DNA of 64,000 nucleotides from Polyangiaceae bacterium. Its GTDB lineage: Bacteria > Myxococcota_A > Polyangia > Polyangiales > Polyangiaceae. The translations under genes were made by a program, and so were the position numbers. Under the pieces are notes generated by a model that saw only the letters and a program-made list of their open reading frames with translations, was not told the origin of the DNA and searched no databases. The stretch spans positions 186,001 through 250,000 of the forward strand of contig JANXOF010000012.1 in the NCBI GenBank assembly GCA_025353725.1, in the 5' to 3' direction. Below are positions 1-64,000 of this stretch, piece by piece. Every line of letters begins with the position of its first letter. Position 1 is the stretch's first letter.

Positions 1-1
1 G

Positions 2-382
2 GCCGATCGCATTCGTTTTGTGGCGCTCCGAAAAAGGAGCGAGATTCGCGGAAATCGGATGAAAGAGGCCTACGCAGAGCTCGAGGTGCTTTACGCGTCC
101 GCGCGTTCGCAAGAGGAAAAACACGAGGAAAAGAGGCGTATTACTGAGAAGCTTCGGGCGGATCTCCGGATTCAGCGACCGGTGACGAACGCGACGCTGA
201 TTCAGTATAAAACCTACGGTTCGGGGCACGACGAGATGGCGCAGCTTTTCGACGCCTGCGGGCGTAGCTTGCCGCGGATGCTCAAAGCGCTGGAGCGCGT
301 GCGTCCGCTCGCGAAGCAGTCAAAGCCGCACACGGATCCGGGCCTCCTCCTGCGTCCAGTTCTTGCGGAGGGCTGTTCGTAA
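2..382 (+). CDS. Predicted aminopeptidase (COG4324-like), C-terminal fragment
   Basis: The reading frame is already open at the window edge, so only the last ~126 residues are present. The tail matches what I know of the COG4324 predicted aminopeptidase family: a charged helical stretch followed by a closing segment with the pattern N-A-x-L-I-x-Y-x-T-Y and then a DACGxSLPRML-type helix. The metal-binding HExxH region would lie upstream of the window and cannot be checked. The first in-window start-like codon (GTG at 20) is internal and should not be read as the true start. The family call rests on the C-terminal pattern only. Confidence 0.55.
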   Translation, partial: ADRIRFVALRKRSEIRGNRMKEAYAELEVLYASARSQEEKHEEKRRITEKLRADLRIQRPVTNATLIQYKTYGSGHDEMAQLFDACGRSLPRMLKALERVRPLAKQSKPHTDPGLLLRPVLAEGCS

Positions 383-479
383 CGCTGTTTACAGATGCCT
401 CTAAGGCTTCTCGTGTGACGCTCGGCGGAGTCGTCATAATTCGCTCAATGCAGAGGTGCGATCGGCGTATCGTCTTGCG

Positions 480-1247
480 ATGCTGAGGCGTACGACAAAA
501 TCCTACCGCGAGGCCCGTATCGCGAGCGCTGGGGTAGTGAGCGCCCTCTTCGCGTTGGCGTGTGCGCAAGGAAGCACAGACCTGGGCGGCGAAGCCGCAC
601 CGGTAGGTATCCCCGACGGTTCGTTGAACGTGTTCGATTCCGGATCGTCAGGTGGGGATCGCGACACCAGCCGCGACTCCGGTGTTGACGGCGGCGCGGG
701 CGCACACGACGCGGGCCTTGGGACGGATGCGAACGATTCGTCGACAGATTCAGGGGATGCGGGCTGTACGGGCCACGTCGTGATCAACGAAGTTCGTGCC
801 GAAGGGACGCAGAATGCCGCGGACGAATTCATCGAACTCTACAATCCGACGCCTTGTACCGTGTCGGTCGGCGCTTGGGAGGTGGCGACTCGCCGTCGGA
901 CTGGCACCCCCAAAACAGTGATTTACGCATTTCCGGCTGCGGCCGTTATCGCAGCGAATGGCTTTTTCCTTCTTGGCGGCGTGAGCTTCGTTGGGCAGAA
1001 AGATGGGTCCTACTCGGTGCTGCTCGACGCTACGCACGACCAGATTGCGCTTCTTGACAATGCCGCCAACGTCGTCGACGCGGTGGGCTATGGGACCTAT
1101 ACAGCCGGCGTGTTCGTCGAGGGCGCGCCCGCGATATCCCCCGCGGGCGGGGCCTCGATTTCGCGAAAGTCGCCGGGCATGGATACGAACAGCAACGTGG
1201 CTGATTTTCTACCGAGCGCTTCCACGCCTGGCGCCGTCAATCCGTGA
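480..1247 (+). CDS. Lipoprotein with lamin-tail domain (LTD)
   Basis: A signal peptide with a weak lipobox (FALAC) is followed by ~70 residues of low-complexity Asp/Gly/Ser linker and then a lamin-tail-type beta domain over roughly residues 105-255. The LTD hallmarks visible are VVINEVRA near its start, DEFIELYNPT, a G-FFLLG strand and a closing TPGAVNP. Bacterial LTD domains usually sit on exported proteins and are thought to mediate surface or nucleic-acid-associated interactions; no enzyme motif is visible. I use ATG 480; an in-frame GTG at 456 would only lengthen the signal peptide. It converges on the lipoprotein gene ending at 1308. Confidence 0.75.
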   Translation: MLRRTTKSYREARIASAGVVSALFALACAQGSTDLGGEAAPVGIPDGSLNVFDSGSSGGDRDTSRDSGVDGGAGAHDAGLGTDANDSSTDSGDAGCTGHVVINEVRAEGTQNAADEFIELYNPTPCTVSVGAWEVATRRRTGTPKTVIYAFPAAAVIAANGFFLLGGVSFVGQKDGSYSVLLDATHDQIALLDNAANVVDAVGYGTYTAGVFVEGAPAISPAGGASISRKSPGMDTNSNVADFLPSASTPGAVNP

Positions 1248-1307
1248 GGCCTTTTTAGGACCGGTCGTGCAAGGCGTGTGTGTCCGCAGCGAGACGAGAA
1301 CGCTGCG

Positions 1308-2003
1308 CTACGGCGTTGGGCACGTCCATGTGACCCGGACTCGCATCCGGTTCACGAACGCCCAATCGTTTCCGGCGGGAAAAGTATACGTAACAGCGAG
1401 GCCAACTCCAAAGGTGACGTCGTTGACGTCGGCGGGCGACCACGCGGCGCTCCAGAGATCGTTCGTCGTTCCGTAGGTAACTACCTGTGGCTGATTGTTC
1501 CATACGCCGACGGCCTTCCTATCTGCACCGACGATGCCCGCCGCTCGCGTGAGGCGCACCGAATAGTCCACAAGACCTCTGCTTTCCCCTGGTGTGACGG
1601 GTTCGCTAAGAGAATTCCGCGCGATATCAGCCTCGATCCCCGTGATTTTGGCGGTTGACGGCACGCCTAAACGGAAATCTCGGACCACAAGATAGGTGGA
1701 GACAGCTGTGTTGCTCAAGCCACTTGCGGATGCACTTTCGGCGTCTAGGACGAGCGCCGAGCTGACACCACCCCAAGCGTTCGTCCCGACGCCCGCGCGA
1801 TTTTCTCCGACGTGGCCTTCCGCCCATCCGCTGCTTCCAGGAATACAGCGTCCGGCGTCGGCCAAGGGTCCGGCGTCGGCCGAGGGTCCGGCGTCGTCGT
1901 TTGCGACTTTATCGGCCGATTTGTAAGCTACTCCCCCGCATCCCGCTACGACTAAGCCTAAACTGGTTAGTTGAATATACAGTATAGTTCTGATTCGTCG
2001 CAT
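1308..2003 (-). CDS. Lipoprotein of unknown function with beta-rich surface module
   Basis: ATG 2003 gives a textbook signal peptide ending in lipobox VVAGC; the upstream TTG at 2039 looks worse. Residues ~30-50 are a D-A-G linker encoded by an 18-bp tandem repeat around 1855-1895. The rest is a beta-rich module with the recurring pattern ITGIEADI...DYSVRLTRAAGIVG...VTYGTTNDLW...SPADVNDVTFGVGL. I recognise this pattern from many secreted or phage-tail-like bacterial proteins but know no assigned function for it. It is probably outer-membrane or cell-surface exposed. Confidence 0.65.
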   Translation of the reverse strand: MRRIRTILYIQLTSLGLVVAGCGGVAYKSADKVANDDAGPSADAGPLADAGRCIPGSSGWAEGHVGENRAGVGTNAWGGVSSALVLDAESASASGLSNTAVSTYLVVRDFRLGVPSTAKITGIEADIARNSLSEPVTPGESRGLVDYSVRLTRAAGIVGADRKAVGVWNNQPQVVTYGTTNDLWSAAWSPADVNDVTFGVGLAVTYTFPAGNDWAFVNRMRVRVTWTCPTP

Positions 2004-2352
2004 CCGACTTACGCTATGAGCCGCCGTTTGACGCCGCAAGGCGCGTCGCCTTGAAAATAGATGGAACGGTAGGTGTGCGCACGCTCACATTTTTCGCCTT
2101 TTTCCTCACGCCCACCAAACGACAGCGGGCTTACATGTCGTCGCACGAGCGTGCGAACAGTAACCTCCGTCGCTCGGATTGAAGTGACCGTCTCTACACG
2201 CTACCTGATTCATCCGACCTGATTCACGCGCACGGCGAGAGAGAGGCGGCGGACTTTCGCCCGTCGCGTCTCGGACTCGAAGCTATCCTTCGCTGTTCCG
2301 CCGTCGCCGCTGCCGCTTTCGGTGGCGTCGATTGTTCGCGCTTAGCGCCGGG
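2004..2352. other. Intergenic region, 349 bp
   Basis: There is no convincing gene between the two minus-strand lipoprotein genes. It should hold the promoter for the gene at 1308-2003. A 10-bp direct repeat (ACCTGATTCA) occurs twice near 2200-2230; I cannot assign it a role. Confidence 0.4.
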
Positions 2353-3552
2353 TCACTGGCCTGGAACTTGGAGGTCCGTCGGCTCGCTTTTTGCGGCGCC
2401 GTTGAGTTCGTGGCGGACACGCGCGATGGTCTCATAAACCGTGCGCCGGACGCGGTTGATGCCTCCGAGCGGGCGGTGGTCGGGAAGCGAATGCCAAGGC
2501 GAAAACGATAGGTTTTCGCAGTACGTCATCTGGGCTGCGGAATCGAAGGACTGCTTCGGAATCGTAAGGGTGCCGACTTTGCGGAAGGGGCTCTCGCGCT
2601 CGCTCCACTCGACCGTAGGGTCTTCGACAGGCATCGAAGACGCGCTTCGCTGCGTTTGCACGAGGAGCTCGAAACATGCGCTCTTTTGAGCGAGCGTGCT
2701 CGCCATCGCTTCGCGGAGGTAGTCCTTGGATGCTGACGAAACGTCGGATACTGCGGTCGCGGTGCAGGGTCTCGCGGAGACTTTTACGGCCGATGCACCG
2801 AGGAGATAAGGCGCCATCGTGAAGTATCGCGCCTCGAGAGGATTGCTTACTTTCTCACTCTGAATGGCATTCGCGATAAGCCCTTCTTGAACACGCCACG
2901 CGAAGGGATTGATGCCCGGGAAGAAAAAGCCCCGCGGATCGCCATCGCGCGCGACAACGTCATTGAAGACCACGTAGTCGGCCGCATTCCGGACGAAAAA
3001 GTTGGGGTGATTGATCATGAGAAAATCTTGCGTCGTGGCGTTACGATCGGCGCCGTCGAGAATCTTCTCGCCGGCGACGCCGACGAGCTTCACAGCCATT
3101 CCTCGCGCGTCGCCGTCGTGGTCATCCTTCACTTTGCCGTTGCCGTTCGAGAAGCGGATCCACGCGTCATAGTGCTTGCTGGGCTGGAACACCCCGGCAC
3201 GGAGATCGGCTGGCACATCGGCGCTGACGTCGAACTGAGCCTTTACACAGCCATGGTGCTTTGCGTGTGCGTCGCGACGGGCGACCGGGGGTGCCTCTTG
3301 GCTCGCCTCAAACTCGCGCTTCACCTGAGCTGCGATGGTCTCCGCAATGTGTTTGATGGCTGCGTCCTCACCCTCGGGAATTGTCTCTAACGCGGTCGCG
3401 GCAGCGCTGGCAGACGCCGTAATCTCGCCCACCGCGACGGACACATCCTTGGGCGTCGAACAAGCGACGAGACCTAGCCCGAGACCAAGACCAAGACCGA
3501 GGAAAGAAGGGGTAAAACGGCCGAGAAGGCGAACTGAAGAGGGCACTGACAT
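2353..3552 (-). CDS. Catalase-like family lipoprotein (y4iL-like)
   Basis: Start ATG 3552 gives a lipoprotein signal peptide with an unusual repeated Gly-Leu core before lipobox LVAC. The body has the catalase-like fold signature of the short y4iL-type group: HHGCVKAQFDV (position of the catalytic His), WIRFSNGNGKVKDDHDGDARGMAVKLVG, and DFLMINHPNFFVRNAADYVVF. I do not see the canonical haem-ligand Tyr motif (RxFxYxDTxxxR), so peroxide-dismutating activity is not assured; related proteins may be haem-based oxygenases or lyases. At 399 residues it matches the size of that group rather than full catalases. The long reading frame upstream of 3552 is non-coding shadow over the neighbouring gene. 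Confidence 0.8.
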   Translation of the reverse strand: MSVPSSVRLLGRFTPSFLGLGLGLGLGLVACSTPKDVSVAVGEITASASAAATALETIPEGEDAAIKHIAETIAAQVKREFEASQEAPPVARRDAHAKHHGCVKAQFDVSADVPADLRAGVFQPSKHYDAWIRFSNGNGKVKDDHDGDARGMAVKLVGVAGEKILDGADRNATTQDFLMINHPNFFVRNAADYVVFNDVVARDGDPRGFFFPGINPFAWRVQEGLIANAIQSEKVSNPLEARYFTMAPYLLGASAVKVSARPCTATAVSDVSSASKDYLREAMASTLAQKSACFELLVQTQRSASSMPVEDPTVEWSERESPFRKVGTLTIPKQSFDSAAQMTYCENLSFSPWHSLPDHRPLGGINRVRRTVYETIARVRHELNGAAKSEPTDLQVPGQ

Positions 3553-3700
3553 CCGAGCGCCGTAGCATGTGTCCGAACGTGCACTAAGGTAAGATACACG
3601 GCCGCGCTTCATTAAACTGGCGACCCGAATCGGTCGCTCTTTAACGAGGCACGCCGTCGAAAGAAGACCTCGAGGCACGAGTTTACTTAGACGATCGACG

Positions 3701-5611
<1,911 letters not shown>

Positions 5612-5744
5612 TCCCGGGTGTCGAGATGGTCGCGAGGAGCTGTACGCAGTGATGCCAAACGTAGAGAAAAAGTGCGAATTTCCGACGCCGATTGATCTCG
5701 GCGAAGGCTTCGCCTTACCGTGCTCGCCGTGATCGGGATGAAGC

Positions 5745-7232
5745 GTGGCTGAAAAAATCCCTCCGCCGCGGGTTTCGCCGGACACGCCGAAGGCCGACGC
5801 ACGCGTGATTGGACACGTCGCCTTTCACGGCAATCCGGCGGCGGGCGCGGCCTCGATGGCGCCGACCGCGCCGCACGCGACGGACCTCGCGGCAGCGTCG
5901 ACGGTGTCGAAAGCCGTTGGGCCTGAACGCTTTTGGAGTCCGCGGCCCGTTCGGGTGGCTCTCGTCGTCGCGTGTGCGGTGTCGCTTGGCAGTCACTGGC
6001 TTGTTGCGCCGTGGCGGCTTTTTCCCGACCGATCGGGTCTCGAGATCCACGATCCGGCCGGGGAGCTGACGATCCCTGTCGAGCTCTTGGCCGAAGAAGC
6101 GCCGCCGGTAGAAACGAACCCGCCGGTCGCGTCGCCGGTCGATCTGCAGCCGCCTAGCGCCGAAAAAGATTCCGACGACGCGCGCGCAAAGGCAGACGCG
6201 AGCGCGCCGAAGCCGGTGATTAAGGCGGAGCTTGATGCCGGAGCGAAGGCTGTCGACGTCGTCGACGCCAGCAAGCCGGAGACCGCCACAGACGGAGGGC
6301 TTTTCGCGTTTGTGGGGGATGCCGCAGCGCCTTCGGCGAGTTCTGGCAGCGGACCGCGTGACCCCGGCGCGATGATTGGGATGCCGGGACTCATCTCAGC
6401 CGGGGTCGTGAACGTGTCTCTTCTAGTGAACGTCGCCGTGATTCGCCGAAATGCTGTCGGTGCGCGAATGGGACCTATTTTACAGGCTATTCCGCAGTGG
6501 GCAGACTTTATGAAGGGCGCAGAGACGACGATCGACCCCATTCGCGACACGGAATGGATTCTCATTTACGGGCCATCGTTGATTCATACCGAACGCGACG
6601 CCGTGTTCGTTCGCTATGCCATCTCCGATGCGCTGGTCGATACAGCCGTCGACGCCATTGCGCGCCGCTATGACAAGGGCGGGGCGTACGACGCAGGCGT
6701 GCCCGGCGTGAAAGCATCGCTTGGCCGTGCCGACAACGCCGAGCGCGTCTTTCTACGAGGAGCGCCGAAGACGCTCGTGATTGTCCCGAAAGACAAAGCG
6801 TCGCTCTTTGCCAGGCTCGCGAAGGTAGGCATTAGCAAAAAGGTCGACCCCGACGAGGCCGTGCGACTGGTCGTCAATGACCCATGGAAGCAGATCTCAA
6901 TTCCCGGGTTGAAGTTTAGCAACGCGCTGAAGCAGCTTAGACTTTGGGTCGTACCGCGCGCGACCGACGGCGGAGCGGACGTCTCTATCGAGGGCGACTG
7001 CACGGACGAGGACGCCGCGATCGAGGTCGCCGGTGCGCTGAGCGATTTGGTGAGGGGGTTCAACAGTCTGGGCGTTCGCCTGGCGTCGCGCGGGTTGCTC
7101 AATAACGCCAAGTTCACCGCTGACGGGCAGGTCGTGAAGTCGCACGTGAGCGCCAGCCAGGAGCAAATTCAAGCGTTGTTGGAACTCATTGCAGCCACCC
7201 AGGGCGTGGACCTTCAGCCACCGACACCGTGA
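5745..7232 (+). CDS. Single-pass membrane protein of unknown function
   Basis: GTG start, divergent from the L,D-transpeptidase. An N-terminal cytoplasmic Pro/Ala-rich stretch precedes one hydrophobic segment near residues 68-85 (VRVALVVACAVSLGSHWLV). After that comes an acidic/alanine-rich periplasmic linker and a ~290-residue globular C-terminal domain beginning near VNVSLLVNVAVIRR. Segments such as PQWADFMKG, DPIRDTEWILIYGPSLI and AGVPGVKASLGRAD look like a conserved myxobacterial family I have met only as hypothetical. The topology (short cytoplasmic part, one helix, Pro-rich linker, periplasmic domain) resembles TonB/energiser-type proteins, but I see no TonB C-terminal motif. Confidence 0.7.
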   Translation: MAEKIPPPRVSPDTPKADARVIGHVAFHGNPAAGAASMAPTAPHATDLAAASTVSKAVGPERFWSPRPVRVALVVACAVSLGSHWLVAPWRLFPDRSGLEIHDPAGELTIPVELLAEEAPPVETNPPVASPVDLQPPSAEKDSDDARAKADASAPKPVIKAELDAGAKAVDVVDASKPETATDGGLFAFVGDAAAPSASSGSGPRDPGAMIGMPGLISAGVVNVSLLVNVAVIRRNAVGARMGPILQAIPQWADFMKGAETTIDPIRDTEWILIYGPSLIHTERDAVFVRYAISDALVDTAVDAIARRYDKGGAYDAGVPGVKASLGRADNAERVFLRGAPKTLVIVPKDKASLFARLAKVGISKKVDPDEAVRLVVNDPWKQISIPGLKFSNALKQLRLWVVPRATDGGADVSIEGDCTDEDAAIEVAGALSDLVRGFNSLGVRLASRGLLNNAKFTADGQVVKSHVSASQEQIQALLELIAATQGVDLQPPTP

Positions 7233-7333
7233 GCGTCGAAATGTGGAATGCGAAATGGTAAGTGAACGCTTTAGGGTAGGACGCGCGCGCTCATGTTCGA
7301 GCGGCGCGTGCGTCCCGAATATACCCACAATCT

Positions 7334-8170
7334 TTAAGGTTTGACGCGTTCAAGAATATAGAACTTGTTGAAGCTCTGGTCTGCAGTCCCTCCGATGACT
7401 ACGCGAAGGTCGCCATCAAGGTAAAGGTTGCGGAGTTTGCCTTTGACGCCGATCGGTCCACGCGCCCCTGGCATTGCGCCTGCGCCCGGAGGTCCGCCTG
7501 CGCCCCGAGGTCCGCCTGCGCCCGGAGGTCCGCCTGCGCCGACCGCGCCACTTTCGATGTCCTTCGCGAGCTGCGCTATCAACGCGGGGGCGGGGAGAGC
7601 GGTAGGCAAGATGCCTAAGCGGGTAAAGACGATATCAAGCACGCTCGACCCTGCTGAGACGGACTCTTCGGCTCGGAGGAACGCGCCTACGACGACCTTT
7701 GGCGCGCCCGGCGGAGTCGGAATGATTTGGTTGGAAAAGTTGTAAACGTACGTACCCGTTACGACCTGGAAAATCGACGCCGCGTCGGCTTTCGGTGCGC
7801 CCGGCGGCGGGGCGCGAAAATCGTCAGTCCAGAGCTGCTTCCACGTGCCCGCAAGTCCGTTCTCGAGTTCGGCGGTCACTGGCTGAGCCTTGTAGAGACG
7901 TGCGAGGTCGGCGATCACGGGATTGAGGCGTGTCCGCGTCGCGCCAAGGCGACTGACGTCGTTTTGAGCGGCGTCTTCCGACGTCAGGCTCCGCACTTTG
8001 GCCTTCACCTGGTCCTTCGAGAGCCCCGTGGCGGGGATTTGAGACAGCGCGTCGGTGGCCGTTTCGGCCAACGTGTCACCCTCGGCAGGCGTTTCTGCGG
8101 GGGCCGTGCAGGCGACCATGGCCGCGCCCGAGAGAAGCAAGATTCCGCTCAGAATGGTTCGTGAGATCAC
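7334..8170 (-). CDS. PAP/fibrillin-like lipoprotein with collagen-like insert
   Basis: GTG 8170 is chosen because AAGGAG sits at 8180-8185 on the minus strand, nine bases upstream; the longer reading frame to 8314 has no such site. The signal peptide ends in lipobox MVAC. The mature part follows the PAP/fibrillin pattern: LNPVIADLARLYKAQPV, LENGLAGTWKQLWTDDF, IFQVVTGTYVYNF, and a terminal LDGDLRVVIGGT...FYILERV. In plants this domain binds lipids in plastoglobules; bacterial copies are poorly understood. A Gly-Pro-Ala repeat of about 30 residues, encoded by 18-bp repeats at ~7480-7545, interrupts the domain near its end. Confidence 0.75.
   Translation of the reverse strand: MISRTILSGILLLSGAAMVACTAPAETPAEGDTLAETATDALSQIPATGLSKDQVKAKVRSLTSEDAAQNDVSRLGATRTRLNPVIADLARLYKAQPVTAELENGLAGTWKQLWTDDFRAPPPGAPKADAASIFQVVTGTYVYNFSNQIIPTPPGAPKVVVGAFLRAEESVSAGSSVLDIVFTRLGILPTALPAPALIAQLAKDIESGAVGAGGPPGAGGPRGAGGPPGAGAMPGARGPIGVKGKLRNLYLDGDLRVVIGGTADQSFNKFYILERVKP
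7480..7545. repeat. 18-bp tandem repeats encoding a collagen-like Gly-Pro-Ala segment
   Basis: Imperfect 18-bp units of the form GCGCCC(G/C)GAGGTCCGCCT are repeated about three to four times. They encode GAGGPP/GAGGPR units in the fibrillin-like lipoprotein. Units are in frame, so unit gain or loss would only change linker length. Confidence 0.8.
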
Positions 8171-8380
8171 GTTTTTAGGCTCCTTAGCGAAGCTCGCCGC
8201 GAGCTTCTGTGCGCACTTGATGCGACACCCGCATACGATGTCAGCGCACGTCGCTTGTGCAAGCAGAGCCATGGTCGATTCTGCGCTTGGTCGAGCCGTG
8301 CGGTCGGCGGACAAGTCCGTGTGTCGCGCCTGTGCGAAACGCGAGAAAGTCGAGGAGTTACCGTGCTAAGCGAGGGCGCG

Positions 8381-8989
8381 ATGAAAACTTCTCTTCGGCC
8401 GCGCCACTGGCAAAAAGCAAATTCCCTAAGCTGCGTGGGCCGCCCTGGGCGCGTCTCGAAATCTGTCGTAGCCTTCGTCCTTGGGACTGTCGTGGTTACG
8501 CAAACGGCGCTCGGGTGCTCGAAGCGCGTCGATGAGCCGCAAAGCGAGTTTAAGCCAGCGGAAGCGCCGCCCCTCCCGCCGGGGCCCGAGAAGCTCGAAA
8601 TCGTCGACGAAACTCCGGGGAGCGGACGCGAGGCCAAAAATGGCGACGTCGTGAAGGTGCACTATACAGGCACCTTGTTGAACGGTAAGCAGTTCGATAG
8701 CTCCAGGGGTAAAGATCCTTTTCAGGTTACGATTGGCGCAGGTCAGGTGATCAAAGGGTGGGATGAGGGGCTGCCGGGCATGAAGGTCGGCATGAAGCGT
8801 AAGCTCACCATCCCGTGGGCGTTGGCCTACGGCGAAAAAGGGAGCGGCGCAAATATCCCTCCCAAGGCTGCCTTGAAATTCGACATCGAGCTCATGGAGA
8901 TCGTCGCCCCCGAGGGGGCCGATGGCGGCAAAGAGGCTGGCGCAAAAGAGGGCACTGGTCTCGCTCCGAAACGCGCGGGAAGAAGGTAG
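8381..8989 (+). CDS. FKBP-type peptidyl-prolyl cis-trans isomerase, lipoprotein
   Basis: Signal peptide with lipobox TALGC, a Pro-rich linker, then a complete FKBP domain over roughly residues 75-180. Visible landmarks are GDVVKVHYTGTLLNGKQFDSS, FQVTIGAGQVIKGWDEGLPGMKVGMKRKLTIP, AYGEKGSGANIPPKAALKFDIELM. The hydrophobic pocket residues typical of active FKBPs (Y, F, D, VI, W, Y) are present. It probably assists folding of exported proteins in the periplasm. Two starts compete: ATG 8381 (GAGGG close upstream) and GTG 8363 (GAGGAG five bases upstream); both leave the mature protein unchanged. It is divergent from the fibrillin-like gene and converges on the PrsW-type gene. Confidence 0.92.
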   Translation: MKTSLRPRHWQKANSLSCVGRPGRVSKSVVAFVLGTVVVTQTALGCSKRVDEPQSEFKPAEAPPLPPGPEKLEIVDETPGSGREAKNGDVVKVHYTGTLLNGKQFDSSRGKDPFQVTIGAGQVIKGWDEGLPGMKVGMKRKLTIPWALAYGEKGSGANIPPKAALKFDIELMEIVAPEGADGGKEAGAKEGTGLAPKRAGRR

Positions 8990-9026
8990 AGCCTGCGTTT
9001 CGCTTCGCGCGCGGACCGCGGCCCGC

Positions 9027-11033
9027 TCACGGCGAGGGCGGAAGTCGCTCGCTAAGCGAGCTCGCGAGTTCGGACAGCGTATCGGGATCCGCGGGTCCGA
9101 GACGAAGCGATCCCGCCTCGCTGTCGACGTCGATGGTATCGCCGTTGACGGCGAACGCACGGATATGTGACCAGGCTCGGGCAGCTCCGGCGAACGTGAT
9201 TCCGTAGTCGTCGACCACGACGTCGAGCGGCATCGTCGCCGAGATCCCGTAAGCGGCGACAGCAAGGAGCGAGAGCATGAGGCTCGAGCCGATGACGAAC
9301 GTGGCGCTCGGGCGCTGCCTCGCGAGCTGGTACCAACCGCCAAAGGCGACAATGCCGAAGGCGAGGAGGTGAAGCGCGAACGATGAAAGTGCGAAAAGGC
9401 GAGGGCGTCCGACGCGGAAGAGGCGCCGCTCCTCGGGCGTGACCGCGAGGACGGCGTGGTTGACGATTCCGTGACGCAGCGAGCGGCGCACAACCGCCAC
9501 GAACGCGCTCGCAAGGACGACGTTGAGCACAACGGCAAAAAGTACCGCGCCGTCGGTTGAAAGAAGGGCGTCAAAAAGTCCGTGAGACGCGGAGGCGAGA
9601 CCGAAGAAAAGGAGGACACGTGACCGACGTTCCACGAGCCGCGCGCCAAGCGCGTAACCCCAAAGGGCGCCGAAAAACATATGCGCCGGGACGCTCATGA
9701 AGCTCCGTGCGAACACGACGGGTGCGGCGAGGCGCGCAAGGGCGAAGTAGCGCATGTTTTCCGCGGCGGCGAAGCCTAACGACGAGACGATGCCGTAGAC
9801 GATGCCATCGACAGGCTCGTCGAACTCGCGCCGCGCCAGAGCGACACCGGCGCCGAGCATCTTTGCGCCTTCTTCGGACACACCCACAACCAACGTGAAA
9901 ACGGCGAACGCGAGAGGCAGCGCGAAGGGCTGTCCGCCAAACGTGACGACCCGCGGATCGAACCACGGTGTGAGTGACATAAGTAGAAGTTCTGAGAGGC
10001 CCGCCGGGATCGTTGCCAGGCCTCCCAACACAAACGTCACGGCGATGAGCCATACGGGTTCAGGGTGCGCGCGGTCGAAGCGGCGAATGAAAACGAGCCA
10101 TGCGAGGGAGATCACGATAGGCACGCCTAAGCACGCTGCGTTGAGTACGCCGTTGGGTGGTTTCCGCCGAGCGCTTTTCAGCGTTAGCGGAGGAAACTGA
10201 GGAGACGTGAGTACTTGCTTTTCGGCGTGCGCACGGGCGTAGGCCGTAATGCCCGACCCGAAAGAGAGAATCGCCGCAGAGGGGTCGAACTTCGCTTGGC
10301 CGATTGACGTGTGACCGCGGACCAAAAGCTCGCCGTGCGGCATGGCTTGCGGGGCTCGCGCGAGCGCTTGATTCAGCACGCTTTCGGCCTGCGACCCGCT
10401 TGTGGCCCGCAGGCGCAGGGTGCCCGAATCTCCCCACCCGACCAGGATCCCTTCGCCTAGCTCACCGAGAGGCTGCGCCCACACCATGCGCGAGCGGTAA
10501 GGCGGCTCGCTCACGCTGCGGGTTTGGCTCCAGACGGCTTCGGCGACCACGCGGTGGCTCCCATCTGTCACCCAGTGCCCAATAGCGCGGGTGATTTCGG
10601 CGCGCGACCCCTCCCAAAAGGCCGACGTCGTGCCGTCGGGCAGTCGTTCTGATTTCGCGGTGAGGTGGCTTTCGTTCGCTGGTGGGCTCGCGTACCCGGG
10701 GTCGGGTTGAAAAAGAAGGAGCGTGCCAGACCATCGGACAAGCTCGTCGACCGCCGTGCCTTGGGTCTCGTCAACGACAATGCGAATCTCGCGATTGTGC
10801 TCTTCGACGTCCGCACCCAGCGTACCGCCTGCCGCGAGCCTACGCATGACCGACGCCCGCACGTCGACGCCGGGAAGAGCCGCAGCGGAGCTCGACGTTG
10901 CCGGCGCGGGCGACTGCGCTGGCGCTAAATAGATAAGCTCGACATCGTCGCCTCCGCCGACCGGCAAGGTGCCGCAGGCGCGCGTGGCGGCCGCGCACGC
11001 ACAACCGAGCAGGGTGAGAAGCCAACGCGTCAC
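9027..11033 (-). CDS. PrsW-family intramembrane metalloprotease
   Basis: GTG start at 11033 overlaps the pheA stop by four bases (GTGA), so translation is probably coupled. The N-terminal ~290 residues are a periplasmic-looking region after a Cys-containing signal sequence, with YLAPAQSP then a mixed alpha/beta part. A polytopic PrsW domain follows (~residues 300-520): EEGAKM near 385, FDEPVDGIVYG, AAAENMRYF, and the conserved His in SVPAHMFFGALWG near 450. These match the metal-binding and catalytic positions of PrsW proteases. More TM segments and a ~70-residue C-terminal soluble tail close it. The size (668 aa) is much larger than Bacillus PrsW (~220 aa). The substrate is unknown. Confidence 0.85.
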   Translation of the reverse strand: MTRWLLTLLGCACAAATRACGTLPVGGGDDVELIYLAPAQSPAPATSSSAAALPGVDVRASVMRRLAAGGTLGADVEEHNREIRIVVDETQGTAVDELVRWSGTLLLFQPDPGYASPPANESHLTAKSERLPDGTTSAFWEGSRAEITRAIGHWVTDGSHRVVAEAVWSQTRSVSEPPYRSRMVWAQPLGELGEGILVGWGDSGTLRLRATSGSQAESVLNQALARAPQAMPHGELLVRGHTSIGQAKFDPSAAILSFGSGITAYARAHAEKQVLTSPQFPPLTLKSARRKPPNGVLNAACLGVPIVISLAWLVFIRRFDRAHPEPVWLIAVTFVLGGLATIPAGLSELLLMSLTPWFDPRVVTFGGQPFALPLAFAVFTLVVGVSEEGAKMLGAGVALARREFDEPVDGIVYGIVSSLGFAAAENMRYFALARLAAPVVFARSFMSVPAHMFFGALWGYALGARLVERRSRVLLFFGLASASHGLFDALLSTDGAVLFAVVLNVVLASAFVAVVRRSLRHGIVNHAVLAVTPEERRLFRVGRPRLFALSSFALHLLAFGIVAFGGWYQLARQRPSATFVIGSSLMLSLLAVAAYGISATMPLDVVVDDYGITFAGAARAWSHIRAFAVNGDTIDVDSEAGSLRLGPADPDTLSELASSLSERLPPSP

Positions 11034-12247
11034 TTCTCGCGCCTGGGCCTGCGCGACGAAAGGGTGGTTTTCAGCGCTTCGGCGCGAGGATAGCTACCGA
11101 TAACTTTAAGAAACGCGGCGCTCGCTTTTACCTGTCGAAGCGCAGCTGCCACAGCCGGCTCTTCGCGGTGACCTTCGATGTCGACCAGAAAAACGTAGCT
11201 CCACGCCGCTTTGCGACTGGGTCGTGATTCGATGCGCGTGAGGCTTACACCGGCCGTTTCGAAGTCGGTAAGAACGCGTCTTAGCGCTCCTTCGGTGTGC
11301 GTAACGCCGAACGCGAGGGTCGTGCGGTCGCGTCCGGACGGCTTTGCGTCAGTGTGGGCGAGCACCACGAAACGAGTCGCATTTTCAGGGCGATCTTGGA
11401 TTCGTGCGCGCAAAATGGGGACGTCGTGGAGCGCCGAGGCGAGCTCCGCGCCGATCGCGGCTGCTCGTTCGTCCGCGTGGGCCTCACGCGCGGCTGCGGC
11501 GGTCGATGAGGTCTGAACGACCTGCGCGCGCGGCATGTGCTTCGCTATCCAATGACGGCATTGTGCGAGCGCCTGTGGGTGGGAATAGACGGCGGCAATC
11601 GACGACAGCGTCCGCGCGCGTGAAAGGAGGCAATGCGAAACCGGTAGTACGTATTCTTGCCGAATCCGTAGATTCCCATCGAGGAGCGCGTCGGAGGTCA
11701 TGCTTACCGCCCCCTCCGTCGAATTTTCGATAGGAACGACGCCGTAGGTGGCATCGCGGCTTTGTACGGCGTCGAAGACGGCCTCGATGGTCGCACAATC
11801 TCGGTAGCGCGCTTGAAGACCGAAGAGATGCCGCGAAGCCATTTGGGAGAACGTACCTTCGGGGCCAAGGTACGCGACGCGCAAGGGCTCCTCGACTGAA
11901 AGGCATGCGCTCATCACCTCGCGAAAAACGGCGCGAATGGCGTCGGGGGGGAACTGCTTTCCCCGTTTGACGAGGCGACCGAGCACGTGTCGCTCTCGTT
12001 CGGGGTCGTGGAAGACTTCGACGGCGGCGGCGCGCTTCACCGCGGCCACGTCGCGTGCGATGCCTAAGCGCTCCTCGAGTAGAGCAAGGATCGAGTTGTC
12101 GAGAGCGTCGATGCGTTCGCGCGCCGCGCGAAGTCCAGGTGGAGCGTCTCGCGCCGTTGGCGGGCTTAGGCGGGAAGGTGCGAGCTTGGCAGGCATCACA
12201 CCCGTACCGTTTGGTGTCTTGCGACGCCTCGAAGAATCGGACTTCAC
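11030..12247 (-). CDS. pheA: Bifunctional chorismate mutase / prephenate dehydratase (P-protein)
   Basis: Catalyses chorismate to prephenate to phenylpyruvate in phenylalanine synthesis. Domains in order: AroQ-type chorismate mutase (residues ~40-120; RERIDALDNSILALLEERL, KR, DPERE), prephenate dehydratase (~125-300; VAYLGPEGTFSQMA, PIENSTEGAV, the TRF motif in ENATRFVVLAH), and a regulatory ACT domain (~315-390; the ESRP motif in LTRIESRPSRKAAWSYVFLVDIEGH), which normally gives phenylalanine feedback. GTG 12247 is given; ATG 12196 is a good alternative that only removes an unstructured leader. It heads a two-gene unit with the PrsW-type protease. Confidence 0.95.
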   Translation of the reverse strand: MKSDSSRRRKTPNGTGVMPAKLAPSRLSPPTARDAPPGLRAARERIDALDNSILALLEERLGIARDVAAVKRAAAVEVFHDPERERHVLGRLVKRGKQFPPDAIRAVFREVMSACLSVEEPLRVAYLGPEGTFSQMASRHLFGLQARYRDCATIEAVFDAVQSRDATYGVVPIENSTEGAVSMTSDALLDGNLRIRQEYVLPVSHCLLSRARTLSSIAAVYSHPQALAQCRHWIAKHMPRAQVVQTSSTAAAAREAHADERAAAIGAELASALHDVPILRARIQDRPENATRFVVLAHTDAKPSGRDRTTLAFGVTHTEGALRRVLTDFETAGVSLTRIESRPSRKAAWSYVFLVDIEGHREEPAVAAALRQVKASAAFLKVIGSYPRAEALKTTLSSRRPRREK

Positions 12248-12281
12248 GAGCGGATGGTCGCATGCCTAGGATGGTCCTGCG

Positions 12282-12485
12282 ATGCCCGAGACCAACGTGC
12301 TTTATTCTGTGACCGCGGCCGTTATCCTTGGACTTATCGCCTGGGTTGCTACGGTGCTGAAACAAGCAAAAGAGCCGTGGGCGCGCCCTCAGGCTCTCTC
12401 GCAAGGCGCTGCCGAACCCTCAGCAAAGGCCGGGTCGGACGCCGATGCTGTGGCGCGCGTCGAGCCGAAATGTGGAGAAAAGTAG
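12282..12485 (+). CDS. Small single-helix membrane protein
   Basis: A 67-residue frame starting 34 bp from pheA on the opposite strand, with one strongly hydrophobic segment (residues ~8-26, YSVTAAVILGLIAWVATVL) followed by a charged, Ala-rich tail. AGGATGG lies upstream of the ATG. No family recognised; supported by composition and context only. Confidence 0.55.
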   Translation: MPETNVLYSVTAAVILGLIAWVATVLKQAKEPWARPQALSQGAAEPSAKAGSDADAVARVEPKCGEK

Positions 12486-12887
12486 AGAAACGCAGCGGAC
12501 TTTGCCGCGGGCGGGCCACCGTCCGATGCGTCCCTGCAAGAGGTCGGATTGCGTTGATCCTAGAACTAGACTCTAGAAGAGTCAGCTGAGGCACACGCTT
12601 CACGGCCCCACTTATTGCTCCCAGCGAAGATTGGTAGCCTCGAAAGGGGTGGACGGCGGGGTGTTAAGGTCAACCCTGCTTCGACTGGTGTCGCGCACGA
12701 AGAGATCGGAGCGCGCGGACCTCGAGCGCGGATCGCCTCTTGGCGTAGCAGGGTGGCACGGACTTTCCAGTGATGCACATGACCAACCGAGCCTCCTCGT
12801 GCTGCTGGCGATAAAGTTGACCCGTCCGAGTGACAACAATCGGCTTCCGTTGGGGGCGAGTACGCGAAGCTAGGACAAGGACGGCAA
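12486..12887. other. Non-coding or degenerate stretch at left edge of accessory island
   Basis: No gene can be supported in either strand. A short inverted repeat GACTCT-aga-AGAGTC lies at 12569-12583. The DNA looks less GC-rich than its neighbours, consistent with the start of transferred sequence. Confidence 0.4.
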
Positions 12888-14025
12888 GTGCTGGGGTCGC
12901 TGCGAATCAAGAATTTTAGAATGCTCCAGGCCTGGACATTCCCAAACTCGAATGCGTCAACCTAATTGTTGGCAAGAATAACAGCGGGAAGAGCACCATC
13001 CTCGAAGCGCTTCGTATCCTCGCAGGAAAAGCTGAGCCCGCGCTGCTCCGAGAGATTGTCGACGGTCACGACGAGGCGCTCCGTCAGACGGAACCATCAG
13101 CGGCGTCTAACGAGGAAGACGTTCCGTACCAAACCTTCTTTCACGGACGTGCGTTTCCTAAGACCGGGGACGCTCCAGTTTAAATTGGAGACATCGAGGA
13201 AAAAATCACGTTCAGATTGCCCACGCCTACTATGCCGAGGAACGCGTAGCGCACGGCGAGAGTGTTAGCCTGAAACGTCGTCTACTGGTGAAGCCTGATG
13301 ACGTGACCGAATTCTCTGGTCAGACTCTCATCGTCACGACTAGTAGAGCCGAACAGCCGAGATGGATTCCTCTCGATGATAGGGCAGCTCGAAGGCGATT
13401 TCCCGCAGCCTCAGGCGGTGACATTCCCGTAGGGTACGTGCCGACTCGATTTTTGGCGTCTGCCCATCTCGCGGACCTCTGGGATGGTGTCGCGCTGACC
13501 GCAAACGATGAGTGGATCACTAAAGCGCTTCAAATTATCGAACCTCGCGTTCAAGGCTTGGCATTTGTAAAGCGCGCTGAGGAGCGATTGGGCCTACCTA
13601 GGTTCGGCTTGGACCGTGCCGCGATTATTAAGCTGAAGGATATCAAGCGACCCGTACCATTAAACAGTATGGGCGACGGCATGGTTCGCATACTCCCGCT
13701 CATTCTCTCACTCTTCCCAGCAAAAGGAGGAGGGTTCTATCTTGTCGACGAGTTGGAAAACGGCCTGCACTATAGCGTCCAAAAAGACCTTTGGAGCATG
13801 CTCTTCGAGTTTGCCGAGTCGCTCGATATTCAGGTCTTCGCTGCGACTCATAGCTGGGATTGCATAGAAGCCTTCGCTCAGGTTGCCTGTGAGCGGAGTG
13901 AGCCATCTGTGCTTGTTCGGGTTGGCAAGAGCGTCTTGACCAGCGAGGCTGGCAGGAGCGTGGCTACGCTCTTCGACAGGGACTCCCTTGCGGCCGTGAC
14001 TCAGGCGGAGGTTGAGGTTCGGTAG
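12888..14025 (+). pseudogene. AAA/ABC-type ATPase of OLD/PARIS-like type, disrupted
   Basis: An ancestral protein can be read across three frames. GTG 12888 (AAGGA six bases upstream) starts LGSLRIKNFRMLQ. About 45 bp later the frame shifts to LDIPKLECVNLIVGKNNSGKST, a Walker A with the classic IKNFR...NLIVGKNNSGKST layout of AAA_15/AAA_21 ATPases. TAA at 13181-13183 interrupts this frame, and a second one-base shift near 13200-13225 restores the long open part. That part carries the ABC-like signature (LNSMGDGMVR), Walker B (GFYLVDELENGLHY) and the H-loop (FAATHSWD). The lesions should abolish a full product. The gene is three bases from a TOPRIM-like partner, as in two-gene OLD/PARIS-style phage defence. 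Sequencing error is an alternative for the indels but less so for the stop. Confidence 0.8.
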
Positions 14026-14028
14026 CCA

Positions 14029-14598
14029 GTGGGGGCGCGAATTCTTCTGGTAGAGGGGCGTGCAGACACCGAGTTCTACACTGCGTGGTGCAGCAAGTCG
14101 GGACGCAAGGTCGACACGAAGCCACCAACTGCAGTTGGCGCAACGATTGACAGTAAGACGAACGCTCTGTTTATGCTTCCTGAGATTTTGAAGCAGCTGA
14201 GAGATGGTTCTGTCGAGCGCCTTGGCGTCGTGGTCGACGCAGACTACAAACTCGAGCATGGGCTAGGGTTTGATGGATCTTTCAAAAAGGTAAAGGACGC
14301 CCTCGTGGAAGGCGGATTCGGACATCCGACGACGGTGCCGAGGTCATCTGGTTTCTTGTTTCCGCATCCTGACGGACTAAGCCCTGTCGGGCTCTGGATC
14401 ATGCCCGACAATCGGAGAGAAGGAATGTTGGAGGACTTCATCGAGGCATCAATCACGGAAACGCACGAACTCACCGATAGAGGTCAACGAGCCATCTTCT
14501 CGCTGGCTTCCAAGGCCGTTAGCGAAATCAAGACACCCCTCTTTAAACCAATTCATCAAGCCAAAGCTCGATCCCCAGCGCTCGCGCTGAAGACCTAG
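14029..14598 (+). pseudogene. TOPRIM-like (DUF3226-type) partner protein, 3' end replaced by IS
   Basis: GTG start three bases after the ATPase frame. The N-terminus has LLVEGRADTEFY and, further on, VVVDADYKLEHG; the Glu plus DxD pair is the TOPRIM-type metal site. In OLD-like and PARIS-like systems the partner is a nuclease or effector. The family normally continues after KP-H-AKA with a TWLAWQ-type C-terminus. Here that continuation is missing, and the stop TAG is created by the left inverted repeat of an inserted element (14595 onward). About 30-40 residues appear lost. Without its ATPase and its own end the module is probably dead. Confidence 0.72.
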
Positions 14599-14616
14599 CC
14601 CTACCTTCGCAGATTT
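14595..14616 (+). repeat. Left terminal inverted repeat of IS remnant
   Basis: Begins CTAGCCCTACCTTCGC and ends AGATTT. It matches the reverse complement of 15305-15326 at 21 of 22 positions. Confidence 0.85.
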
Positions 14617-15216
14617 CGAGGTCTTCGAGACAGGGCACGTCCCGCTGCTGCACCGCACGTACGCGGGCGATGCCTCCGACCACCGTGTCCTTGAGGACTG
14701 TCTCGGTGGTCTCGCGCGCCTGCATGATGCGCTCGACAATGGCGAGGGCCGCCAACGCCCTGGCGAGCGCACGATCATGCGCGACGGTGGCTCGTGGAGC
14801 GAACAGATGGATCTTTACCTGGCCGTGGCGGGCTACTACACGCTCGTATCCTTGCCGACCACGACTGCTGGTCGAACGACCGCATCGTCACCGCCTCTCG
14901 CGGGCAATGGGACGTCGAAGAACGCTTCCGACGCTCGAAGAAAGGCTATGTCATACCGTGGGGTTCGACGCATCCGTGGGCGGATGCGTCGCTGCGCGTT
15001 TAGACCTTCGCGACGGTCCTCGGACTGATGCTCGTCAGGCTCGTGCGTCTCGCGCTTGGAACGAAAACGTCAGCTCGTCTCACGATGAAGAATCTCAGTG
15101 ACGTCGAGGCGACCCAAATGCGGACGATCCAAGCCGGAATGGCGCGGTCGCCCACCTGGTTAATCCCGTCCGACATCACGCGGTGGCAGGAGAAAGCCAT
15201 CGAGATCTTCGCGTGA
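14613..15216 (+). pseudogene. DDE transposase remnant (IS1634/IS4-like)
   Basis: Frame one gives FEVFETGHVPLLHRTYAGDA...LARLHDAL...ERTIMRDGGSWS, the central DDE core including the Asp of the RDGG motif. Near 14860-14880 the frame must change to read IVTASRGQWDVEERFRRSK, the region with the catalytic Glu (RGQ-VEE-FR). TAG at 15001-15003 interrupts the SLRV-TFATVLGLMLVRL junction. The C-terminal WLIPSDITRWQEKAIEIF ends at 15216. N-terminal deletion, one frameshift and one stop make it inactive. Confidence 0.8.
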
Positions 15217-15304
15217 GGACGTTGGTTTCCAGCACTTCACTCAGCTAGGCCAGCTCGACGCAGGAGCCCCACGAATCATGCGGCTTCGTAGCTTGGAGGC
15301 TTCA

Positions 15305-15326
15305 AAATCTGCGAAGGTAAGGCTAG
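15305..15326 (-). repeat. Right terminal inverted repeat of IS remnant
   Basis: AAATCTGCGAAGGTAAGG followed by CTAG; inverted copy of the left end with one mismatch. Confidence 0.85.
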
Positions 15327-15884
15327 CGTTTGTAGTTGTTGAACCAAGAGATGGGTCACGGTGACCGAGGAGCTATGTACGCCCTTGGAAGCACGCTCTG
15401 GTATACGCTGTCTCAAGTCAATTTAGGCCGTAACCCGGCTCTTCTTCTACGCCGCAAAGAAGGCTCCGAAACGAGTCGTTACGGCGGCCGAAGTCGCGCG
15501 TCGCGACCGAAGCGCCTGGGTGTTTCGTTAAGTCGGCCGTCGTGTTGGGTTCGCGATGCCGCAGCCGAGCGTGGCCGCGCGTCGCGGAACTGGCTGTTCC
15601 GCGGACGGAACAAATGGAGCCGCCCCACCTTTCCTACTTTTCGCGCAAGCGGGGGACGGAGTAGGCGTTTCGGGTGAGATGGGGGCGCGTGAGTCAGAGC
15701 CGATAGATTGAACACTTCGTCGTTGGCTTGTTGTCATTTTACGACGTAGCCATAATGCGTATTCCGCCGATTCTGCATTGTTCGCTCAACGGTATAAGAG
15801 TGTCGTTTGCTCACTCGGGTGGCTAAGTCTTTGCATCGCGAGTGTTTCCAAGACCGCACGTCGCTCGCAGCGAAAGGCAACTTC
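15327..15884. other. Intergenic stretch without a supportable gene
   Basis: Between the IS remnant and the DUF4832 lipoprotein. Frames on both strands are short and look like random GC-rich openings. The last ~150 bp, AT-richer (ATAATGCG, GGTATAAGAG around 15750-15800), probably carry the promoter of the downstream gene. Confidence 0.4.
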
Positions 15885-17540
15885 ATGAAGCTCCGCTCTA
15901 TTACTCTCGTCGCGCTCGCGGCCATCGCAGGTGCTTGTAGCGAGGATGTGCGAGAGAATTCGGAGGAAGGCCAATCAAAGTTGGCGAACGCTACGTGGAC
16001 GAAGTGCGCGGCAGAGTACGAACAGTGTTCGTTCGTCGGAACACGAAACGTAAGGTTCGGTTTGGACGGCGTTTTTGTCTCGAAAGAGCTGACAGGTGGA
16101 ACGCCGTGCTCTCGCGAAGTCTTCGGCGACCCGGTCGTAGGGAAGCTGAAGCAATGTGACATTGAAGACCTGGCCACTCCGGTTCCTGCTCCTGCAGGCG
16201 GCGGAGCCAACGCACCGGGCCAGCCGATGGCCGGACCTACCACGACGGTGAAACTCGAGCCGTACGACAAAGCGTTCAAAAATCCGATGATGGGATTTCG
16301 CAATGACTCTGTGGGTGATTTTCATCGCTACGGGACGCTGTCACGTCAATACATTCGTTGGAACGAAATCGAGAATAAAGACTCGGATACGATTGAGACG
16401 ATAAAAAGCTTTTCAGAGCGTACGTGGCAAGGCCTCCCCGAGAAGAACATTAAGGTAATTCCCCGTGTTTACTTGGATTTTCCTGGAGTCGGTACGTATT
16501 GGCCGTCCGACCTCGCCACCAATGACTACGATAGTCCTGATTTTCATCGGCGAATGGTGCGCCTGATCGAGCGTCTCGGCCAAGTGTGGGACAACGACCC
16601 GCGAGTCGCGTTTGTCGAAAGCGGAATCATCGGGAAATGGGGGGAGCAACACAGCCCGAGCCCCTCAGCCGCTTTGCAGAAAGAAATGGGTGACGCCTAC
16701 CAACGCGCATTCAAGAACAAGTTGGTCGTGAACCGTTATGCGGGATCGTTTAGCTCATACGGGTTCGGTATCTACTGGGACTCGTTCGGAACGAACGAAA
16801 ACCAGGCGATGACTGCCCTTGGAGATCGGTGGAAGACGAACGTGTTCGAGGGTGAAATCGCCTATGACTGTTGTCGTCCCGCAGGCTCGAGTGCCGTCGA
16901 GGACCTGAGCAACGCGGGCAACTTCAACCGCGTCGCCGGTTTGGTTCGGGAGTTTCACACGACCGGTCTCGGATGGATTTCCTCCGCGCCTTACGATGGG
17001 TCGACAGCGGCCGGCATCGATACGCTGCAAAAAACCTTCGGATATCGTCTGCTCATCGACGAGGCGACGTTCACATCGAAAGCCGAACCTGGCGGTCGCC
17101 TTTCGCTCTCGATGAACGTTCGCAACGTCGGCTCAGCACCTTTCTACTACGCTTGGCCCGTCGAGGTGAGTCTGCTCTCGAAGGCGACTCGCGAGGTGAT
17201 TTGGGCGGGTAAAGTCGATGGGATAGACGTGCGAACGTTTCAACCCGGCGAGGGCTGGGACGCAAATAAGTCCGCCTATTCGAAACCCGCAGGCGTCGTC
17301 ACCGCGGCGGGGAGCGTGACGCTTCCCGCAAGTCTTCAGCCCGGCGCGTATACGCTCGCGGTTTCGGTCCTCGACCTTGCGGGTAATCGCCCTTCGTTGA
17401 GGTTCGCTGTAAAGAACTACTACAAAGGAGGGCGCCACCCACTCGGCTCGGTCGTGATCGGCGCGGCTGCAGTCGATGAGAACATTGGGACGCTCGACGA
17501 CCTCCAAGCGGATGATTCGATAGCGTATCCAAAACCCTGA
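15885..17540 (+). CDS. DUF4832 lipoprotein, glycoside-hydrolase-like
   Basis: ATG 15885 has AAAGG upstream and gives a signal peptide with lipobox IAGAC; the upstream in-frame codons are not used. Residues ~30-95 form a small Cys-containing module (WTKCAAEYEQCSFVGTRNVRFG...CSREVFGDPVVGKLKQC), a pattern found attached to secreted carbohydrate-active proteins. The main part (from ~130) follows DUF4832/DUF4874-type TIM-barrel proteins: NPMMGFRND, YIRWNEIE, KVIPRVYLDF, VESGIIGKWGEQHS, and a C-terminal beta-sandwich (GGRLSLSMNVRNVGSAPFYYAWPVEV). A catalytic acid pair is plausible (E in FVESG, E in WNEIE) but not established. Probably a surface glycan-binding or glycan-degrading protein. Confidence 0.75.
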   Translation: MKLRSITLVALAAIAGACSEDVRENSEEGQSKLANATWTKCAAEYEQCSFVGTRNVRFGLDGVFVSKELTGGTPCSREVFGDPVVGKLKQCDIEDLATPVPAPAGGGANAPGQPMAGPTTTVKLEPYDKAFKNPMMGFRNDSVGDFHRYGTLSRQYIRWNEIENKDSDTIETIKSFSERTWQGLPEKNIKVIPRVYLDFPGVGTYWPSDLATNDYDSPDFHRRMVRLIERLGQVWDNDPRVAFVESGIIGKWGEQHSPSPSAALQKEMGDAYQRAFKNKLVVNRYAGSFSSYGFGIYWDSFGTNENQAMTALGDRWKTNVFEGEIAYDCCRPAGSSAVEDLSNAGNFNRVAGLVREFHTTGLGWISSAPYDGSTAAGIDTLQKTFGYRLLIDEATFTSKAEPGGRLSLSMNVRNVGSAPFYYAWPVEVSLLSKATREVIWAGKVDGIDVRTFQPGEGWDANKSAYSKPAGVVTAAGSVTLPASLQPGAYTLAVSVLDLAGNRPSLRFAVKNYYKGGRHPLGSVVIGAAAVDENIGTLDDLQADDSIAYPKP

Positions 17541-17610
17541 ACCCTTCGTTCGGCGGCTATCGGGTTGCCTCGTACTCGAAGGGGTCATCGCGTGACAAAA
17601 ACGTTCACGT

Positions 17611-17630
17611 CGTGTGATCGAGATCACACG
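17611..17630. promoter_or_regulatory. Perfect CRP/FNR-family-type palindrome
   Basis: CGTGTGATCGAGATCACACG: 9-bp inverted arms around a 2-bp centre. It contains TGTGA-N6-TCACA, identical to the E. coli CRP consensus half-sites. It lies 31 bp before ATG 17662 of the 2H phosphoesterase-like gene, a position suited to activation or repression. Which local regulator reads it is unknown. Confidence 0.6.
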
Positions 17631-17661
17631 CACGGGCGCCGCGAACGGTCACGTTCACGCG

Positions 17662-18378
17662 ATGATAAATGACTTCACACGGTTCGCGGGCCTTGTTGCC
17701 CGTGTGCGCGCCACAACGCAGGTGGCGATCGTCCTCACTCTTGCGGCCGGTTCGGCGACGGGTTGTGCCCTCGAAGAGGCAGGGGATGATGTCGTCAACG
17801 AGGAGCTCGTAAGCGGAGCCGACCCCGCGCGCATTGCACAGAAGGTCTTCACCACTTCGCGTGCGATTCTTGCTCCTGGCCGCGTCACTACGAGCGGTGG
17901 CTACGTCGGGCTTACCGTCGCTCTCGAGCCGACTAAGGCCCTAAGAGCCCAACTCAACGAGGCCATGTTTGGCGCAGGCGGGAAGCTCGCGGATCGCGGA
18001 AATGATGCGCACATCACGCTTCTGACCCCGCAAGAGTACGCGTCTCTCGGCGATCGCGCGGATGCGACCATCACGAGGCTCGCCTCATCGCTGCAGGTCG
18101 AGGGGGCGTGGCAGCCCCGGTGTGTCGGCGTCGGCGTCGACAAGAAAAACCCGAAGCTGCAAACGTACTACGTCGTCGTCGAATCTACGGCGATTCAGTC
18201 CTTTCGCGCCCAGCTCGCCGCCGAGGCGGGCGCCTTCGAAGACGTGAACGACCCGTATCACCCGCATGTGACCTTGGCGTTTACGCAGAAAGACCTGTTC
18301 AATTCGAACTTCGCGCCGGGCAAGCATAAAGACGTGGCTTCGTGCCCATCGTCGGGCCACCTAACGTTGCTGCCGTAA
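17662..18378 (+). CDS. Exported 2H phosphoesterase-like lipoprotein
   Basis: ATG 17662 is preferred over GTG 17614 because the latter would place the CRP-like palindrome inside the coding region. The signal peptide ends at lipobox ATGC (Cys ~35). The mature domain has the two H-x-T motifs of the 2H phosphoesterase superfamily: H117-I-T in DAHITLL and H202-V-T in HPHVTLAFT, ~85 residues apart, as in LigT/CPDase-like enzymes. Those act on 2',3'-cyclic phosphates or 2'-5' linkages. Known family members are mainly cytoplasmic, so an exported lipoprotein version is unusual. Likely substrate: cyclic phosphates or RNA products outside the cytoplasm (inference). Confidence 0.72.
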   Translation: MINDFTRFAGLVARVRATTQVAIVLTLAAGSATGCALEEAGDDVVNEELVSGADPARIAQKVFTTSRAILAPGRVTTSGGYVGLTVALEPTKALRAQLNEAMFGAGGKLADRGNDAHITLLTPQEYASLGDRADATITRLASSLQVEGAWQPRCVGVGVDKKNPKLQTYYVVVESTAIQSFRAQLAAEAGAFEDVNDPYHPHVTLAFTQKDLFNSNFAPGKHKDVASCPSSGHLTLLP

Positions 18379-18607
18379 GTTTAGCCTGCGCTGGCTGGGA
18401 GGAGCCGCGGGCAGCGTTGCTTCGAGCCTCCGCACTCTCGCGGACTGCCAAGTCTGCCCGCGCGCCTCGACGTGTTGCAAAATCCAACAGCTTCCACGCG
18501 CTCAATTGCCTGACGCGACAGATGTATTTTGCCTCGACGTTGCACTTTACAACGCATGAGGTGTTTGCGTTTAAAGGTGTATTCGACCGCCGGATCGAGT
18601 GCCATAG

Positions 18608-19147
18608 CTGCGCACCCGTTTCACGTGTCTGTTACGTAACGAGATTGCCAACTTTCGCGGCAAGAGTGAGTCCGAGCAGGACGAGGCTGGCGGTTCGCTA
18701 TCGACGAGGTTTGATTTTGGGGGGCAGGCTGGTTCTTACGCTCTGATTCGCCTCGAGCGCCGTCTCCTTAACGAGCGTATCCAGCAGTTTTGTCACTCCA
18801 AGATTGACCACCGCTACGGAGTGCACTTTGTGGCTGTCGACCTCGCGGACATTTTGCTCCCCGACGAACTCGCGGACGCCCTGAATGCCGTGATGCAGGC
18901 GCAGAGCGAGGCTGAAGCTCAGCTTTTTAGGGCTGAGGGTGAATGCCAACAACGCATTCTTGCCTCCGAGCACGGAGTGCGGATCTCGCGTACGCGCGCG
19001 ACCGCCATCGAAGTCGAGATCCTGGGGCTCACCTCGTTTCTGGAAGAGCTAGAAAATCGAGGCGTTTTGGATGCGTACGTTGCGCGGAGGCGCGCCGAGG
19101 TGACGAGTGAATCTCGCGCACTTTTTCTAAAGGAGGAAAACTCGTGA
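18608..19147 (+). pseudogene. SPFH/band-7 domain protein, N-terminally truncated
   Basis: The frame opens after a stop at 18605-18607 and has no credible start before mid-domain. Readable parts are LLRNEIANF, LERRLLNERIQQFC, YGVHFVAVDLADILLPDELADALNAVMQAQSEAEAQ and a coiled-coil tail with AEGECQQRILASEHG. This matches a prohibitin-like SPFH subfamily; the membrane anchor and first part of the SPFH domain are missing. An internal GTG at 18821 could start a short peptide but not a functional SPFH domain. The next remnant starts within its stop codon (TGATG), so the pair was an operon. Confidence 0.65.
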
Positions 19148-19466
19148 TGTCGAACGATACGCTACAACTCGCGTTGGGTGCCGCGGCGGGCTTGCCGATC
19201 TGGTGGCGCAGGCGAGGGGTCAGTACCCGGCCGCAGTTGGGCGGGCTTTTGCGAGAGTAAAGGCGAAGCCCGCCATCTTCGAGGCGTACAACGAACTCTA
19301 CGAGTTGTCTTTCATGCGACCTCATCGGACGGTGACGTTTCGGGGGTTTGGGGAAGGCGAACTCCGCGCCGCCGATGCGGCGATGATTGTGCCGCCGCCC
19401 GCGGGATCGCTAACCCTGGCTCCATTACCGTCACACGCGGACGAAGCACGGAAGCTACAGGCCTAA
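19147..19466 (+). pseudogene. Small unknown protein downstream of SPFH, frameshifted
   Basis: ATG 19147 overlaps the SPFH stop. The first ~15 residues (MSNDTLQLALGAAAG) lie in one frame; the continuation LADLVAQARGQYPAAVGRAF...EAYNELYELSFMRPHRTV lies in another, up to 19466. A single-base change near 19190-19200 would join them into a ~106-residue protein ending in a Pro/Ala-rich tail. No family recognised. Confidence 0.5.
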
Positions 19467-19594
19467 AGCTAAGTTCGCTTAGCGTTCGCGCAGCCGCACG
19501 AGGGCTGGCAAGTGCAGTTCGGACCGCACGGGCACACGGGACCACAGCAGCATCTGATCGTGGTGACGGTCAGCCTCGTCCAAGGGGGTACCGC

Positions 19595-20752
19595 TTATCG
19601 AATGCGAAAGCTTGCACCGTAGAAGTGACGGCTACGCTCCACACCCGTGACGCCGAGGTTGTAGTCGACGGACAGGAGCTCGAACTGACCATAGGCATAG
19701 CTTCCCGTAGGGGCATCGTAGCGGGCCTCGTCGACGGTGCTCACGCGTCGCATTCCGAACGAGCGGTACTGCGTGAGCGGCGTCGTCCACCGCTGAGGAG
19801 TGAACGTTGTTCCGTCCGCTGAAGCGCTCGGGCGGTCGTCCGACGCGAAGTCGACGAGCTCCCCGGCATCGTTGAACGTGAGGTCGGCGCGGATGGTATC
19901 GGCGCCGCGCGTATAGTGTGCCCACGCGGTGTGCATGTCGACCCCGTGCCACTCGATCGCCGGGTCCACCATTCTCGACGGAGCGAGCACGCAGAGGTCG
20001 TTGAAGACCGTGACTGTCTCCGCGCGGTTCATCACCGCCCCCTTCGCGCGGACCATGGTGAAGAGGGAAAGCAGTCGCACGCGAAACGTCGCGGCTGCTC
20101 CGATGAATCGGTGGAACACGTCGACGGGAAGGCCCTTCATCGTGGCGTCCATAAAAAACAGGCGCGATGGCGTACCCGCGTAGAAGTTATATTGCTCGGC
20201 GTCGAATTTCATCCAAGGAGCTGCCGCGTTCGACCGGATGCGGCCTCTCCAGGTCGCCCGGAAATTCACCACCTGCGGCTGTCCCACCGAGCCCGTGACT
20301 CGGAGGTACCTGCGCACGGGCTCGGGAAGCCCGCGCAGATCGTCTTCGCGGACGAGGCGCGGCGTCGCGGCCGTCGCCAGACCCGCGCGAATAGTCTCTG
20401 AGAACTCTTCGCGGAGGCTTGGAGGGCCGTGCGACGCGAAGCGATAGACGACGGCGAGCAGGAGAAAGATGTTGGCAAAAGTGCCGAATTTTGTGTCGCT
20501 CCATGAGGCGAAAATCGCCGATTGCGACAGCACGAGCGCGCATGCGCCGACGACCCAAAACCAGCGAGGAGCGGCAATGAACGTCACGGAGGCGCAGAGC
20601 ATCAGCACCGACGCGCCGATCCATGCGAGCCCCATCGCCCGCACAATGGGCCGCGATACCTGGGTTAGTTCGGCCAGGTCGAACGCTCTTGCGAATCCAA
20701 GCAGGTGAATCAGCCCGTGCAACGAAAGAACGATGAGCACTACCCAACGCAT
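19595..20752 (-). CDS. DUF6544/DUF6920-type membrane protein
   Basis: ATG 20752 starts a 385-residue protein with three to four N-terminal TM segments (HGLIHLLGFARAF..., GLAWIGASVLMLCASVTFIAA, WVVGACALVLSQSAIFASW). A soluble C-terminal domain follows. Family landmarks are LPEPVRRYLRVTGSVGQPQV, WMKFDAEQYNFY, FFMDATMKGLPV, FNDLCVLAPSRMVDPAIEW, TFNDAGELVDFASDDR and RWTTPLTQYRSF...YGQFELLSVDYN. Function unknown for the family. The frame extending to 20965 is not supported. Confidence 0.8.
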   Translation of the reverse strand: MRWVVLIVLSLHGLIHLLGFARAFDLAELTQVSRPIVRAMGLAWIGASVLMLCASVTFIAAPRWFWVVGACALVLSQSAIFASWSDTKFGTFANIFLLLAVVYRFASHGPPSLREEFSETIRAGLATAATPRLVREDDLRGLPEPVRRYLRVTGSVGQPQVVNFRATWRGRIRSNAAAPWMKFDAEQYNFYAGTPSRLFFMDATMKGLPVDVFHRFIGAAATFRVRLLSLFTMVRAKGAVMNRAETVTVFNDLCVLAPSRMVDPAIEWHGVDMHTAWAHYTRGADTIRADLTFNDAGELVDFASDDRPSASADGTTFTPQRWTTPLTQYRSFGMRRVSTVDEARYDAPTGSYAYGQFELLSVDYNLGVTGVERSRHFYGASFRIR

Positions 20753-21129
20753 GCGAGCCCCGCCATCCCGCGCGTGACGTTGTACCGAGCCCGGCGCGAG
20801 CGGGCGTGGCGTTTTTGACCAAGATGTGCCGGTTTGGCGTGCGTGAAGACTGCGAAAGCCGTGAAAGCGGACGTTGACGTTTTCGTGCGTCGCGTATGCA
20901 AGGCCGCGCCCACGCCGCGGCTTCGTCGCTGGCAGCACGAAGGTCGCCTCGCCCCCAACGCGCATTCTCGGCCGTCGTTACGCTCCGACAGAAAAGAGGG
21001 CGGCGAGCCGGCCGCCAGACCTTGGGTGTCCCCGTAGCCGCTACCGGCTAGGGCGCTAGCCGCTCAACGCGGACCGTGCGAAGGCTTGAGTGCAGTCTCC
21101 AAGCTGCCCGCATGGTATGTCGGGCCGCT
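20753..21129. other. Divergent intergenic region, 377 bp
   Basis: No gene is supported. A hairpin-capable repeat CGGCTA-gggcgc-TAGCCG lies at 21045-21062. The region must hold promoters for the DUF6544-type gene (minus) and the gene starting at 21130 (plus). Confidence 0.35.
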
Positions 21130-22047
21130 ATGTCCTCGTCTCTTCTGGACGCGTTCTCGCTCGTGGCACACTCGGAACAGCTTCAGCTCCGTCTCGACGC
21201 CGCGGCTGTCGAGCTCGCGAAGGTTCCAGCGCTGGTGGAGGAGAAGGCTTGGCTTGACGTCGCGCGTCAGCGCGTAGGGTTGTCACGTGAGGGCACGAGC
21301 GATCTCCCGCTACGCGCGCTTCGGTTGCCAGAGCTCGATTCGCTGAAAGGGGAGTATGCGCGGATTCTCCAAGGTGCCGCCGTCGACGCACTCGAGCGCC
21401 TTCACGCGGGAATCGCATTCGCCGGTGGCCCGCGCGCGCCTTTGCTCGAGGCGCTCTACTGGAAGCTCAAACTCCCCGCGCTAAGGCGATGCGATCGCGA
21501 AGAGTTCGAAAAATTCAGCGCCGATTTCGACAAGCGGCTCAAGTCGACGTATGCGCGCCGCATGTTCGGCGATCCTGCTTACCAGGTCGTCGGACCCGCG
21601 CTCGAGGCGCAACGCCAAGCCTTCGCGACGTGGCGCAGCGTCTTCACGTCCAGACCTCTCACCGACGCCGAAGCGGAGGCCGTGGAGAGCGAGCTCACCG
21701 CGGCGGCGCGTGCTCTCGAGGTGCCATGCAGGCAGGCACGCCTCTTGGCTCAGGCTGCCTTGGCTCCGCTGAAAGAGCTTCTCGAGAGCTCGGGTGTTGC
21801 TCAAAGACCAAAACGCCGTGGTCCGCGTGTCGCGGGAAGCGACGCCGACGACGAGACTCACCCGCTGCTCGAGACGGACCCGGCGGATCCGAACGATCCG
21901 ACCGCGGACGAGCGGGAGGAACTCGCCGCGGCCCAGGCTTCGAGTCTGCCGTTCTCAGCCGCGTTGCCTTCCTCGGCGGGAGGCGTCCCTCACGCTGTGC
22001 ACGAAGAAACGGGTATACCGCCGACTGACTCGGGCGCTACCAGATGA
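21130..22047 (+). CDS. Helical protein of unknown function
   Basis: A ~305-residue protein, mainly amphipathic helices up to residue ~245 (VAHSEQLQLRLDAAAVELAKV, FEKFSADFDKRLKSTYARRM, PALEAQRQAFATWRSVF), then an acidic/Pro-rich disordered tail (DADDETHPLLETDPADPNDP). No catalytic motif, TM segment or signal peptide is visible. ATG 21130 fits codon usage best; an in-frame start at 21076 exists. Its 3' end overlaps the remnant of a vapC gene on the other strand by 11 bp. Confidence 0.6.
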   Translation: MSSSLLDAFSLVAHSEQLQLRLDAAAVELAKVPALVEEKAWLDVARQRVGLSREGTSDLPLRALRLPELDSLKGEYARILQGAAVDALERLHAGIAFAGGPRAPLLEALYWKLKLPALRRCDREEFEKFSADFDKRLKSTYARRMFGDPAYQVVGPALEAQRQAFATWRSVFTSRPLTDAEAEAVESELTAAARALEVPCRQARLLAQAALAPLKELLESSGVAQRPKRRGPRVAGSDADDETHPLLETDPADPNDPTADEREELAAAQASSLPFSAALPSSAGGVPHAVHEETGIPPTDSGATR

Positions 22048-22240
22048 CACTTGCGCCGATGGCTCGGAGCTGGGAGTTCGCGGACACGATCGTTAACGTT
22101 TCGAGAAGGCTTTGCGCGGCAAGCATGCGGTCGAACGGATCGTTGTGTGGTTGGGGAAATGACCCAAGCTCGAACGGCGTGCGCACGGGTGCGCGAGAGT
22201 TCGACAAACCCCGCTCGCGCCACCCAACCGGAACAGTCAT
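22037..22240 (-). pseudogene. VapC-type PIN-domain toxin, C-terminal fragment
   Basis: The C-terminal part reads PHNDPFDRMLAAQSLLETLTIVSANSQLRAIGASVIW, which matches the end of PIN-domain VapC ribonucleases: the DPFDR acidic motif, the AQA/L helix, the TIVSAN strand with the fourth acidic position altered to Ser/Ala-Asn, and a terminal V-W. The N-terminal two thirds, including the first catalytic Asp, are absent. No antitoxin gene is adjacent. Confidence 0.6.
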
Positions 22241-22494
22241 TCACGGGCGGCGCCGCTGCGGGAAGTCGCCCGATGCGACACTGGATGTCTTTGTGTTCTT
22301 GTGGTCCTCCCTCTCTGCCGTTCCGTGCGCCGCACCCCGTGACCCGTCGCCGCTTGCACGGTATGAGCATAATTGAGCCCCTTAACCACGTTCGAGCAGC
22401 GCCGTTAGCTCCCAACGGACCGTCTAACCGGCGCACGCACGTGGCATTGGAGCTGAGTCAGGCGGCAGCAACATAAGCTTGCGTTTCGTGCTCC

Positions 22495-23424
22495 GTGCCA
22501 TTGCGCCCTTGGTGCCGGGTGACCGACCAACGACACCGTGATGCGTTGGGGAAGGCGAGAGCCTTGACTTCCTCTTTCAAGCTGACTTTTGTAGGGGCAG
22601 TCGCGATAGCGCCCGCTTGCACTCGAGCGTCGTCAGTGGCGACGGCAGTGGCGACGGCAGTGCAAGCTTGGGTGGACACTGCCGATACGAGACAGGCAAT
22701 AAGGTTGAGGGGGAGTAGTCCTTTCATGAGGCTTACCTTTCAACGATGCGCCAAGACGCGGCACGCGACGGTCGAGCCCAGGAAGTACACTTCTTACTTC
22801 GCGAGCAACGCAGTAGGTGACGTAAAAGAAGACCAGGGCGGTCCGGCGAGAGGGCCAATTCCTCTCCTTGTCGGCAATTTGATTCCAAACTTTGCGCAAC
22901 AGCTTTCGACGGAGCCTTCATCGATAGCAAACTTACCTGCGCCGATCGCGGCGGTGCATCAAGGTTGGAACAATGCGCGGAGCCCGAAACTAGTTGCTAT
23001 CGGTCACAGCCTCGGCGGAGCAGTCTTGGGCAATGCCGCGTCGCGCTCCGATACTGGCCTTTCGCGGATTGTGCTCCTCGGCGTAAGCAAATTGGTCGAC
23101 GCCGGCTTCCCGTTCGGTCTCGTTCCGCCAATCGATGGTGCGACCAGTGTACCGCTGGTTTTCTTGCGCGGCGACAAAGATGGCCTAGCGAAGGCTCTAG
23201 ACGTCGTGGCACTTTCGAGCAAGTATCCGAATAGCGAGGTCGCCCCAAGCATTGCGGGCGTCAATCACTTTTGCATCATCGACGGGTTGCCAGGTGACGC
23301 GAAGCTGGGCACGAGTACGGTCGGCGCTCCAGGCAAACGTGCGGAAGATGCGGTGTCCCCGCTGCCGACCGTTGAAGCTTGCGTAGATGCAACGATCGCC
23401 AGCCTCAAGCCCTATCTCGATTAA
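22495..23424 (+). CDS. Alpha/beta hydrolase, atypical N-terminus
   Basis: From ~22790 on this is an alpha/beta hydrolase: nucleophile elbow VAIGHSLGGAVLG, an acid in FLRGDKDGLA, and the catalytic His in GVNHFCIIDG, so the triad appears complete. The usual early HG oxyanion segment is not visible. The first ~75 residues look unlike a hydrolase, though an exported-looking stretch (FKLTFVGAVAIAPAC) is present. ATG 22726 is an alternative start. The minus strand over the same DNA also spells a lipoprotein-like signal peptide (MKGLLPLNLIACLVS, start 22727). Rearrangement at the 5' end is therefore possible and the start is uncertain. Confidence 0.6.
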   Translation: MPLRPWCRVTDQRHRDALGKARALTSSFKLTFVGAVAIAPACTRASSVATAVATAVQAWVDTADTRQAIRLRGSSPFMRLTFQRCAKTRHATVEPRKYTSYFASNAVGDVKEDQGGPARGPIPLLVGNLIPNFAQQLSTEPSSIANLPAPIAAVHQGWNNARSPKLVAIGHSLGGAVLGNAASRSDTGLSRIVLLGVSKLVDAGFPFGLVPPIDGATSVPLVFLRGDKDGLAKALDVVALSSKYPNSEVAPSIAGVNHFCIIDGLPGDAKLGTSTVGAPGKRAEDAVSPLPTVEACVDATIASLKPYLD

Positions 23425-23642
23425 TGCCTGAGCGCTGTCGCATTGATGGTTGCGAGTAGCTTACAAAGCTAATTTGAAGGAGCGGCGGTGATAGAGCGCC
23501 TTCAGCCCTACCACTTTCGCGTGAGCTTTGTCATGGATCCATGACCGCATGACGAAGCTCGGAGGTGGGCCCGCGTGGCACACCGTAAATGAACTGGCTG
23601 TAAGCGGGAGCTTGGCTCGTCGCGCCGCGAAAAAACCACGCG

Positions 23643-24803
23643 TTACTCGCAGCGGACGACGCCCTCGACGGAAGGCGCGCGGATGTTGCCACCTTGATGC
23701 GTGGAAGCTGCGGTGCAGGCCGCGCCGAAGAACGCGAGCGTGCCGAACGCTTGGTCGACCCAGTCCCAACCGTCCTTGTGAGAAGGGTCTCTCGCCATGG
23801 GAACGCCGCCGATGGTGACCTGAATGGCGTTCGGATTCGTCGGCGACGACGGCGTCACGTACGTGCAGGTTGCAATGCTTTGGTGGATGGATGCGAAGGC
23901 CTCTTTCATTTCTAACGCGGTCTGCACGTTGTAGTGGCGGGGTGCATTTGGCCTCGGTCGACCTCCAGCGACTGCCATGGTGTCGAGTACGTCAAGGAAC
24001 GCGGGGCGTTCGGTGCTGCCAATGCCGATGACGTAAACTGGAATCTTCATTCTTTGAAAGACGTCGCGAACGACGTCGACCGTACGCGTGTCATCGAGGC
24101 AGTTATAGGCGCCGCTCGGTGCGGTAGCGCAGGTGCTTTCGACCGTCGTGCACGTGCATCGCGTGGCGTCCTCGGTGCCGTTGCAGTTTGGGGCGCCGTC
24201 CGTGGCCACAATCATCGTTCGCGCGATTCCGCGGGTCCCTTCCATGTACTTGGCGGCCAGGCGAATCGCCTCGGAGGTCGGCGTGCCACCGTTGGGAAGT
24301 GTGGCATCGAAAACGCCGAGGATCGCCGCCGCATTGCCTCGCGCCGGCGGAATGCCTACGCCCACGTCCACCTGGCACGTGTCCTGCTCGGGGCCTTCCT
24401 CCAGCGACTCGGGGTAGAATTTTGCGCCTATCGAGAGTGCATCGTCGAAAGGCGCCATCGTTGTGGCGAGTGCGTCATGGAGGGTGCGCCATCGCGAGCT
24501 TACGCCGGGCGGAAGCTTGCCATCGGCATCGGGTCTTTGGCCGTCGAGTGAAAAAGCCATCGAGCCGGAACGATCCAGGACGAACATGAGCTGACCTGTC
24601 GCCTGCGCAAACGCAAACGCGCCCGGCGTGCACTTCACCGAGCCATAGGCCGCCGCGTCTTCACGTTGAAGAACCCGGGTGTCGGCCGTTTCAAAAAGAC
24701 CCTCGGCGCCCCAAAGCCCCGTTCGCGACCCGCAGCTCACGATCGCGCCTAGGCCCGCGGCAAGCGACACGGCGACGACGAGCCGATTGGCAAACCCCAT
24801 CAT
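23643..24803 (-). CDS. VWA-domain lipoprotein
   Basis: The signal peptide ends in lipobox IVSC. A von Willebrand factor A domain occupies roughly residues 70-310. The MIDAS is intact: DRSGSM for the first loop, T in GTPTSEAI, and D in VATDGAPNC. A Cys-rich insertion (CNGTEDATRCTCTTVESTC) is disulfide-capable, fitting export. Such Polyangia lipoproteins are common and likely bind ligands or surfaces in a metal-dependent way. It is divergent from hemE, with 134 bp between them. Confidence 0.85.
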   Translation of the reverse strand: MMGFANRLVVAVSLAAGLGAIVSCGSRTGLWGAEGLFETADTRVLQREDAAAYGSVKCTPGAFAFAQATGQLMFVLDRSGSMAFSLDGQRPDADGKLPPGVSSRWRTLHDALATTMAPFDDALSIGAKFYPESLEEGPEQDTCQVDVGVGIPPARGNAAAILGVFDATLPNGGTPTSEAIRLAAKYMEGTRGIARTMIVATDGAPNCNGTEDATRCTCTTVESTCATAPSGAYNCLDDTRTVDVVRDVFQRMKIPVYVIGIGSTERPAFLDVLDTMAVAGGRPRPNAPRHYNVQTALEMKEAFASIHQSIATCTYVTPSSPTNPNAIQVTIGGVPMARDPSHKDGWDWVDQAFGTLAFFGAACTAASTHQGGNIRAPSVEGVVRCE

Positions 24804-24937
24804 GAAAAAGTATCACGGGCCGTCTCCCGTGCCTTAAAACGCTCGGTAAGTCCGTGCGTAGGAGCGGGGAGGGCGCCGACGCTTTGGGCGTGATCTGACG
24901 ATCATGACGCTCAAAGGATGATGCTACGCTCGCACCC

Positions 24938-25960
24938 ATGAATGACCGGTTTCTTCGCGCGTGCCGCCGCGAGCCTGTGGATTGCACGCCTGTTTGGATG
25001 ATGCGGCAAGCCGGGCGATACATGCCCGAATACCGTGCGATCCGCGAAAAACGCACGATGCTCGAGGTCTGCAAGACACCGGAGCTTGTCCTCGAGGTCA
25101 CCCTTCAACCGCTCAAGTTCGGGATGGATGCCGCGATTCTCTTCGCCGACATTCTCCTCCCACTCGCACCGATGGGCGCGCCGTTCGACTTCGCGAAGGG
25201 CGAGGGTCCCGTCATTTTTTCGCCGATCAAGAGCCGTGCGGACGTCGAAAAACTCCACGACTTCGAGATCGAGGAGGGACTGGGATATTGCCTCGAGGCG
25301 ATAAAACTCTTGAAAAAAGAACTCAAGGTGCCGCTCATCGGCTTCGCCGGAGCTCCCTTTACACTCGCGAGCTACCTTATCGAGGGAGGCAAGAGTGCGG
25401 CGTTCGCGAAGTCGAAGCGGCTCATGTACTCCGACCCGGAGACGTGGAACATCCTCATGGCAAAGCTGAGCCACGTCGTGAAAAAGTTTCTTCACAAGCA
25501 AGTCGACGCGGGCGTCGACGCCGTGCAGCTCTTCGACTCGTGGGTGGGGCAGTTGTCGGCGGTCGACTATCGAACCTACGTCCAGCCTCACGTCATGAAC
25601 ATTTTGCAAGACATTGAGAAACGCGGTGTCCCCGTGATTCACTTCGGCGTCGGATCGCTCCACCTGCTCGAGGCGATGCGCGAGTCGGGCGGAACCGTAC
25701 TCGGGCTCGATTGGCGTACGCCCCTACAGGTAGGCTGGGAGAAGGTCGGCGCGGACCGCGCCATCCAAGGAAACCTCGACCCCACGGTGCTGCTCGCGCC
25801 TCGTGAACTCGCTGAGAAACACGCGGCGCGCGTTCTCGAGGCGGCCGGCCATCGGCCGGGTCACATCTTCAACTTGGGTCACGGCATTCTACCCGAGACG
25901 CCTCCGGGTACGGTTGAGGCGGTGGTCGATTTCGTTCATCGAACGTCGGCATGCACATGA
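24938..25960 (+). CDS. hemE: Uroporphyrinogen decarboxylase
   Basis: Converts uroporphyrinogen III to coproporphyrinogen III in the cytoplasm. 340 residues, full length. The N-terminal active-site signature MMRQAGRYMPEYR is intact, with the catalytic Asp in ILFADILLPL, the conserved GFAGAPFTLASYLIEGG, FDSWVGQLS and the C-terminal FNLGHGILPETPP. First gene of a three-gene haem operon: its stop overlaps the hemH start region. Confidence 0.97.
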   Translation: MNDRFLRACRREPVDCTPVWMMRQAGRYMPEYRAIREKRTMLEVCKTPELVLEVTLQPLKFGMDAAILFADILLPLAPMGAPFDFAKGEGPVIFSPIKSRADVEKLHDFEIEEGLGYCLEAIKLLKKELKVPLIGFAGAPFTLASYLIEGGKSAAFAKSKRLMYSDPETWNILMAKLSHVVKKFLHKQVDAGVDAVQLFDSWVGQLSAVDYRTYVQPHVMNILQDIEKRGVPVIHFGVGSLHLLEAMRESGGTVLGLDWRTPLQVGWEKVGADRAIQGNLDPTVLLAPRELAEKHAARVLEAAGHRPGHIFNLGHGILPETPPGTVEAVVDFVHRTSACT

Positions 25961-26904
25961 GCGACACGGCCGTTCTCCTCATCGCACACGGGACCGTGAA
26001 TTCGGTCGACGAGCTTCCTGAGTTCCTCAAGAACATTCGCCGAGGGCACGCCGCACCGCCCGAGCTGCTCGCCGAAGTTCGGCGTCGCTACGAGGCTATC
26101 GGCGGTAGCTCTCCGCTCAATGCCATCAATCAAGAGGTGGCGAAGCGGCTCGAACTCCGGCTTGGGCTGCCGGTGCGTATCGCCAATCGGCAGTTTTATC
26201 CGTATCCGAAAGACGTACTTCCTGAACTTGTCGCACTTGGGGTGAAGCGGCTCATCGTCGTTCCACTCGCGCAGCACTCCGCGCCACTGTACGGCGAGTC
26301 CGTCAAAGCCGCAGTGGTCGAAGGCGGGCTACCACTGGAGGTGTTTACGGCGCCTAACTGGGGGCTCCTTCCTGAACTGACGGAGGCCTTCGCGCGCTCG
26401 ATCGTGACGACCCTCGACAAGGTTCCCGCCGCGCAGCGTGAGCGTACGAGCCTTCTTCTCACCGCGCACAGTCTTCCACTGAGTGTTATCGAGGCTGGCG
26501 ACCCGTACGAGATCGAGTTTCGCGCGAGTGCCGCAGCCGTGGCCTCACGGGTACGAGAGCTTGCGCCGCACCATTTTCTCGACCATTTCCTCGCGTTTCA
26601 AAGTCAGGGGATGTCCTCCGGACCCGGCGGAAGGCCTATGGTGTGGCTCGGTCCAGAGTTACGCGCGACACTTCGCCTTCTCAAAGAATGCGGGCGCACC
26701 GATGTTGTCATCGCTCCCATCGGGTTTCTAGCCGATCACGTGGAGATTCTTTACGACCTCGATATCGAGGCCCGCGCGTGGGCAAGCGAAGTAGACCTTC
26801 GCATTCATCGCACTCCGTCACTCAATGCGAGCGATGGACTTCTCGACGCGCTCGTTGCTGTCGCCGAAAGCGTAGCTCCAAAAGGGTTCCGCGAACCGCG
26901 ATGA
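25951..26904 (+). CDS. hemH: Ferrochelatase
   Basis: Inserts Fe2+ into a porphyrin. 317 residues. N-terminal AVLLIAHGTVNSVDEL, the mid-protein PLAQHSAPLYGE, LLLTAHSLPLSV (conserved His-Ser-Leu-Pro) and VIAPIGFLADHVEILYDLD with the catalytic Glu are present. No Cys-rich iron-sulfur tail is seen. ATG 25951 and ATG 25957 are both possible; the latter gives an ATGA overlap with hemE. Whether it prefers protoporphyrin or coproporphyrin cannot be told from these motifs. Confidence 0.95.
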   Translation: MHMSDTAVLLIAHGTVNSVDELPEFLKNIRRGHAAPPELLAEVRRRYEAIGGSSPLNAINQEVAKRLELRLGLPVRIANRQFYPYPKDVLPELVALGVKRLIVVPLAQHSAPLYGESVKAAVVEGGLPLEVFTAPNWGLLPELTEAFARSIVTTLDKVPAAQRERTSLLLTAHSLPLSVIEAGDPYEIEFRASAAAVASRVRELAPHHFLDHFLAFQSQGMSSGPGGRPMVWLGPELRATLRLLKECGRTDVVIAPIGFLADHVEILYDLDIEARAWASEVDLRIHRTPSLNASDGLLDALVAVAESVAPKGFREPR

Positions 26905-28337
26905 AGCGCGTCGTTATCGTCGGCGGGGGCATTGCCGGGCTGGCGGTCGCTCACGCCCTCGAGAAGGGGCCTGAGCCCTGTAACGTCACGATCCTCGAAG
27001 CCTCAAGTCGGCTCGGCGGTAACATCGTCACCGTTCGTTACGGCGGTTTTACGATCGATGGCGGGCCCGACTCGTGGGTCGCCTCGAAGCCCCATGCGGC
27101 GCGGCTGGCGCTCGCGGTGGGCTTGGGCGATGAGCTTATCGGCACCCGCCCCGACACGCGAAAAGTTTACCTTCTTTGGAAGAAAAAGCTCCACGTCATG
27201 CCGGAGGGTTTGGTCCTCGGTATTCCGACGGAGTTCCGCGCTTTCGCAGCGTCTGACCTGTTCGGATTTGACACCAAGCTTCGCGCGCTCCTCGAGCCTC
27301 TCATACCAGCCCGGCATTTTCAAGGTGACGAGGACGAGAGCATCGCGTCGTTCATCACGCGCCGTCTCGGGTCCGACCTTTGCGAAAGACTCGCGGGACC
27401 GCTCTTAGGAGGCATTTTCGCGGGAGATCCGGAGTCGCTTTCGGTGCGCGCGTGCGTCCCGCAGCTGGTCGAGGCTGAGGCTACGTATGGCTCGCTCGTC
27501 CTCGCGATGAGAGCGCTACGTGCCCGTCGACGGGCGCAAGCGGCTTCGGAAGAAGGTGAGAAGAGCGCGTTTCTGTCGTTAGAGCGAGGCATGGGAGATC
27601 TCGTTACCCATGTTGCTCACCGTCTCCGCGATGCGGAGATCAAGACGAGTCACGCCGTAAGAAAGGTAAGCCCGTTGCCCAAGGGCGACCCTCGTGGCGC
27701 CTGGGCCGTAGAGACCAACGAAGAGACGACCTGCGCCGATTACGTCGCACTCACGGTGCCTGCGCATGCCTCTTCACGGCTCGTCGCGGGGTTCGACCCC
27801 GAGCTATCGAACATGCTCGGCGACGTCGGATACGTGTCGACCGCCACGGTGTTTCTCGCGTATCGGACCCACGACATTCGGCACCCGCTCAATGCCGTTG
27901 GGTTCCTCGTGCCGAAGAGCGAAAACCGTCCGATTCTTGCGTGTACGTTCGTCTCGAGTAAGTGGGAGCATCGGGCGCCGTCCGGGCAGGTTCTCCTGCG
28001 CGTGTTCTTCGGCGGTGCGGGCGCGGAGGGCTACCTCGGGCGCGACGACGACGGGCTCATACGCTTGGCTCGCGAACAGCTTCATGATCTTCTCGGAATT
28101 GAGAACGAGCCATCCTTTTCAAAGGTTTTTCGCTTCGACAAGGCCAGCCCGCAGCCCGCGGTCGGTCACTTAGGCCGCATGCGGCGCGTGATGGAACGCG
28201 TCGCGACCTGGCCTGGCCTCGAGGTCGGAGGGAACGGTTACGTCGGCACGGGAATCCCCGACTCGATCAAACAAGGAGAGGAGATGGCCGCGCGTATTCG
28301 TGGGGTTACATCCTCAACAGGCCGTCGAGGCGGTTAG
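26901..28337 (+). CDS. hemG: Oxygen-dependent protoporphyrinogen/coproporphyrinogen oxidase (HemY/HemG type)
   Basis: FAD-dependent oxidase of the HemY/CgoX family, 478 residues. The ATG overlaps the hemH stop (ATGA), so the longer upstream frame is ignored. The Rossmann fingerprint VVIVGGGIAGLAVAHAL is followed by LEASSRLGGNIVTV, a substrate loop FTIDGGPDSWVASKP, GGIFAGDPESLSVRA, and the C-terminal FAD contact GNGYVGTGIPDSIKQGEE. It completes hemE-hemH-hemG, the same order as hemE-hemH-hemY of Bacillus. It converges on tgt with a 4-bp overlap of the stop codons. Confidence 0.93.
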   Translation: MKRVVIVGGGIAGLAVAHALEKGPEPCNVTILEASSRLGGNIVTVRYGGFTIDGGPDSWVASKPHAARLALAVGLGDELIGTRPDTRKVYLLWKKKLHVMPEGLVLGIPTEFRAFAASDLFGFDTKLRALLEPLIPARHFQGDEDESIASFITRRLGSDLCERLAGPLLGGIFAGDPESLSVRACVPQLVEAEATYGSLVLAMRALRARRRAQAASEEGEKSAFLSLERGMGDLVTHVAHRLRDAEIKTSHAVRKVSPLPKGDPRGAWAVETNEETTCADYVALTVPAHASSRLVAGFDPELSNMLGDVGYVSTATVFLAYRTHDIRHPLNAVGFLVPKSENRPILACTFVSSKWEHRAPSGQVLLRVFFGGAGAEGYLGRDDDGLIRLAREQLHDLLGIENEPSFSKVFRFDKASPQPAVGHLGRMRRVMERVATWPGLEVGGNGYVGTGIPDSIKQGEEMAARIRGVTSSTGRRGG

Positions 28338-29479
28338 CGGACCTCGCCGAATCTCGTGCTGCTGTGTTCGTGGCGATCGATGGCATCGAGACGCTCCTTG
28401 GCATAGGACGCGAACGTGCCATTTTCGATGGCACTCCGCGATTCCGCCATAAGCACGTGGTACGCGTGCAAGTTGTGCATCGACACAAGGCGCGGACCGA
28501 GGGGCTCTCTCGCCTTGAAGAGGTGGTGAAGGTACGCGCGACTGAACGTGGTGCACGTCGCGCACGCGCACGTTGCGTCGAGCGGCTCGTCCGCGAGAAA
28601 GTTTTGCGTCCGCGTGAGGCGTACGCGCCCGGTGGACGTGAATGCGGTTCCCTGTGCCGCGAGCTGCGTGGGAATGATGCAGTCGAACATATCGACGCCC
28701 GCGAGCATGGCGTTCAGGAGATCTGGGGGCGTCCCAACGCCCATCAAGTAACGAGGCTTGTCCGGCGGCAGGAGCTCGGCGGCCAACGCGGTAACGTCTT
28801 CGCGCTGGGCGCGAGAGTCGCCGACGGCAAGCCCGCCTATCGCAAACCCGTCGAACGGGTGCGGCGTCAAAAACGCAGCGGACTCGCGCCTAAGCTGCGG
28901 TACGACTCCGCCCTGAACGATGGCGAAGAGGGCCTGCGCAGGGTTCGTTCGTGCGTTGAGGCTTCGTAGCGCCCAGCGGTGGGTGCGATTCATGGCGGCG
29001 CGCGTCGTGGGCTCGTCGGACATGGAGTCGATGCACTCGTCGAGCACCATCATGATGTCCGACCCAATGGCGGTCTGGACCTCAATGGCGCGCTCGGGCG
29101 AGAGCATATGCATCTGCTGATCTGTGTAGCCTTTGAACCGAGCGCCTTTCTCCGTCACGGTACGTGATCCGGGGAGCGAAAAAATTTGATAGCCGCCGGA
29201 ATCGGTGAGCACCGGTCCTGACCAGCCCATGAACTTGTGAATGCCGCCGAGGCGCCGAAACGCCTCTACGCCGGGCCGCAGCATCAGGTGGTAAGTATTG
29301 CCGAGGAGCACCTGCGCTCCGACACTTTTGAGGTCCGCGGGGGCGCAGTCCGTCACGGTGGCGCGTGTACCAACGTCCATGAAAACAGGCGTTTCGACAC
29401 GTCCGTGAGACGTGAGAAAAGAGCCCCGCCGCGCGCGCGAACCGGGGCAGGTGGCGCTCACGCGGAAGGGAAGGGGCAT
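28334..29479 (-). CDS. tgt: tRNA-guanine transglycosylase
   Basis: Exchanges guanine-34 for preQ1 (later queuosine) in GUN anticodon tRNAs. 381 residues, full length. GTRATVTDCAPADL, the active-site loop VLTDSGGYQIFSL, FAIGGLAVGDS, the nucleophile region MFDCIIPTQ and the zinc site CACATC followed by a His (YLHHLF) are all visible. The PTQLAAQG loop replaces the more common PTRNARNG. The gene follows the small 29482-29886 gene with a 2-bp gap, so the two are co-transcribed. Confidence 0.96.
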   Translation of the reverse strand: MPLPFRVSATCPGSRARRGSFLTSHGRVETPVFMDVGTRATVTDCAPADLKSVGAQVLLGNTYHLMLRPGVEAFRRLGGIHKFMGWSGPVLTDSGGYQIFSLPGSRTVTEKGARFKGYTDQQMHMLSPERAIEVQTAIGSDIMMVLDECIDSMSDEPTTRAAMNRTHRWALRSLNARTNPAQALFAIVQGGVVPQLRRESAAFLTPHPFDGFAIGGLAVGDSRAQREDVTALAAELLPPDKPRYLMGVGTPPDLLNAMLAGVDMFDCIIPTQLAAQGTAFTSTGRVRLTRTQNFLADEPLDATCACATCTTFSRAYLHHLFKAREPLGPRLVSMHNLHAYHVLMAESRSAIENGTFASYAKERLDAIDRHEHSSTRFGEVR

Positions 29480-29481
29480 GT

Positions 29482-29886
29482 TCAGGCGCCGCCGCTAAAC
29501 TTCTCTTTGAGGAACGTCGTGATGTAAGGCGTCGCCGCGGCGGCAATCGTACTTGCCATTCCGCCCTCGAGCCCGGCCTTCTCGACCAAGGCTTCTGTGA
29601 CGCGGCCCGTAACGACGCCGATCGCCCCGTCTTTGAAGGCGCCCATGATTCCGTCGCCCTTCATCAGGCCGGCCGTGAACGCTGCGAAAAAGTTCCGACC
29701 GGCGTGCTCACCAAGGAGACCTTCGGCCTCGTGGTGCTCGTTCGCGTGGGTGGCCGCGGCCTCCGTTGCGTGACCGAGGAAGCGCGTCGCGTCGGCGGCC
29801 CCGACGCCTTGCGCGCCGAGCGCACCGAGCGCCTGCTGGCCTTGGGGTGAACTCATAAAAGCCGCGGCGATCTGCTGCATATCCAT
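29482..29886 (-). CDS. Small Ala/Gly-rich protein of unknown function
   Basis: 134 residues, starting MDMQQIAAAFMSSPQGQQALGAL. It contains several helix-forming Ala-rich blocks and a His/Glu-rich stretch (HATEAAATHANEHHEAEGLL). No signal peptide or TM segment is clear, though the middle (NFFAAFTAGLMKGDGIMGAF) is mildly hydrophobic. It is reminiscent of small DUF937-like proteins but I do not claim that family. It lies immediately upstream of tgt. Confidence 0.65.
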   Translation of the reverse strand: MDMQQIAAAFMSSPQGQQALGALGAQGVGAADATRFLGHATEAAATHANEHHEAEGLLGEHAGRNFFAAFTAGLMKGDGIMGAFKDGAIGVVTGRVTEALVEKAGLEGGMASTIAAAATPYITTFLKEKFSGGA

Positions 29887-29939
29887 GGGATCTCTTGGTT
29901 TCCTTAGAGTGTTGTCACGATAAGAAGGGAAGGGCTGAA

Positions 29940-31721
<1,782 letters not shown>

Positions 31722-31856
31722 GCGCTCGACTCTAGTCGGCTGAGGCCAAGAAGTTCACAGGATCAAGCACACTCGCCCTCGTTCTCCTCGCATTCTCGCG
31801 TGTCCATTCCTCCCGGCGTGGCGCTTTCGGAGGAAGCCTGAAGGAAGTTGAGGGAG

Positions 31857-32510
31857 TTAGAGAGAAGGTGACGACGCCTCGGGCTTCGCGTTGCGAGCTC
31901 GCCACCACTCGACGGCCATCGGAAGAACCGAGAGCACGACAATCCCAACCACGATGAGCTCGAAGCGCTCTTTCACGAACGGAACTTGACCGAGCGCGTA
32001 GCCTGAACCGAGCATGAGCGTGACCCAGGCGACCGCTCCGACCAGGTTGTAGACGATAAACGTGCGGTAGTTCATCGCGCCCGCGCCCGCGACGAACGGC
32101 GCGAACGTGCGAACAATCGGTACGAATCGGGCGAGTACGATGGTCTTCGGGCCGTATTTCTCGAAAAACTTATGCGTCTTGACGAGGTGCTTCTTGCTAA
32201 GCCACCTCGAATTCTCGCTCTTCATGACGCGAGGGCCGATGGCCTTGCCAATTTGGTAGTTCACCGTGTCGCCCAGCACGGCGGCGGCGATCAGGCCTAC
32301 CGCGAGCAGCGGTGCACTCAAATACCCGCGCGACGCGACCGCGCCTGCTGCGAAAAGCAGCGAATCGCCAGGCAAAAACGGCATGACGACAAAGCCCGTC
32401 TCCACGAAAACGATCGCCATCAGAATGGCGTAAGTCGCGTTTCCGTGCTCGATTGTGAACGCGTCGAGGTTCTTCGTGAGGCTGCGGAAGAGGTCTAAAA
32501 GCTCGTGCAT
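31857..32510 (-). CDS. DedA-family membrane protein
   Basis: 217 residues, polytopic. DedA (VTT-domain) signatures: VETGFVVMPFLPGDSLLF, GDTVNYQIGKAIG, HKFFEKYGPKTIVLARFVPIVRTFAPFVAGAGAM and a final TM pair. DedA proteins are proposed lipid-carrier or phospholipid flippases needed for envelope homeostasis. The gene lies 14 bp downstream of the PP2C gene on the same strand. Confidence 0.92.
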   Translation of the reverse strand: MHELLDLFRSLTKNLDAFTIEHGNATYAILMAIVFVETGFVVMPFLPGDSLLFAAGAVASRGYLSAPLLAVGLIAAAVLGDTVNYQIGKAIGPRVMKSENSRWLSKKHLVKTHKFFEKYGPKTIVLARFVPIVRTFAPFVAGAGAMNYRTFIVYNLVGAVAWVTLMLGSGYALGQVPFVKERFELIVVGIVVLSVLPMAVEWWRARNAKPEASSPSL

Positions 32511-32524
32511 TTCGGGAACGTCGG

Positions 32525-33439
32525 TTACGAGTTGGGGAGCGTTTTGCGAGGGCCGGCCGGTGAGCCGAGGATGCCGGGGGCGGTGGGTTCGTCGCTCATG
32601 CCGAGCCCTTCGTCTTCGTCCGTACCCGTCGGTGCGGTGCTTCGCGAGCGCGCGTACTCGGTGGAAGGGTCGAGGTGGTCCTCAATCTTAATAAGGACAG
32701 CCGTGATGTTGTCTTCGCCGCCGTGTTCGTTTGCCCGTGCGATCAGGGTGCGGCAAGCCTCGCCGATGTCGTGAGCGCTGACCACAATTCTCAAGATTTC
32801 GTCGTCTTGGACCATGCCTGAAAGGCCGTCTGAGCACAGGCAGTAGACGTCTCCGGGGTGGGGGTCGTCGTGCTGGATATCGACAACGACTTGGTCCTGC
32901 ATTCCCAGCGCGCGCGTAATGACGTTCTTCGGGAGCTCGCTGCGCTGCTCCTCGGTGAGGTCGGGCATCGCGAGAAGGTAGTCGTTGATGAGCGAGTGGT
33001 CGCGCGTCATCAGTTGAATCGCGGCTCCGCGCACGCGGTAACAGCGCGAGTCTCCCACGTGACCGATGTACATCCGGTTTTTACGCGGGCTGAACATGGC
33101 GCCAACCACGGTGGTCCCCATGCCGTGGTGCTCGCGCGAACGCGTCGATCGTTCGAAAATCTGTCGGTTTGCGACGCGAATGCCCGTGAGAAGTCGATTC
33201 TCCTCCTCGGAAAGGTTCGTGTCGAAGTGGAAAGGCCACGTGACGTCGTCATTCGCGGTCGATTTGAAGAACTCGCTAATGGTCTCCGTGGCCAGTTTCG
33301 AAGCGACGTCGCCCGCGCGATGTCCCCCCATACCGTCGGCCACGACGAACAAGTCGTACTCTTTGAGGACGACGAACGAATCCTCGTTGTGCTCTCGCTG
33401 GAGCCCGACATCGCTCACGCCTGCTGCAATTGCCCGCAT
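32525..33439 (-). CDS. PP2C-family Ser/Thr protein phosphatase (Stp-like)
   Basis: 304 residues. All PP2C metal and catalytic motifs are present: SDVGLQREHNEDSF, FVVADGMGGHRAGDVAS, GMGTTVVGAMF, IGHVGDSRCYRVR, LMTRDHSL, CSDGLSGMV, and HGGEDNITAVLIKI. It is soluble, with a short disordered C-terminal tail (~residues 260-304). It reverses the action of Hanks-type kinases, one of which starts at 63590. Operonic with DedA. Confidence 0.93.
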   Translation of the reverse strand: MRAIAAGVSDVGLQREHNEDSFVVLKEYDLFVVADGMGGHRAGDVASKLATETISEFFKSTANDDVTWPFHFDTNLSEEENRLLTGIRVANRQIFERSTRSREHHGMGTTVVGAMFSPRKNRMYIGHVGDSRCYRVRGAAIQLMTRDHSLINDYLLAMPDLTEEQRSELPKNVITRALGMQDQVVVDIQHDDPHPGDVYCLCSDGLSGMVQDDEILRIVVSAHDIGEACRTLIARANEHGGEDNITAVLIKIEDHLDPSTEYARSRSTAPTGTDEDEGLGMSDEPTAPGILGSPAGPRKTLPNS

Positions 33440-33502
33440 GAGATCACCGGCTCCACTCTGAAGAAGGCGTTTTTGCCATGACTCTTCGTGTCAAGGAGGT
33501 AG

Positions 33503-34060
33503 TCATACCTCCATGATATCCTTCTCTTTTGCGGCGATAATCCCGTCAACGACTTTGCCGGCGTCGGCGACGGTCTCTTCGGCCTTCCGCTTCGCGCGAT
33601 CGACCTCGTCGGTGCTCGCTCCGCCGGAGTCATCGATTTCCTTGAACATGTCGATGGCGTCGTGGCGCGCCTTGCGGATCGTGACCTTGCACTCCTCGCC
33701 GTACTTCCTCGCGATCTTCGCGAACTCCTTGCGTCGCTCTTCAGTAAGCGGTGGCAGTGGAATCCGAATCAGATCGCCATCGACCATCGGGTTCAGTCCG
33801 ACGTCATTTTCGCGGAGAGCTTTCTCGACAGCCTTGATGACACCCCGGTCCCAAGGCTTGACCGTGAGCATTCGAGGCTCGGGGATGGCAATGTTCGCCA
33901 TCTGCGCGAGAGGCGTCATCGTCCCGTAGTAATCGACGCGGATGTTGTCGAGGAGGTTCGAGTTTGCACGACCCGCACGGAGTTTGGCGAGGTCTCGCCG
34001 CAGCACGTCTTGGGCCTTCGCGATCGAGGAGACTAACTCTTTGTGTACGTCGTCGAGCAT
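33503..34060 (-). CDS. frr: Ribosome recycling factor
   Basis: 185 residues, full length. Splits post-termination ribosomes together with EF-G. Landmarks: LRRDLAKLRAGRANSNLLDNIRVDYYGTMTPL, IAIPEPRMLTVKPWD, NDVGLNPMVDGDLIRIPLPPLTEERRKEF, and the C-terminal helix of domain I ending in KEKDIMEV. The usual pyrH/tsf neighbours would be upstream on the minus strand but the adjacent gene is a divergent lipoprotein instead. Confidence 0.97.
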   Translation of the reverse strand: MLDDVHKELVSSIAKAQDVLRRDLAKLRAGRANSNLLDNIRVDYYGTMTPLAQMANIAIPEPRMLTVKPWDRGVIKAVEKALRENDVGLNPMVDGDLIRIPLPPLTEERRKEFAKIARKYGEECKVTIRKARHDAIDMFKEIDDSGGASTDEVDRAKRKAEETVADAGKVVDGIIAAKEKDIMEV

Positions 34061-34225
34061 TCGGTAGTTCCGTGTGAGATGTGCGCTAGGGCAACCTTAC
34101 CTGCACTCCTCGGAGACCGGAAGCAGAACAAAGGTTTGCCCTTTGGGGCCGGCACCTCAAGGGAACGGATGCGAGCTAACAGAAGAGCCACGGTTTCCGG
34201 TACCCTCGTGTTGGAGGCTCCTCGG

Positions 34226-35656
34226 ATGCACTTGCCCTCGCTCCTGCCGTCGCGTGCACGCGGCCGGCGTCGCAGCTTTCGTCGGCCCTTTTGTGCTTCC
34301 TTCGCGGGCCATGCGAGCGCTGCTCAGAGAGCGCTCGTCTTCGCGGTAGCGTGCGTTAGCGTCGTCGGTTGCGGGCGCTCGAGCCTCGAAGTCGAGCCCG
34401 TGGACTACCTGGATGCCGCCGCACCGCCGGGCGTGCCGCCCGTGAGCCCGCCGTTCGAGTGTGGGGCGTCGAGCTGTCCAACCGGTTGCTGCGATGGCCG
34501 CGGACTCTGCCAGGTCGGCGCGAACGCTCGCGCGTGCGGAACTTCCGGAGCTCGCTGCGCCGATTGCGTCGCCACGGGCTTTTCTGCGTGTGACGCCCGA
34601 CGCGTTTGTGCGCGCGACGTCGCGCGGTGCGGGCCGACCGAGTGCCCGTCGGGCTGCTGCCGTGACTCGGGTGGCGTCCCTGCCTGCGTGGCCGGGACCG
34701 ACGCGTCGGCGTGCGGAGCGGGCGGCGAGCGCTGCGTGGATTGCTCGGCGCAGGGAACCTCCTGCGAAGCCGCTTCCCGATCGTGCCGCTCGGCGATGTG
34801 CAACGCGTCGAATTGCAACGGTTGCTGCGTCGGTGACGCCTGCGTTCCCGGCACCGAGAACGAGACGTGCGGTTCGGCGGGCCAAGCGTGCGCGAGCTGC
34901 GGGGCTCTGGGCCAGACGTGCCGTACGGCCCCCCGCGGAGGGGGCCTGTGCGAAGGCCGCCCGGCGTGCGGACCGGCTACCTGCGAAGGCTGTTGCACCG
35001 CGGTTGGGACGTGTTCGCTCGGGTTTACCGGCGTGGCGTGTGGCTCCGGCGGCGCCGCCTGCCGCGATTGCGCAGGCGACGGGTCAACCTGCAACACGCT
35101 TTCTTTGCCGCGTGTCTGCGCAAACCAAGAAAGCCAGTGTCCTGCGAAGTACACGAGCTGTCCGGCGGCCGTGACGACCTCAGTTTCTCCTTCGCGTCAG
35201 GGAGTTTGCGACGCGGCCTCGGATCTCGATTCGCTTCAAGCGGCCTGCGGCGCGGGTCACGATGCAGGGACGTGTGCGGCCGCCTTTCGTGTGCTGGTCG
35301 CGACGCACCCCGCGTGCGCCACGTGCCTGGAGCCTTTCCACAAGCCGTTTGCGCAGCTCGGCGGACTCTATCGGTGCGCGGCTCCGTTCGTCGACCGATC
35401 CTGCAACCACACCACAGGCTGCGCGACGGACTGCCAAGACGCGAGTTGTGGCTCCTGTCCTCTGGGGACGGAAAATTTGTGTCGTTCTCAGGTCAACGGA
35501 GGCGGCGGCCAGTGCAATCGAATCATCGCGCAAGCCGCCTGCGTACTCCCCGCGTTGCGACCGGGTGGGTTATGTAGTCCCGCGACCTATGGCGCAAACT
35601 ATGGATCCTGGCTGCGCACTGTCGGCGAGTATTTTTGCGGTGCCGGTCGGCCGTGA
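34226..35656 (+). CDS. Cysteine-rich repeat lipoprotein
   Basis: ATG 34226 has GGAGG at 34213-34217, eight bases upstream. A long basic leader precedes a hydrophobic core and lipobox SVVGC. Four tandem ~45-55-residue repeats follow (about residues 80-300), each of the form CGxxxC..GCCxxxGxCxxG...ACGxxGxxCxxC. A different Cys-rich C-terminal domain follows (CATCLEPFHKPFAQLGGLYRC, CATDCQDASCGSC). Such disulfide-rich repeats are typical of Polyangia surface proteins with unknown ligand. Two long minus-strand frames over this gene are GC-frame artefacts. Confidence 0.75.
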   Translation: MHLPSLLPSRARGRRRSFRRPFCASFAGHASAAQRALVFAVACVSVVGCGRSSLEVEPVDYLDAAAPPGVPPVSPPFECGASSCPTGCCDGRGLCQVGANARACGTSGARCADCVATGFSACDARRVCARDVARCGPTECPSGCCRDSGGVPACVAGTDASACGAGGERCVDCSAQGTSCEAASRSCRSAMCNASNCNGCCVGDACVPGTENETCGSAGQACASCGALGQTCRTAPRGGGLCEGRPACGPATCEGCCTAVGTCSLGFTGVACGSGGAACRDCAGDGSTCNTLSLPRVCANQESQCPAKYTSCPAAVTTSVSPSRQGVCDAASDLDSLQAACGAGHDAGTCAAAFRVLVATHPACATCLEPFHKPFAQLGGLYRCAAPFVDRSCNHTTGCATDCQDASCGSCPLGTENLCRSQVNGGGGQCNRIIAQAACVLPALRPGGLCSPATYGANYGSWLRTVGEYFCGAGRP

Positions 35657-35690
35657 TCGACAGTTTCGCTAGCGGAAGTGAGACTCACGC

Positions 35691-36785
35691 ATGACGCGCC
35701 ATGGCTACGACGAGGTTGTACTCCTCACGGGTTTTCCCTCCTTTGCGGCAAAAAAGATGTGCTTCGAGCTTGTCCGCGCTGATCCACGAACATGGGTGTA
35801 CGCGGTAGTCGACAAGGCGTTTGCGGAAGAAGCACGCTCGGCGCTCGAAGCGCTCGAACCTAGAGCGCGCGCTCGTGTCGAGCTTCTCGAAGGCGACGCT
35901 TCAGCCATGGATTTCGGCCTATCGGGGGCCGAGCTCGCGTCGCTTGCGCCCGAGATCGATCGCATTCATCACATGGCGGTCGTGCCGTCCTTGGGCGCCG
36001 ATCGAAAGCTCGCAGAGCGCGTCGTTCTGGGAGGAGCGCGTGAGCTTCTCGAGGTCGCGCGGGCCTGCCGTTCTCTAAAGTGCGCGGTCTACCACTCCTC
36101 GGCGCATGTTTCGGGCGATCGCGTCGGCCTCGTCCTCGAAGGCGACCTCGACGAGGGACAATCGTTTCGTAACGTCGTTGAAGAGACGCTGGCGCGCGGC
36201 GAAAAAATGATGCGCGCCTCTATGGCGAACTTGCCGGTTTGCGTCGTACGACCAACGACCGTCTCGTGTGACTCCACGACGTTTGACGTTGGGCGCGAGG
36301 GAGGGACGTCGTTTCTCGTGTTGCTGCTGATGACCTCGCCGCACGACTTTCCCCTCCTTTTTCCGGGCCGTCCTGGAATGTCGCTCCATGTTGTCCCCGT
36401 GGACTATTACGTGCGCGCGGCTTCTGCGCTCGGGAAAGACGCACGCGCGGTCGGTCGGACGTTTCACATTGGCGACCCCCAGCCGCTCACGGCCACGCGC
36501 GTGTTCGAGCTTGTGGGGTCGGCGAGTCGACTCCGCGCACCACGGGGCTTTCTCCCTGCGAATCTGGCGAAAGCCCTTATGCGGACTCCTGGTTACGACC
36601 GATTTGCAAAGAGCCCGCGGGCCTTCCTCGACGCCCTTGCGGCGCCGGTGTCGTACAGCTTCGCAAACACGACGGAACTCCTCGCCGACACCCCTATTCG
36701 ATGCCCAACCTTTGAGAGTTATGTCGAGGGCCTCGTCGAGCATCTTCAAGGGCGTGTGCCCGAGGAGATCCCGCATCTCCCGTAG
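35691..36785 (+). CDS. Extended SDR / fatty acyl reductase-like (NAD-binding_4) protein, degenerate motifs
   Basis: 364 residues, with the overall pattern of the male-sterility/acyl-reductase SDR family: EVVLLTGFPSFAAKKM, an ELLEGDASAMDFGLS strand, IHHMAVVPSLGAD, AVYHSSAHVSGDR, VVRPTTVSCDSTT and HVVPVDYYVRAASAL. The nucleotide loop is TGFPSFAA instead of the usual TGATGFLG. I cannot find the YxxxK pair: the expected place reads NVVEETLARGEKMM, keeping a Lys but no Tyr. It may bind acyl or nucleotide ligands without reductase activity, or use a different acid. Confidence 0.65.
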   Translation: MTRHGYDEVVLLTGFPSFAAKKMCFELVRADPRTWVYAVVDKAFAEEARSALEALEPRARARVELLEGDASAMDFGLSGAELASLAPEIDRIHHMAVVPSLGADRKLAERVVLGGARELLEVARACRSLKCAVYHSSAHVSGDRVGLVLEGDLDEGQSFRNVVEETLARGEKMMRASMANLPVCVVRPTTVSCDSTTFDVGREGGTSFLVLLLMTSPHDFPLLFPGRPGMSLHVVPVDYYVRAASALGKDARAVGRTFHIGDPQPLTATRVFELVGSASRLRAPRGFLPANLAKALMRTPGYDRFAKSPRAFLDALAAPVSYSFANTTELLADTPIRCPTFESYVEGLVEHLQGRVPEEIPHLP

Positions 36786-36808
36786 TCATGTGGGCGGACC
36801 GGGCAGGG

Positions 36809-37276
36809 CTACCAGTCGATGTCGACGTCCTCCGAGCCACCACGCCCGCTCGGAGGTGCGTCGGAGTCCGTACTCCCGCGGTTTTGCTGGTCGCGCACGA
36901 ACTGGCGCGCGAAGGCCGCCTGACCGGCTCGCTCGATCAACTGCTTGAGCGTTTCGGAGTCCAGTTCGGGATCCACGTACATGACGAGAGCGCCGACGGC
37001 CGTGGCTCTGTCCGTGAGTGCGTCACGCTCGTCCGCACGAAGCGTGCCGAGAACCACGACAACTTGAGGCATGACGATAGCGAGTCGTTCGCAAGCCGCC
37101 GCGGTGTGCCCGACGCGGACCACGCGCACGTTGGCCTTCTCGAACCCCGTCACGACGGCGTCCGCGATCCGCTGGCTTTGTAGCGTTTCCGCACTAGGTC
37201 CCTCAGGTCCCTCGCGCCCACCACGTACAATCAACATGGCGCACGTGGCGACTGTTCGGATGACCGTTGGCTCCAC
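36809..37276 (-). CDS. Small soluble protein of unknown function, Rossmann/receiver-like
   Basis: GTG start at 37276. 155 residues with an alternating beta/alpha look: CAMLIVRGG, IADAVVTGFEKANVRVVRVG, AIVMPQVVVVLGTLRADERDAL, VGALVMYVDPE. This suggests a receiver-like or nucleotide-binding fold, but the phospho-acceptor acidic cluster of true response regulators is not obvious. The tail is disordered and acidic. It converges on the SDR gene with a 23-bp gap. Confidence 0.6.
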   Translation of the reverse strand: MEPTVIRTVATCAMLIVRGGREGPEGPSAETLQSQRIADAVVTGFEKANVRVVRVGHTAAACERLAIVMPQVVVVLGTLRADERDALTDRATAVGALVMYVDPELDSETLKQLIERAGQAAFARQFVRDQQNRGSTDSDAPPSGRGGSEDVDIDW

Positions 37277-37387
37277 CCCATCACTCTACCGGTGAGCGGT
37301 GGCCCGAGGTCGGATAAATTGCGGTTCGGCTTTGCCGTTCGGTCAGGCGGCTCGCGAATGTTTCACATGAGTGCATGAACCCGCGGG

Positions 37388-37425
37388 GCTTTTCCTTCAA
37401 CAAAGTGCTTCGCTGAAAAGGCCTT
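37388..37425 (-). terminator. Possible stem-loop downstream of exporter operon
   Basis: GGGCTTTTC and GAAAAGGCC are near-complementary arms separated by ~18-20 bp, located ~45 bp beyond the ATPase stop. There is no strong T-run, so a Rho-independent terminator is only possible. Confidence 0.3.
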
Positions 37426-37468
37426 CGAGTATCTTGGGTAGCGTTATCAGGATTGTCAGGACGCTTGA

Positions 37469-38167
37469 CTAGCGTGGGTCGTGGCTGCGCGTTTCGACAA
37501 TACGCCCGTCCTTGAGTGAGATCTCGCGCGGCGCGCGCCTCGCGAATCGTGAATCGTGCGTGACCATGACGAGCGTCATGCCCTCGCCCCAGAGTCGCTC
37601 GAAGATTTGCATGACGATTTCCCCAGAGGCGCTGTCGAGCGCGCCCGTCGGCTCATCGGCAAGCAAGACGCGTGGTCGCCCCGCAAGCGCCCGCGCGATA
37701 GCGACCCGTTGCTGCTGCCCGCCCGAAAGTTGGTCTGGAAGTCGCGCCGAGAGATGACCGAGTTCGAGCGCGGTGAGCGCCTCGAGACCCCGAGCGTTGG
37801 CCTCCGAATCACGAATCCCGCCTCGCCTCAGGAGAGGAAGAACGACATTCTCGAGGGCCGTGAATTCCGGTAACAGAAAATGGAATTGGAATACGTATCC
37901 GATGTTCTCGCTACGAAAGCGTGCCCGTGCGTCATCGCTCAGTGCGCTTACGTCCGTGCCCGCGACGGTGACCGTGCCCGACGTCGGGCGGTCGAGGACG
38001 CCCAGTAGGTAGAGCAGGGTGCTCTTGCCCGAGCCGCTCGCTCCGGTGAGTGAGACAAAGTCTCCTTCCGCGATGTCGAGGCTCACGCCGTCCACCACGC
38101 GCTGCTTCACCGTGGTGCCGAGCTCCCGCACCACGTCGCGCGCTTCGATGACCGGGCTCTGCGTCAT
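37469..38167 (-). CDS. ABC transporter ATP-binding protein (LolD/MacB type)
   Basis: Start ATG 38167, overlapping the permease stop (ATGA); the longer frame upstream is not coding. 232 residues. Walker A GASGSGKST, Q-loop GYVFQFHFLLPEFTALENV, signature LSGGQQQRVAIARAL, Walker B VLLADEPTGALD and H-loop VMVTHD. This is the LolD/MacB subclass that energises mechanotransmission rather than substrate transport. It works with the FtsX-like permease and periplasmic adaptor encoded just upstream. Confidence 0.93.
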   Translation of the reverse strand: MTQSPVIEARDVVRELGTTVKQRVVDGVSLDIAEGDFVSLTGASGSGKSTLLYLLGVLDRPTSGTVTVAGTDVSALSDDARARFRSENIGYVFQFHFLLPEFTALENVVLPLLRRGGIRDSEANARGLEALTALELGHLSARLPDQLSGGQQQRVAIARALAGRPRVLLADEPTGALDSASGEIVMQIFERLWGEGMTLVMVTHDSRFARRAPREISLKDGRIVETRSHDPR

Positions 38168-39426
38168 AGCTGGCCTCGAAGAACGTCGATCGGGTCGACG
38201 CGCGAAGCCCGCCAGGCCGGGAGTAAACTGGCGAGTGCACCGACGACGAGCGAAAACGCGGCCGCTGAAAGGTACGTCTGCCACGTCTCCTGAATGGGCA
38301 TGAACTCCGCGCGAAAAATCGTACCTCCGCCTCCTCCGGCTTTGACAGTGCGCAGCCATACGAGTGCAAAGTGGCCAAAAAGACTCCCGAAAAGTGAACC
38401 GACGAAAGCGATGGCAACGCCTTGGGCGAGGAAGATTTGAAGAATATCCGCACGGCGAAATCCAACGCTTCGCAGGATCGCGATATCGCGCCTTTTTTGT
38501 CCGACAATCATGATCTGCACGGCCAAGATTCCAAACCCTCCCACCGCGAGGAGTGCGCCAATGACAAGGTTGACAACGAACCCTTGCTGCGCGAGAAGCC
38601 CAAGAAAGTTTGCGTTCACCTGCTGCCAACTCTCCGCGTCATAGCCAAACACGCGCTCGATGCGCGTCGTGATTTCTGGGGCGTGAGTCGGGTCGCCGAC
38701 GCGAATCTCGATTCCGTCGATTCCGTCGATTCCGTCACCCCTGCGAAGCAGGCTCTGGGCTTGGCGGAGGTTGACATACAAACGCCCCTTGTCGACAGCG
38801 TTGATCGTCGTTTCGAAAACAGCCGCAACCCTCAGGCTCGCCGTCTGCCCGCGCGCGACGCAGGTGATTCTGTCGCCCACTTTGACCCCGAGGTCGGCGG
38901 CGATGAGCGTTCCGATAAGCGCACTGTCGGGCGTCGCGGCAAGCGATGCGTAGCTGCCACTTACGACGTAGCCGTGAAGCGGTGTCACGCGGTCCTGCCT
39001 TGCGAAGTCGACCCCGCGTAGCTCCACAGGCCTCGTTTTAGAGCTCGAAGCCACGATGCCCGTTCCGACGGCAAAAGGCGAGGCCGCCACGACGCCTTCT
39101 AGCTTTTCGATAGCATCGGCCATCTCCACCGGGCGTTGGATTCGCCTCCGCGGATCTCCTCCCGTCGCTGTGACGTAGGCTATCGCGCTTGGCCCTTCAA
39201 AGCCTGCGGGCCTCGGAGTCGTGGCTGAATCGAGGCGCTCGGCTCGAACGACGATATGCGGACTCACCTGCAAAATCGTGGAAAAGAACTTCTCCCCTGC
39301 GCCGTCCATGATTCCGCTAATCGCGACGAGCGTGAGAACGCCCAGGAGTACCCCGACGGCCGCGATGGCGTTCAGGCCGCGCCGCGCCCAAAGTTGCCTG
39401 AGCACGATTTTGCCGAGGAGTTTCAT
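38164..39426 (-). CDS. FtsX-like ABC transporter permease (MacB/LolC-E type)
   Basis: 420 residues: an N-terminal TM helix (LNAIAAVGVLLGVLTLVAISGIM), a ~230-residue periplasmic MacB-core-like domain, then three C-terminal TM helices around IGALLAVGGFGILAVQIMIVGQKRRDIAILRSVGF (the coupling-helix motif) and the closing LLPAWRASRVDPIDVLRGQL. A 9-bp tandem repeat near 38710 encodes a GDGIDGIDGIE run. It overlaps its neighbours on both sides by four bases, so all three genes are translationally coupled. Confidence 0.92.
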   Translation of the reverse strand: MKLLGKIVLRQLWARRGLNAIAAVGVLLGVLTLVAISGIMDGAGEKFFSTILQVSPHIVVRAERLDSATTPRPAGFEGPSAIAYVTATGGDPRRRIQRPVEMADAIEKLEGVVAASPFAVGTGIVASSSKTRPVELRGVDFARQDRVTPLHGYVVSGSYASLAATPDSALIGTLIAADLGVKVGDRITCVARGQTASLRVAAVFETTINAVDKGRLYVNLRQAQSLLRRGDGIDGIDGIEIRVGDPTHAPEITTRIERVFGYDAESWQQVNANFLGLLAQQGFVVNLVIGALLAVGGFGILAVQIMIVGQKRRDIAILRSVGFRRADILQIFLAQGVAIAFVGSLFGSLFGHFALVWLRTVKAGGGGGTIFRAEFMPIQETWQTYLSAAAFSLVVGALASLLPAWRASRVDPIDVLRGQL

Positions 39427-40610
39427 TGAATTCTTACGCGTGTTCCTTCGCGCAAAGAACTTGTGGCGCTCACGACGACCTGCTCGCCAGGCCGAAGCCC
39501 GGTCGCGATTTCCGTTTGCAATAAATCGCGTATTCCCACCGCGACCGCGCGCCGAACCACTTTTGCGCCGAGCACGGAAGACGGTTCGGTGACGACCCAG
39601 ACGGCGTTGTTTTCGACCGATTCACTCGGCACGAGCGTGGCTTGGTGCTGGCGCACGACGATGTTCGCCTCCGCGGTCATACCGCTTCGCAGATCACGTG
39701 TATCACCTTCAATACGCACTTTCGCGCGAAACGTTCGGTTGCCGCGATCCACCTCGGGCGAGACTTCGATGACCTCGCCCGTCAGAACGCGTCGGTCGAG
39801 CGCGTAGACGGTCACGTTCGCAGGCGACCCTGCCGTTTGGCCCGAGCGTGCCTGCACGCGGCCCATGGCCACCTCATCGACCGTGAGTGTCACCACGTAC
39901 GCCCCGGCGCGAGCTATCGTAAACGCGGAGTAACCCCCTTCGATGACGTCTCCGACGTGTGCGCTTGATTCGAGCACTAAAGCGTCGAAGGGCGCACGAA
40001 TTTCGAGATCCGCGACCTCCGCCTCGGCCGCGCGCGAATCCGCCTCGGCCTGAGTTTCAGCCTCGCGAGCGTCGGCGCTCGCCGCGCCCTTCGACGAGAG
40101 GGAGGACGTGAGGCGTGCGTTTAGAACGTCAAGGCGAAGCCGCGCGCGTTCGGCCTCGATAGGGGCCAGTGTGCCAAACTCAACGAGCTTCCGCGTGCTC
40201 GCGAGTTCGGCCTGCGCTTGGGCGATTTCGGCTCGCACGGCGGCCGTATTCGAGCCACCCGCACCTGCCCGCCGGACTTTGCTTTTTGCCGTCGCGACGA
40301 GACTTTGAGTCTTCGTGGCCTTCGCCGTGACCCGTGGACTTTCGAGCCGCGCGAGGACGGCACCAGCCCGTACCGTCTCGCCCTCGCGGACAAGTAGGTC
40401 CTTGACCGTTCCGGCGGTCCGCGCGCGCAGGTGAATACGGTTGTCGAGTTCGATGCTGCCCGTGGCGTAGACGATATCTGCGGCAGGTCCCGAGATGGCT
40501 AACGCTGCTTTCGCGGTGGCGGGTCGAAGGACCCTAGCGGCGACCCCTACGGCACAAAGGGTCATGACAAGCCCAAGGAAGCGAACCATTCGAGGACGAC
40601 GAAAGGACAT
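39423..40610 (-). CDS. Periplasmic adaptor (HlyD/MacA-type membrane fusion protein)
   Basis: ATG 40610 with GAGG nine bases upstream. 395 residues: N-terminal TM anchor (RFLGLVMTLCAVGVAARVL), a split biotinyl-lipoyl domain (IHLRARTAGTVKDLLVREGETVRAGAVLARLES and LEIRAPFDALVLESSAHVGDVIEGG), an alpha-hairpin of Ala-rich heptads between the halves, then beta-barrel and membrane-proximal domains (FRAKVRIEGDTRDLRSGMTAEANIVV). First gene of the three-gene operon; together they resemble a MacAB-TolC exporter with MacB split into two proteins. No outer-membrane channel gene is adjacent. Confidence 0.9.
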   Translation of the reverse strand: MSFRRPRMVRFLGLVMTLCAVGVAARVLRPATAKAALAISGPAADIVYATGSIELDNRIHLRARTAGTVKDLLVREGETVRAGAVLARLESPRVTAKATKTQSLVATAKSKVRRAGAGGSNTAAVRAEIAQAQAELASTRKLVEFGTLAPIEAERARLRLDVLNARLTSSLSSKGAASADAREAETQAEADSRAAEAEVADLEIRAPFDALVLESSAHVGDVIEGGYSAFTIARAGAYVVTLTVDEVAMGRVQARSGQTAGSPANVTVYALDRRVLTGEVIEVSPEVDRGNRTFRAKVRIEGDTRDLRSGMTAEANIVVRQHQATLVPSESVENNAVWVVTEPSSVLGAKVVRRAVAVGIRDLLQTEIATGLRPGEQVVVSATSSLREGTRVRIQ

Positions 40611-40819
40611 GGCAGCAAACCTCACGAGATGTAGGAGCACGTAGTATGCCGCGTTGAATCCATGTTGTAGGGCTCGGTTCGGCTCCCTATGCTGAGTCGG
40701 TGGACAGGTTTTGGTCCAATCCTGGGTATGGCACGCACCAGGTCGTGAGTGCATCAGGCGCGACGCTTCGTGCGTTCTAGGCAGCCACTGCGGCCATGAG
40801 AAAGTAGAGACTCGCCCCC

Positions 40820-41917
40820 ATGGCCGTTTCGGTTGAGCCCCTCGTCGTTTCAGCAGCGCCGCCCCCGACTCCCTGGATTGTCTCTCGCACGTACGACCTC
40901 TCTTTCTTCAGCGGAAGCGTTGCGGTGCCGATCGCGCTGTGGGCCGCGTTCGCTCATGGATTCCTTACGGGAATAGGCGTTTATGCCGTGTTTCAGCTCG
41001 CGTTCAACATGCCGCATAATGTCCAAACATGGACCATGTCGGTGCTTGACCATGATGACCGGAAGACGAACGGCCGGCGCTATCTTCTCGCCTTCCTCGT
41101 TCTCGCCGTGTTCCTTGGCGGCACGATGCTGCTGTCGCCAAAGGGCGTTTACCCTTGGGTGCGCGACGCCATTGTCTACTGGGGGTATTACCACTTGGTT
41201 CGGCAGCACTACGGATTCCAGCGACTTTACGAGCGCCGTATGGCGGTTCTCGGGTCGAAGGCGTCGCCTCTCGAGTCAAAGCTCTACGCGCGCTACTTGG
41301 ACCTCGTGTCTTACGCGCCACTTCTTATTCGATTTCGCGACCCGAACCTGATGACGATTCGCGCGGCGGGCCGATCGATCCACATTTGGCACCCGCTCCT
41401 GCCAGAGTTCGCGTGGAAGGCCGTCGCGCTCGTTTACGGGGCGTCCATTTTTGCGGCCGTCGTGCATCACGTCGTCGCCGCGGCGCGAGGTCGAACGTAT
41501 CTGCTTCCGCGTGCCACGTTGCTTGCCTCCGTGACCCTTGCCTTCGGGCTCGCCGGTCTAGTGATCGATGACATTATCGTGGCGATTGCGATTGTAACGT
41601 CGTTTCACAACATTCAATACTTGGGCCTCGTCCTCTTCCACAACCGGACCCGAGCCCAGATTTCAAACCGCGAAGCGCTTCCCCTGGGACGGAACCTCCC
41701 TCTCGATTGGCTTCGGGCGGGCCGTGTTCTTCCGTATGCGCTGATGACGTTTGTTTACGGTTTGGTTGTTTTCGTTCCTCGAATCGGGCTGCGCGACGTG
41801 CTTTTTGCGGAGCTACCAATAACCCTTGTCGTTACGTTTCACTATTACGTCGATGCGCGCATTTGGAAGTTCAACCATTACCCGAATCTTTCGCGCTACC
41901 TTCGCTTGAGAGCCTGA
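40820..41917 (+). CDS. Polytopic membrane protein with conserved-looking histidine motifs
   Basis: 365 residues, about eight TM segments. Histidines sit in or near the membrane in repeated aromatic contexts: FNMPHNVQTW, WGYYHLVRQHYGFQRLY, IVTSFHNIQYLGLVLFHN and FHYYVDARIWKFNH. Such clusters often bind di-iron or haem in integral membrane oxidoreductases (desaturase or Brp/Blh-like), but I do not recognise the family and no classic three-box desaturase spacing is visible. The C-terminus overlaps the MFS gene by 47 bp. Confidence 0.7.
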   Translation: MAVSVEPLVVSAAPPPTPWIVSRTYDLSFFSGSVAVPIALWAAFAHGFLTGIGVYAVFQLAFNMPHNVQTWTMSVLDHDDRKTNGRRYLLAFLVLAVFLGGTMLLSPKGVYPWVRDAIVYWGYYHLVRQHYGFQRLYERRMAVLGSKASPLESKLYARYLDLVSYAPLLIRFRDPNLMTIRAAGRSIHIWHPLLPEFAWKAVALVYGASIFAAVVHHVVAAARGRTYLLPRATLLASVTLAFGLAGLVIDDIIVAIAIVTSFHNIQYLGLVLFHNRTRAQISNREALPLGRNLPLDWLRAGRVLPYALMTFVYGLVVFVPRIGLRDVLFAELPITLVVTFHYYVDARIWKFNHYPNLSRYLRLRA

Positions 41918-43055
41918 GCCCTCGGCAGAACGGCACCGCGAAAAGAACGCCGACGACAGCCATCGCGGCGAACGTCGCGCGTCCGATGAGGCCGTAAAGG
42001 TTGAGGAACGCGAGTGGCCCCGCCACCGTCATCGTGTCGGTGAAGGTAGAGAGAAGGCCGAAGACTCCGCCGTACGTCGACGCGGAAGCGTGGGCGGTTG
42101 CGGCGTGTGTCATCGTCGCGACGAAGACGACCGATTGCGCGAAGATGTGAAGCGCGAAAAAGATCGCGAAGACGGTGACACCCGACGGCAGGGCAAGCGC
42201 GGCGAGCGCTCCTATCAGCGCGGGTAGCGCAAGGACCACGACGCGGCGCGCCGGGAACCTATCGACGAGCACTCCGCCGAAGGGTTGCGCCATCGCGAAG
42301 ACGACGCCGACAAGAACGAAAAGCAGCGCTACGCCAGTCGCGCCAAGGCCAAAGATCTCGGCGCCGACAAGAGGCAGCAAGCCTTGAAAAGCGCTGAACG
42401 TCAATTTGTTGAAGGCGATCGGGAGCATCGTTGCGACGAACGCGCGGTCGCGCGCGAGGTTGAGCAGCCCTGCGATTTCGCCCGCGGTCGTTCGTGGTGC
42501 ACGGCCTGCATCGGTCTGCTGGGGCGCCTTCCGATCGAGGATGGCCATAACAAGGACAAGCGTGGCGAGTGTGGCGACGACGCCAATCGGCAACGCCATG
42601 CCTTGGTTCCCGAGCAGGGCCCCGAGCACCGGACCGACAAGGAGGCCCGAACTCCCGATTCCGACCGCGGTCCCGAGGCGCCGGCCGGCATGTTCGCCCT
42701 CGCTTGCCAGCAGCACGCGCGCGAAAACGGCGGGGTAGACGAGGCCCGTGGCTAGGCCCTCCAGCGCGCGAACGCACGCAAACCAAGCGGTGCCAAAAGG
42801 CGCGAGGAACGCGACGAGTGACGCGATGTAGGTAACGAGCGCGACGACGAGAACTGCGCGACTGCCTTTGTGGTCGACCCAGACGCCGCCTGGGATTTGC
42901 GCCGCGAGCTTGGCGGCCGCATACGACGCGTACACCACCGAGAGATCCCGTGCGCTCGCCACAGCGTTTCCGCCTCCAGCGAGCCGCGGCAGCGCGGGGA
43001 TGACAACGCCGTACCCAAGGCTAACGACAAAGAGTGCGAGGGTTGAGAGGAGCAA
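41871..43055 (-). CDS. MFS transporter
   Basis: Twelve-TM major facilitator of the drug/metabolite efflux kind. Motif A-like segment GGVWVDHKGSRAVLV between TM2 and TM3, RALEGLATGLVYPAVFARVL in TM4, GSSGLLVGPVLGALLG (motif C-like) in TM5, and QPFGGVLVDRFPARRVV between TM8 and TM9. The start is unclear: a strong AGGAGGG on the minus strand (43069-43075) is followed by CTG 43064 and TTG 43055; TTG 43136 is a longer option. Its start faces the acyl-CoA dehydrogenase gene, so it may export the product of the neighbouring locus (inference). Confidence 0.85.
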   Translation of the reverse strand: MLLSTLALFVVSLGYGVVIPALPRLAGGGNAVASARDLSVVYASYAAAKLAAQIPGGVWVDHKGSRAVLVVALVTYIASLVAFLAPFGTAWFACVRALEGLATGLVYPAVFARVLLASEGEHAGRRLGTAVGIGSSGLLVGPVLGALLGNQGMALPIGVVATLATLVLVMAILDRKAPQQTDAGRAPRTTAGEIAGLLNLARDRAFVATMLPIAFNKLTFSAFQGLLPLVGAEIFGLGATGVALLFVLVGVVFAMAQPFGGVLVDRFPARRVVVLALPALIGALAALALPSGVTVFAIFFALHIFAQSVVFVATMTHAATAHASASTYGGVFGLLSTFTDTMTVAGPLAFLNLYGLIGRATFAAMAVVGVLFAVPFCRGLRLSSEGSAKDSGNG

Positions 43056-43078
43056 GGTCCCCAGGTTACCCTCCTGCG

Positions 43079-44806
43079 ATGAAAACGCCTCTTGCGGTCG
43101 TTGAGCGCGTCGAAGCCTGGGTCGACCCGACCGCAAACGATGAACGCGACGAGGCCACGAGACTTTCCGAGTTCCTTACGCGCGTGCTGCCGCCGGCGCG
43201 CGGGCTTTGGCTCGAGGCGACGGGGACCTTCCCCGATGCGGAGCTGCGCGCCTTCGCGGCGGAGAGATTTGTGCGGTCGTTTGTGCCCGAGGATCAAGGA
43301 GGTCACCTCGATTGGGCGCGTGCGATGCGAACGGCGACGCGGTTGGCAGCCCACGATCTCGATGTTGCGCTCTGCCTCGGAGGCACTGTTTTAGCCTCGA
43401 TTCCGGTTCTTTTGGCGGGCTCGAGTGCCCAACGCGCGCAGTACTTTGGCAAAGTGCTTCAGGGGGAGATGGGCGCGCTCGCACTGTCGGAGGAGAACTC
43501 CGGTTCGGACTTGCTTGCGGGCCAATGCATGGCGCGTGCGGTCGACGACGCAGGAGCTGAAACGACGGATGCCCATGCGACCGGGTTTCTCCTCGACGGT
43601 GACAAAGCGCCTTCCAACAATGCCACGCGCGCGGCAAACCTCGTGGTGCTCGCGCGCACCTCGAGAACCGACGCTGCCGACGCTTCGTCACATACGCTTT
43701 TTCTCGTGGCGCGAGAAACGCGCGGTCTCGAAGCCCGAGCCCCCTTTGACTCCGTCGGCTACCGGTCGATGGACCTTTCCGGAGCGCGGTTCGAAGGGGC
43801 GCGCGTCGGTCGGGACGCGGTGCTCGGGAAGGTTGGGGAAGGGTTTCTCGTGACACGACGGGCGCTCGAGATCTCGCGGTCGGGCGTCGCGTGCATGGCG
43901 GTGGGTGCGCATGCCTCCGCCCTCGCCCAAGCCGTCGCCCATGCGAAAGGCCGGTACTTGTATGGCTCACGCATCGGTGAGCTCGGCGGTGTGCGGCGAC
44001 TGCTCGCCAACGTCGGCGCGCGGCTCGTGCTGGCGAGCGCACTCGCGCGGCGCGCTGTCCGAACGCTCGCGGCCTACGGCGCTGGCGGACGTGGATGGTC
44101 GAGCGCGGCAAAGCTGATGTGCCCGTGGCTTGCGGAGCAGAGCGTTCACGACGCGGGGACGATCCTCGGTGCGGCTTCGCTTCGAAACGATTTGCCCTTT
44201 GGCAGGCTTCGGCGCGCGGCTCCCGTTCTCGCCATTTTCGACGGCTCGAGCCAGCTTCAACTCGACGAGTTGTGGCGGCACGCCAGCGGGTGGGCGGTTG
44301 ACGCGACCGACGAGCAACTGCGCGCCGACAGCGCCGAGCTTTGGGATCGAGAGCGCGTCCGGCCGTTCACGAGCGATGCCGACGACGGAGGGCTCGTGGC
44401 GCGTCTCAGTCCGCCTTCGGTACTTGCGCGGTTCGGAGGCGAGGCGCTCGCGCCAGTGGCCGCTGCTGCGCGAAAGCTTGTCGACTTCGCGCGAGTGCTG
44501 CGCGGTCAGCCTCAGGAGATTCGTTTTTTTGTCTCCGAAGCGGCCGGTTGGTTGGCCGCCCTCGCGGCGCTCGTCGAGGTGCGCGAGAACGCCCGTCGCG
44601 AGGGGCGAGCCGAAGCAGCGTCGGTGCTTGACGCGTGTGTCGGTCTTTGTGCGGCGCACGCGGCGCCGCTTCTCGCGATGCGGCTCACCGAGCTCGCGTT
44701 CGTGTTCGGTCAGCCGGAGGTAGCGGAAGGCGCCTCGGCGTTGCTTTCGCTCGCCTCGCAAGCGTTACGCTGCGAAGCGCGCGTCGCCGACGCTCTCCTC
44801 GCGTGA
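43079..44806 (+). CDS. Acyl-CoA dehydrogenase-family protein with altered catalytic base
   Basis: 575 residues with the ACAD layout: an N-terminal helical domain (VRSFVPEDQGGHLDWARAM), the middle beta-domain (GALALSEENSGSDL, ATGFLLDGDKAPSNNATRAA), and the C-terminal helical domain (GRYLYGSRIGELGGVRRLLANV). The usual YEGT catalytic Glu segment reads IFDGSSQLQLDEL, so Asp stands at the Glu position; the alternative Glu position of long-chain/isovaleryl enzymes also lacks Glu. A ~170-residue C-terminal extension follows the normal end. It may dehydrogenate ACP-bound chains or serve another flavin reaction. It is the first plus-strand gene of the acyl-enzyme locus. Confidence 0.85.
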   Translation: MKTPLAVVERVEAWVDPTANDERDEATRLSEFLTRVLPPARGLWLEATGTFPDAELRAFAAERFVRSFVPEDQGGHLDWARAMRTATRLAAHDLDVALCLGGTVLASIPVLLAGSSAQRAQYFGKVLQGEMGALALSEENSGSDLLAGQCMARAVDDAGAETTDAHATGFLLDGDKAPSNNATRAANLVVLARTSRTDAADASSHTLFLVARETRGLEARAPFDSVGYRSMDLSGARFEGARVGRDAVLGKVGEGFLVTRRALEISRSGVACMAVGAHASALAQAVAHAKGRYLYGSRIGELGGVRRLLANVGARLVLASALARRAVRTLAAYGAGGRGWSSAAKLMCPWLAEQSVHDAGTILGAASLRNDLPFGRLRRAAPVLAIFDGSSQLQLDELWRHASGWAVDATDEQLRADSAELWDRERVRPFTSDADDGGLVARLSPPSVLARFGGEALAPVAAAARKLVDFARVLRGQPQEIRFFVSEAAGWLAALAALVEVRENARREGRAEAASVLDACVGLCAAHAAPLLAMRLTELAFVFGQPEVAEGASALLSLASQALRCEARVADALLA

Positions 44807-44834
44807 CAACTTGCCATTAGCTCGGTTCGTTCGG

Positions 44835-46913
44835 TTAGCTCGGTTCGCGCCGTGAGCCCCGCACTTGACGCGAGAGGAGCGTGAGAAGGCCCGCCGCCGA
44901 TCGTGCAAAGACGTGCGCGAGCTTTAACTTGCCTGTCTTTCGGACCAGGAGCTCGTCTTTTAAATGACGCTCGCGGGTGAGCGATCGCTGCCGCTTGCCC
45001 GAAGACGTTCGAGGGATGGCGCCCGGCGGAACGAGAACGACCTCCTCGATCGAGAGCCCTGATTCTTCCCCGATGCGTTCGATGACCAACGCGGCGAGTC
45101 GCTCGCGCGCTTCAGGACTCGTTTCTTTGGTTTCGCACACACATACGACCGCGTCGCGCGCGGCGGCTTCGTCGTAGATCGCGAACGCGACCACACCTCC
45201 CGGACGAAGCCCTTCGACCGTTTCGGCCACCCGCTCGATGTCTTCGGCGTAGTAGTTTTTGCCGCGGGCGATGATCAAGTCTTTGGCGCGTCCGGTGATG
45301 TACACGCCGCCCTCGCTCAGGTAGCCAAGATCGCCGGTCCAGAGCCACCCCTCGCGTAAGATTTCGCGCGATTTTACAGGGTCTTTGAAGTAGCCGAGCA
45401 TCACGGACGGCCCGCTCGTGATGATGTGACCGACGGACTCCGGAGGCAACGTGACGCCACGCTCGTCGACCACGAGCACCTCGTGTCCGGGCACGGCGGT
45501 TCCGACGCACGTAATCGTGACCGAGCCATCCATGTCGTTGGGGTCGCTGGGGTCGCTCGGTTCGACGTGGCCCGACGCGAGCGCCGCGCGGTCGACGCGT
45601 TGCGTACGGTACGGCTGCCCCGGACGTGGGAAGCAAACGGCGAGTGAGGACTCCGCCAATCCGTACACTGGATACATGGCCTCGGCCTTGAATCCGTTCG
45701 CGCCGAACTTTGTGGTGAACTCCTCCACCGTGCGTGGACTCACGGGCTCCGCGCCGTTGAGGGCAAGCCGCCACGAGGAGAGGTCGAGTCCTTCCCGATC
45801 CGCCGTACGCACGCGTTTCGTGCAGAGTGCATAGGCAAAGTTTGGTGCCGGAGAAAGCGTTGCTTTATGGTTGTGGAACATCCAAAGCCAGCGAGAAGGC
45901 CGCATGAGGAACGCAGTCGGCGACATGAGTGCGAGCGGTAAGCGCCAGTAGATACTCGTGAGCAAGCCGCCGATGAGCCCCATATCATGATAGAGCGGCA
46001 GCCAAGATGCCACGGAGTCCTTCCGCGTCAGCTGCATCGCCTGGCCAATCGCGTGGATGTTGGAGCAGATATTCTCGTGGCTGAGAAGTACGCCTTTTGG
46101 GTTACCCGTCGACCCGGACGTGTACTGAATAAAGCAAGGCATGAGCGACGTCATGGCATCGAGTGGCGGGAGCTCACGGAAGACGGTCTCTTCATCATCC
46201 TGAGCCGCATGACCGTCGCGCGCGCTGCCCTCGAGGAGGTTTTCAGCGCACGAGATGCGGCGAAGACTGCGAATTCGCAGTCCCAGGTCGCCCAGCACGG
46301 GCCTTAGAGCTTTGTTCGTGACGCACCATTCGGCTCCGGCGTGATTCCCGATGTGAGCGATTCGGTCGAGACCCATTTCGACGCGCTCGAGCGCGGCAGG
46401 AGGGTAGGACGGTACGGGGATCGCCCCAAGACGCTGCGCTGCAAAAAAGGAAATGACGAACTCGAAGGAGGTCGGCAAAACGATGAGTACGCGGTCGCCC
46501 GCGAGCACGCCGCGCGCGGAGAGCGCCCTCGCAGCGACTTGGACTTCACGGAAGATTTGGGTATACCGTCGAAATTCCGCCGGACGGTCTTCGTCGTCAA
46601 AGTAGAGTGTGATTCCTGTCTTCGAGCCCGATCGCGCACTTGCCGCAAGCGCGTCGAGCGTAGTCCGATGGAGAAGCGACAGGTGCTCCGAAGGACCCGG
46701 AACACCGGCCTTCCACGACCCTGAACGAAAGTCTGGCGTTTCTGTAGGGAACGACGAACGGAAGCGACGCGACTCTCGGTCGTCCGTCGCGTGTGTCGCG
46801 TGTGTCGATTGCGTCGAACGCCGTGAGCTTGCGGCCGCGGGGGGCACGGCTCGCGACGACGCGCGTGCGGCGGGTACGACGCGTGCTTTGCTGATGCTTT
46901 TAGGCGTGTTCAA
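44835..46913 (-). CDS. Fatty acyl-AMP ligase (FAAL-type adenylating enzyme)
   Basis: 692 residues. After ~75 Ser/Thr/Ala-rich disordered residues comes an adenylation domain with VLIVLPTSFEFVISFFAAQRLGAIPVPSYPP, the P-loop IQYTSGSTGNPKGVLLSH, YHDMGLIGGLL, VYGLAESSLAVCF, WTGDLGYLSEGGVYITGRAKDLIIARGKNYYAEDIE, and the C-terminal lysine in PRTSSGKRQR. LYHDMGLIGG and RGKNYYAEDIE are typical of FAALs, which activate free fatty acids and pass them to an ACP or PKS rather than to CoA. The ACP at 48439 is the obvious partner. It is separated from the carboxyltransferase by 5 bp. Confidence 0.9.
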   Translation of the reverse strand: MNTPKSISKARVVPAARASSRAVPPAAASSRRSTQSTHATHATDDRESRRFRSSFPTETPDFRSGSWKAGVPGPSEHLSLLHRTTLDALAASARSGSKTGITLYFDDEDRPAEFRRYTQIFREVQVAARALSARGVLAGDRVLIVLPTSFEFVISFFAAQRLGAIPVPSYPPAALERVEMGLDRIAHIGNHAGAEWCVTNKALRPVLGDLGLRIRSLRRISCAENLLEGSARDGHAAQDDEETVFRELPPLDAMTSLMPCFIQYTSGSTGNPKGVLLSHENICSNIHAIGQAMQLTRKDSVASWLPLYHDMGLIGGLLTSIYWRLPLALMSPTAFLMRPSRWLWMFHNHKATLSPAPNFAYALCTKRVRTADREGLDLSSWRLALNGAEPVSPRTVEEFTTKFGANGFKAEAMYPVYGLAESSLAVCFPRPGQPYRTQRVDRAALASGHVEPSDPSDPNDMDGSVTITCVGTAVPGHEVLVVDERGVTLPPESVGHIITSGPSVMLGYFKDPVKSREILREGWLWTGDLGYLSEGGVYITGRAKDLIIARGKNYYAEDIERVAETVEGLRPGGVVAFAIYDEAAARDAVVCVCETKETSPEARERLAALVIERIGEESGLSIEEVVLVPPGAIPRTSSGKRQRSLTRERHLKDELLVRKTGKLKLAHVFARSAAGLLTLLSRQVRGSRREPS

Positions 46914-46918
46914 AGAGT

Positions 46919-48421
46919 TTACCTTCCGCGGTCTGACGCAAGCGCTGCAAGCGAAGACGCGACAGCGCTACGGGCGTCTCCAGGGTGAATCACCTGGTCC
47001 ACGTAGCCCGATGCCGCCGCAGCCCATGCGTGGTCGTGCGCTTCCAGCCAGGCGCTGCGACGGTGCGCGCGGTCGCTAACTTCCTCTTCGCTCATGGCGG
47101 CGTGCACCGGACCGATCGCGACCTCGAGCGCGGCGTCGGCTCCCATCGGGCCCACCCTTGCCGTCGGCAACGCGAGTCGTATCGCGGCTGCGAAGGACAG
47201 CACACTCGCCCCGCCGTAGCTCTTTCGAACGATGAGGCACACGAGCGGAACGCGCGCGCTGCCGTACGCCGAGAGCAGGCCCGAGCCGTGCGGTAGAATT
47301 CCGGCCTCCTCCTGTTTCCTCCCCGGGAGAAAGCCGGGCACGTCGACGAGCGTGAGGACCGGGATCCCGAGATCGCTCGCGAGTCGTACAAAATGCGCGC
47401 CTTTGCGCGAAGCATCGACGTCGAGGCAACCCGCCAGCACCAGCGGCTGACTCGCGACGACAGCCACGGGGCCGCCGCCGAAACGCACGAAGGCCGTCAC
47501 AAGATTTCGCGCGAACTTCGGCGACAGTTCGACCATCGAGCCCTCGTCCGAGAGCGCGGCGATAAGCTTCTTTACGTCGTACGCGCGACGCGGCGCGGTC
47601 GGTACGATGGTTTCGACGTGCGGTGAGGGCTGGCCGCACGCCGACGCGTCGACAGGCTTTCCGTCCGTGAACGCGAGCACCGCGCGAAGCCATTCAATGC
47701 CCGCGGCCTCGCCCGAAACGATCGCGTGGCATTGCCCGGTCTTTGTCGCGTGCATCTCGGAGCCGCCCAGGTCTTCGAGTGAGACGTCTTCCCCGGTGAC
47801 GACCTTCGTGACCTTTGGTCCCGTGATGAGGAGGTAGCTCTGACCGCTCACCATCGCCACGAGATCGCCAAGGGCTGCCGTGTACGCGGCGGCCCCCACG
47901 CACAAGCCGCAGGCTAACGTGAGTTGAAGTACGTTCCCCTTCAGGCGGACTGTGCGCCGGATGATTTCGCCATACGCGTCGATAGCGTCGGTTCCTTCGT
48001 CGATGCGAACGCCGTCGGAGTCGGCCAGGCAAATCACCGGAATGCGTTGCTGCCCCGCGATATCAAGGAGGCGGCAGACTTTTTTTGAGGCTTCGAGTCC
48101 GAGTGCGCCGCGGAGAACCGTTGGATCATGAGCGTACACGGCGACGTTCTTCCCCGCGACTCGGCCTACACCCGCAATGACTCCATCGCCCGGATGACGA
48201 TTTGCGGCGAGCTGTTCGCTCGATGCGGAATGCCGATGAAGGATGTGTCGACCGAGTTCGACGAAGGATCCCGCGTCGAGCAGACAGTCTATCCGGGCGC
48301 GAGCGGTCATCCGTCCGAGCCGAACTTGCCTTGCCTGCCGGGCCGCACCGCCGCCTTCGCACGCTTGACGCTCGCGCGCCGCAAGTTGTGCGTACAAATC
48401 ACTCCACGACGGTTCGAGCAT
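46919..48421 (-). CDS. Acyl-CoA carboxylase carboxyltransferase subunit (PccB/AccB-like)
   Basis: 500 residues, both halves of the crotonase-like carboxyltransferase fold. N-half: RLGRMTARARIDCLLDAGSFVELG, VYAHDPTVLRGALG, LITGPKVTKVVTGEDVSLEDLGG. C-half: FARNLVTAFVRFGGGPVAVVASQP, TLVDVPGFLPGRKQEEAGILPHGSGLLSAYGSARVPLVCLIVRKSYGGASVL. At the chain-length-determining site (Asp422 of S. coelicolor PccB, in KAYGGAYDV) the sequence is KSYGGASVL: Val for Asp and Ser for the preceding Tyr. That suggests a substrate other than propionyl-CoA, perhaps longer. No biotin carboxylase or BCCP gene is nearby, so it must borrow one. Confidence 0.9.
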   Translation of the reverse strand: MLEPSWSDLYAQLAARERQACEGGGAARQARQVRLGRMTARARIDCLLDAGSFVELGRHILHRHSASSEQLAANRHPGDGVIAGVGRVAGKNVAVYAHDPTVLRGALGLEASKKVCRLLDIAGQQRIPVICLADSDGVRIDEGTDAIDAYGEIIRRTVRLKGNVLQLTLACGLCVGAAAYTAALGDLVAMVSGQSYLLITGPKVTKVVTGEDVSLEDLGGSEMHATKTGQCHAIVSGEAAGIEWLRAVLAFTDGKPVDASACGQPSPHVETIVPTAPRRAYDVKKLIAALSDEGSMVELSPKFARNLVTAFVRFGGGPVAVVASQPLVLAGCLDVDASRKGAHFVRLASDLGIPVLTLVDVPGFLPGRKQEEAGILPHGSGLLSAYGSARVPLVCLIVRKSYGGASVLSFAAAIRLALPTARVGPMGADAALEVAIGPVHAAMSEEEVSDRAHRRSAWLEAHDHAWAAAASGYVDQVIHPGDARSAVASSLAALASDRGR

Positions 48422-48438
48422 CCGAAGCGCTGTTTCGC

Positions 48439-48717
48439 TCAGGTGGGCGCGCTGGGGCCGGTCGGCGCGGCGAGCGCGGTGACGCGCGCCGCGATAAAGT
48501 CGGCCACGAGTTGCACGGTATGGAGCTCGCGAAAGTCGGACGTGTCGGCCTTCACGCCAAACGTTTTGGTGACGAGGTAGATGAAGTCGACGCTGTCGAG
48601 GGAGTCGAGTCCGAGCGCGCCCCGAAACGTCGCACTAGGTGTGACCTTTGCGGGCGGTATACGGAAGTCAGTGACAAGCAATTCCTTCAGTTTCGCAAAG
48701 GCTTCTTCACTTGTCAT
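48439..48717 (-). CDS. Acyl carrier protein
   Basis: 92 residues. The phosphopantetheine site GLDSLDSVDF (Ser39) and four-helix ACP outline are clear. ATG 48717 is preferred; 48741 adds eight residues. First gene of a minus-strand set ACP - carboxyltransferase - FAAL with gaps of 17 and 5 bp, so it is probably the acceptor of the FAAL-activated fatty acid. Confidence 0.9.
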   Translation of the reverse strand: MTSEEAFAKLKELLVTDFRIPPAKVTPSATFRGALGLDSLDSVDFIYLVTKTFGVKADTSDFRELHTVQLVADFIAARVTALAAPTGPSAPT

Positions 48718-48749
48718 CGATTTACCTGCGAGGATAAACAATCAACGAA

Positions 48750-49517
48750 ATGTCGCTAGGACTAATTCTCTACGATTTGATTTTTGTCATTCTAGCCACT
48801 GGGATTTACGCGGGCGCACTTGCCGCCGTCGTTCGAGCGTTCGCGTGGCTCGCCGCCCTGATTCCGTGGCCTCTCGCATGCTTTCCGGCGGCCTACGTAG
48901 GCTTTTTTGTCCTCGTTGCCGAGGTGTCTGTGCTGACCGCGCTTTGCCCGAAGCTCACGCCCGGTCGCTACAAGCTCTTTGGAGGGCTAGTCTTTTATGG
49001 CTGGATTTTTCGCTCTGCGCTGCGTCGCGTTCTCTTCGTGCCTGGCGTGAAGTGGTTTCTCTTTGCTTCGAACGTGCTTCGCTTTTTCACGTTGAGAGGG
49101 CTCGGCGCCAAAGTCGCCTTCACCACGAGCATGTCTGCGGACGTCGACCTGCTCGACCCGTCGCTCGTCGCGGTCGGGCCAGGCTCGATTTTCGGCGCGC
49201 GCTGCATCATCACAGGGCACTTCGTCGAGGCGGGTTGCCTTGTACTCGGCGAAGTTCGCGTCGGAAAGAATTCGATGCTCGCGGCCGACGTGATGTGCGC
49301 GCCGTCCGTGACCATTGGCGACGACGTGATCGTGAAGGCTCGCGTTGATATCAATGTAGGCACGCGCATCGGTTCCCGCGCTCGGATCGGTGCTTCCTCC
49401 TTTCTCGATAGCAACGTGACTGTGGCTCCTGGCGGAGTCGTCGGCAATTATGTGTATATCGCGCGCCGTACGGAGGTGCTTGCGGTTCCTAACGAGGACA
49501 CAGCGCCGGCCGTGTAA
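48750..49517 (+). CDS. Membrane-anchored left-handed beta-helix (hexapeptide) acyltransferase
   Basis: 255 residues. Two N-terminal hydrophobic segments (LILYDLIFVILATGIYAGALAA, WPLACFPAAYVGFFVLVAEVS) and a re-entrant-looking stretch precede hexapeptide repeats from ~residue 125: VDLLDPSLVAVGPGSIFGARCIITGHFVE, CLVLGEVRVGKNSMLAADVMCAPSVTIGDDVIVKARVDINVGTRIGSRARIGASSFLDSNV split over several turns. It resembles C-terminal modules of the Pls_epimerase/acyltransferase-like family. Probably O- or N-acylates a small molecule at the membrane. Only 32 bp separate its start from the divergent ACP. Confidence 0.8.
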   Translation: MSLGLILYDLIFVILATGIYAGALAAVVRAFAWLAALIPWPLACFPAAYVGFFVLVAEVSVLTALCPKLTPGRYKLFGGLVFYGWIFRSALRRVLFVPGVKWFLFASNVLRFFTLRGLGAKVAFTTSMSADVDLLDPSLVAVGPGSIFGARCIITGHFVEAGCLVLGEVRVGKNSMLAADVMCAPSVTIGDDVIVKARVDINVGTRIGSRARIGASSFLDSNVTVAPGGVVGNYVYIARRTEVLAVPNEDTAPAV

Positions 49518-49528
49518 CCTCCACCCGT

Positions 49529-50299
49529 ATGGATCTAGGAATTGCGGGACGCGTCGCGCTCGTTGCCGGCGCGAGTCAGGGAATTGGTCGAGCCATAGCG
49601 ATGGAGCTCGCGCGAGAGGGGGTCGACGTGATCCTTCTCGCAAGGAGCCGCGAGAAGCTCGACGCGGTCTCTGAAGGCGTGCGCGGGTTGGGTCGCCGCT
49701 CCGCGGTCGTTGCGGTGGATGTCGCAGATCAGTCCATGCTTCGCCAGGAGGTGTCGAATGCCATCAATAACCTTGGCGCTCCTACGATTCTCTCCCTCGC
49801 GGTCGCGGCCGTGTGGGTGCCGCAAAAGCTTCAATTCGTGAGTGACGAAGAGGTCGATCGCCTCTTTCGGACCGATGTTTCGAGCGCAGTCGACCTATGT
49901 CGCTTGCTTTTGCCTGGCATGACGGAGGCTCGCTTCGGACGCATCGTTGCCGTGGGCAGCGTGGCTGCGCGTAGCGGCGTCTCTGGCGGGAGCCTTTATG
50001 CTTCGAGTAAGGCCGCCCTCGAAGGCTTGATGCGCGGAATCGCTCTCGATGATTCGCGGCGCGGCGTAACCGCGAATACGGTCGCCGTCTCGTTCGCCGA
50101 TACCGAACGCCTCGCGATGCGTACGGCGGGCGATGAAGGCGCGCGCGAGCGTCTCGTCCGAGCAACGGCGACACGAAGGCTACCGACGCCCGAAGACATC
50201 GCGAGCGTCGTCGCATTTCTGTGCAGCACCAGGGCGTCGGCCATCACGGGTGCCGTCGTGGATGCGACGGCGGGCGCCCATCTCAACAACCTTTGGTAG
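49529..50299 (+). CDS. Short-chain dehydrogenase/reductase (FabG-like)
   Basis: 256 residues. The cofactor loop VAGASQGIGRAIA, the following LLARSREKLD, and the catalytic Ser...Tyr-x-x-x-Lys in VGSVAARSGVSGGSLYASSKAALEGL are intact. The usual NNAG motif is replaced by LSLAVAA, and the C-terminus keeps ITGAVVDATAGAHL. A ketoreductase role on ACP- or CoA-bound chains fits its place 11 bp after the hexapeptide acyltransferase. Confidence 0.9.
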   Translation: MDLGIAGRVALVAGASQGIGRAIAMELAREGVDVILLARSREKLDAVSEGVRGLGRRSAVVAVDVADQSMLRQEVSNAINNLGAPTILSLAVAAVWVPQKLQFVSDEEVDRLFRTDVSSAVDLCRLLLPGMTEARFGRIVAVGSVAARSGVSGGSLYASSKAALEGLMRGIALDDSRRGVTANTVAVSFADTERLAMRTAGDEGARERLVRATATRRLPTPEDIASVVAFLCSTRASAITGAVVDATAGAHLNNLW

Positions 50300-50303
50300 T
50301 CGC

Positions 50304-51164
50304 TCAACGAGGGAGTTCGAGTGTCACCGAGTGCGGAACGTCGTCCCCCGAGTTGGGACTTCGGTCCACGACGCGCCACACGCGAACGTGACCGGGACCG
50401 TCGCCGAGGTAACTGTAACCGCCCTGGCCGCTGAACTGACGTTGGACTTGCAGCGGCGTCCCCACGGGGCCCACGGCGAACGCAGCGACGCACGCGGTGA
50501 CCGCTGCGGCGGTGACGACAACTCCGAAAATACGCATCACCCCGTGAGCTGCGACACCTCCTTCTCGCCTCGTCTCGGAGAGATCGCCGTTGGAACCTGG
50601 CGAAACGCGATACGTAGCCAGCAAACTCGCAGCTCCAAGCGCCACCCCGAGGACTGGCATCGCGAAAAGCGTAGTCCAACGAAGCGGATACGCCGTGAGT
50701 CCTGAAGCGAGCACGCAAAGGAGCGAAACCCGCATTACGGCGTGACGATGGATGCGCGCCGGCACGTCGTGATCGATTCCAAAAAACGCGAGTCCCCCGA
50801 ACGCGCCGACACCCGCGCCGAGGAGTGACGCCGCAAGAGCGAAAATGGCCACAATGAAGTCCGGCTGACCCGACTGCCAGGCAGCCGCAGCCACCTGGGC
50901 GAGCATCGCTGCAGCGCCCGCGAGTGCGGTGAGCGCCATGCAGCTCCTCATCGTCCGTGGCAAGTGCTGGAACGGTCCTCTTCGCCGCACGAAGCCGACG
51001 GCAAGAGCCGCAGAGAACGTAGCTGCGCCAGACCATGCGACGAAACCATCGGATCGTTCGGCCTCTCGGTAGCAAAGTGCAGCCGACGCGAGACATCCCC
51101 ACGTCACTCCACCAAGCACGCATGCACCGACGATGCGGGCGAAACGGGCCGGTCCGTCGCTCAT
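50304..51164 (-). CDS. Polytopic membrane protein of unknown function
   Basis: 286 residues, about six or seven hydrophobic segments (IVGACVLGGVTWGCLASAALC, FSAALAVGF, MALTALAGAAAMLAQVAAAAW, IVAIFALAASLLGAGVGAFGGLAFFG, LCVLASGLTAYPL, VVVTAAAVTACVAAFAVG) and a short soluble C-terminal domain (YSYLGDGPGHVRVWRVVDRSP). No recognised family. It converges on the SDR gene with a 4-bp gap. Confidence 0.6.
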   Translation of the reverse strand: MSDGPARFARIVGACVLGGVTWGCLASAALCYREAERSDGFVAWSGAATFSAALAVGFVRRRGPFQHLPRTMRSCMALTALAGAAAMLAQVAAAAWQSGQPDFIVAIFALAASLLGAGVGAFGGLAFFGIDHDVPARIHRHAVMRVSLLCVLASGLTAYPLRWTTLFAMPVLGVALGAASLLATYRVSPGSNGDLSETRREGGVAAHGVMRIFGVVVTAAAVTACVAAFAVGPVGTPLQVQRQFSGQGGYSYLGDGPGHVRVWRVVDRSPNSGDDVPHSVTLELPR

Positions 51165-51249
51165 GCCGCGACTTCAGCACAAGCCGCGCATCGCCGCAGC
51201 CGCAATCGCAACAAGCATGCTTTCCGGTGCCCGATCGCGAACTGACAGG

Positions 51250-51555
51250 TCAAAGGCGTACGTGTTGACGACGACGCGCGCGACACATGAGAGACTTTAC
51301 CCCAGCATGCCGGGCCACGAGATTGTGGGCCGAGTGCGCCGCGCGGGTGCTGCCGTCACGCGTCACAAGGTCGGTGATCTCGTGGGCGTAGGTTGCCAGG
51401 AGGTGCTCGACTTCTGCGCGAAGAACGATGTGACGCCGAATATCCTAATTATTCCTATTCAGGAAATCAACGACGCCTAAAAGAAGATCGAGGACGGAGA
51501 CGTGCCGTTTCGGTTCGTCATCGACATGAAGTCGCTCGCGAGCGAGAATCGATAG
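51250..51555 (+). pseudogene. Zinc-dependent alcohol dehydrogenase, internally deleted
   Basis: The first part reads KAYVLTTTRATHERLYPSMPGHEIVGRVRRAGAAVTRHKVGDLVGVG, the N-terminal zinc-ADH region. It then jumps straight to QEVLDFCAKNDVTPNILIIPIQEINDA and, after a TAA at 51478-51480, KKIEDGDVPFRFVIDMKSL, the C-terminal end of the same family (YahK/AdhA-like). About 200 central residues (Rossmann fold and structural zinc) are missing and a further stop interrupts the tail. Confidence 0.75.
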
Positions 51556-51666
51556 CGTGACCGGTCTCGCGCGACGATAGCGGTTCACGCAAGCGACCTC
51601 CCGCGAAAACCTACTCGCGCGAATCGCGTTGGACGAAGATAACGCGGAACCGCCTTCGACGCTCCG

Positions 51667-52104
51667 TCATGCGTCGGTTGGAGTTCGCGTCGCTATCCAC
51701 GCGGCGACCTCGCCGGCGAACGATTCGAGATCCGTTAGTCCATCGGTCGCGGCAGCGTGAACGCGCGTCGTGTCGACGCCTGCGTACCCATGCGCGACAA
51801 CGTTGCGAAGCCCCACGGCCCGCCCCAGTGCGGCGCTCGTTTTTGTGGAGACTACGCCGTGTTCCGAAAGTCGACAGAAGCCTTCAGCAAGGGATGCGGC
51901 CGCGGGCCACCCTTCGTCCGCAATCATGTGGGCTGCGACGTCAGCGCAGGCCTGAACGCAGAGCATAAGGTTGAACGCGACAAGGTCGAGAGCGTTGCGA
52001 CTTTCAGCGAGCCCTTCAGGCGTTGCCGTTCGGTTCGCGCGCACGCGGCTTATGCGGTCTTCGAGCTCGGCGAGCTTGGCCGCGATGAGTGTCCGATCCA
52101 CCAC
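51667..52104 (-). CDS. hepT: HepT-like HEPN ribonuclease toxin
   Basis: GTG 52104, two bases after the mntA stop, gives 145 residues, the usual HepT size; the longer frame to 52167 would overlap mntA by 61 bp. The catalytic R-x4-H-x-Y motif is intact in GLRNVVAHGY. HEPN toxins of this type cut tRNA or mRNA and are neutralised by the MNT partner, which AMPylates the toxin tyrosine. Both genes form one operon. Confidence 0.87.
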   Translation of the reverse strand: MVDRTLIAAKLAELEDRISRVRANRTATPEGLAESRNALDLVAFNLMLCVQACADVAAHMIADEGWPAAASLAEGFCRLSEHGVVSTKTSAALGRAVGLRNVVAHGYAGVDTTRVHAAATDGLTDLESFAGEVAAWIATRTPTDA

Positions 52105-52106
52105 AG

Positions 52107-52505
52107 TCAGCCTGCCGTCGACGCCGCGAGACGCTTCAACATTGCATTCTGCATCACGGCGTACCACGAGCGATCGGTCTCAAGGGTCGCCAGGGCACGC
52201 CCTCGCCACGTAGCTGCCGCGTGTGGTACCCCCTCGTGCACGACAACGCCGTAGCGTAGGATTTGGTCGAGTAGCGGTACACCGGCATCTTCGATAGACA
52301 CGACATCCGCTTCGAAACCCGTCGCGAGCGAAACGCGCGCGCCGAGGTCAAGCAAGTCGACAGCGCGCCCGAGGACCGCAAGGTCCACATCGGAGTGCGC
52401 GAGCGCCATTCCGCGCGCACGCGAGCCAAAAACAAGAGCCACTCGGATATCGCTCTGCCCAGCCATAACGCGCGAGAGCGAATCAAACAGCGCCTTCGAC
52501 TCCAC
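52107..52505 (-). CDS. mntA: MntA-like nucleotidyltransferase antitoxin
   Basis: 132 residues. The minimal nucleotidyltransferase motif G-S-x10-D-x-D is exact: G27-S28 in VFGSRARG and D39-V-D41. It probably di- or tri-AMPylates the HepT Tyr in the RxxxxHxY motif. GTG 52505 is the start; ATG 52466 would cut the first helix. Located between the two acyl-enzyme gene sets. Confidence 0.87.
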   Translation of the reverse strand: MESKALFDSLSRVMAGQSDIRVALVFGSRARGMALAHSDVDLAVLGRAVDLLDLGARVSLATGFEADVVSIEDAGVPLLDQILRYGVVVHEGVPHAAATWRGRALATLETDRSWYAVMQNAMLKRLAASTAG

Positions 52506-52609
52506 AAAGCTAGAATAGCATGTTCGCCGCGTGCACGTCAGCTATCGCCAGTCGCAACGCTATGAGCAAACTTGCGGATCGCAGGTCTAAACAACCTTTG
52601 GTAACTGCA

Positions 52610-54292
52610 TTAAGCAAGCGCCTCAACCACGCGTTGGATGCGCCAGCGCGCGAGCGCCTCGGGGTCGGTGGAGAGGTGAACGACCTTGAGCTGTGCATCT
52701 TGGCCGCCCTGTTCGATAAGTGAGCGACGTACGCGGTCATACTCTCCGGGAGCGAGAAGCACGAGGGCTACGGGGTCGAGCGTGGTCTTGCGATAAACAG
52801 CGTAGTCAGCCGCAGCAACACCGAGGGAACGATCGACGTCGGCACGCAGCGCCTCGAGCGCGGCGTCGCTCGGCATCGACGTGAGTTCCAGGGCTATCTG
52901 CCATCGCGGACTTGGCACGAAGCGCGGAACCGCCGTGAAAAAAGCGGCGACGAGCTCTGCTCGCGCGAGAGCTCCTGCGACGGCGGCCGTCACGTGGGAC
53001 TCGTCGAGCTTCTCGCCTACGACGCTGAGCGAAGCTCCCGCGCGGCGCGCGAAACGGATGCGTGCCGTTTTTCGATAGTGACCGGTGCACTCCACGATAT
53101 CGCCCAAGTCATAACGATAGAGGCCTGCGCTCGTCGTCGCGACCATACGATAGCGCTCGCCCTCGACGAGGCTCTCGGCGAAGGTTCCCTCGCGTACGCC
53201 GCGGTCCCAGTCGGCCTCCCGAATCATCTCGAACACATGGCTTGTGACAGCGACCGGACCGCCGAGCACAGTCTCGCCGAACGTGACGTTGGCCCACGCT
53301 TCGTTGGCGGCGTAGATCGCGTCACGAACAGCGACGTTGGGTCCGAGCCTGCGCTGAAGTTCCGCCACGTAATACGAGGCGCTCGCGCCAATCCAGCAGT
53401 AGACGAGGCGCAAATCGGGAAGGACCGCATCCACGGGCAGGTTGCCGTCGCTCCTCGATGCGCGTTCGATACGCTCGGCGGCGCGTGTATCGGTCCGCGC
53501 GAGCGCATTGAAAAACGCTCGCTCCTCCGGTGTTAGTTTGATGTCGTCGCGGAGTGTTCCGCGTCGCAGGTCTCGCGCCAGGGGTTCGGCATACCCCTCG
53601 ATCGCACGAAGCAGGTGGAGCAGCGCGAGAGGGAAGATAGCCGCTACCATCGTCACGTTCCCTAGCGCCGCAAGCCACGCCGCCACGTACGTGCGGGCGT
53701 CGAGATCCTTGACGAGGAAAAGCTCATAGGGCCAAGCGTAGAGCCTTCGAACCAGCGGGGGCAACGTCTTGAAGTTGTATCCGCTCGTGTAACCAATCGG
53801 TGTCCCGTCGGGCGTCCGGTCGAACTCGTGTGGGCCGACAAAGTAAAGAATTTGCCCCGTGAAGGCAGACGGAAACCGCGCGGCGACTTGCGCGAGTGAG
53901 ACGAAGACGGTGCGCTGAAATTCACGCCGAAACGTCGGCGTCGTCGGGGTTCGCTTCGGCGCACCCGTTGTGCCCGTGCTCGAGGCGAAGAACACAGGTT
54001 TCTCTCTCGAAAGCACGCGCGGTTCGCCGTTCATCTGGCGTGCGACCCACGACTCGATGTCGGCGTAGGTCTGAACAGGTACGCGGCGTTGGAGATCGCT
54101 GAGTGTCCGGACGTCGGCCAAGCCGTGCGCGCGACCAAATGCGGTGTCCGCATTTTCGCGCACCATTTGCCTCAAAAGCTTTTCTTGAGCGCGTGCCGGA
54201 TGCTGTGCGGCGCACTCGAACTTGAGAGCCTCCGGCACGCGCTGAACTTCGGCAAGAACCTGGAGAGCCGTAACATCGATTCGCCGTTGCAT
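52610..54292 (-). CDS. GH3-family acyl-adenylating / acyl-amide synthetase
   Basis: ATG 54292, 43 bp after the FabH stop; 560 residues. GH3 proteins adenylate a carboxylate and transfer it to an amine (in plants, jasmonate or auxin to amino acids). Visible family features: PVQTYADIESWVARQMNGE, the ATP loop FFASSTGTTGAPKRTPTT, YGxx-type segment AIYAANEAWANVTFGE, MVATTSAGLYRYDLGDIVECTGHY, FARRAGASLSVVGEKLDESHV, and the C-terminal domain ending in a helix before the stop. The plant acyl-acid pocket is not conserved, so the substrate is open. It is the last gene of an overlapping KAS/AMP-ligase/ACP/FabH operon, suggesting it releases an acyl chain as an amide. Confidence 0.85.
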   Translation of the reverse strand: MQRRIDVTALQVLAEVQRVPEALKFECAAQHPARAQEKLLRQMVRENADTAFGRAHGLADVRTLSDLQRRVPVQTYADIESWVARQMNGEPRVLSREKPVFFASSTGTTGAPKRTPTTPTFRREFQRTVFVSLAQVAARFPSAFTGQILYFVGPHEFDRTPDGTPIGYTSGYNFKTLPPLVRRLYAWPYELFLVKDLDARTYVAAWLAALGNVTMVAAIFPLALLHLLRAIEGYAEPLARDLRRGTLRDDIKLTPEERAFFNALARTDTRAAERIERASRSDGNLPVDAVLPDLRLVYCWIGASASYYVAELQRRLGPNVAVRDAIYAANEAWANVTFGETVLGGPVAVTSHVFEMIREADWDRGVREGTFAESLVEGERYRMVATTSAGLYRYDLGDIVECTGHYRKTARIRFARRAGASLSVVGEKLDESHVTAAVAGALARAELVAAFFTAVPRFVPSPRWQIALELTSMPSDAALEALRADVDRSLGVAAADYAVYRKTTLDPVALVLLAPGEYDRVRRSLIEQGGQDAQLKVVHLSTDPEALARWRIQRVVEALA

Positions 54293-54335
54293 GCTTGCGA
54301 GGGTACGACCACCTTTGAGACGGTAGCGGACGAAA

Positions 54336-55340
54336 TTACGCCGAAGCGGTAGGCGCTTCGAGCAACACAGCGGCCATGGTGTAGCCGGCACCGGCGGTCA
54401 GCAGGAGGATTCGAGCTCCGGGCCGAATCCTTCCTGAGGCCTCGGCGTGCGCGAGGGCGAGGCCAGCCGAGGCGCCGCCGACATTGCCTGTATGCTGCAC
54501 GCAGACGATGGTTTTGTCCGTGGGTAAGTTGAGCCTGCGGGCGACGCGTTCGAGGATTCGGACGTTTGCCTGGTGAGGAACAAGCAAATCGATGTCCTCC
54601 ATCGTGAGGCTGAGTTCGGCTACGAATTTACGCGCGAGATCGACGAACCCATCAATGGCCGTAAAGAAAATCGTCGGACCGTCCTCCATCGCAAGAGAGT
54701 GCATGTTGCATGCAATCGTTTCGGTCGTGGTCGGGTGACGTGTCCCACCCGCTTCGACGCGAACGGCCTGGTGCCCGGTGCCGTCGGCTCCAACCATCGT
54801 TGCCAAAATTCGATATCCGCCTCCTCCGAGCGCGACATACCCGGCCGCGGCGCCGTCGCCGAACAGGCACCGAATGCCAGGGCGCGCCGCAGCGACTGCC
54901 CGCGATCGCACCTCGGCCGCAATGGCTATGACGCCTCTGTCGCCGGTGAGTGCACATCGCGCCGCGAGGTCGATGGCATAGCCAAAGCCCGCACATGCGG
55001 CGGACAGGTCCATTGCGGGGATTTGCGGTAGCCCGAGGGCGTGCTGCACAAGAGGCGCGGTCGCGGGACTTGGGTAATCCGGCGACACAGTGGCCAGAAG
55101 CAAGCGATCGACCGGGCCGAGCGCGAGGAGGGGACGCGCAGCCGCTATGGCCATATCGCTCGTCGCCTCCGACGGCGCGGCGTATCGGCGGGATTCGATC
55201 CCCGTCAAACGAATGAGGTTTGCCGCGAGGGTTGGGTCGTCGGAAAACAGCTCGGCGGTGGTGATGGCTTTCTCGGGAAGGTGTGCCGAGATGGCGCGCA
55301 AGCGCACGTCGCCGAGGACGTCAAACCGGGTGAAGTTCAC
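54336..55340 (-). CDS. 3-oxoacyl-ACP synthase III (FabH-like) 1
   Basis: 334 residues with an intact Cys-His-Asn triad: C116 in DLSAACAGFGYAI, H256 in VPHQANVRI, N286 in HTGNVGGASAG. This is the classical FabH arrangement for decarboxylative Claisen condensation of an acyl-CoA with malonyl-ACP. Its start overlaps the ACP stop by four bases (ATGA). Because it sits in a specialised operon it is unlikely to be the housekeeping fabH. Confidence 0.92.
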   Translation of the reverse strand: MNFTRFDVLGDVRLRAISAHLPEKAITTAELFSDDPTLAANLIRLTGIESRRYAAPSEATSDMAIAAARPLLALGPVDRLLLATVSPDYPSPATAPLVQHALGLPQIPAMDLSAACAGFGYAIDLAARCALTGDRGVIAIAAEVRSRAVAAARPGIRCLFGDGAAAGYVALGGGGYRILATMVGADGTGHQAVRVEAGGTRHPTTTETIACNMHSLAMEDGPTIFFTAIDGFVDLARKFVAELSLTMEDIDLLVPHQANVRILERVARRLNLPTDKTIVCVQHTGNVGGASAGLALAHAEASGRIRPGARILLLTAGAGYTMAAVLLEAPTASA

Positions 55341-55558
55341 GATCCGGCAACCTTTTTCGTGAGCAGGTCCGTGAGCGTTGCCCTCGAGTAGAAGTGCTCG
55401 CGCGTGACATCGGTGCCGTCGAACAGAATTCCGAGCTCGTTCTCCAAGTGATCGACGAGCGTGACAACTTGAAGCGAGTCGAGGCCGAGGGCGTCGCTTG
55501 CGGACGAGGGGTCGGCGCCCACGATTTCGAGACCTTCGGCGAGTACTTTGGCAATCAT
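55337..55558 (-). CDS. Acyl carrier protein
   Basis: 73 residues with the phosphopantetheine site LGLDSLQ (Ser28) and an acidic helix II-III region (LVDHLENELGILFDGTDV). It overlaps both neighbours by four bases (ATGA), which fixes its boundaries and argues for a tightly coupled AMP-ligase/ACP/FabH unit. Confidence 0.9.
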   Translation of the reverse strand: MIAKVLAEGLEIVGADPSSASDALGLDSLQVVTLVDHLENELGILFDGTDVTREHFYSRATLTDLLTKKVAGS

Positions 55559-56829
55559 GGCGGTCCTCCGCGCGCTAGCCGAGCGGCGGCGTCGCGATCA
55601 ATCTTTCCACTTGCGAGGCGCGGTAGGCGCGGTACGCGTAGGAGGCGCGAAGGGGCGCACTCTAACGGAAGCCTCTTCGCGAGCGCGAGGCGCGTGAGGT
55701 CGCTGTCGGCTTCATAAATAACGCAGATCTCGAGCTCACCAGAGCCTTCACGTGGGATGGCGACGGCGATGGCTACGCGTGCCCCGCAGTGCTCGGCGGC
55801 GGTCGCGACAAGAGCGAGCGGTACTTTTTGACCGCGCACCTTCACCACCTCGTCGCTTCGTCCCGTAATGAAGAGATGTCCGTTCTCGAGTCTGCCGAGA
55901 TCTCCCGTTTTCACGAAGCGCCCTACGCGCGCGGCATGGGTCGCAGCCGCGTTTCCTACGTATCCAAGCATGGTCGTGTCGGCCGCGAAAAGGACTTCAA
56001 AGTCCGCGCTCACCACCAACTCGACGCCGTCGACGGCGCGACCCACGGATCCGCGCGCAAACGCCGGATCGTCACTCGAGCATGCGGTGAGGCGCGGCCC
56101 GGCCTCCGTGCATCCGTATTGGTTCCAGAGAACGGCTCCGGGAAAGGCTTCGCGGAGACGCGCGGCGAGGGGGGCGCTGAGCGGACCGCCGGCCGACCCC
56201 ACACATCGAACTCGCGCGCCGCGAAGGCCTGCCCGCAAGAGCTCCGAGAGCGTGTAAGGCACCGACGCGAGGACAGTGATGGCCGCGGCGTCGAGCGTGG
56301 AGGCCTGCTCGGCCGGGAAGACCGCACCCGCCCAAACCACATCGCTTCCCGCGTTGAGCGCCGAGAAAAGCTGGCCCACTAAGCCGTATCCGTGTTCCAA
56401 GGACTGAACGATACCTACGCAGTCGCGAGCTTCAAGTCCGAGGTACAACGCGATTTTGTTGGCGCTTCGGAGCACGCTCGCGGCGTCGAACGCGACATGC
56501 TTCGGTTCACCCGTCGACCCGGACGTCCGGATGACGAGCGCCGTGTTCGGATCTGGCGCGTCGCATCCGAGCGCTCTCGCCGGTCCGACGGCGCGGGCGC
56601 GTGGGGTTGGAATGCGCCCCTCGAGCCATGCCGCTTCGAGAAAAGCGAGGGCCGTCACCGGATCTGGCGCGGGGACCTCGACGACCTCACCACGACCTGC
56701 AACCGCCGCCACGCTTGCGCGCAGACGGTGTGCTTCAGCGTCGAGCTCTGCGCGGCTCCAGGACCTGCCATGCTGGTGCAGCGTGCCGAGATTCGGAGCC
56801 AGCGCGGCGAGCGTCAGCACACGGTCCAC
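55555..56829 (-). CDS. AMP-dependent acyl/aryl ligase, compact
   Basis: 424 residues from GTG 56829, or 421 from GTG 56820, both overlapping the end of the upstream synthase gene; the frame running to 57156 is antisense-free shadow. Core motifs: P-loop VIRTSGSTGEPKHV, LWNQYGCTEAGPRL, VKTGDLGRLENGHLFITGRSDEVVKVRGQKV and the C-terminal lysine in LASGKIDRDAAARL. The N-terminal subdomain is shorter than in standard acyl-CoA synthetases. It probably loads a carboxylic acid onto the ACP encoded next to it. Confidence 0.85.
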   Translation of the reverse strand: MDRVLTLAALAPNLGTLHQHGRSWSRAELDAEAHRLRASVAAVAGRGEVVEVPAPDPVTALAFLEAAWLEGRIPTPRARAVGPARALGCDAPDPNTALVIRTSGSTGEPKHVAFDAASVLRSANKIALYLGLEARDCVGIVQSLEHGYGLVGQLFSALNAGSDVVWAGAVFPAEQASTLDAAAITVLASVPYTLSELLRAGLRGARVRCVGSAGGPLSAPLAARLREAFPGAVLWNQYGCTEAGPRLTACSSDDPAFARGSVGRAVDGVELVVSADFEVLFAADTTMLGYVGNAAATHAARVGRFVKTGDLGRLENGHLFITGRSDEVVKVRGQKVPLALVATAAEHCGARVAIAVAIPREGSGELEICVIYEADSDLTRLALAKRLPLECAPSRLLRVPRLPRLASGKIDRDAAARLARGGPP

Positions 56830-57869
56830 GTCGCGCCGCCCCAGGACGGACCGCCCCCGGCGCTTGCGATGGCGAGGCGAGCGCCTCGAGTGAGGAGCCC
56901 CTCGGCCCGCGCTTCGTGCATCGCAACCAGAACGGACGCCGCGCCGAGGTTGCCGCGGCGCTCCAGCGTCGAGGTGAAAAGCCGGCCCGGCGTCGACGCG
57001 GCCGTGAAAAGACGACGCGACGTGGCGCGTTGGGCAGAGTGAATAAGCGTGAGCGAAGGAGGACCGAGGCTTCTGGCCAACGCGCGTTCGAGTGCTTGCG
57101 ACAGCGCAGCTTCGATGCGTCGCGAAAATTCTACCGGATCGCCGGCCAGTACCCACGACGTGGCCGTACCGTCGCGAGGAGGCAACCGACCCGGGACAGT
57201 CGCGAGATCGTGGTTTTTCCCATCTCCGCCAAAGGCCGCTGCGCCGAGACCCTCGCCTGCCTCCGAGCTCCGACCGAGGAGCAACGCTCCGGCTCCGTCG
57301 CCAGCGGTCATCACGGCAAGTCGTTCAGACGCGGGCGTGACTTTGGAAAACGTATCCGAGCCGACAACGAGGACCGGCATTTTCGAGGCTGCGGCGAGCG
57401 TGGCGCCGATGGCCAACGCGTAGAGGCCGCCCGCGCAACCTGACCGAACGTCCAAAAATGCGCACGGAGCGCCGAGACCTCCCGCGACGAGCGCGGAGGT
57501 CGCTGCCGTCCATCGCGGTGACGTCGACGTCGCGACAACGACGAAGCCCAACTGCGATGGCGCGAGGCCTCCGTCCGAAAGTGCCGCGCGCCCAGCCTCG
57601 ATAGCGAGCGTCGCGGCGTCTTCCTCTTCTTCATGGTCGTCGAAGGGACGGCCTGGCCAATGCGCCCATGAACGACGTTGGATCCCGAATTCTTCCTCGA
57701 AGTGAGCCAACACAGGGGCTCTACGGTCCGCCGGCAGATCGGGCGTAAGCCGCTCGAGGAGATCGCTCGTCGCGATCGACGAAACCATGTCTCCGTCGGG
57801 CGTGCGACACGACGGAAACGAAGCGCCGCTCCCCAGGATACGTGCCGAAGCGTCACCGAAAGAAGCCAT
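56814..57869 (-). CDS. FabH-like beta-ketoacyl synthase 2
   Basis: 351 residues from ATG 57869 (57920 is possible). Triad residues are present but in divergent contexts: C145 in DVRSGCAGGLYAL, H277 in LIHSAQRATSRRL (not the usual PHQAN), N307 in ERRGNLGAAS. It carries an acidic loop (PFDDHEEEEDAA) before the core. Divergence from synthase 1 suggests a different substrate or a heterodimer, as in PqsB/PqsC. First gene of the minus-strand operon. Confidence 0.87.
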   Translation of the reverse strand: MASFGDASARILGSGASFPSCRTPDGDMVSSIATSDLLERLTPDLPADRRAPVLAHFEEEFGIQRRSWAHWPGRPFDDHEEEEDAATLAIEAGRAALSDGGLAPSQLGFVVVATSTSPRWTAATSALVAGGLGAPCAFLDVRSGCAGGLYALAIGATLAAASKMPVLVVGSDTFSKVTPASERLAVMTAGDGAGALLLGRSSEAGEGLGAAAFGGDGKNHDLATVPGRLPPRDGTATSWVLAGDPVEFSRRIEAALSQALERALARSLGPPSLTLIHSAQRATSRRLFTAASTPGRLFTSTLERRGNLGAASVLVAMHEARAEGLLTRGARLAIASAGGGPSWGGATWTVC

Positions 57870-58056
57870 GCCGTTTCGTGGTGAAGCGTTCACCACGGAG
57901 TTGATGTGTGCATCCTGCATCGGTCAAGAGCGTAACTCAACGTGCGTCACCGAACCAAGGATGAAGGACGAGTAATCCGTCCGGGCAAACTCGGCGGACG
58001 CGGCGAGGGATCACTCTACGGATTCGTTTCGGTGCGAGGTCGGCTACAACGTAGCC
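57870..58056. promoter_or_regulatory. Divergent promoter region between set B and the flavoprotein pair
   Basis: 187 bp between the divergently transcribed synthase gene and the DUF4911 gene; it must contain both promoters. No specific -10/-35 or operator could be named with confidence. Confidence 0.35.
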
Positions 58057-58314
58057 ATGCCTCGCCGCGCCGTTGCACCGCTCACTCATGTTTCGCGCGA
58101 GGGAATGATTTGGCGTCGCCTCGTCGTTCGCGCCAAAGACGTCGCTTTTTTGAAGGGCATCGTCGAAGCCCATGAAGGCCTCGCGCAGGTATTCGCCGAA
58201 AAAGGAGGCGATTTGACGCTTGCCGCGCCCGTGGGGAGGGAAGCCGAGCTCGACGAGCTCGTGCGTGACTTGGCCGCCGAGTTCGACGGCATTCTTCCCC
58301 TCGAAGACGCGTAA
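58057..58314 (+). CDS. DUF4911-type small protein
   Basis: 85 residues; RLVVRAKDVAFLKGIVEAHEGLAQVFAEKGGDLTLAAPVGREAELDELVRDLAAEF has the single-domain alpha/beta pattern of DUF4911, a family often found beside redox enzymes. No catalytic residues are known. The flavoprotein gene begins one base after its stop. Confidence 0.75.
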   Translation: MPRRAVAPLTHVSREGMIWRRLVVRAKDVAFLKGIVEAHEGLAQVFAEKGGDLTLAAPVGREAELDELVRDLAAEFDGILPLEDA

Positions 58315-58315
58315 A

Positions 58316-59479
58316 GTGGCGTTCGACTACGACGTAGTCATCGTCGGCGGAGGACCCGCGGGCGCGAGCACGTCGCTGCATCTCGGACGCACTCAAGGCA
58401 TTCGAGCGGACCGCGTCGCGCTCCTTGATAAAGCGAAGTTTCCGCGTGACAAGCCGTGCGCGGGGGCGGTGAGCCAGCTCGGCATCGACGCGCTTCGTGC
58501 CGTCGGAGTGACCATCACCGTGCCGCACGTCCCGATGTGCGGCGTGCGGGTTCTCATGAACGGCGCTGTCGGTGAGACGTCCTGCGCCATGGGAATCGTC
58601 GTTCGCCGGCTCGCGTTCGACGCGCAGCTGCTCGACCATGCCCGCACCCTCGGCGTGCACGTGCGGGACGGTGAGGCGCTGAGCGGGATCCGGCGGGTTC
58701 CCGGCGGATTTCAACTGACCACGAGCAAAGGCATCGTGACGACGCGCCTTTTGGCCGTATCCGATGGGGCGGGGGGACCGACTCGGAAGCTTCTCGGTAT
58801 TTCCGAGCCCGCACGAAAGGGTCACTTGTACGTCCTTGACACGGCGGCGCTCGCCACGGACACAGGGGTCGCGCGTGGGTTTGCAGACTTCGATTTGTCG
58901 ATTCTCGAAGACGGACTGCAGGGCTATTATTGGGACTTCCCGACTGTCATTAACGGCCACCCCAGCGTGAGCCGCGGCATCTACCACGCGAACTTGAGTC
59001 CGAGCTCGGACCTCAAGCGTGCACTCGGCCGCGCGCTCGCGCTACGAGGCGTCGATATCGAAAAAACGAAGTTACGGCCGTTTAGCACCAGGCCTTTTGT
59101 TGCGTCGTCGACGCTCGCGCTCGAAGGCGCCTTGCTGGTGGGAGAATCGGCCGGAATTGACCAAGCGACGGGCGAAGGAATAGCCCAAGCCATCGTGATG
59201 GGCGCCATCGCGGCGCGCCATGTGGCGCGCGCCCTGCGGACCGGACTCCGCTCGTTTTACGGATATGCGGAAGAGGTTCGATCGTCGCGTATGGGGCGTC
59301 ATATGCTCCAAAGTGCGTGGCTCGCCAACCGCGTTTACGGCCCATGGGGAGGGCCCGCGCGAAGGCTGCTTTTGACGTCCAGCTACGCGCGCGCGGCCGG
59401 AATGAGTTGGTATAATGGCCAATCACTGCCGTGGTCGACGAAAGCTCGCTTGGGGGCAGGTCTCGTACTCGCGATCTAA
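58316..59479 (+). CDS. Geranylgeranyl reductase-family FAD-dependent oxidoreductase
   Basis: GTG 58316, 387 residues. N-terminal FAD fingerprint DVVIVGGGPAGASTSLHL and DKAKFPRDKPCAGAVS (the PxxKxCxG motif of the GGR/halogenase-like group), the middle RRLAFDAQLLDHA, and the second FAD motif ALLVGESAGIDQATGEGIAQAI. Relatives reduce isoprenoid double bonds or hydroxylate aromatic and lipid substrates. In this context it could reduce or oxidise the acyl product of the divergent operon (inference). Confidence 0.87.
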   Translation: MAFDYDVVIVGGGPAGASTSLHLGRTQGIRADRVALLDKAKFPRDKPCAGAVSQLGIDALRAVGVTITVPHVPMCGVRVLMNGAVGETSCAMGIVVRRLAFDAQLLDHARTLGVHVRDGEALSGIRRVPGGFQLTTSKGIVTTRLLAVSDGAGGPTRKLLGISEPARKGHLYVLDTAALATDTGVARGFADFDLSILEDGLQGYYWDFPTVINGHPSVSRGIYHANLSPSSDLKRALGRALALRGVDIEKTKLRPFSTRPFVASSTLALEGALLVGESAGIDQATGEGIAQAIVMGAIAARHVARALRTGLRSFYGYAEEVRSSRMGRHMLQSAWLANRVYGPWGGPARRLLLTSSYARAAGMSWYNGQSLPWSTKARLGAGLVLAI

Positions 59480-59704
59480 AAAGGTAGTGTAGAACGCGCT
59501 GCGCCCCGCCTATCGCAGTCGACCACGCGACTACGGACATCGGCGCGCGACTCCTACAAAACAGCGCTTTCGATGGTGCTGAGACGCGTCTGTGCCTTTC
59601 GTGATTAGGCGTACGAGCGGAGAGTGTTCGATCGCGACGACGTTTGCTGCGTGACTTGCAGAGCGTTTGAGCACGACTCGAAGATCCGAAAAAAAGGAGC
59701 ACCG

Positions 59705-60640
59705 ATGAGGCTCATGCATTGTGCAATCCCAGCGATTGCTACAGGTGTGGTTTTGTTCGTTAGCCAAGCGACAGCCGATGTTTGGGCGCCGCCCGCGAAG
59801 CAAGCGAACGCCGGAGATAGTATTTCACAGGGATTTTCCGCGAACGGTTGGCCTGGAGATCATACGGAATTAAGTTGGGTCCAAGGAAGTGACGTGGGGG
59901 TTGATTCTGTCGCTTCACGTACTCGTGCGAGCTATGCGGATTTTACGCAAGACTCAGAGTCTGTCAGCGGCGCTGAACTCATCGGTGGGAATGACAATTT
60001 CGCCGCTCAAGCGTCGCGCATTTGCGCGCAGCGCCCGCTCCCGACGCGCGTCCATGTCTTGCTCGGTGCGAACGACGTGTGCAACCGACCGCGATCGTCA
60101 AGTAAGGATGCGGCGGCGAACCTTTACAGCGTGACGACCTGGACAAATGCCCTGCGTACGGGCCTTGACCAACTTGCGGCATGCCTCCCGCCGCGCTCTG
60201 TCGTTCAGCTCCTCAGCGTGCCTCGGGTCGACGGCATCTACGAAGCAGGAAATGCGAAGAGCGGATGGTGTAGCTGGGGCGTGTGGCCAATCGCGAATGT
60301 GTGTCGCGTTGTAACCGCCGAGACGAGTGCCTCCCGTCGCGCTCAAATCGGTGCGCGCATCGACCAATACAACGACGCACTCGCGGCCGAGGCTGACAGC
60401 TACGCACGCAACTTGAATGGGCAAAATTCCCGTGGGATTGCGTTTGTGAGCGACTGGGTCGGGAGCACATCCTCGGGTCATGAGAACACTTCCCTCGGCA
60501 CGTTTCGGTTCGGTGCGGACGACATCAACGGAAGCGATTGCTTTCATCCAAACGTAGCGGGTCAAGCGCGGATTGCGTGCGTCGCCTGGGCTAAGAGCCC
60601 TGATGGCGCGGGCCCCTATGCCGGTTGCTTCAAACGATGA
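59705..60640 (+). CDS. Secreted SGNH/GDSL hydrolase
   Basis: ATG 59705 with AAGGAG at 59694-59699. A Sec signal peptide (~residues 1-25, cut near TADV) precedes the SGNH blocks: block I GDSISQGF (Ser39), block III GANDVC, and block V DCFHPNVAGQ with the catalytic Asp and His; the block II Gly is less clear. 311 residues. Secreted esterase, lipase or carbohydrate deacetylase; several Cys suggest disulfides. Confidence 0.88.
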   Translation: MRLMHCAIPAIATGVVLFVSQATADVWAPPAKQANAGDSISQGFSANGWPGDHTELSWVQGSDVGVDSVASRTRASYADFTQDSESVSGAELIGGNDNFAAQASRICAQRPLPTRVHVLLGANDVCNRPRSSSKDAAANLYSVTTWTNALRTGLDQLAACLPPRSVVQLLSVPRVDGIYEAGNAKSGWCSWGVWPIANVCRVVTAETSASRRAQIGARIDQYNDALAAEADSYARNLNGQNSRGIAFVSDWVGSTSSGHENTSLGTFRFGADDINGSDCFHPNVAGQARIACVAWAKSPDGAGPYAGCFKR

Positions 60641-60672
60641 GCTTGCGCACACAGAAAGCAGAGGAGGACACC

Positions 60673-61458
60673 ATGAACGTCATGAATCACGGACTCGAAT
60701 ATGTCGCGTCGTGTTCTGTCTTAGCATTTGCTTGCCTTGCGAGCGCCTGCAGCGGTTCGCCCACGCCTCACGACGAGCCGACGACGGTGAACCCGGCTGT
60801 GTCGCCTGCACCTTCACCCGCACCCGTGCGGCGTTCGGAGGTCGTGAATCTACGGACAAATGACGCTTTCGTGTCTACCGATTACGTAGCCTCAGAGACC
60901 GCGTACAAGTTGTTCGGTATCGAGGAGGGTGACGGGCAAACGCCGCGCTCAGCGATTCTTGCGGAGGCGCCAGGTTGGTCGACCCGCGCCTACCACGAGG
61001 GTGATTCGTTGGGTCGGGGTCTGCATGTGAGTCAGATTGGACATGACCGCGTCACGCTCCGCGGCCCGAGCTTTGATGTGGTCATCGAGTCTGGAGCGAG
61101 CACTCCGCTTCGACTCGTGAAGCATCGTCTCGACGTCGTTGCAAAACCACTGGGGAAGCACCGCTACGCCGTCGACACGGAGGCGGCGCGCGCCGCACCC
61201 TCGACTCTGCCGGAAGCCGAATCGGCTCAACTCTACGGGCGCACTCTTTTAAAGCTCGGCGCAATCGAAGCCGGCAGCCTCTTCGCGGAGGCCGACCTTC
61301 GTGAAGGCGATCTCCTCGAAGGTGTCGACGGCGCACCCGCGAACGACGATGCGCTCCCAGGCCTTGGTCGCGCGCTTACGGATGGCAGACCCACCTTCGC
61401 GCTCCGCGTCTACCGCGGAGGTGCCATGATGAATCGCACGTTCGTGCGCGCGAAGTAA
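60673..61458 (+). CDS. PDZ-domain lipoprotein
   Basis: ATG 60673 with GAGGAGG at 60661-60667, so the frame to 60625 is not used. Lipobox LASAC, a Thr/Pro linker, then a ~100-residue beta domain with HRYAVD, as in the homology region of type II secretion GspC proteins. The C-terminal ~75 residues are a PDZ domain (YGRTLLKLGAIEAGSLFAEADLREGDLLEGVDGAPAND). It could be a GspC-like or protease-adaptor lipoprotein; no T2SS genes are in the window. Confidence 0.7.
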   Translation: MNVMNHGLEYVASCSVLAFACLASACSGSPTPHDEPTTVNPAVSPAPSPAPVRRSEVVNLRTNDAFVSTDYVASETAYKLFGIEEGDGQTPRSAILAEAPGWSTRAYHEGDSLGRGLHVSQIGHDRVTLRGPSFDVVIESGASTPLRLVKHRLDVVAKPLGKHRYAVDTEAARAAPSTLPEAESAQLYGRTLLKLGAIEAGSLFAEADLREGDLLEGVDGAPANDDALPGLGRALTDGRPTFALRVYRGGAMMNRTFVRAK

Positions 61459-61733
61459 GTACGGCGTTTGCCCACTGCGCTTCCATTCTCGATTTCGAAG
61501 CGTCGGCGCGAAGACACAAAACCTCGAGTCTTCGCGCGCGGCCATTGTCCGTGCGCGATGTGGAGAGAGTCGGGCCCACTCGACGACCGCTAATATGAGG
61601 ATCGTCGTATTGCGGTTTAGGAAGGGTAGTCCTTAGCGTAGCGCGATGGCTCCGATTCAGCCAGACTCCGTGCGTGAGCGGGTGCGTCCTTCGCTCCGCG
61701 TCGCCGCGTTGAATTGTGTGTAAGATCTTCCCG

Positions 61734-63452
61734 ATGTTGAGGCTCCGCGTGACGCGCTGGTGGTTTCTGCCGCTCTCAGGGTTGGGCGCAGTCGTCGCGA
61801 TCGAGTGCGCCACGCCAACCGTCCTTACCGTGACCATTTATAGCGAACTTGCGTGCACGAAAGGTTCGGCCGTCGCGCTGGTCGGAGCCGCGTCGTTGGG
61901 CGAGCTTATTGGGAAGGCTCCGTCGTCGGTTTCGGCAACGTGCGACGCCGACGGGCGCATGGGAAGCGTCGCGATTCTGCCGTCGGGTTCGAAAGACGAG
62001 AGCGTCGCCTTCGCCGTGATGCAACGCGCGGACGGGCAGCCCGCGGACGGCTGCCTCGACCCTCTTCAGTCAAAGGGGTGCATCGTCGCGAAGCGTCAGC
62101 TGCGGTTCGGGCGACACGTTCGGAGCGACATGCGCGTCGACATGCGATTGTCGTGCTTGGGTGTACTTTGCGCGACCGACGAGACGTGCGTCAAAGGCAC
62201 CTGCGTTGCCGCGGAGCTCGCCTGCGGTCGCTCTTGCGACGACGGAACGTTTGACGTCAAAGCGGACGCCGGGGCGTCGGCGCAAGACCCACGAATCGCC
62301 GATGCGGATGTCGCCGATGGGGGGCCTCGCCTGCCTGGCCTTCCCGACGCGAGCCAGCCGCCAACCGCCTACCAGGACATCACAAACCCGGCGTACTGGG
62401 AGCGCTTCGACCTTGCGCCCTTGGGAGGCGGCAGCGAGTTTACCGGCGGAGTTTACGACGGCCGCTACGTTTACTTCAGCCCTGCATTTCGGGGCCAGGA
62501 ACGAATTGTGCGCTACGACACACACGCGCCCTTTGCGGTTGCAAGCTCTTGGTCGACCCATCGCACAGGCTCGCTCGGCTGGGGCGGTGCGGTGTCCGAC
62601 GGGCGATTCGTTTACTTCCTGCCGTTTACAGCGGAGGGCTTCCTCCGTCACGACCCGTTGATGCCGTTCGATGCCGCCTCGGCTTGGAATCTGGTACCGG
62701 ATTCTCTTACCCACTTCGTATCCACTGCGGGTGGCGTGTTCGATGGGCGCTACATCTACGCTTCACCAAACGCCTCAGCGAATTTTCCCCCGGCGGTCGT
62801 GAATCGCTTTGACACGCGAGGTGCGCCCGAAAGCCATGCGTCTTGGACGCAATTTGACGTAACGACCGACCTCCCTGCGCCAGGCCTCTCGAGCATGCTG
62901 CTCGGAGGCTACGACGGGCGCCACATCTACTTTACGCCCGACGACTTCAGCTCCATCGCCGTGCGCTACGATACGCGCCAGTCTTTTGCCGCGAAAGCTT
63001 CGTGGGATTCTGTCGATCTCCTTCCTTTCGATGCGCGCTTTGTCGGCGGATTTCGCGGGTCCGTCTCGGACGGGCGCTACGTGTATATGCCTTCGGACAG
63101 CTCAAATCTCATTCTTCGCTACGACTCTGCGTTGCCTTTTGTAAAACGGCAGTCGTGGGTCGAATACGTGCTTCCCGAGAGCGTTCGAAGCACGGCCTTC
63201 GACGGTCGCTACCTCTATTTTGGAGCAGGCGGCGGGCAGACAACGTATCGCTACGACTCGAAGTCCCCATTCACCCAAGCGACGTCTTGGCAATCGTTCG
63301 ACGCGAAGGTGGGTCGTATTGATGGAATCGTTTTCGATGGCCACTTCATGTACTTCGTTCCCGAGAGCAACAGTAACGTCGTCGCCCGATTCGAAGCTGT
63401 CGTCGCGGGTACAGCCTCGCCGGTCTTGCCAGGTCGCGCAGGTAGTTTTTGA
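61734..63452 (+). CDS. Seven-repeat beta-propeller lipoprotein
   Basis: 572 residues. A short signal peptide with a weak lipobox (AIEC) and an N-terminal ~200-residue region with paired Cys (CLDPLQSKGC, CLGVLCATDETCVKGTC) and a D-A-G linker. From ~residue 215 there are seven repeats of ~45-50 residues with consensus GG-x-(Y/F/S)DGR(Y/F)(V/I)YF-P...RYDT--PF---SW. Seven copies fit a seven-bladed propeller. No enzymatic motif; probable extracellular ligand- or glycan-binding protein. The upstream GTG at 61716 is less likely as start. Confidence 0.75.
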   Translation: MLRLRVTRWWFLPLSGLGAVVAIECATPTVLTVTIYSELACTKGSAVALVGAASLGELIGKAPSSVSATCDADGRMGSVAILPSGSKDESVAFAVMQRADGQPADGCLDPLQSKGCIVAKRQLRFGRHVRSDMRVDMRLSCLGVLCATDETCVKGTCVAAELACGRSCDDGTFDVKADAGASAQDPRIADADVADGGPRLPGLPDASQPPTAYQDITNPAYWERFDLAPLGGGSEFTGGVYDGRYVYFSPAFRGQERIVRYDTHAPFAVASSWSTHRTGSLGWGGAVSDGRFVYFLPFTAEGFLRHDPLMPFDAASAWNLVPDSLTHFVSTAGGVFDGRYIYASPNASANFPPAVVNRFDTRGAPESHASWTQFDVTTDLPAPGLSSMLLGGYDGRHIYFTPDDFSSIAVRYDTRQSFAAKASWDSVDLLPFDARFVGGFRGSVSDGRYVYMPSDSSNLILRYDSALPFVKRQSWVEYVLPESVRSTAFDGRYLYFGAGGGQTTYRYDSKSPFTQATSWQSFDAKVGRIDGIVFDGHFMYFVPESNSNVVARFEAVVAGTASPVLPGRAGSF

Positions 63453-63589
63453 CGCTCTTCAATTCGCGCCTGGTTTCCCGTTATCTCTCGTTGGGTCTGC
63501 GAGTCGTGTACGAGCGAGGCTTACACGTGCTGGGGGGCCATAAGTTGAGCCTGTCGTAGTCGCGACTCGTGTACGCTTGGAACGGGTCA

Positions 63590-64000
63590 ATGGCTTCCGA
63601 GAATTACCCTGAGATCGTCGACCGCTATGCGGTCTATGGGGCGCTTGCGGCCGGAGGTATGGCGACGGTTCATCTCGGCCGCCTTGTCGGGCCCGCCGGG
63701 TTTTCACGGACGGTCGCTATCAAGCGCCTCCGATCGGACTTTCTTGCCGATCCGGATTTCATTGCGATGTTTTCGGATGAAGCGCGGTTGGCGGGCCGGA
63801 TTCGTCACCCGAACGTCGTTGCCGTCATTGATGTCGTTTCCACGAGCCGAGAGTTGCTGCTCGTGATGGAATACGTTCAGGGCGAAACACTCTCTCGACT
63901 AATCCAACTCGCGTCGGAGGACGGAGGCGTTGTCCCGGCGGCCATCGGCGCCGCCATTATGAGGGATACCCTCGCGGGCCTCCACGCGGCGCACGAGACC
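63590..64000 (+). CDS. Hanks-type Ser/Thr protein kinase, N-terminal part (runs off window)
   Basis: The first 137 codons are present. Kinase subdomains I-IV: glycine loop YGALAAGGMATVHLG, the ATP-binding Lys in TVAIKRL, the C-helix Glu in FSDEARLAGRIRHPNVV, and the hinge LVMEYVQGETL. The catalytic HRD loop and any membrane or sensor domain lie beyond 64000. Myxobacteria carry many such kinases; the PP2C protein at 32525 could oppose it, but no direct link is visible. Confidence 0.93.
   Translation, partial: MASENYPEIVDRYAVYGALAAGGMATVHLGRLVGPAGFSRTVAIKRLRSDFLADPDFIAMFSDEARLAGRIRHPNVVAVIDVVSTSRELLLVMEYVQGETLSRLIQLASEDGGVVPAAIGAAIMRDTLAGLHAAHET

Follow-up and report, generated by a model that had tools for sequence, protein, structure and literature searches.

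A GH3 acyl-acid amido synthetase-like protein encoded in a conserved ketosynthase, acyl carrier protein, and acyl-AMP ligase gene cluster of some Myxococcota

Plant GH3 enzymes adenylate free acids and join hormones to amino acids, a conjugation by which they inactivate auxin. Among bacteria, OlsH, a planctomycete lyso-ornithine lipid synthetase and a bacterial member of the GH3 family, forms N-acyl amino acids in an ATP-dependent manner and needs neither ACP nor CoA (PMC12493201). OlsH is the only bacterial GH3 function that we found in the open-licence literature, and its description in 2025 partly outdates the statement, made in the original prediction for the locus described here, that bacterial GH3 enzymes are little studied. 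No description of a GH3 gene linked to KASIII/FAAL genes was found among the titles and abstracts listed by our searches of an open-licence library. Here we describe such a gene in a 64,000-nucleotide stretch of a Polyangiaceae genome (the window).

The longest GH3 frame in the window (positions 52610 to 54391, minus strand) spans 593 amino acids and is, by its sequence, a complete GH3 protein with three Pfam GH3 domains (N-terminal domain, 192 bits; GH3_M, 52 bits; GH3_C, 46 bits; cutoff of 23.6 bits each). It is the sole PF03321 match in the source genome. Its AlphaFold model (pLDDT 86.7) superimposes on AtGH3.15 (6e1q) with a Z score of 40.1 and an rmsd of 2.7 Å over 531 residues, and among the matches listed for the model, the first 16 PDB entries were plant GH3s (Z of 26.9 to 40.1); JAR1 was the top profile match among solved structures (225.8 bits). 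Three nucleotide motifs, STGTTGAPK, YAANE, and GLYRYDLGD, were found and placed against JAR1 via a clade profile, and the hinge region is kept, in line with the predicted intact ATP loop and hinge. The C-terminal QLK aligns with QYK/QFK of the plant enzymes. Three-domain architecture, fold, nucleotide motifs, hinge, and C-terminal QxK are all common to the window protein and JAR1/AtGH3.11, AtGH3.15, and AtGH3.12. The window GH3 differs from these in its low identity (~21% in the structural alignment), in motif II (YAANE for YGSSE), in its P-loop of 9 rather than 10 residues (also 9 in all 76 Myxococcota rows, of 93, that fit the pattern), and in being encoded within a biosynthetic cluster.

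On the minus strand, the GH3 gene lies downstream of KASa (56814 to 57920), AMPlig (55555 to 56829), ACPb (55337 to 55558), and FabHb (54336 to 55340), in that order. KASa and FabHb are KASIII-type ketosynthases that match ACP_syn_III and ACP_syn_III_C and keep the Cys-His-Asn triad; ACPb is an acyl carrier protein with an intact GLDSL serine; and AMPlig is an AMP-forming acyl ligase with the motifs TSGSTGEPK, YGCTEAG, TGDLG, and GKID. The AMPlig stop overlaps the ACPb ATG by 4 nt (55555 to 55558), the ACPb stop overlaps the FabHb GTG by 4 nt (55337 to 55340), and the KASa stop overlaps the AMPlig GTG by 16 or 7 nt, corresponding to the likely AMPlig starts at 56829 and 56820 within a longest frame that reaches 57156. 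For GH3, the start candidates are GTG 54391 (a 56-nt overlap with FabHb) and ATG 54292 (a 43-nt gap). Frames of several relatives' GH3s begin near the latter, which is likely the true start, and GH3 would then belong to the same gene run, probably without overlapping FabHb. An overlapping operon had been proposed; the overlaps of 4 to 16 bases hold for the KAS, AMPlig, ACP, and FabH genes, but the FabH-GH3 junction is probably a gap. A promoter and terminator scan of 52000 to 58400 returned nothing exceeding shuffles.

The operon is also too small a unit. GH3 does sit in a KAS/ACP gene run, but this run belongs to a conserved cluster of about fourteen genes on both strands (~37.5 to 57.9 kb of the window). 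Beyond GH3 lie genes for an SDR reductase (FabG-like; 49529 to 50299, plus strand), with 49 to 62% identity in cluster relatives; a hexapeptide-repeat transferase (48750 to 49517, plus) with a hydrophobic N-terminal part and weak similarity to the Pls/PosA terminal domain (43.6 bits versus a cutoff of 423); a second acyl carrier protein, ACPa (48439 to 48741, minus), its serine intact; an AccD-type acyl-CoA carboxyltransferase (46919 to 48421, minus); and a fatty acyl-AMP ligase, FAAL (44835 to 46913, minus). These are followed by an acyl-CoA-dehydrogenase-like protein with a long C-terminal extension (43034 to 44806, plus), kept in L032, L094, and L104; an MFS exporter-like protein (41871 to 43136, minus), kept in L028, L029, L032, and L035; the polytopic membrane protein U365 (40820 to 41917, plus); and a HlyD/MacA-type membrane fusion protein (39423 to 40754, minus), a MacB/FtsX-type permease (38164 to 39426, minus), and the ABC ATPase of a MacB-type exporter (37469 to 38629, minus), whose ABC domain starts at residue 180, so its true start is probably downstream. 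In the window, the two KASIIIs, the two ACPs, and the ligase all keep their catalytic residues, as do their counterparts in most relatives; three of the rows compared, FabHb of L176 and AMPlig of L097 and L099, probably represent cross-hits to other genes. No amine-making or amine-loading gene was recognized in the window cluster.

U365 has no match in Pfam or NCBIfam, and nine histidines are invariant across 10 sequences. Searches against PDB sequences gave little, Foldseek against the PDB gave no match at E ≤ 0.001, and the best VIA-align Z score (7.3, to microbial rhodopsins) may reflect only the shared arrangement of helical proteins. U365 matches occur in 8 of 377 Myxococcota genomes (none in the search of G194), and it offers a marker for genome mining. 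At E ≤ 1e-100 for each protein, 5 of the 377 genomes carry both U365 and a clade GH3, 1 carries the GH3 alone, and 2 carry U365 alone (P = 2e-9, uncorrected for relatedness of genomes).

The cluster set, comprising two KASIIIs, AMPlig, ACPb, FAAL, AccD, ACPa, the hexapeptide transferase, SDR, the acyl-CoA-dehydrogenase-like protein, U365, and an exporter, recurs in Myxococcota genomes carrying the closest GH3s. A scan of genome contigs with the window GH3 protein gave 9 loci, all in Myxococcota. In a tree of 93 GH3 rows, the 12 clade rows group together (SH-aLRT, 99); the rows fell from 97 after removal of four duplicates, and the tree excludes shorter copies (L001 to L026 and L056 to L093) and translations of <330 amino acids, hence the absence of L035 (GH3 match of ~195 residues), L052, L053, and L166. 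Of the 11 GH3-clade loci, 5 had at least two core genes in the fetched stretch, against 1 of the 81 Myxococcota GH3 loci outside the clade (Fisher P = 5e-5), counted on non-overlapping hits, with the window itself left out, over loci of differing lengths (clade, 4.1 to 21.6 kb; others, median of 17.1 kb). In this comparison, L031, L032, and L030 correspond to genomes G246, G269, and G090, and the longer L042 (G082) served in place of L033; GH3s without a longer fetched stretch are those of G046 and G184 and the fragments G054:C253 and G082:C187. The sole linked locus outside the clade, L107, encodes a distant GH3 (35% identity) beside the whole core (KASa, FabHb, AMPlig, ACPb, FAAL, AccD, ACPa, and hexapeptide transferase), although the alignment of its KASa lacks the triad His and Asn. 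Three others had a single core match: L044 (FAAL, 43%), L110 (AMP ligase, 30%), and L130 (AMP ligase, 29%). A label-clustering test on the tree gave 7 changes, with 94 of 500 shuffles as low, on labels that had L110 wrongly linked and short-contig clade loci unlinked; taken alone, it gives no support for clustering. The 6.6-Mb source genome has 7 KASIII C-terminal-domain genes, two of them in the cluster; given this and the conservation across genomes, the proximity of GH3 and KAS genes exceeds chance, and we rejected chance adjacency. The association with KAS and ACP genes in the original prediction is thus borne out by the neighborhood analysis that it had suggested: linkage occurs in several Myxococcota families and in the distant L107, contrary to the possibility that relatives never show it.

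The remaining 77 of the 81 other loci hold no core gene, OlsH makes N-acyl ornithine, and the PF13444 model, which represents the OlsB/OlsF-type domain, has no match in the source genome. These observations would suit a GH3 that is an independent OlsH-like amino-lipid synthetase lying beside the cluster by chance. Retention of the linkage across Myxococcota families and with a distant GH3 makes this quite improbable, as do the score of the window GH3 against the OlsH model (NF052613; 100 bits versus an equivalog cutoff of 620, on which OlsH identity was rejected) and the existence of a separate, more OlsH-like Myxococcota lineage (14 places, two in the window's own genus, at 216 to 266 bits, below the cutoff). 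None of the 377 Myxococcota genomes exceeds the cutoff of this model. OlsH resembles the window GH3 in family, in linkage to a lipid gene, and in its ATP-dependent amide synthesis from fatty acids, the type of reaction proposed for the window protein (PMC12493201), whereas the neighbors of the window GH3 are KASIII, ACP, and FAAL genes.

Not every locus carries the set. Core genes are absent from 4 of the 11 clade loci: L031 (7.8 kb) and L102 (19.2 kb, with GH3 ~1 kb from the contig end) have no window cluster gene, and L030 (4.1 kb) and L034 have only an ABC ATPase. KAS genes are present at L035, the other GH3 fragment of the L034 assembly. The lone core match of L032 (AMP ligase, 31%) is probably another gene; in this genome (G269), the GH3 and KAS blocks are 33 kb apart. 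KASa matches at E ≤ 1e-25 were found in 8 of 10 cluster genomes searched and FAAL matches (52 to 58% identical) in 6 of 10, and KASa matches lie elsewhere in genomes with a KAS-free GH3 locus (G269, on the same contig; G292; G194; G246; and G342). G090 (86% complete, 830 contigs) has a clade GH3, but a search for KASa found nothing at E ≤ 1e-25, and its FAAL match reaches only 39%. Neither G246 nor G342 had a FAAL match at E ≤ 1e-80, yet L095 of G342 has a FAAL piece at a contig end. G042 and G069 carry the cluster, yet neither has a GH3 match at E ≤ 1e-10; in both, the contig with the cluster stops close to the GH3 position of L042, where loss and assembly gap look alike. In several relatives (L094; G269), GH3 adjoins SDR, U365, acyl-CoA-dehydrogenase, or exporter genes and not KAS, which makes the operon with FabH a local feature. 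That GH3 accompanies exporter and tailoring genes in some genomes, and the KAS block here, fixes no order of steps.

Three types of exporter genes occur with the cluster: MacAB, MFS, and, in some relatives, MMPL. GH3 is often beside them (L027, L030, L033/L042, and L102), as might be expected if it were a resistance enzyme that, within the producing cell, joins a toxic acid product to an amino acid, by analogy with plant GH3s and auxin, but we regard this role as very improbable. Rather, we propose, with a probability of roughly 0.6, that GH3 forms the amide in a dedicated, conserved pathway by which some Myxococcota make and export a lipid or short polyketide-like metabolite. The GH3 domains, motifs, and fold, the conserved linkage and co-occurrence, and, for the window, the preserved catalytic residues of the KAS, ACP, and ligase proteins are observed. 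Given the conserved core-gene linkage, GH3 very likely carries out one pathway step, the ATP-dependent conversion of a carboxylic acid into an amide, and the about fourteen-gene set probably builds and exports a fatty amide. From sequence we infer its reactions and their order as well as the acid, amine, and product. FAAL and the small AMP ligase would each load one acid onto its own ACP, the AccD-type carboxyltransferase would supply an extender unit, and the two KASIII enzymes would condense the chains. Their modification would fall to SDR and the acyl-CoA-dehydrogenase-like protein, probably with U365 as well. Using ATP, GH3 would then adenylate one free carboxylic acid from the pathway and transfer it to an amine that is probably an amino acid, and a MacAB, MFS, or MMPL system would export the product.

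The presence of two separate AMP-ligase/ACP pairs could instead place GH3 first. In that case, GH3 would make an N-acyl amino acid, AMPlig would adenylate its free carboxylate and load it on ACPb, and KASIII would extend it, in a tetramic-acid-like or related logic; a GH3 product that keeps a carboxylate would need such an extra ligase. We judge this order rather unlikely. The original prediction cast GH3 as a chain-release amide synthetase, that is, an enzyme that takes the acyl chain straight from the ACP thioester and releases an amide. In favor of direct release, no thioesterase was recognized in the window cluster, and GH3 shares its strand with the KAS/ACP genes and lies downstream of them. 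Plant GH3s, however, use free acids with ATP. OlsH works without ACP or CoA (PMC12493201). Direct off-loading from ACP would thus be a new activity, and GH3 does not adjoin KAS/ACP genes in several relatives. Release as originally worded is not upheld, and we consider it unlikely. A GH3 lineage tied to one conserved gene set offers a testable route toward both a second bacterial GH3 function and a product of the lipid or polyketide-like kind; if GH3 were coupled with carrier-bound chemistry, it would represent a new amide-forming step for ketosynthase pathways. More tentatively, the cluster might define an undescribed class of Myxococcota natural products, a secreted amide built with two free-standing KASIIIs, two AMP-ligase/ACP pairs, and a GH3 amide-forming (possibly carrier-coupled) step, with U365 founding a new family of histidine-rich membrane enzymes.

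Two described pathways resemble the cluster in part. The mycolic-acid condensation set consists of FadD32-Pks13-AccD4 with MmpL export; like the cluster, it places a FAAL beside an acyl-CoA carboxyltransferase and a carrier protein, and some relatives have MMPL exporters, but free-standing KASIIIs replace modular Pks13, and GH3 is added. Coronafacic acid also ends as an amide. Cispentacin and coronafacic acid type II PKS-like systems (AmcB-H and Cfa1-5) combine an ACP, an AMP-forming acyl-ACP ligase, and ketosynthases, as in the cluster (PMC10698177). Among NCBIfam models, AMPlig and ACPb score best against AmcH and AmcB, respectively, yet the scores (117.3 of 370 and 25.6 of 80 bits) are far under the cutoffs, and a cispentacin-type pathway was rejected. 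The window cluster differs from that type in having two KASIIIs and no KS-CLF pair, together with the additional FAAL, AccD, GH3, and U365.

The gene arrangement around the window GH3 is genuine and conserved, combining enzymes of known kinds with one unassigned membrane family; we found no description of this arrangement in the open-license literature searched. The GH3 open reading frame (52610 to 54391, minus strand) scored above cut-off for all three GH3 domains and is the single GH3 gene of a 6.6-Mb, 98-contig genome from the same family as sampled genome G082 (phylum Myxococcota). The protein retains the nucleotide motifs, the hinge, and the lysine region at the C terminus. A search of solved-structure sequences returned only plant GH3s at E ≤ 0.001, and JAR1 was the best match of a 12-sequence GH3 profile (225.8 bits; E = 7.6e-66; profile positions 8 to 549 of 557). 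In structure comparison of the AlphaFold model (pLDDT 86.7), the first 16 entries were plant GH3s (Z = 26.9 to 40.1), and acyl-CoA ligases ranked next (Z = 22).

Upstream on the same strand lie the KASIII-type ketosynthase KASa (56814 to 57920), an AMP-forming acyl ligase (AMPlig), the acyl carrier protein ACPb (55337 to 55558), and a second KASIII, FabHb (54336 to 55340). The overlaps of 4 to 16 nt given in the original prediction were borne out among these genes (16 or 7, 4, and 4 nt, in order); FabHb and GH3 probably do not overlap. The most likely GH3 start, close to where the frames of several relatives open, is the ATG at 54292, 43 nt past FabHb; the longest frame (GTG at 54391) would give a 56-nt overlap. 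Both KASIIIs, among seven KASIII C-terminal domain matches in the genome, retain Cys-His-Asn, with the KASa His and Asn also retained in 10 of 11 relatives' rows (the exception being locus L107). The serine is retained in both acyl carrier proteins, and AMP ligase motifs are present. Three other features were unmatched in the relatives' loci that were mapped: a toxin-antitoxin-type pair of HepT-like ribonuclease and nucleotidyltransferase within the cluster region (51667 to 52505, minus strand), a geranylgeranyl-reductase-like flavoprotein near KASa on the opposite strand (58220 to 59479, plus strand), and a Male-sterility/fatty-acyl-reductase-type NAD-binding protein directly outside the cluster (35691 to 36785, plus strand).

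Mapping window proteins onto loci of related GH3s defined a conserved set comprising KASa, FabHb, AMPlig, ACPb, a fatty acyl-AMP ligase (FAAL), an AccD-type carboxyltransferase, ACPa, a hexapeptide transferase, a FabG-like reductase (SDR), an acyl-CoA-dehydrogenase-like protein, the membrane protein U365, GH3, and an exporter. GH3 keeps company with KAS and ACP genes as originally predicted, in a larger unit than was proposed. The exporter is of MacAB/HlyD or MFS type; in two loci from genomes of family f35 it is of MMPL type, beside GH3 (L102) or near U365 (L101), and L096, also f35, encodes a homologue (71%) of the MMPL protein in L101. Two f35 genomes carry a carbon-nitrogen hydrolase plus NAD synthase domain gene near a GH3 of the window's clade (L100 and L095). 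In G269, the set is split into two blocks that share a contig, KASa-AMPlig-FabHb-hexapeptide-ACPa-AccD-FAAL (about 144 to 152 kb) and GH3-dehydrogenase-SDR-U365-MFS (about 185 to 192 kb), and in G194 contig C77 carries FAAL with the KAS block, whereas C21 carries GH3 with MMPL. Given these separated blocks, the window, with GH3 close to FabH, represents one layout of the set and not a rule.

Of 377 Myxococcota genomes sampled, 70 had a GH3 match at E ≤ 1e-20, and 6 of these reached E ≤ 1e-100. Loci were drawn from 60 fetched GH3 loci, 20 family-sample stretches, and 18 further stretches (11 holding GH3). A quick-method tree of 93 GH3 proteins placed the window in a clade of 12 (SH-aLRT 99). 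Counting KASa, FabHb, AMPlig, ACPa, ACPb, FAAL, and AccD as core genes (non-overlapping best hits, E ≤ 1e-6), at least two occurred in 5/11 clade loci, window excluded, versus 1/81 other loci (Fisher P = 5e-5), which upholds the predicted association; at least one occurred in 7/11 versus 4/81. The sole non-clade locus with at least two, L107 (G145), holds all seven plus the hexapeptide transferase. Its GH3 (35% identity) branches next to the clade in a 15-row group (SH-aLRT 96), which suggests that the association is old. The cluster in L107 is a divergent form in which U365 and SDR were unmatched; a 1,201-aa protein without a Pfam match is encoded nearby. Core genes were absent from four clade loci, L030 (4.1 kb), L031 (7.8 kb), L034, and L102 (contig end); L035, the other GH3 piece of the L034 assembly, has KASa, FabHb, and AMPlig. 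Eight of the 10 cluster genomes searched matched KASa at E ≤ 1e-25; the exceptions were G090 and G069, and in G069 KASa is split over two frames. Several observations sit less easily with the linkage. G090 (86% complete) has a clade GH3 and FAAL at only 39%. G042 and G069 have the cluster with no GH3 at E ≤ 1e-10, their contigs ending near its expected place, and G246 and G342 have no FAAL at E ≤ 1e-80, with a FAAL piece at a contig end in L095 of G342.

U365 (40820 to 41917) is a polytopic membrane protein without a Pfam or NCBIfam match. It was matched in 8/377 Myxococcota genomes, seven of which have other cluster genes, and was not found in G194. At E ≤ 1e-100 each, clade GH3 (6 genomes) and U365 (7 genomes) co-occur in 5/377, a count uncorrected for relatedness. 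Nine histidines are invariant across 10 sequences (the others 54 to 61% to the window), and a distant homologue in L105 (29%) keeps six. The predicted model, moderately confident (pLDDT 76.7), is mainly a bundle of helices, and neither model nor sequence gave a clear relative in Pfam, PDB sequences, or structure comparison. Our guess is that U365 is a metalloenzyme whose substrate is bound to the membrane.

Judging from protein families, two acids may enter the pathway through the two AMP ligases, each with its own ACP; the AccD-type protein may provide a carboxylated extender, the two KASIIIs may carry out condensations, and the SDR and dehydrogenase-like protein may catalyze redox steps. Then, or earlier, GH3 would join a free acid and an amine as an amide, using ATP. 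We give a probability of about 0.6 to GH3 being the amide-forming step of this pathway with a free acid as substrate. Direct release of the chain from ACP, as the original prediction had it, is possible but would be new, as a characterized bacterial GH3, the lyso-ornithine lipid synthetase OlsH, uses free fatty acids and needs neither ACP nor CoA (PMC12493201). On the mechanism, the original prediction was too specific. Alternatively, GH3 may act first, an order that would account for the second ligase. Less in keeping with this scheme, no amine-supplying gene or thioesterase was recognized in the window cluster, although the surroundings of the L104 cluster include an alpha/beta hydrolase.

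The window GH3 is not OlsH: the whole protein scored 100 bits on the equivalog model against a cut-off of 620, and in the 377-genome search, where no genome exceeded the cut-off, it appeared as two pieces of about 50 bits. A separate GH3 lineage reached 216 to 266 bits in 14 places, including G004 and G050 of the window's own genus. The more OlsH-like GH3s of these two (L047 and L046; 223 to 228 bits, below 620), with no cluster genes in the fetched loci, are candidates for amino-lipid synthesis. A cispentacin-type system was likewise rejected, as the AmcH (ligase) and AmcB (ACP) models scored far under cut-off and the window ketosynthases are of the KASIII type.
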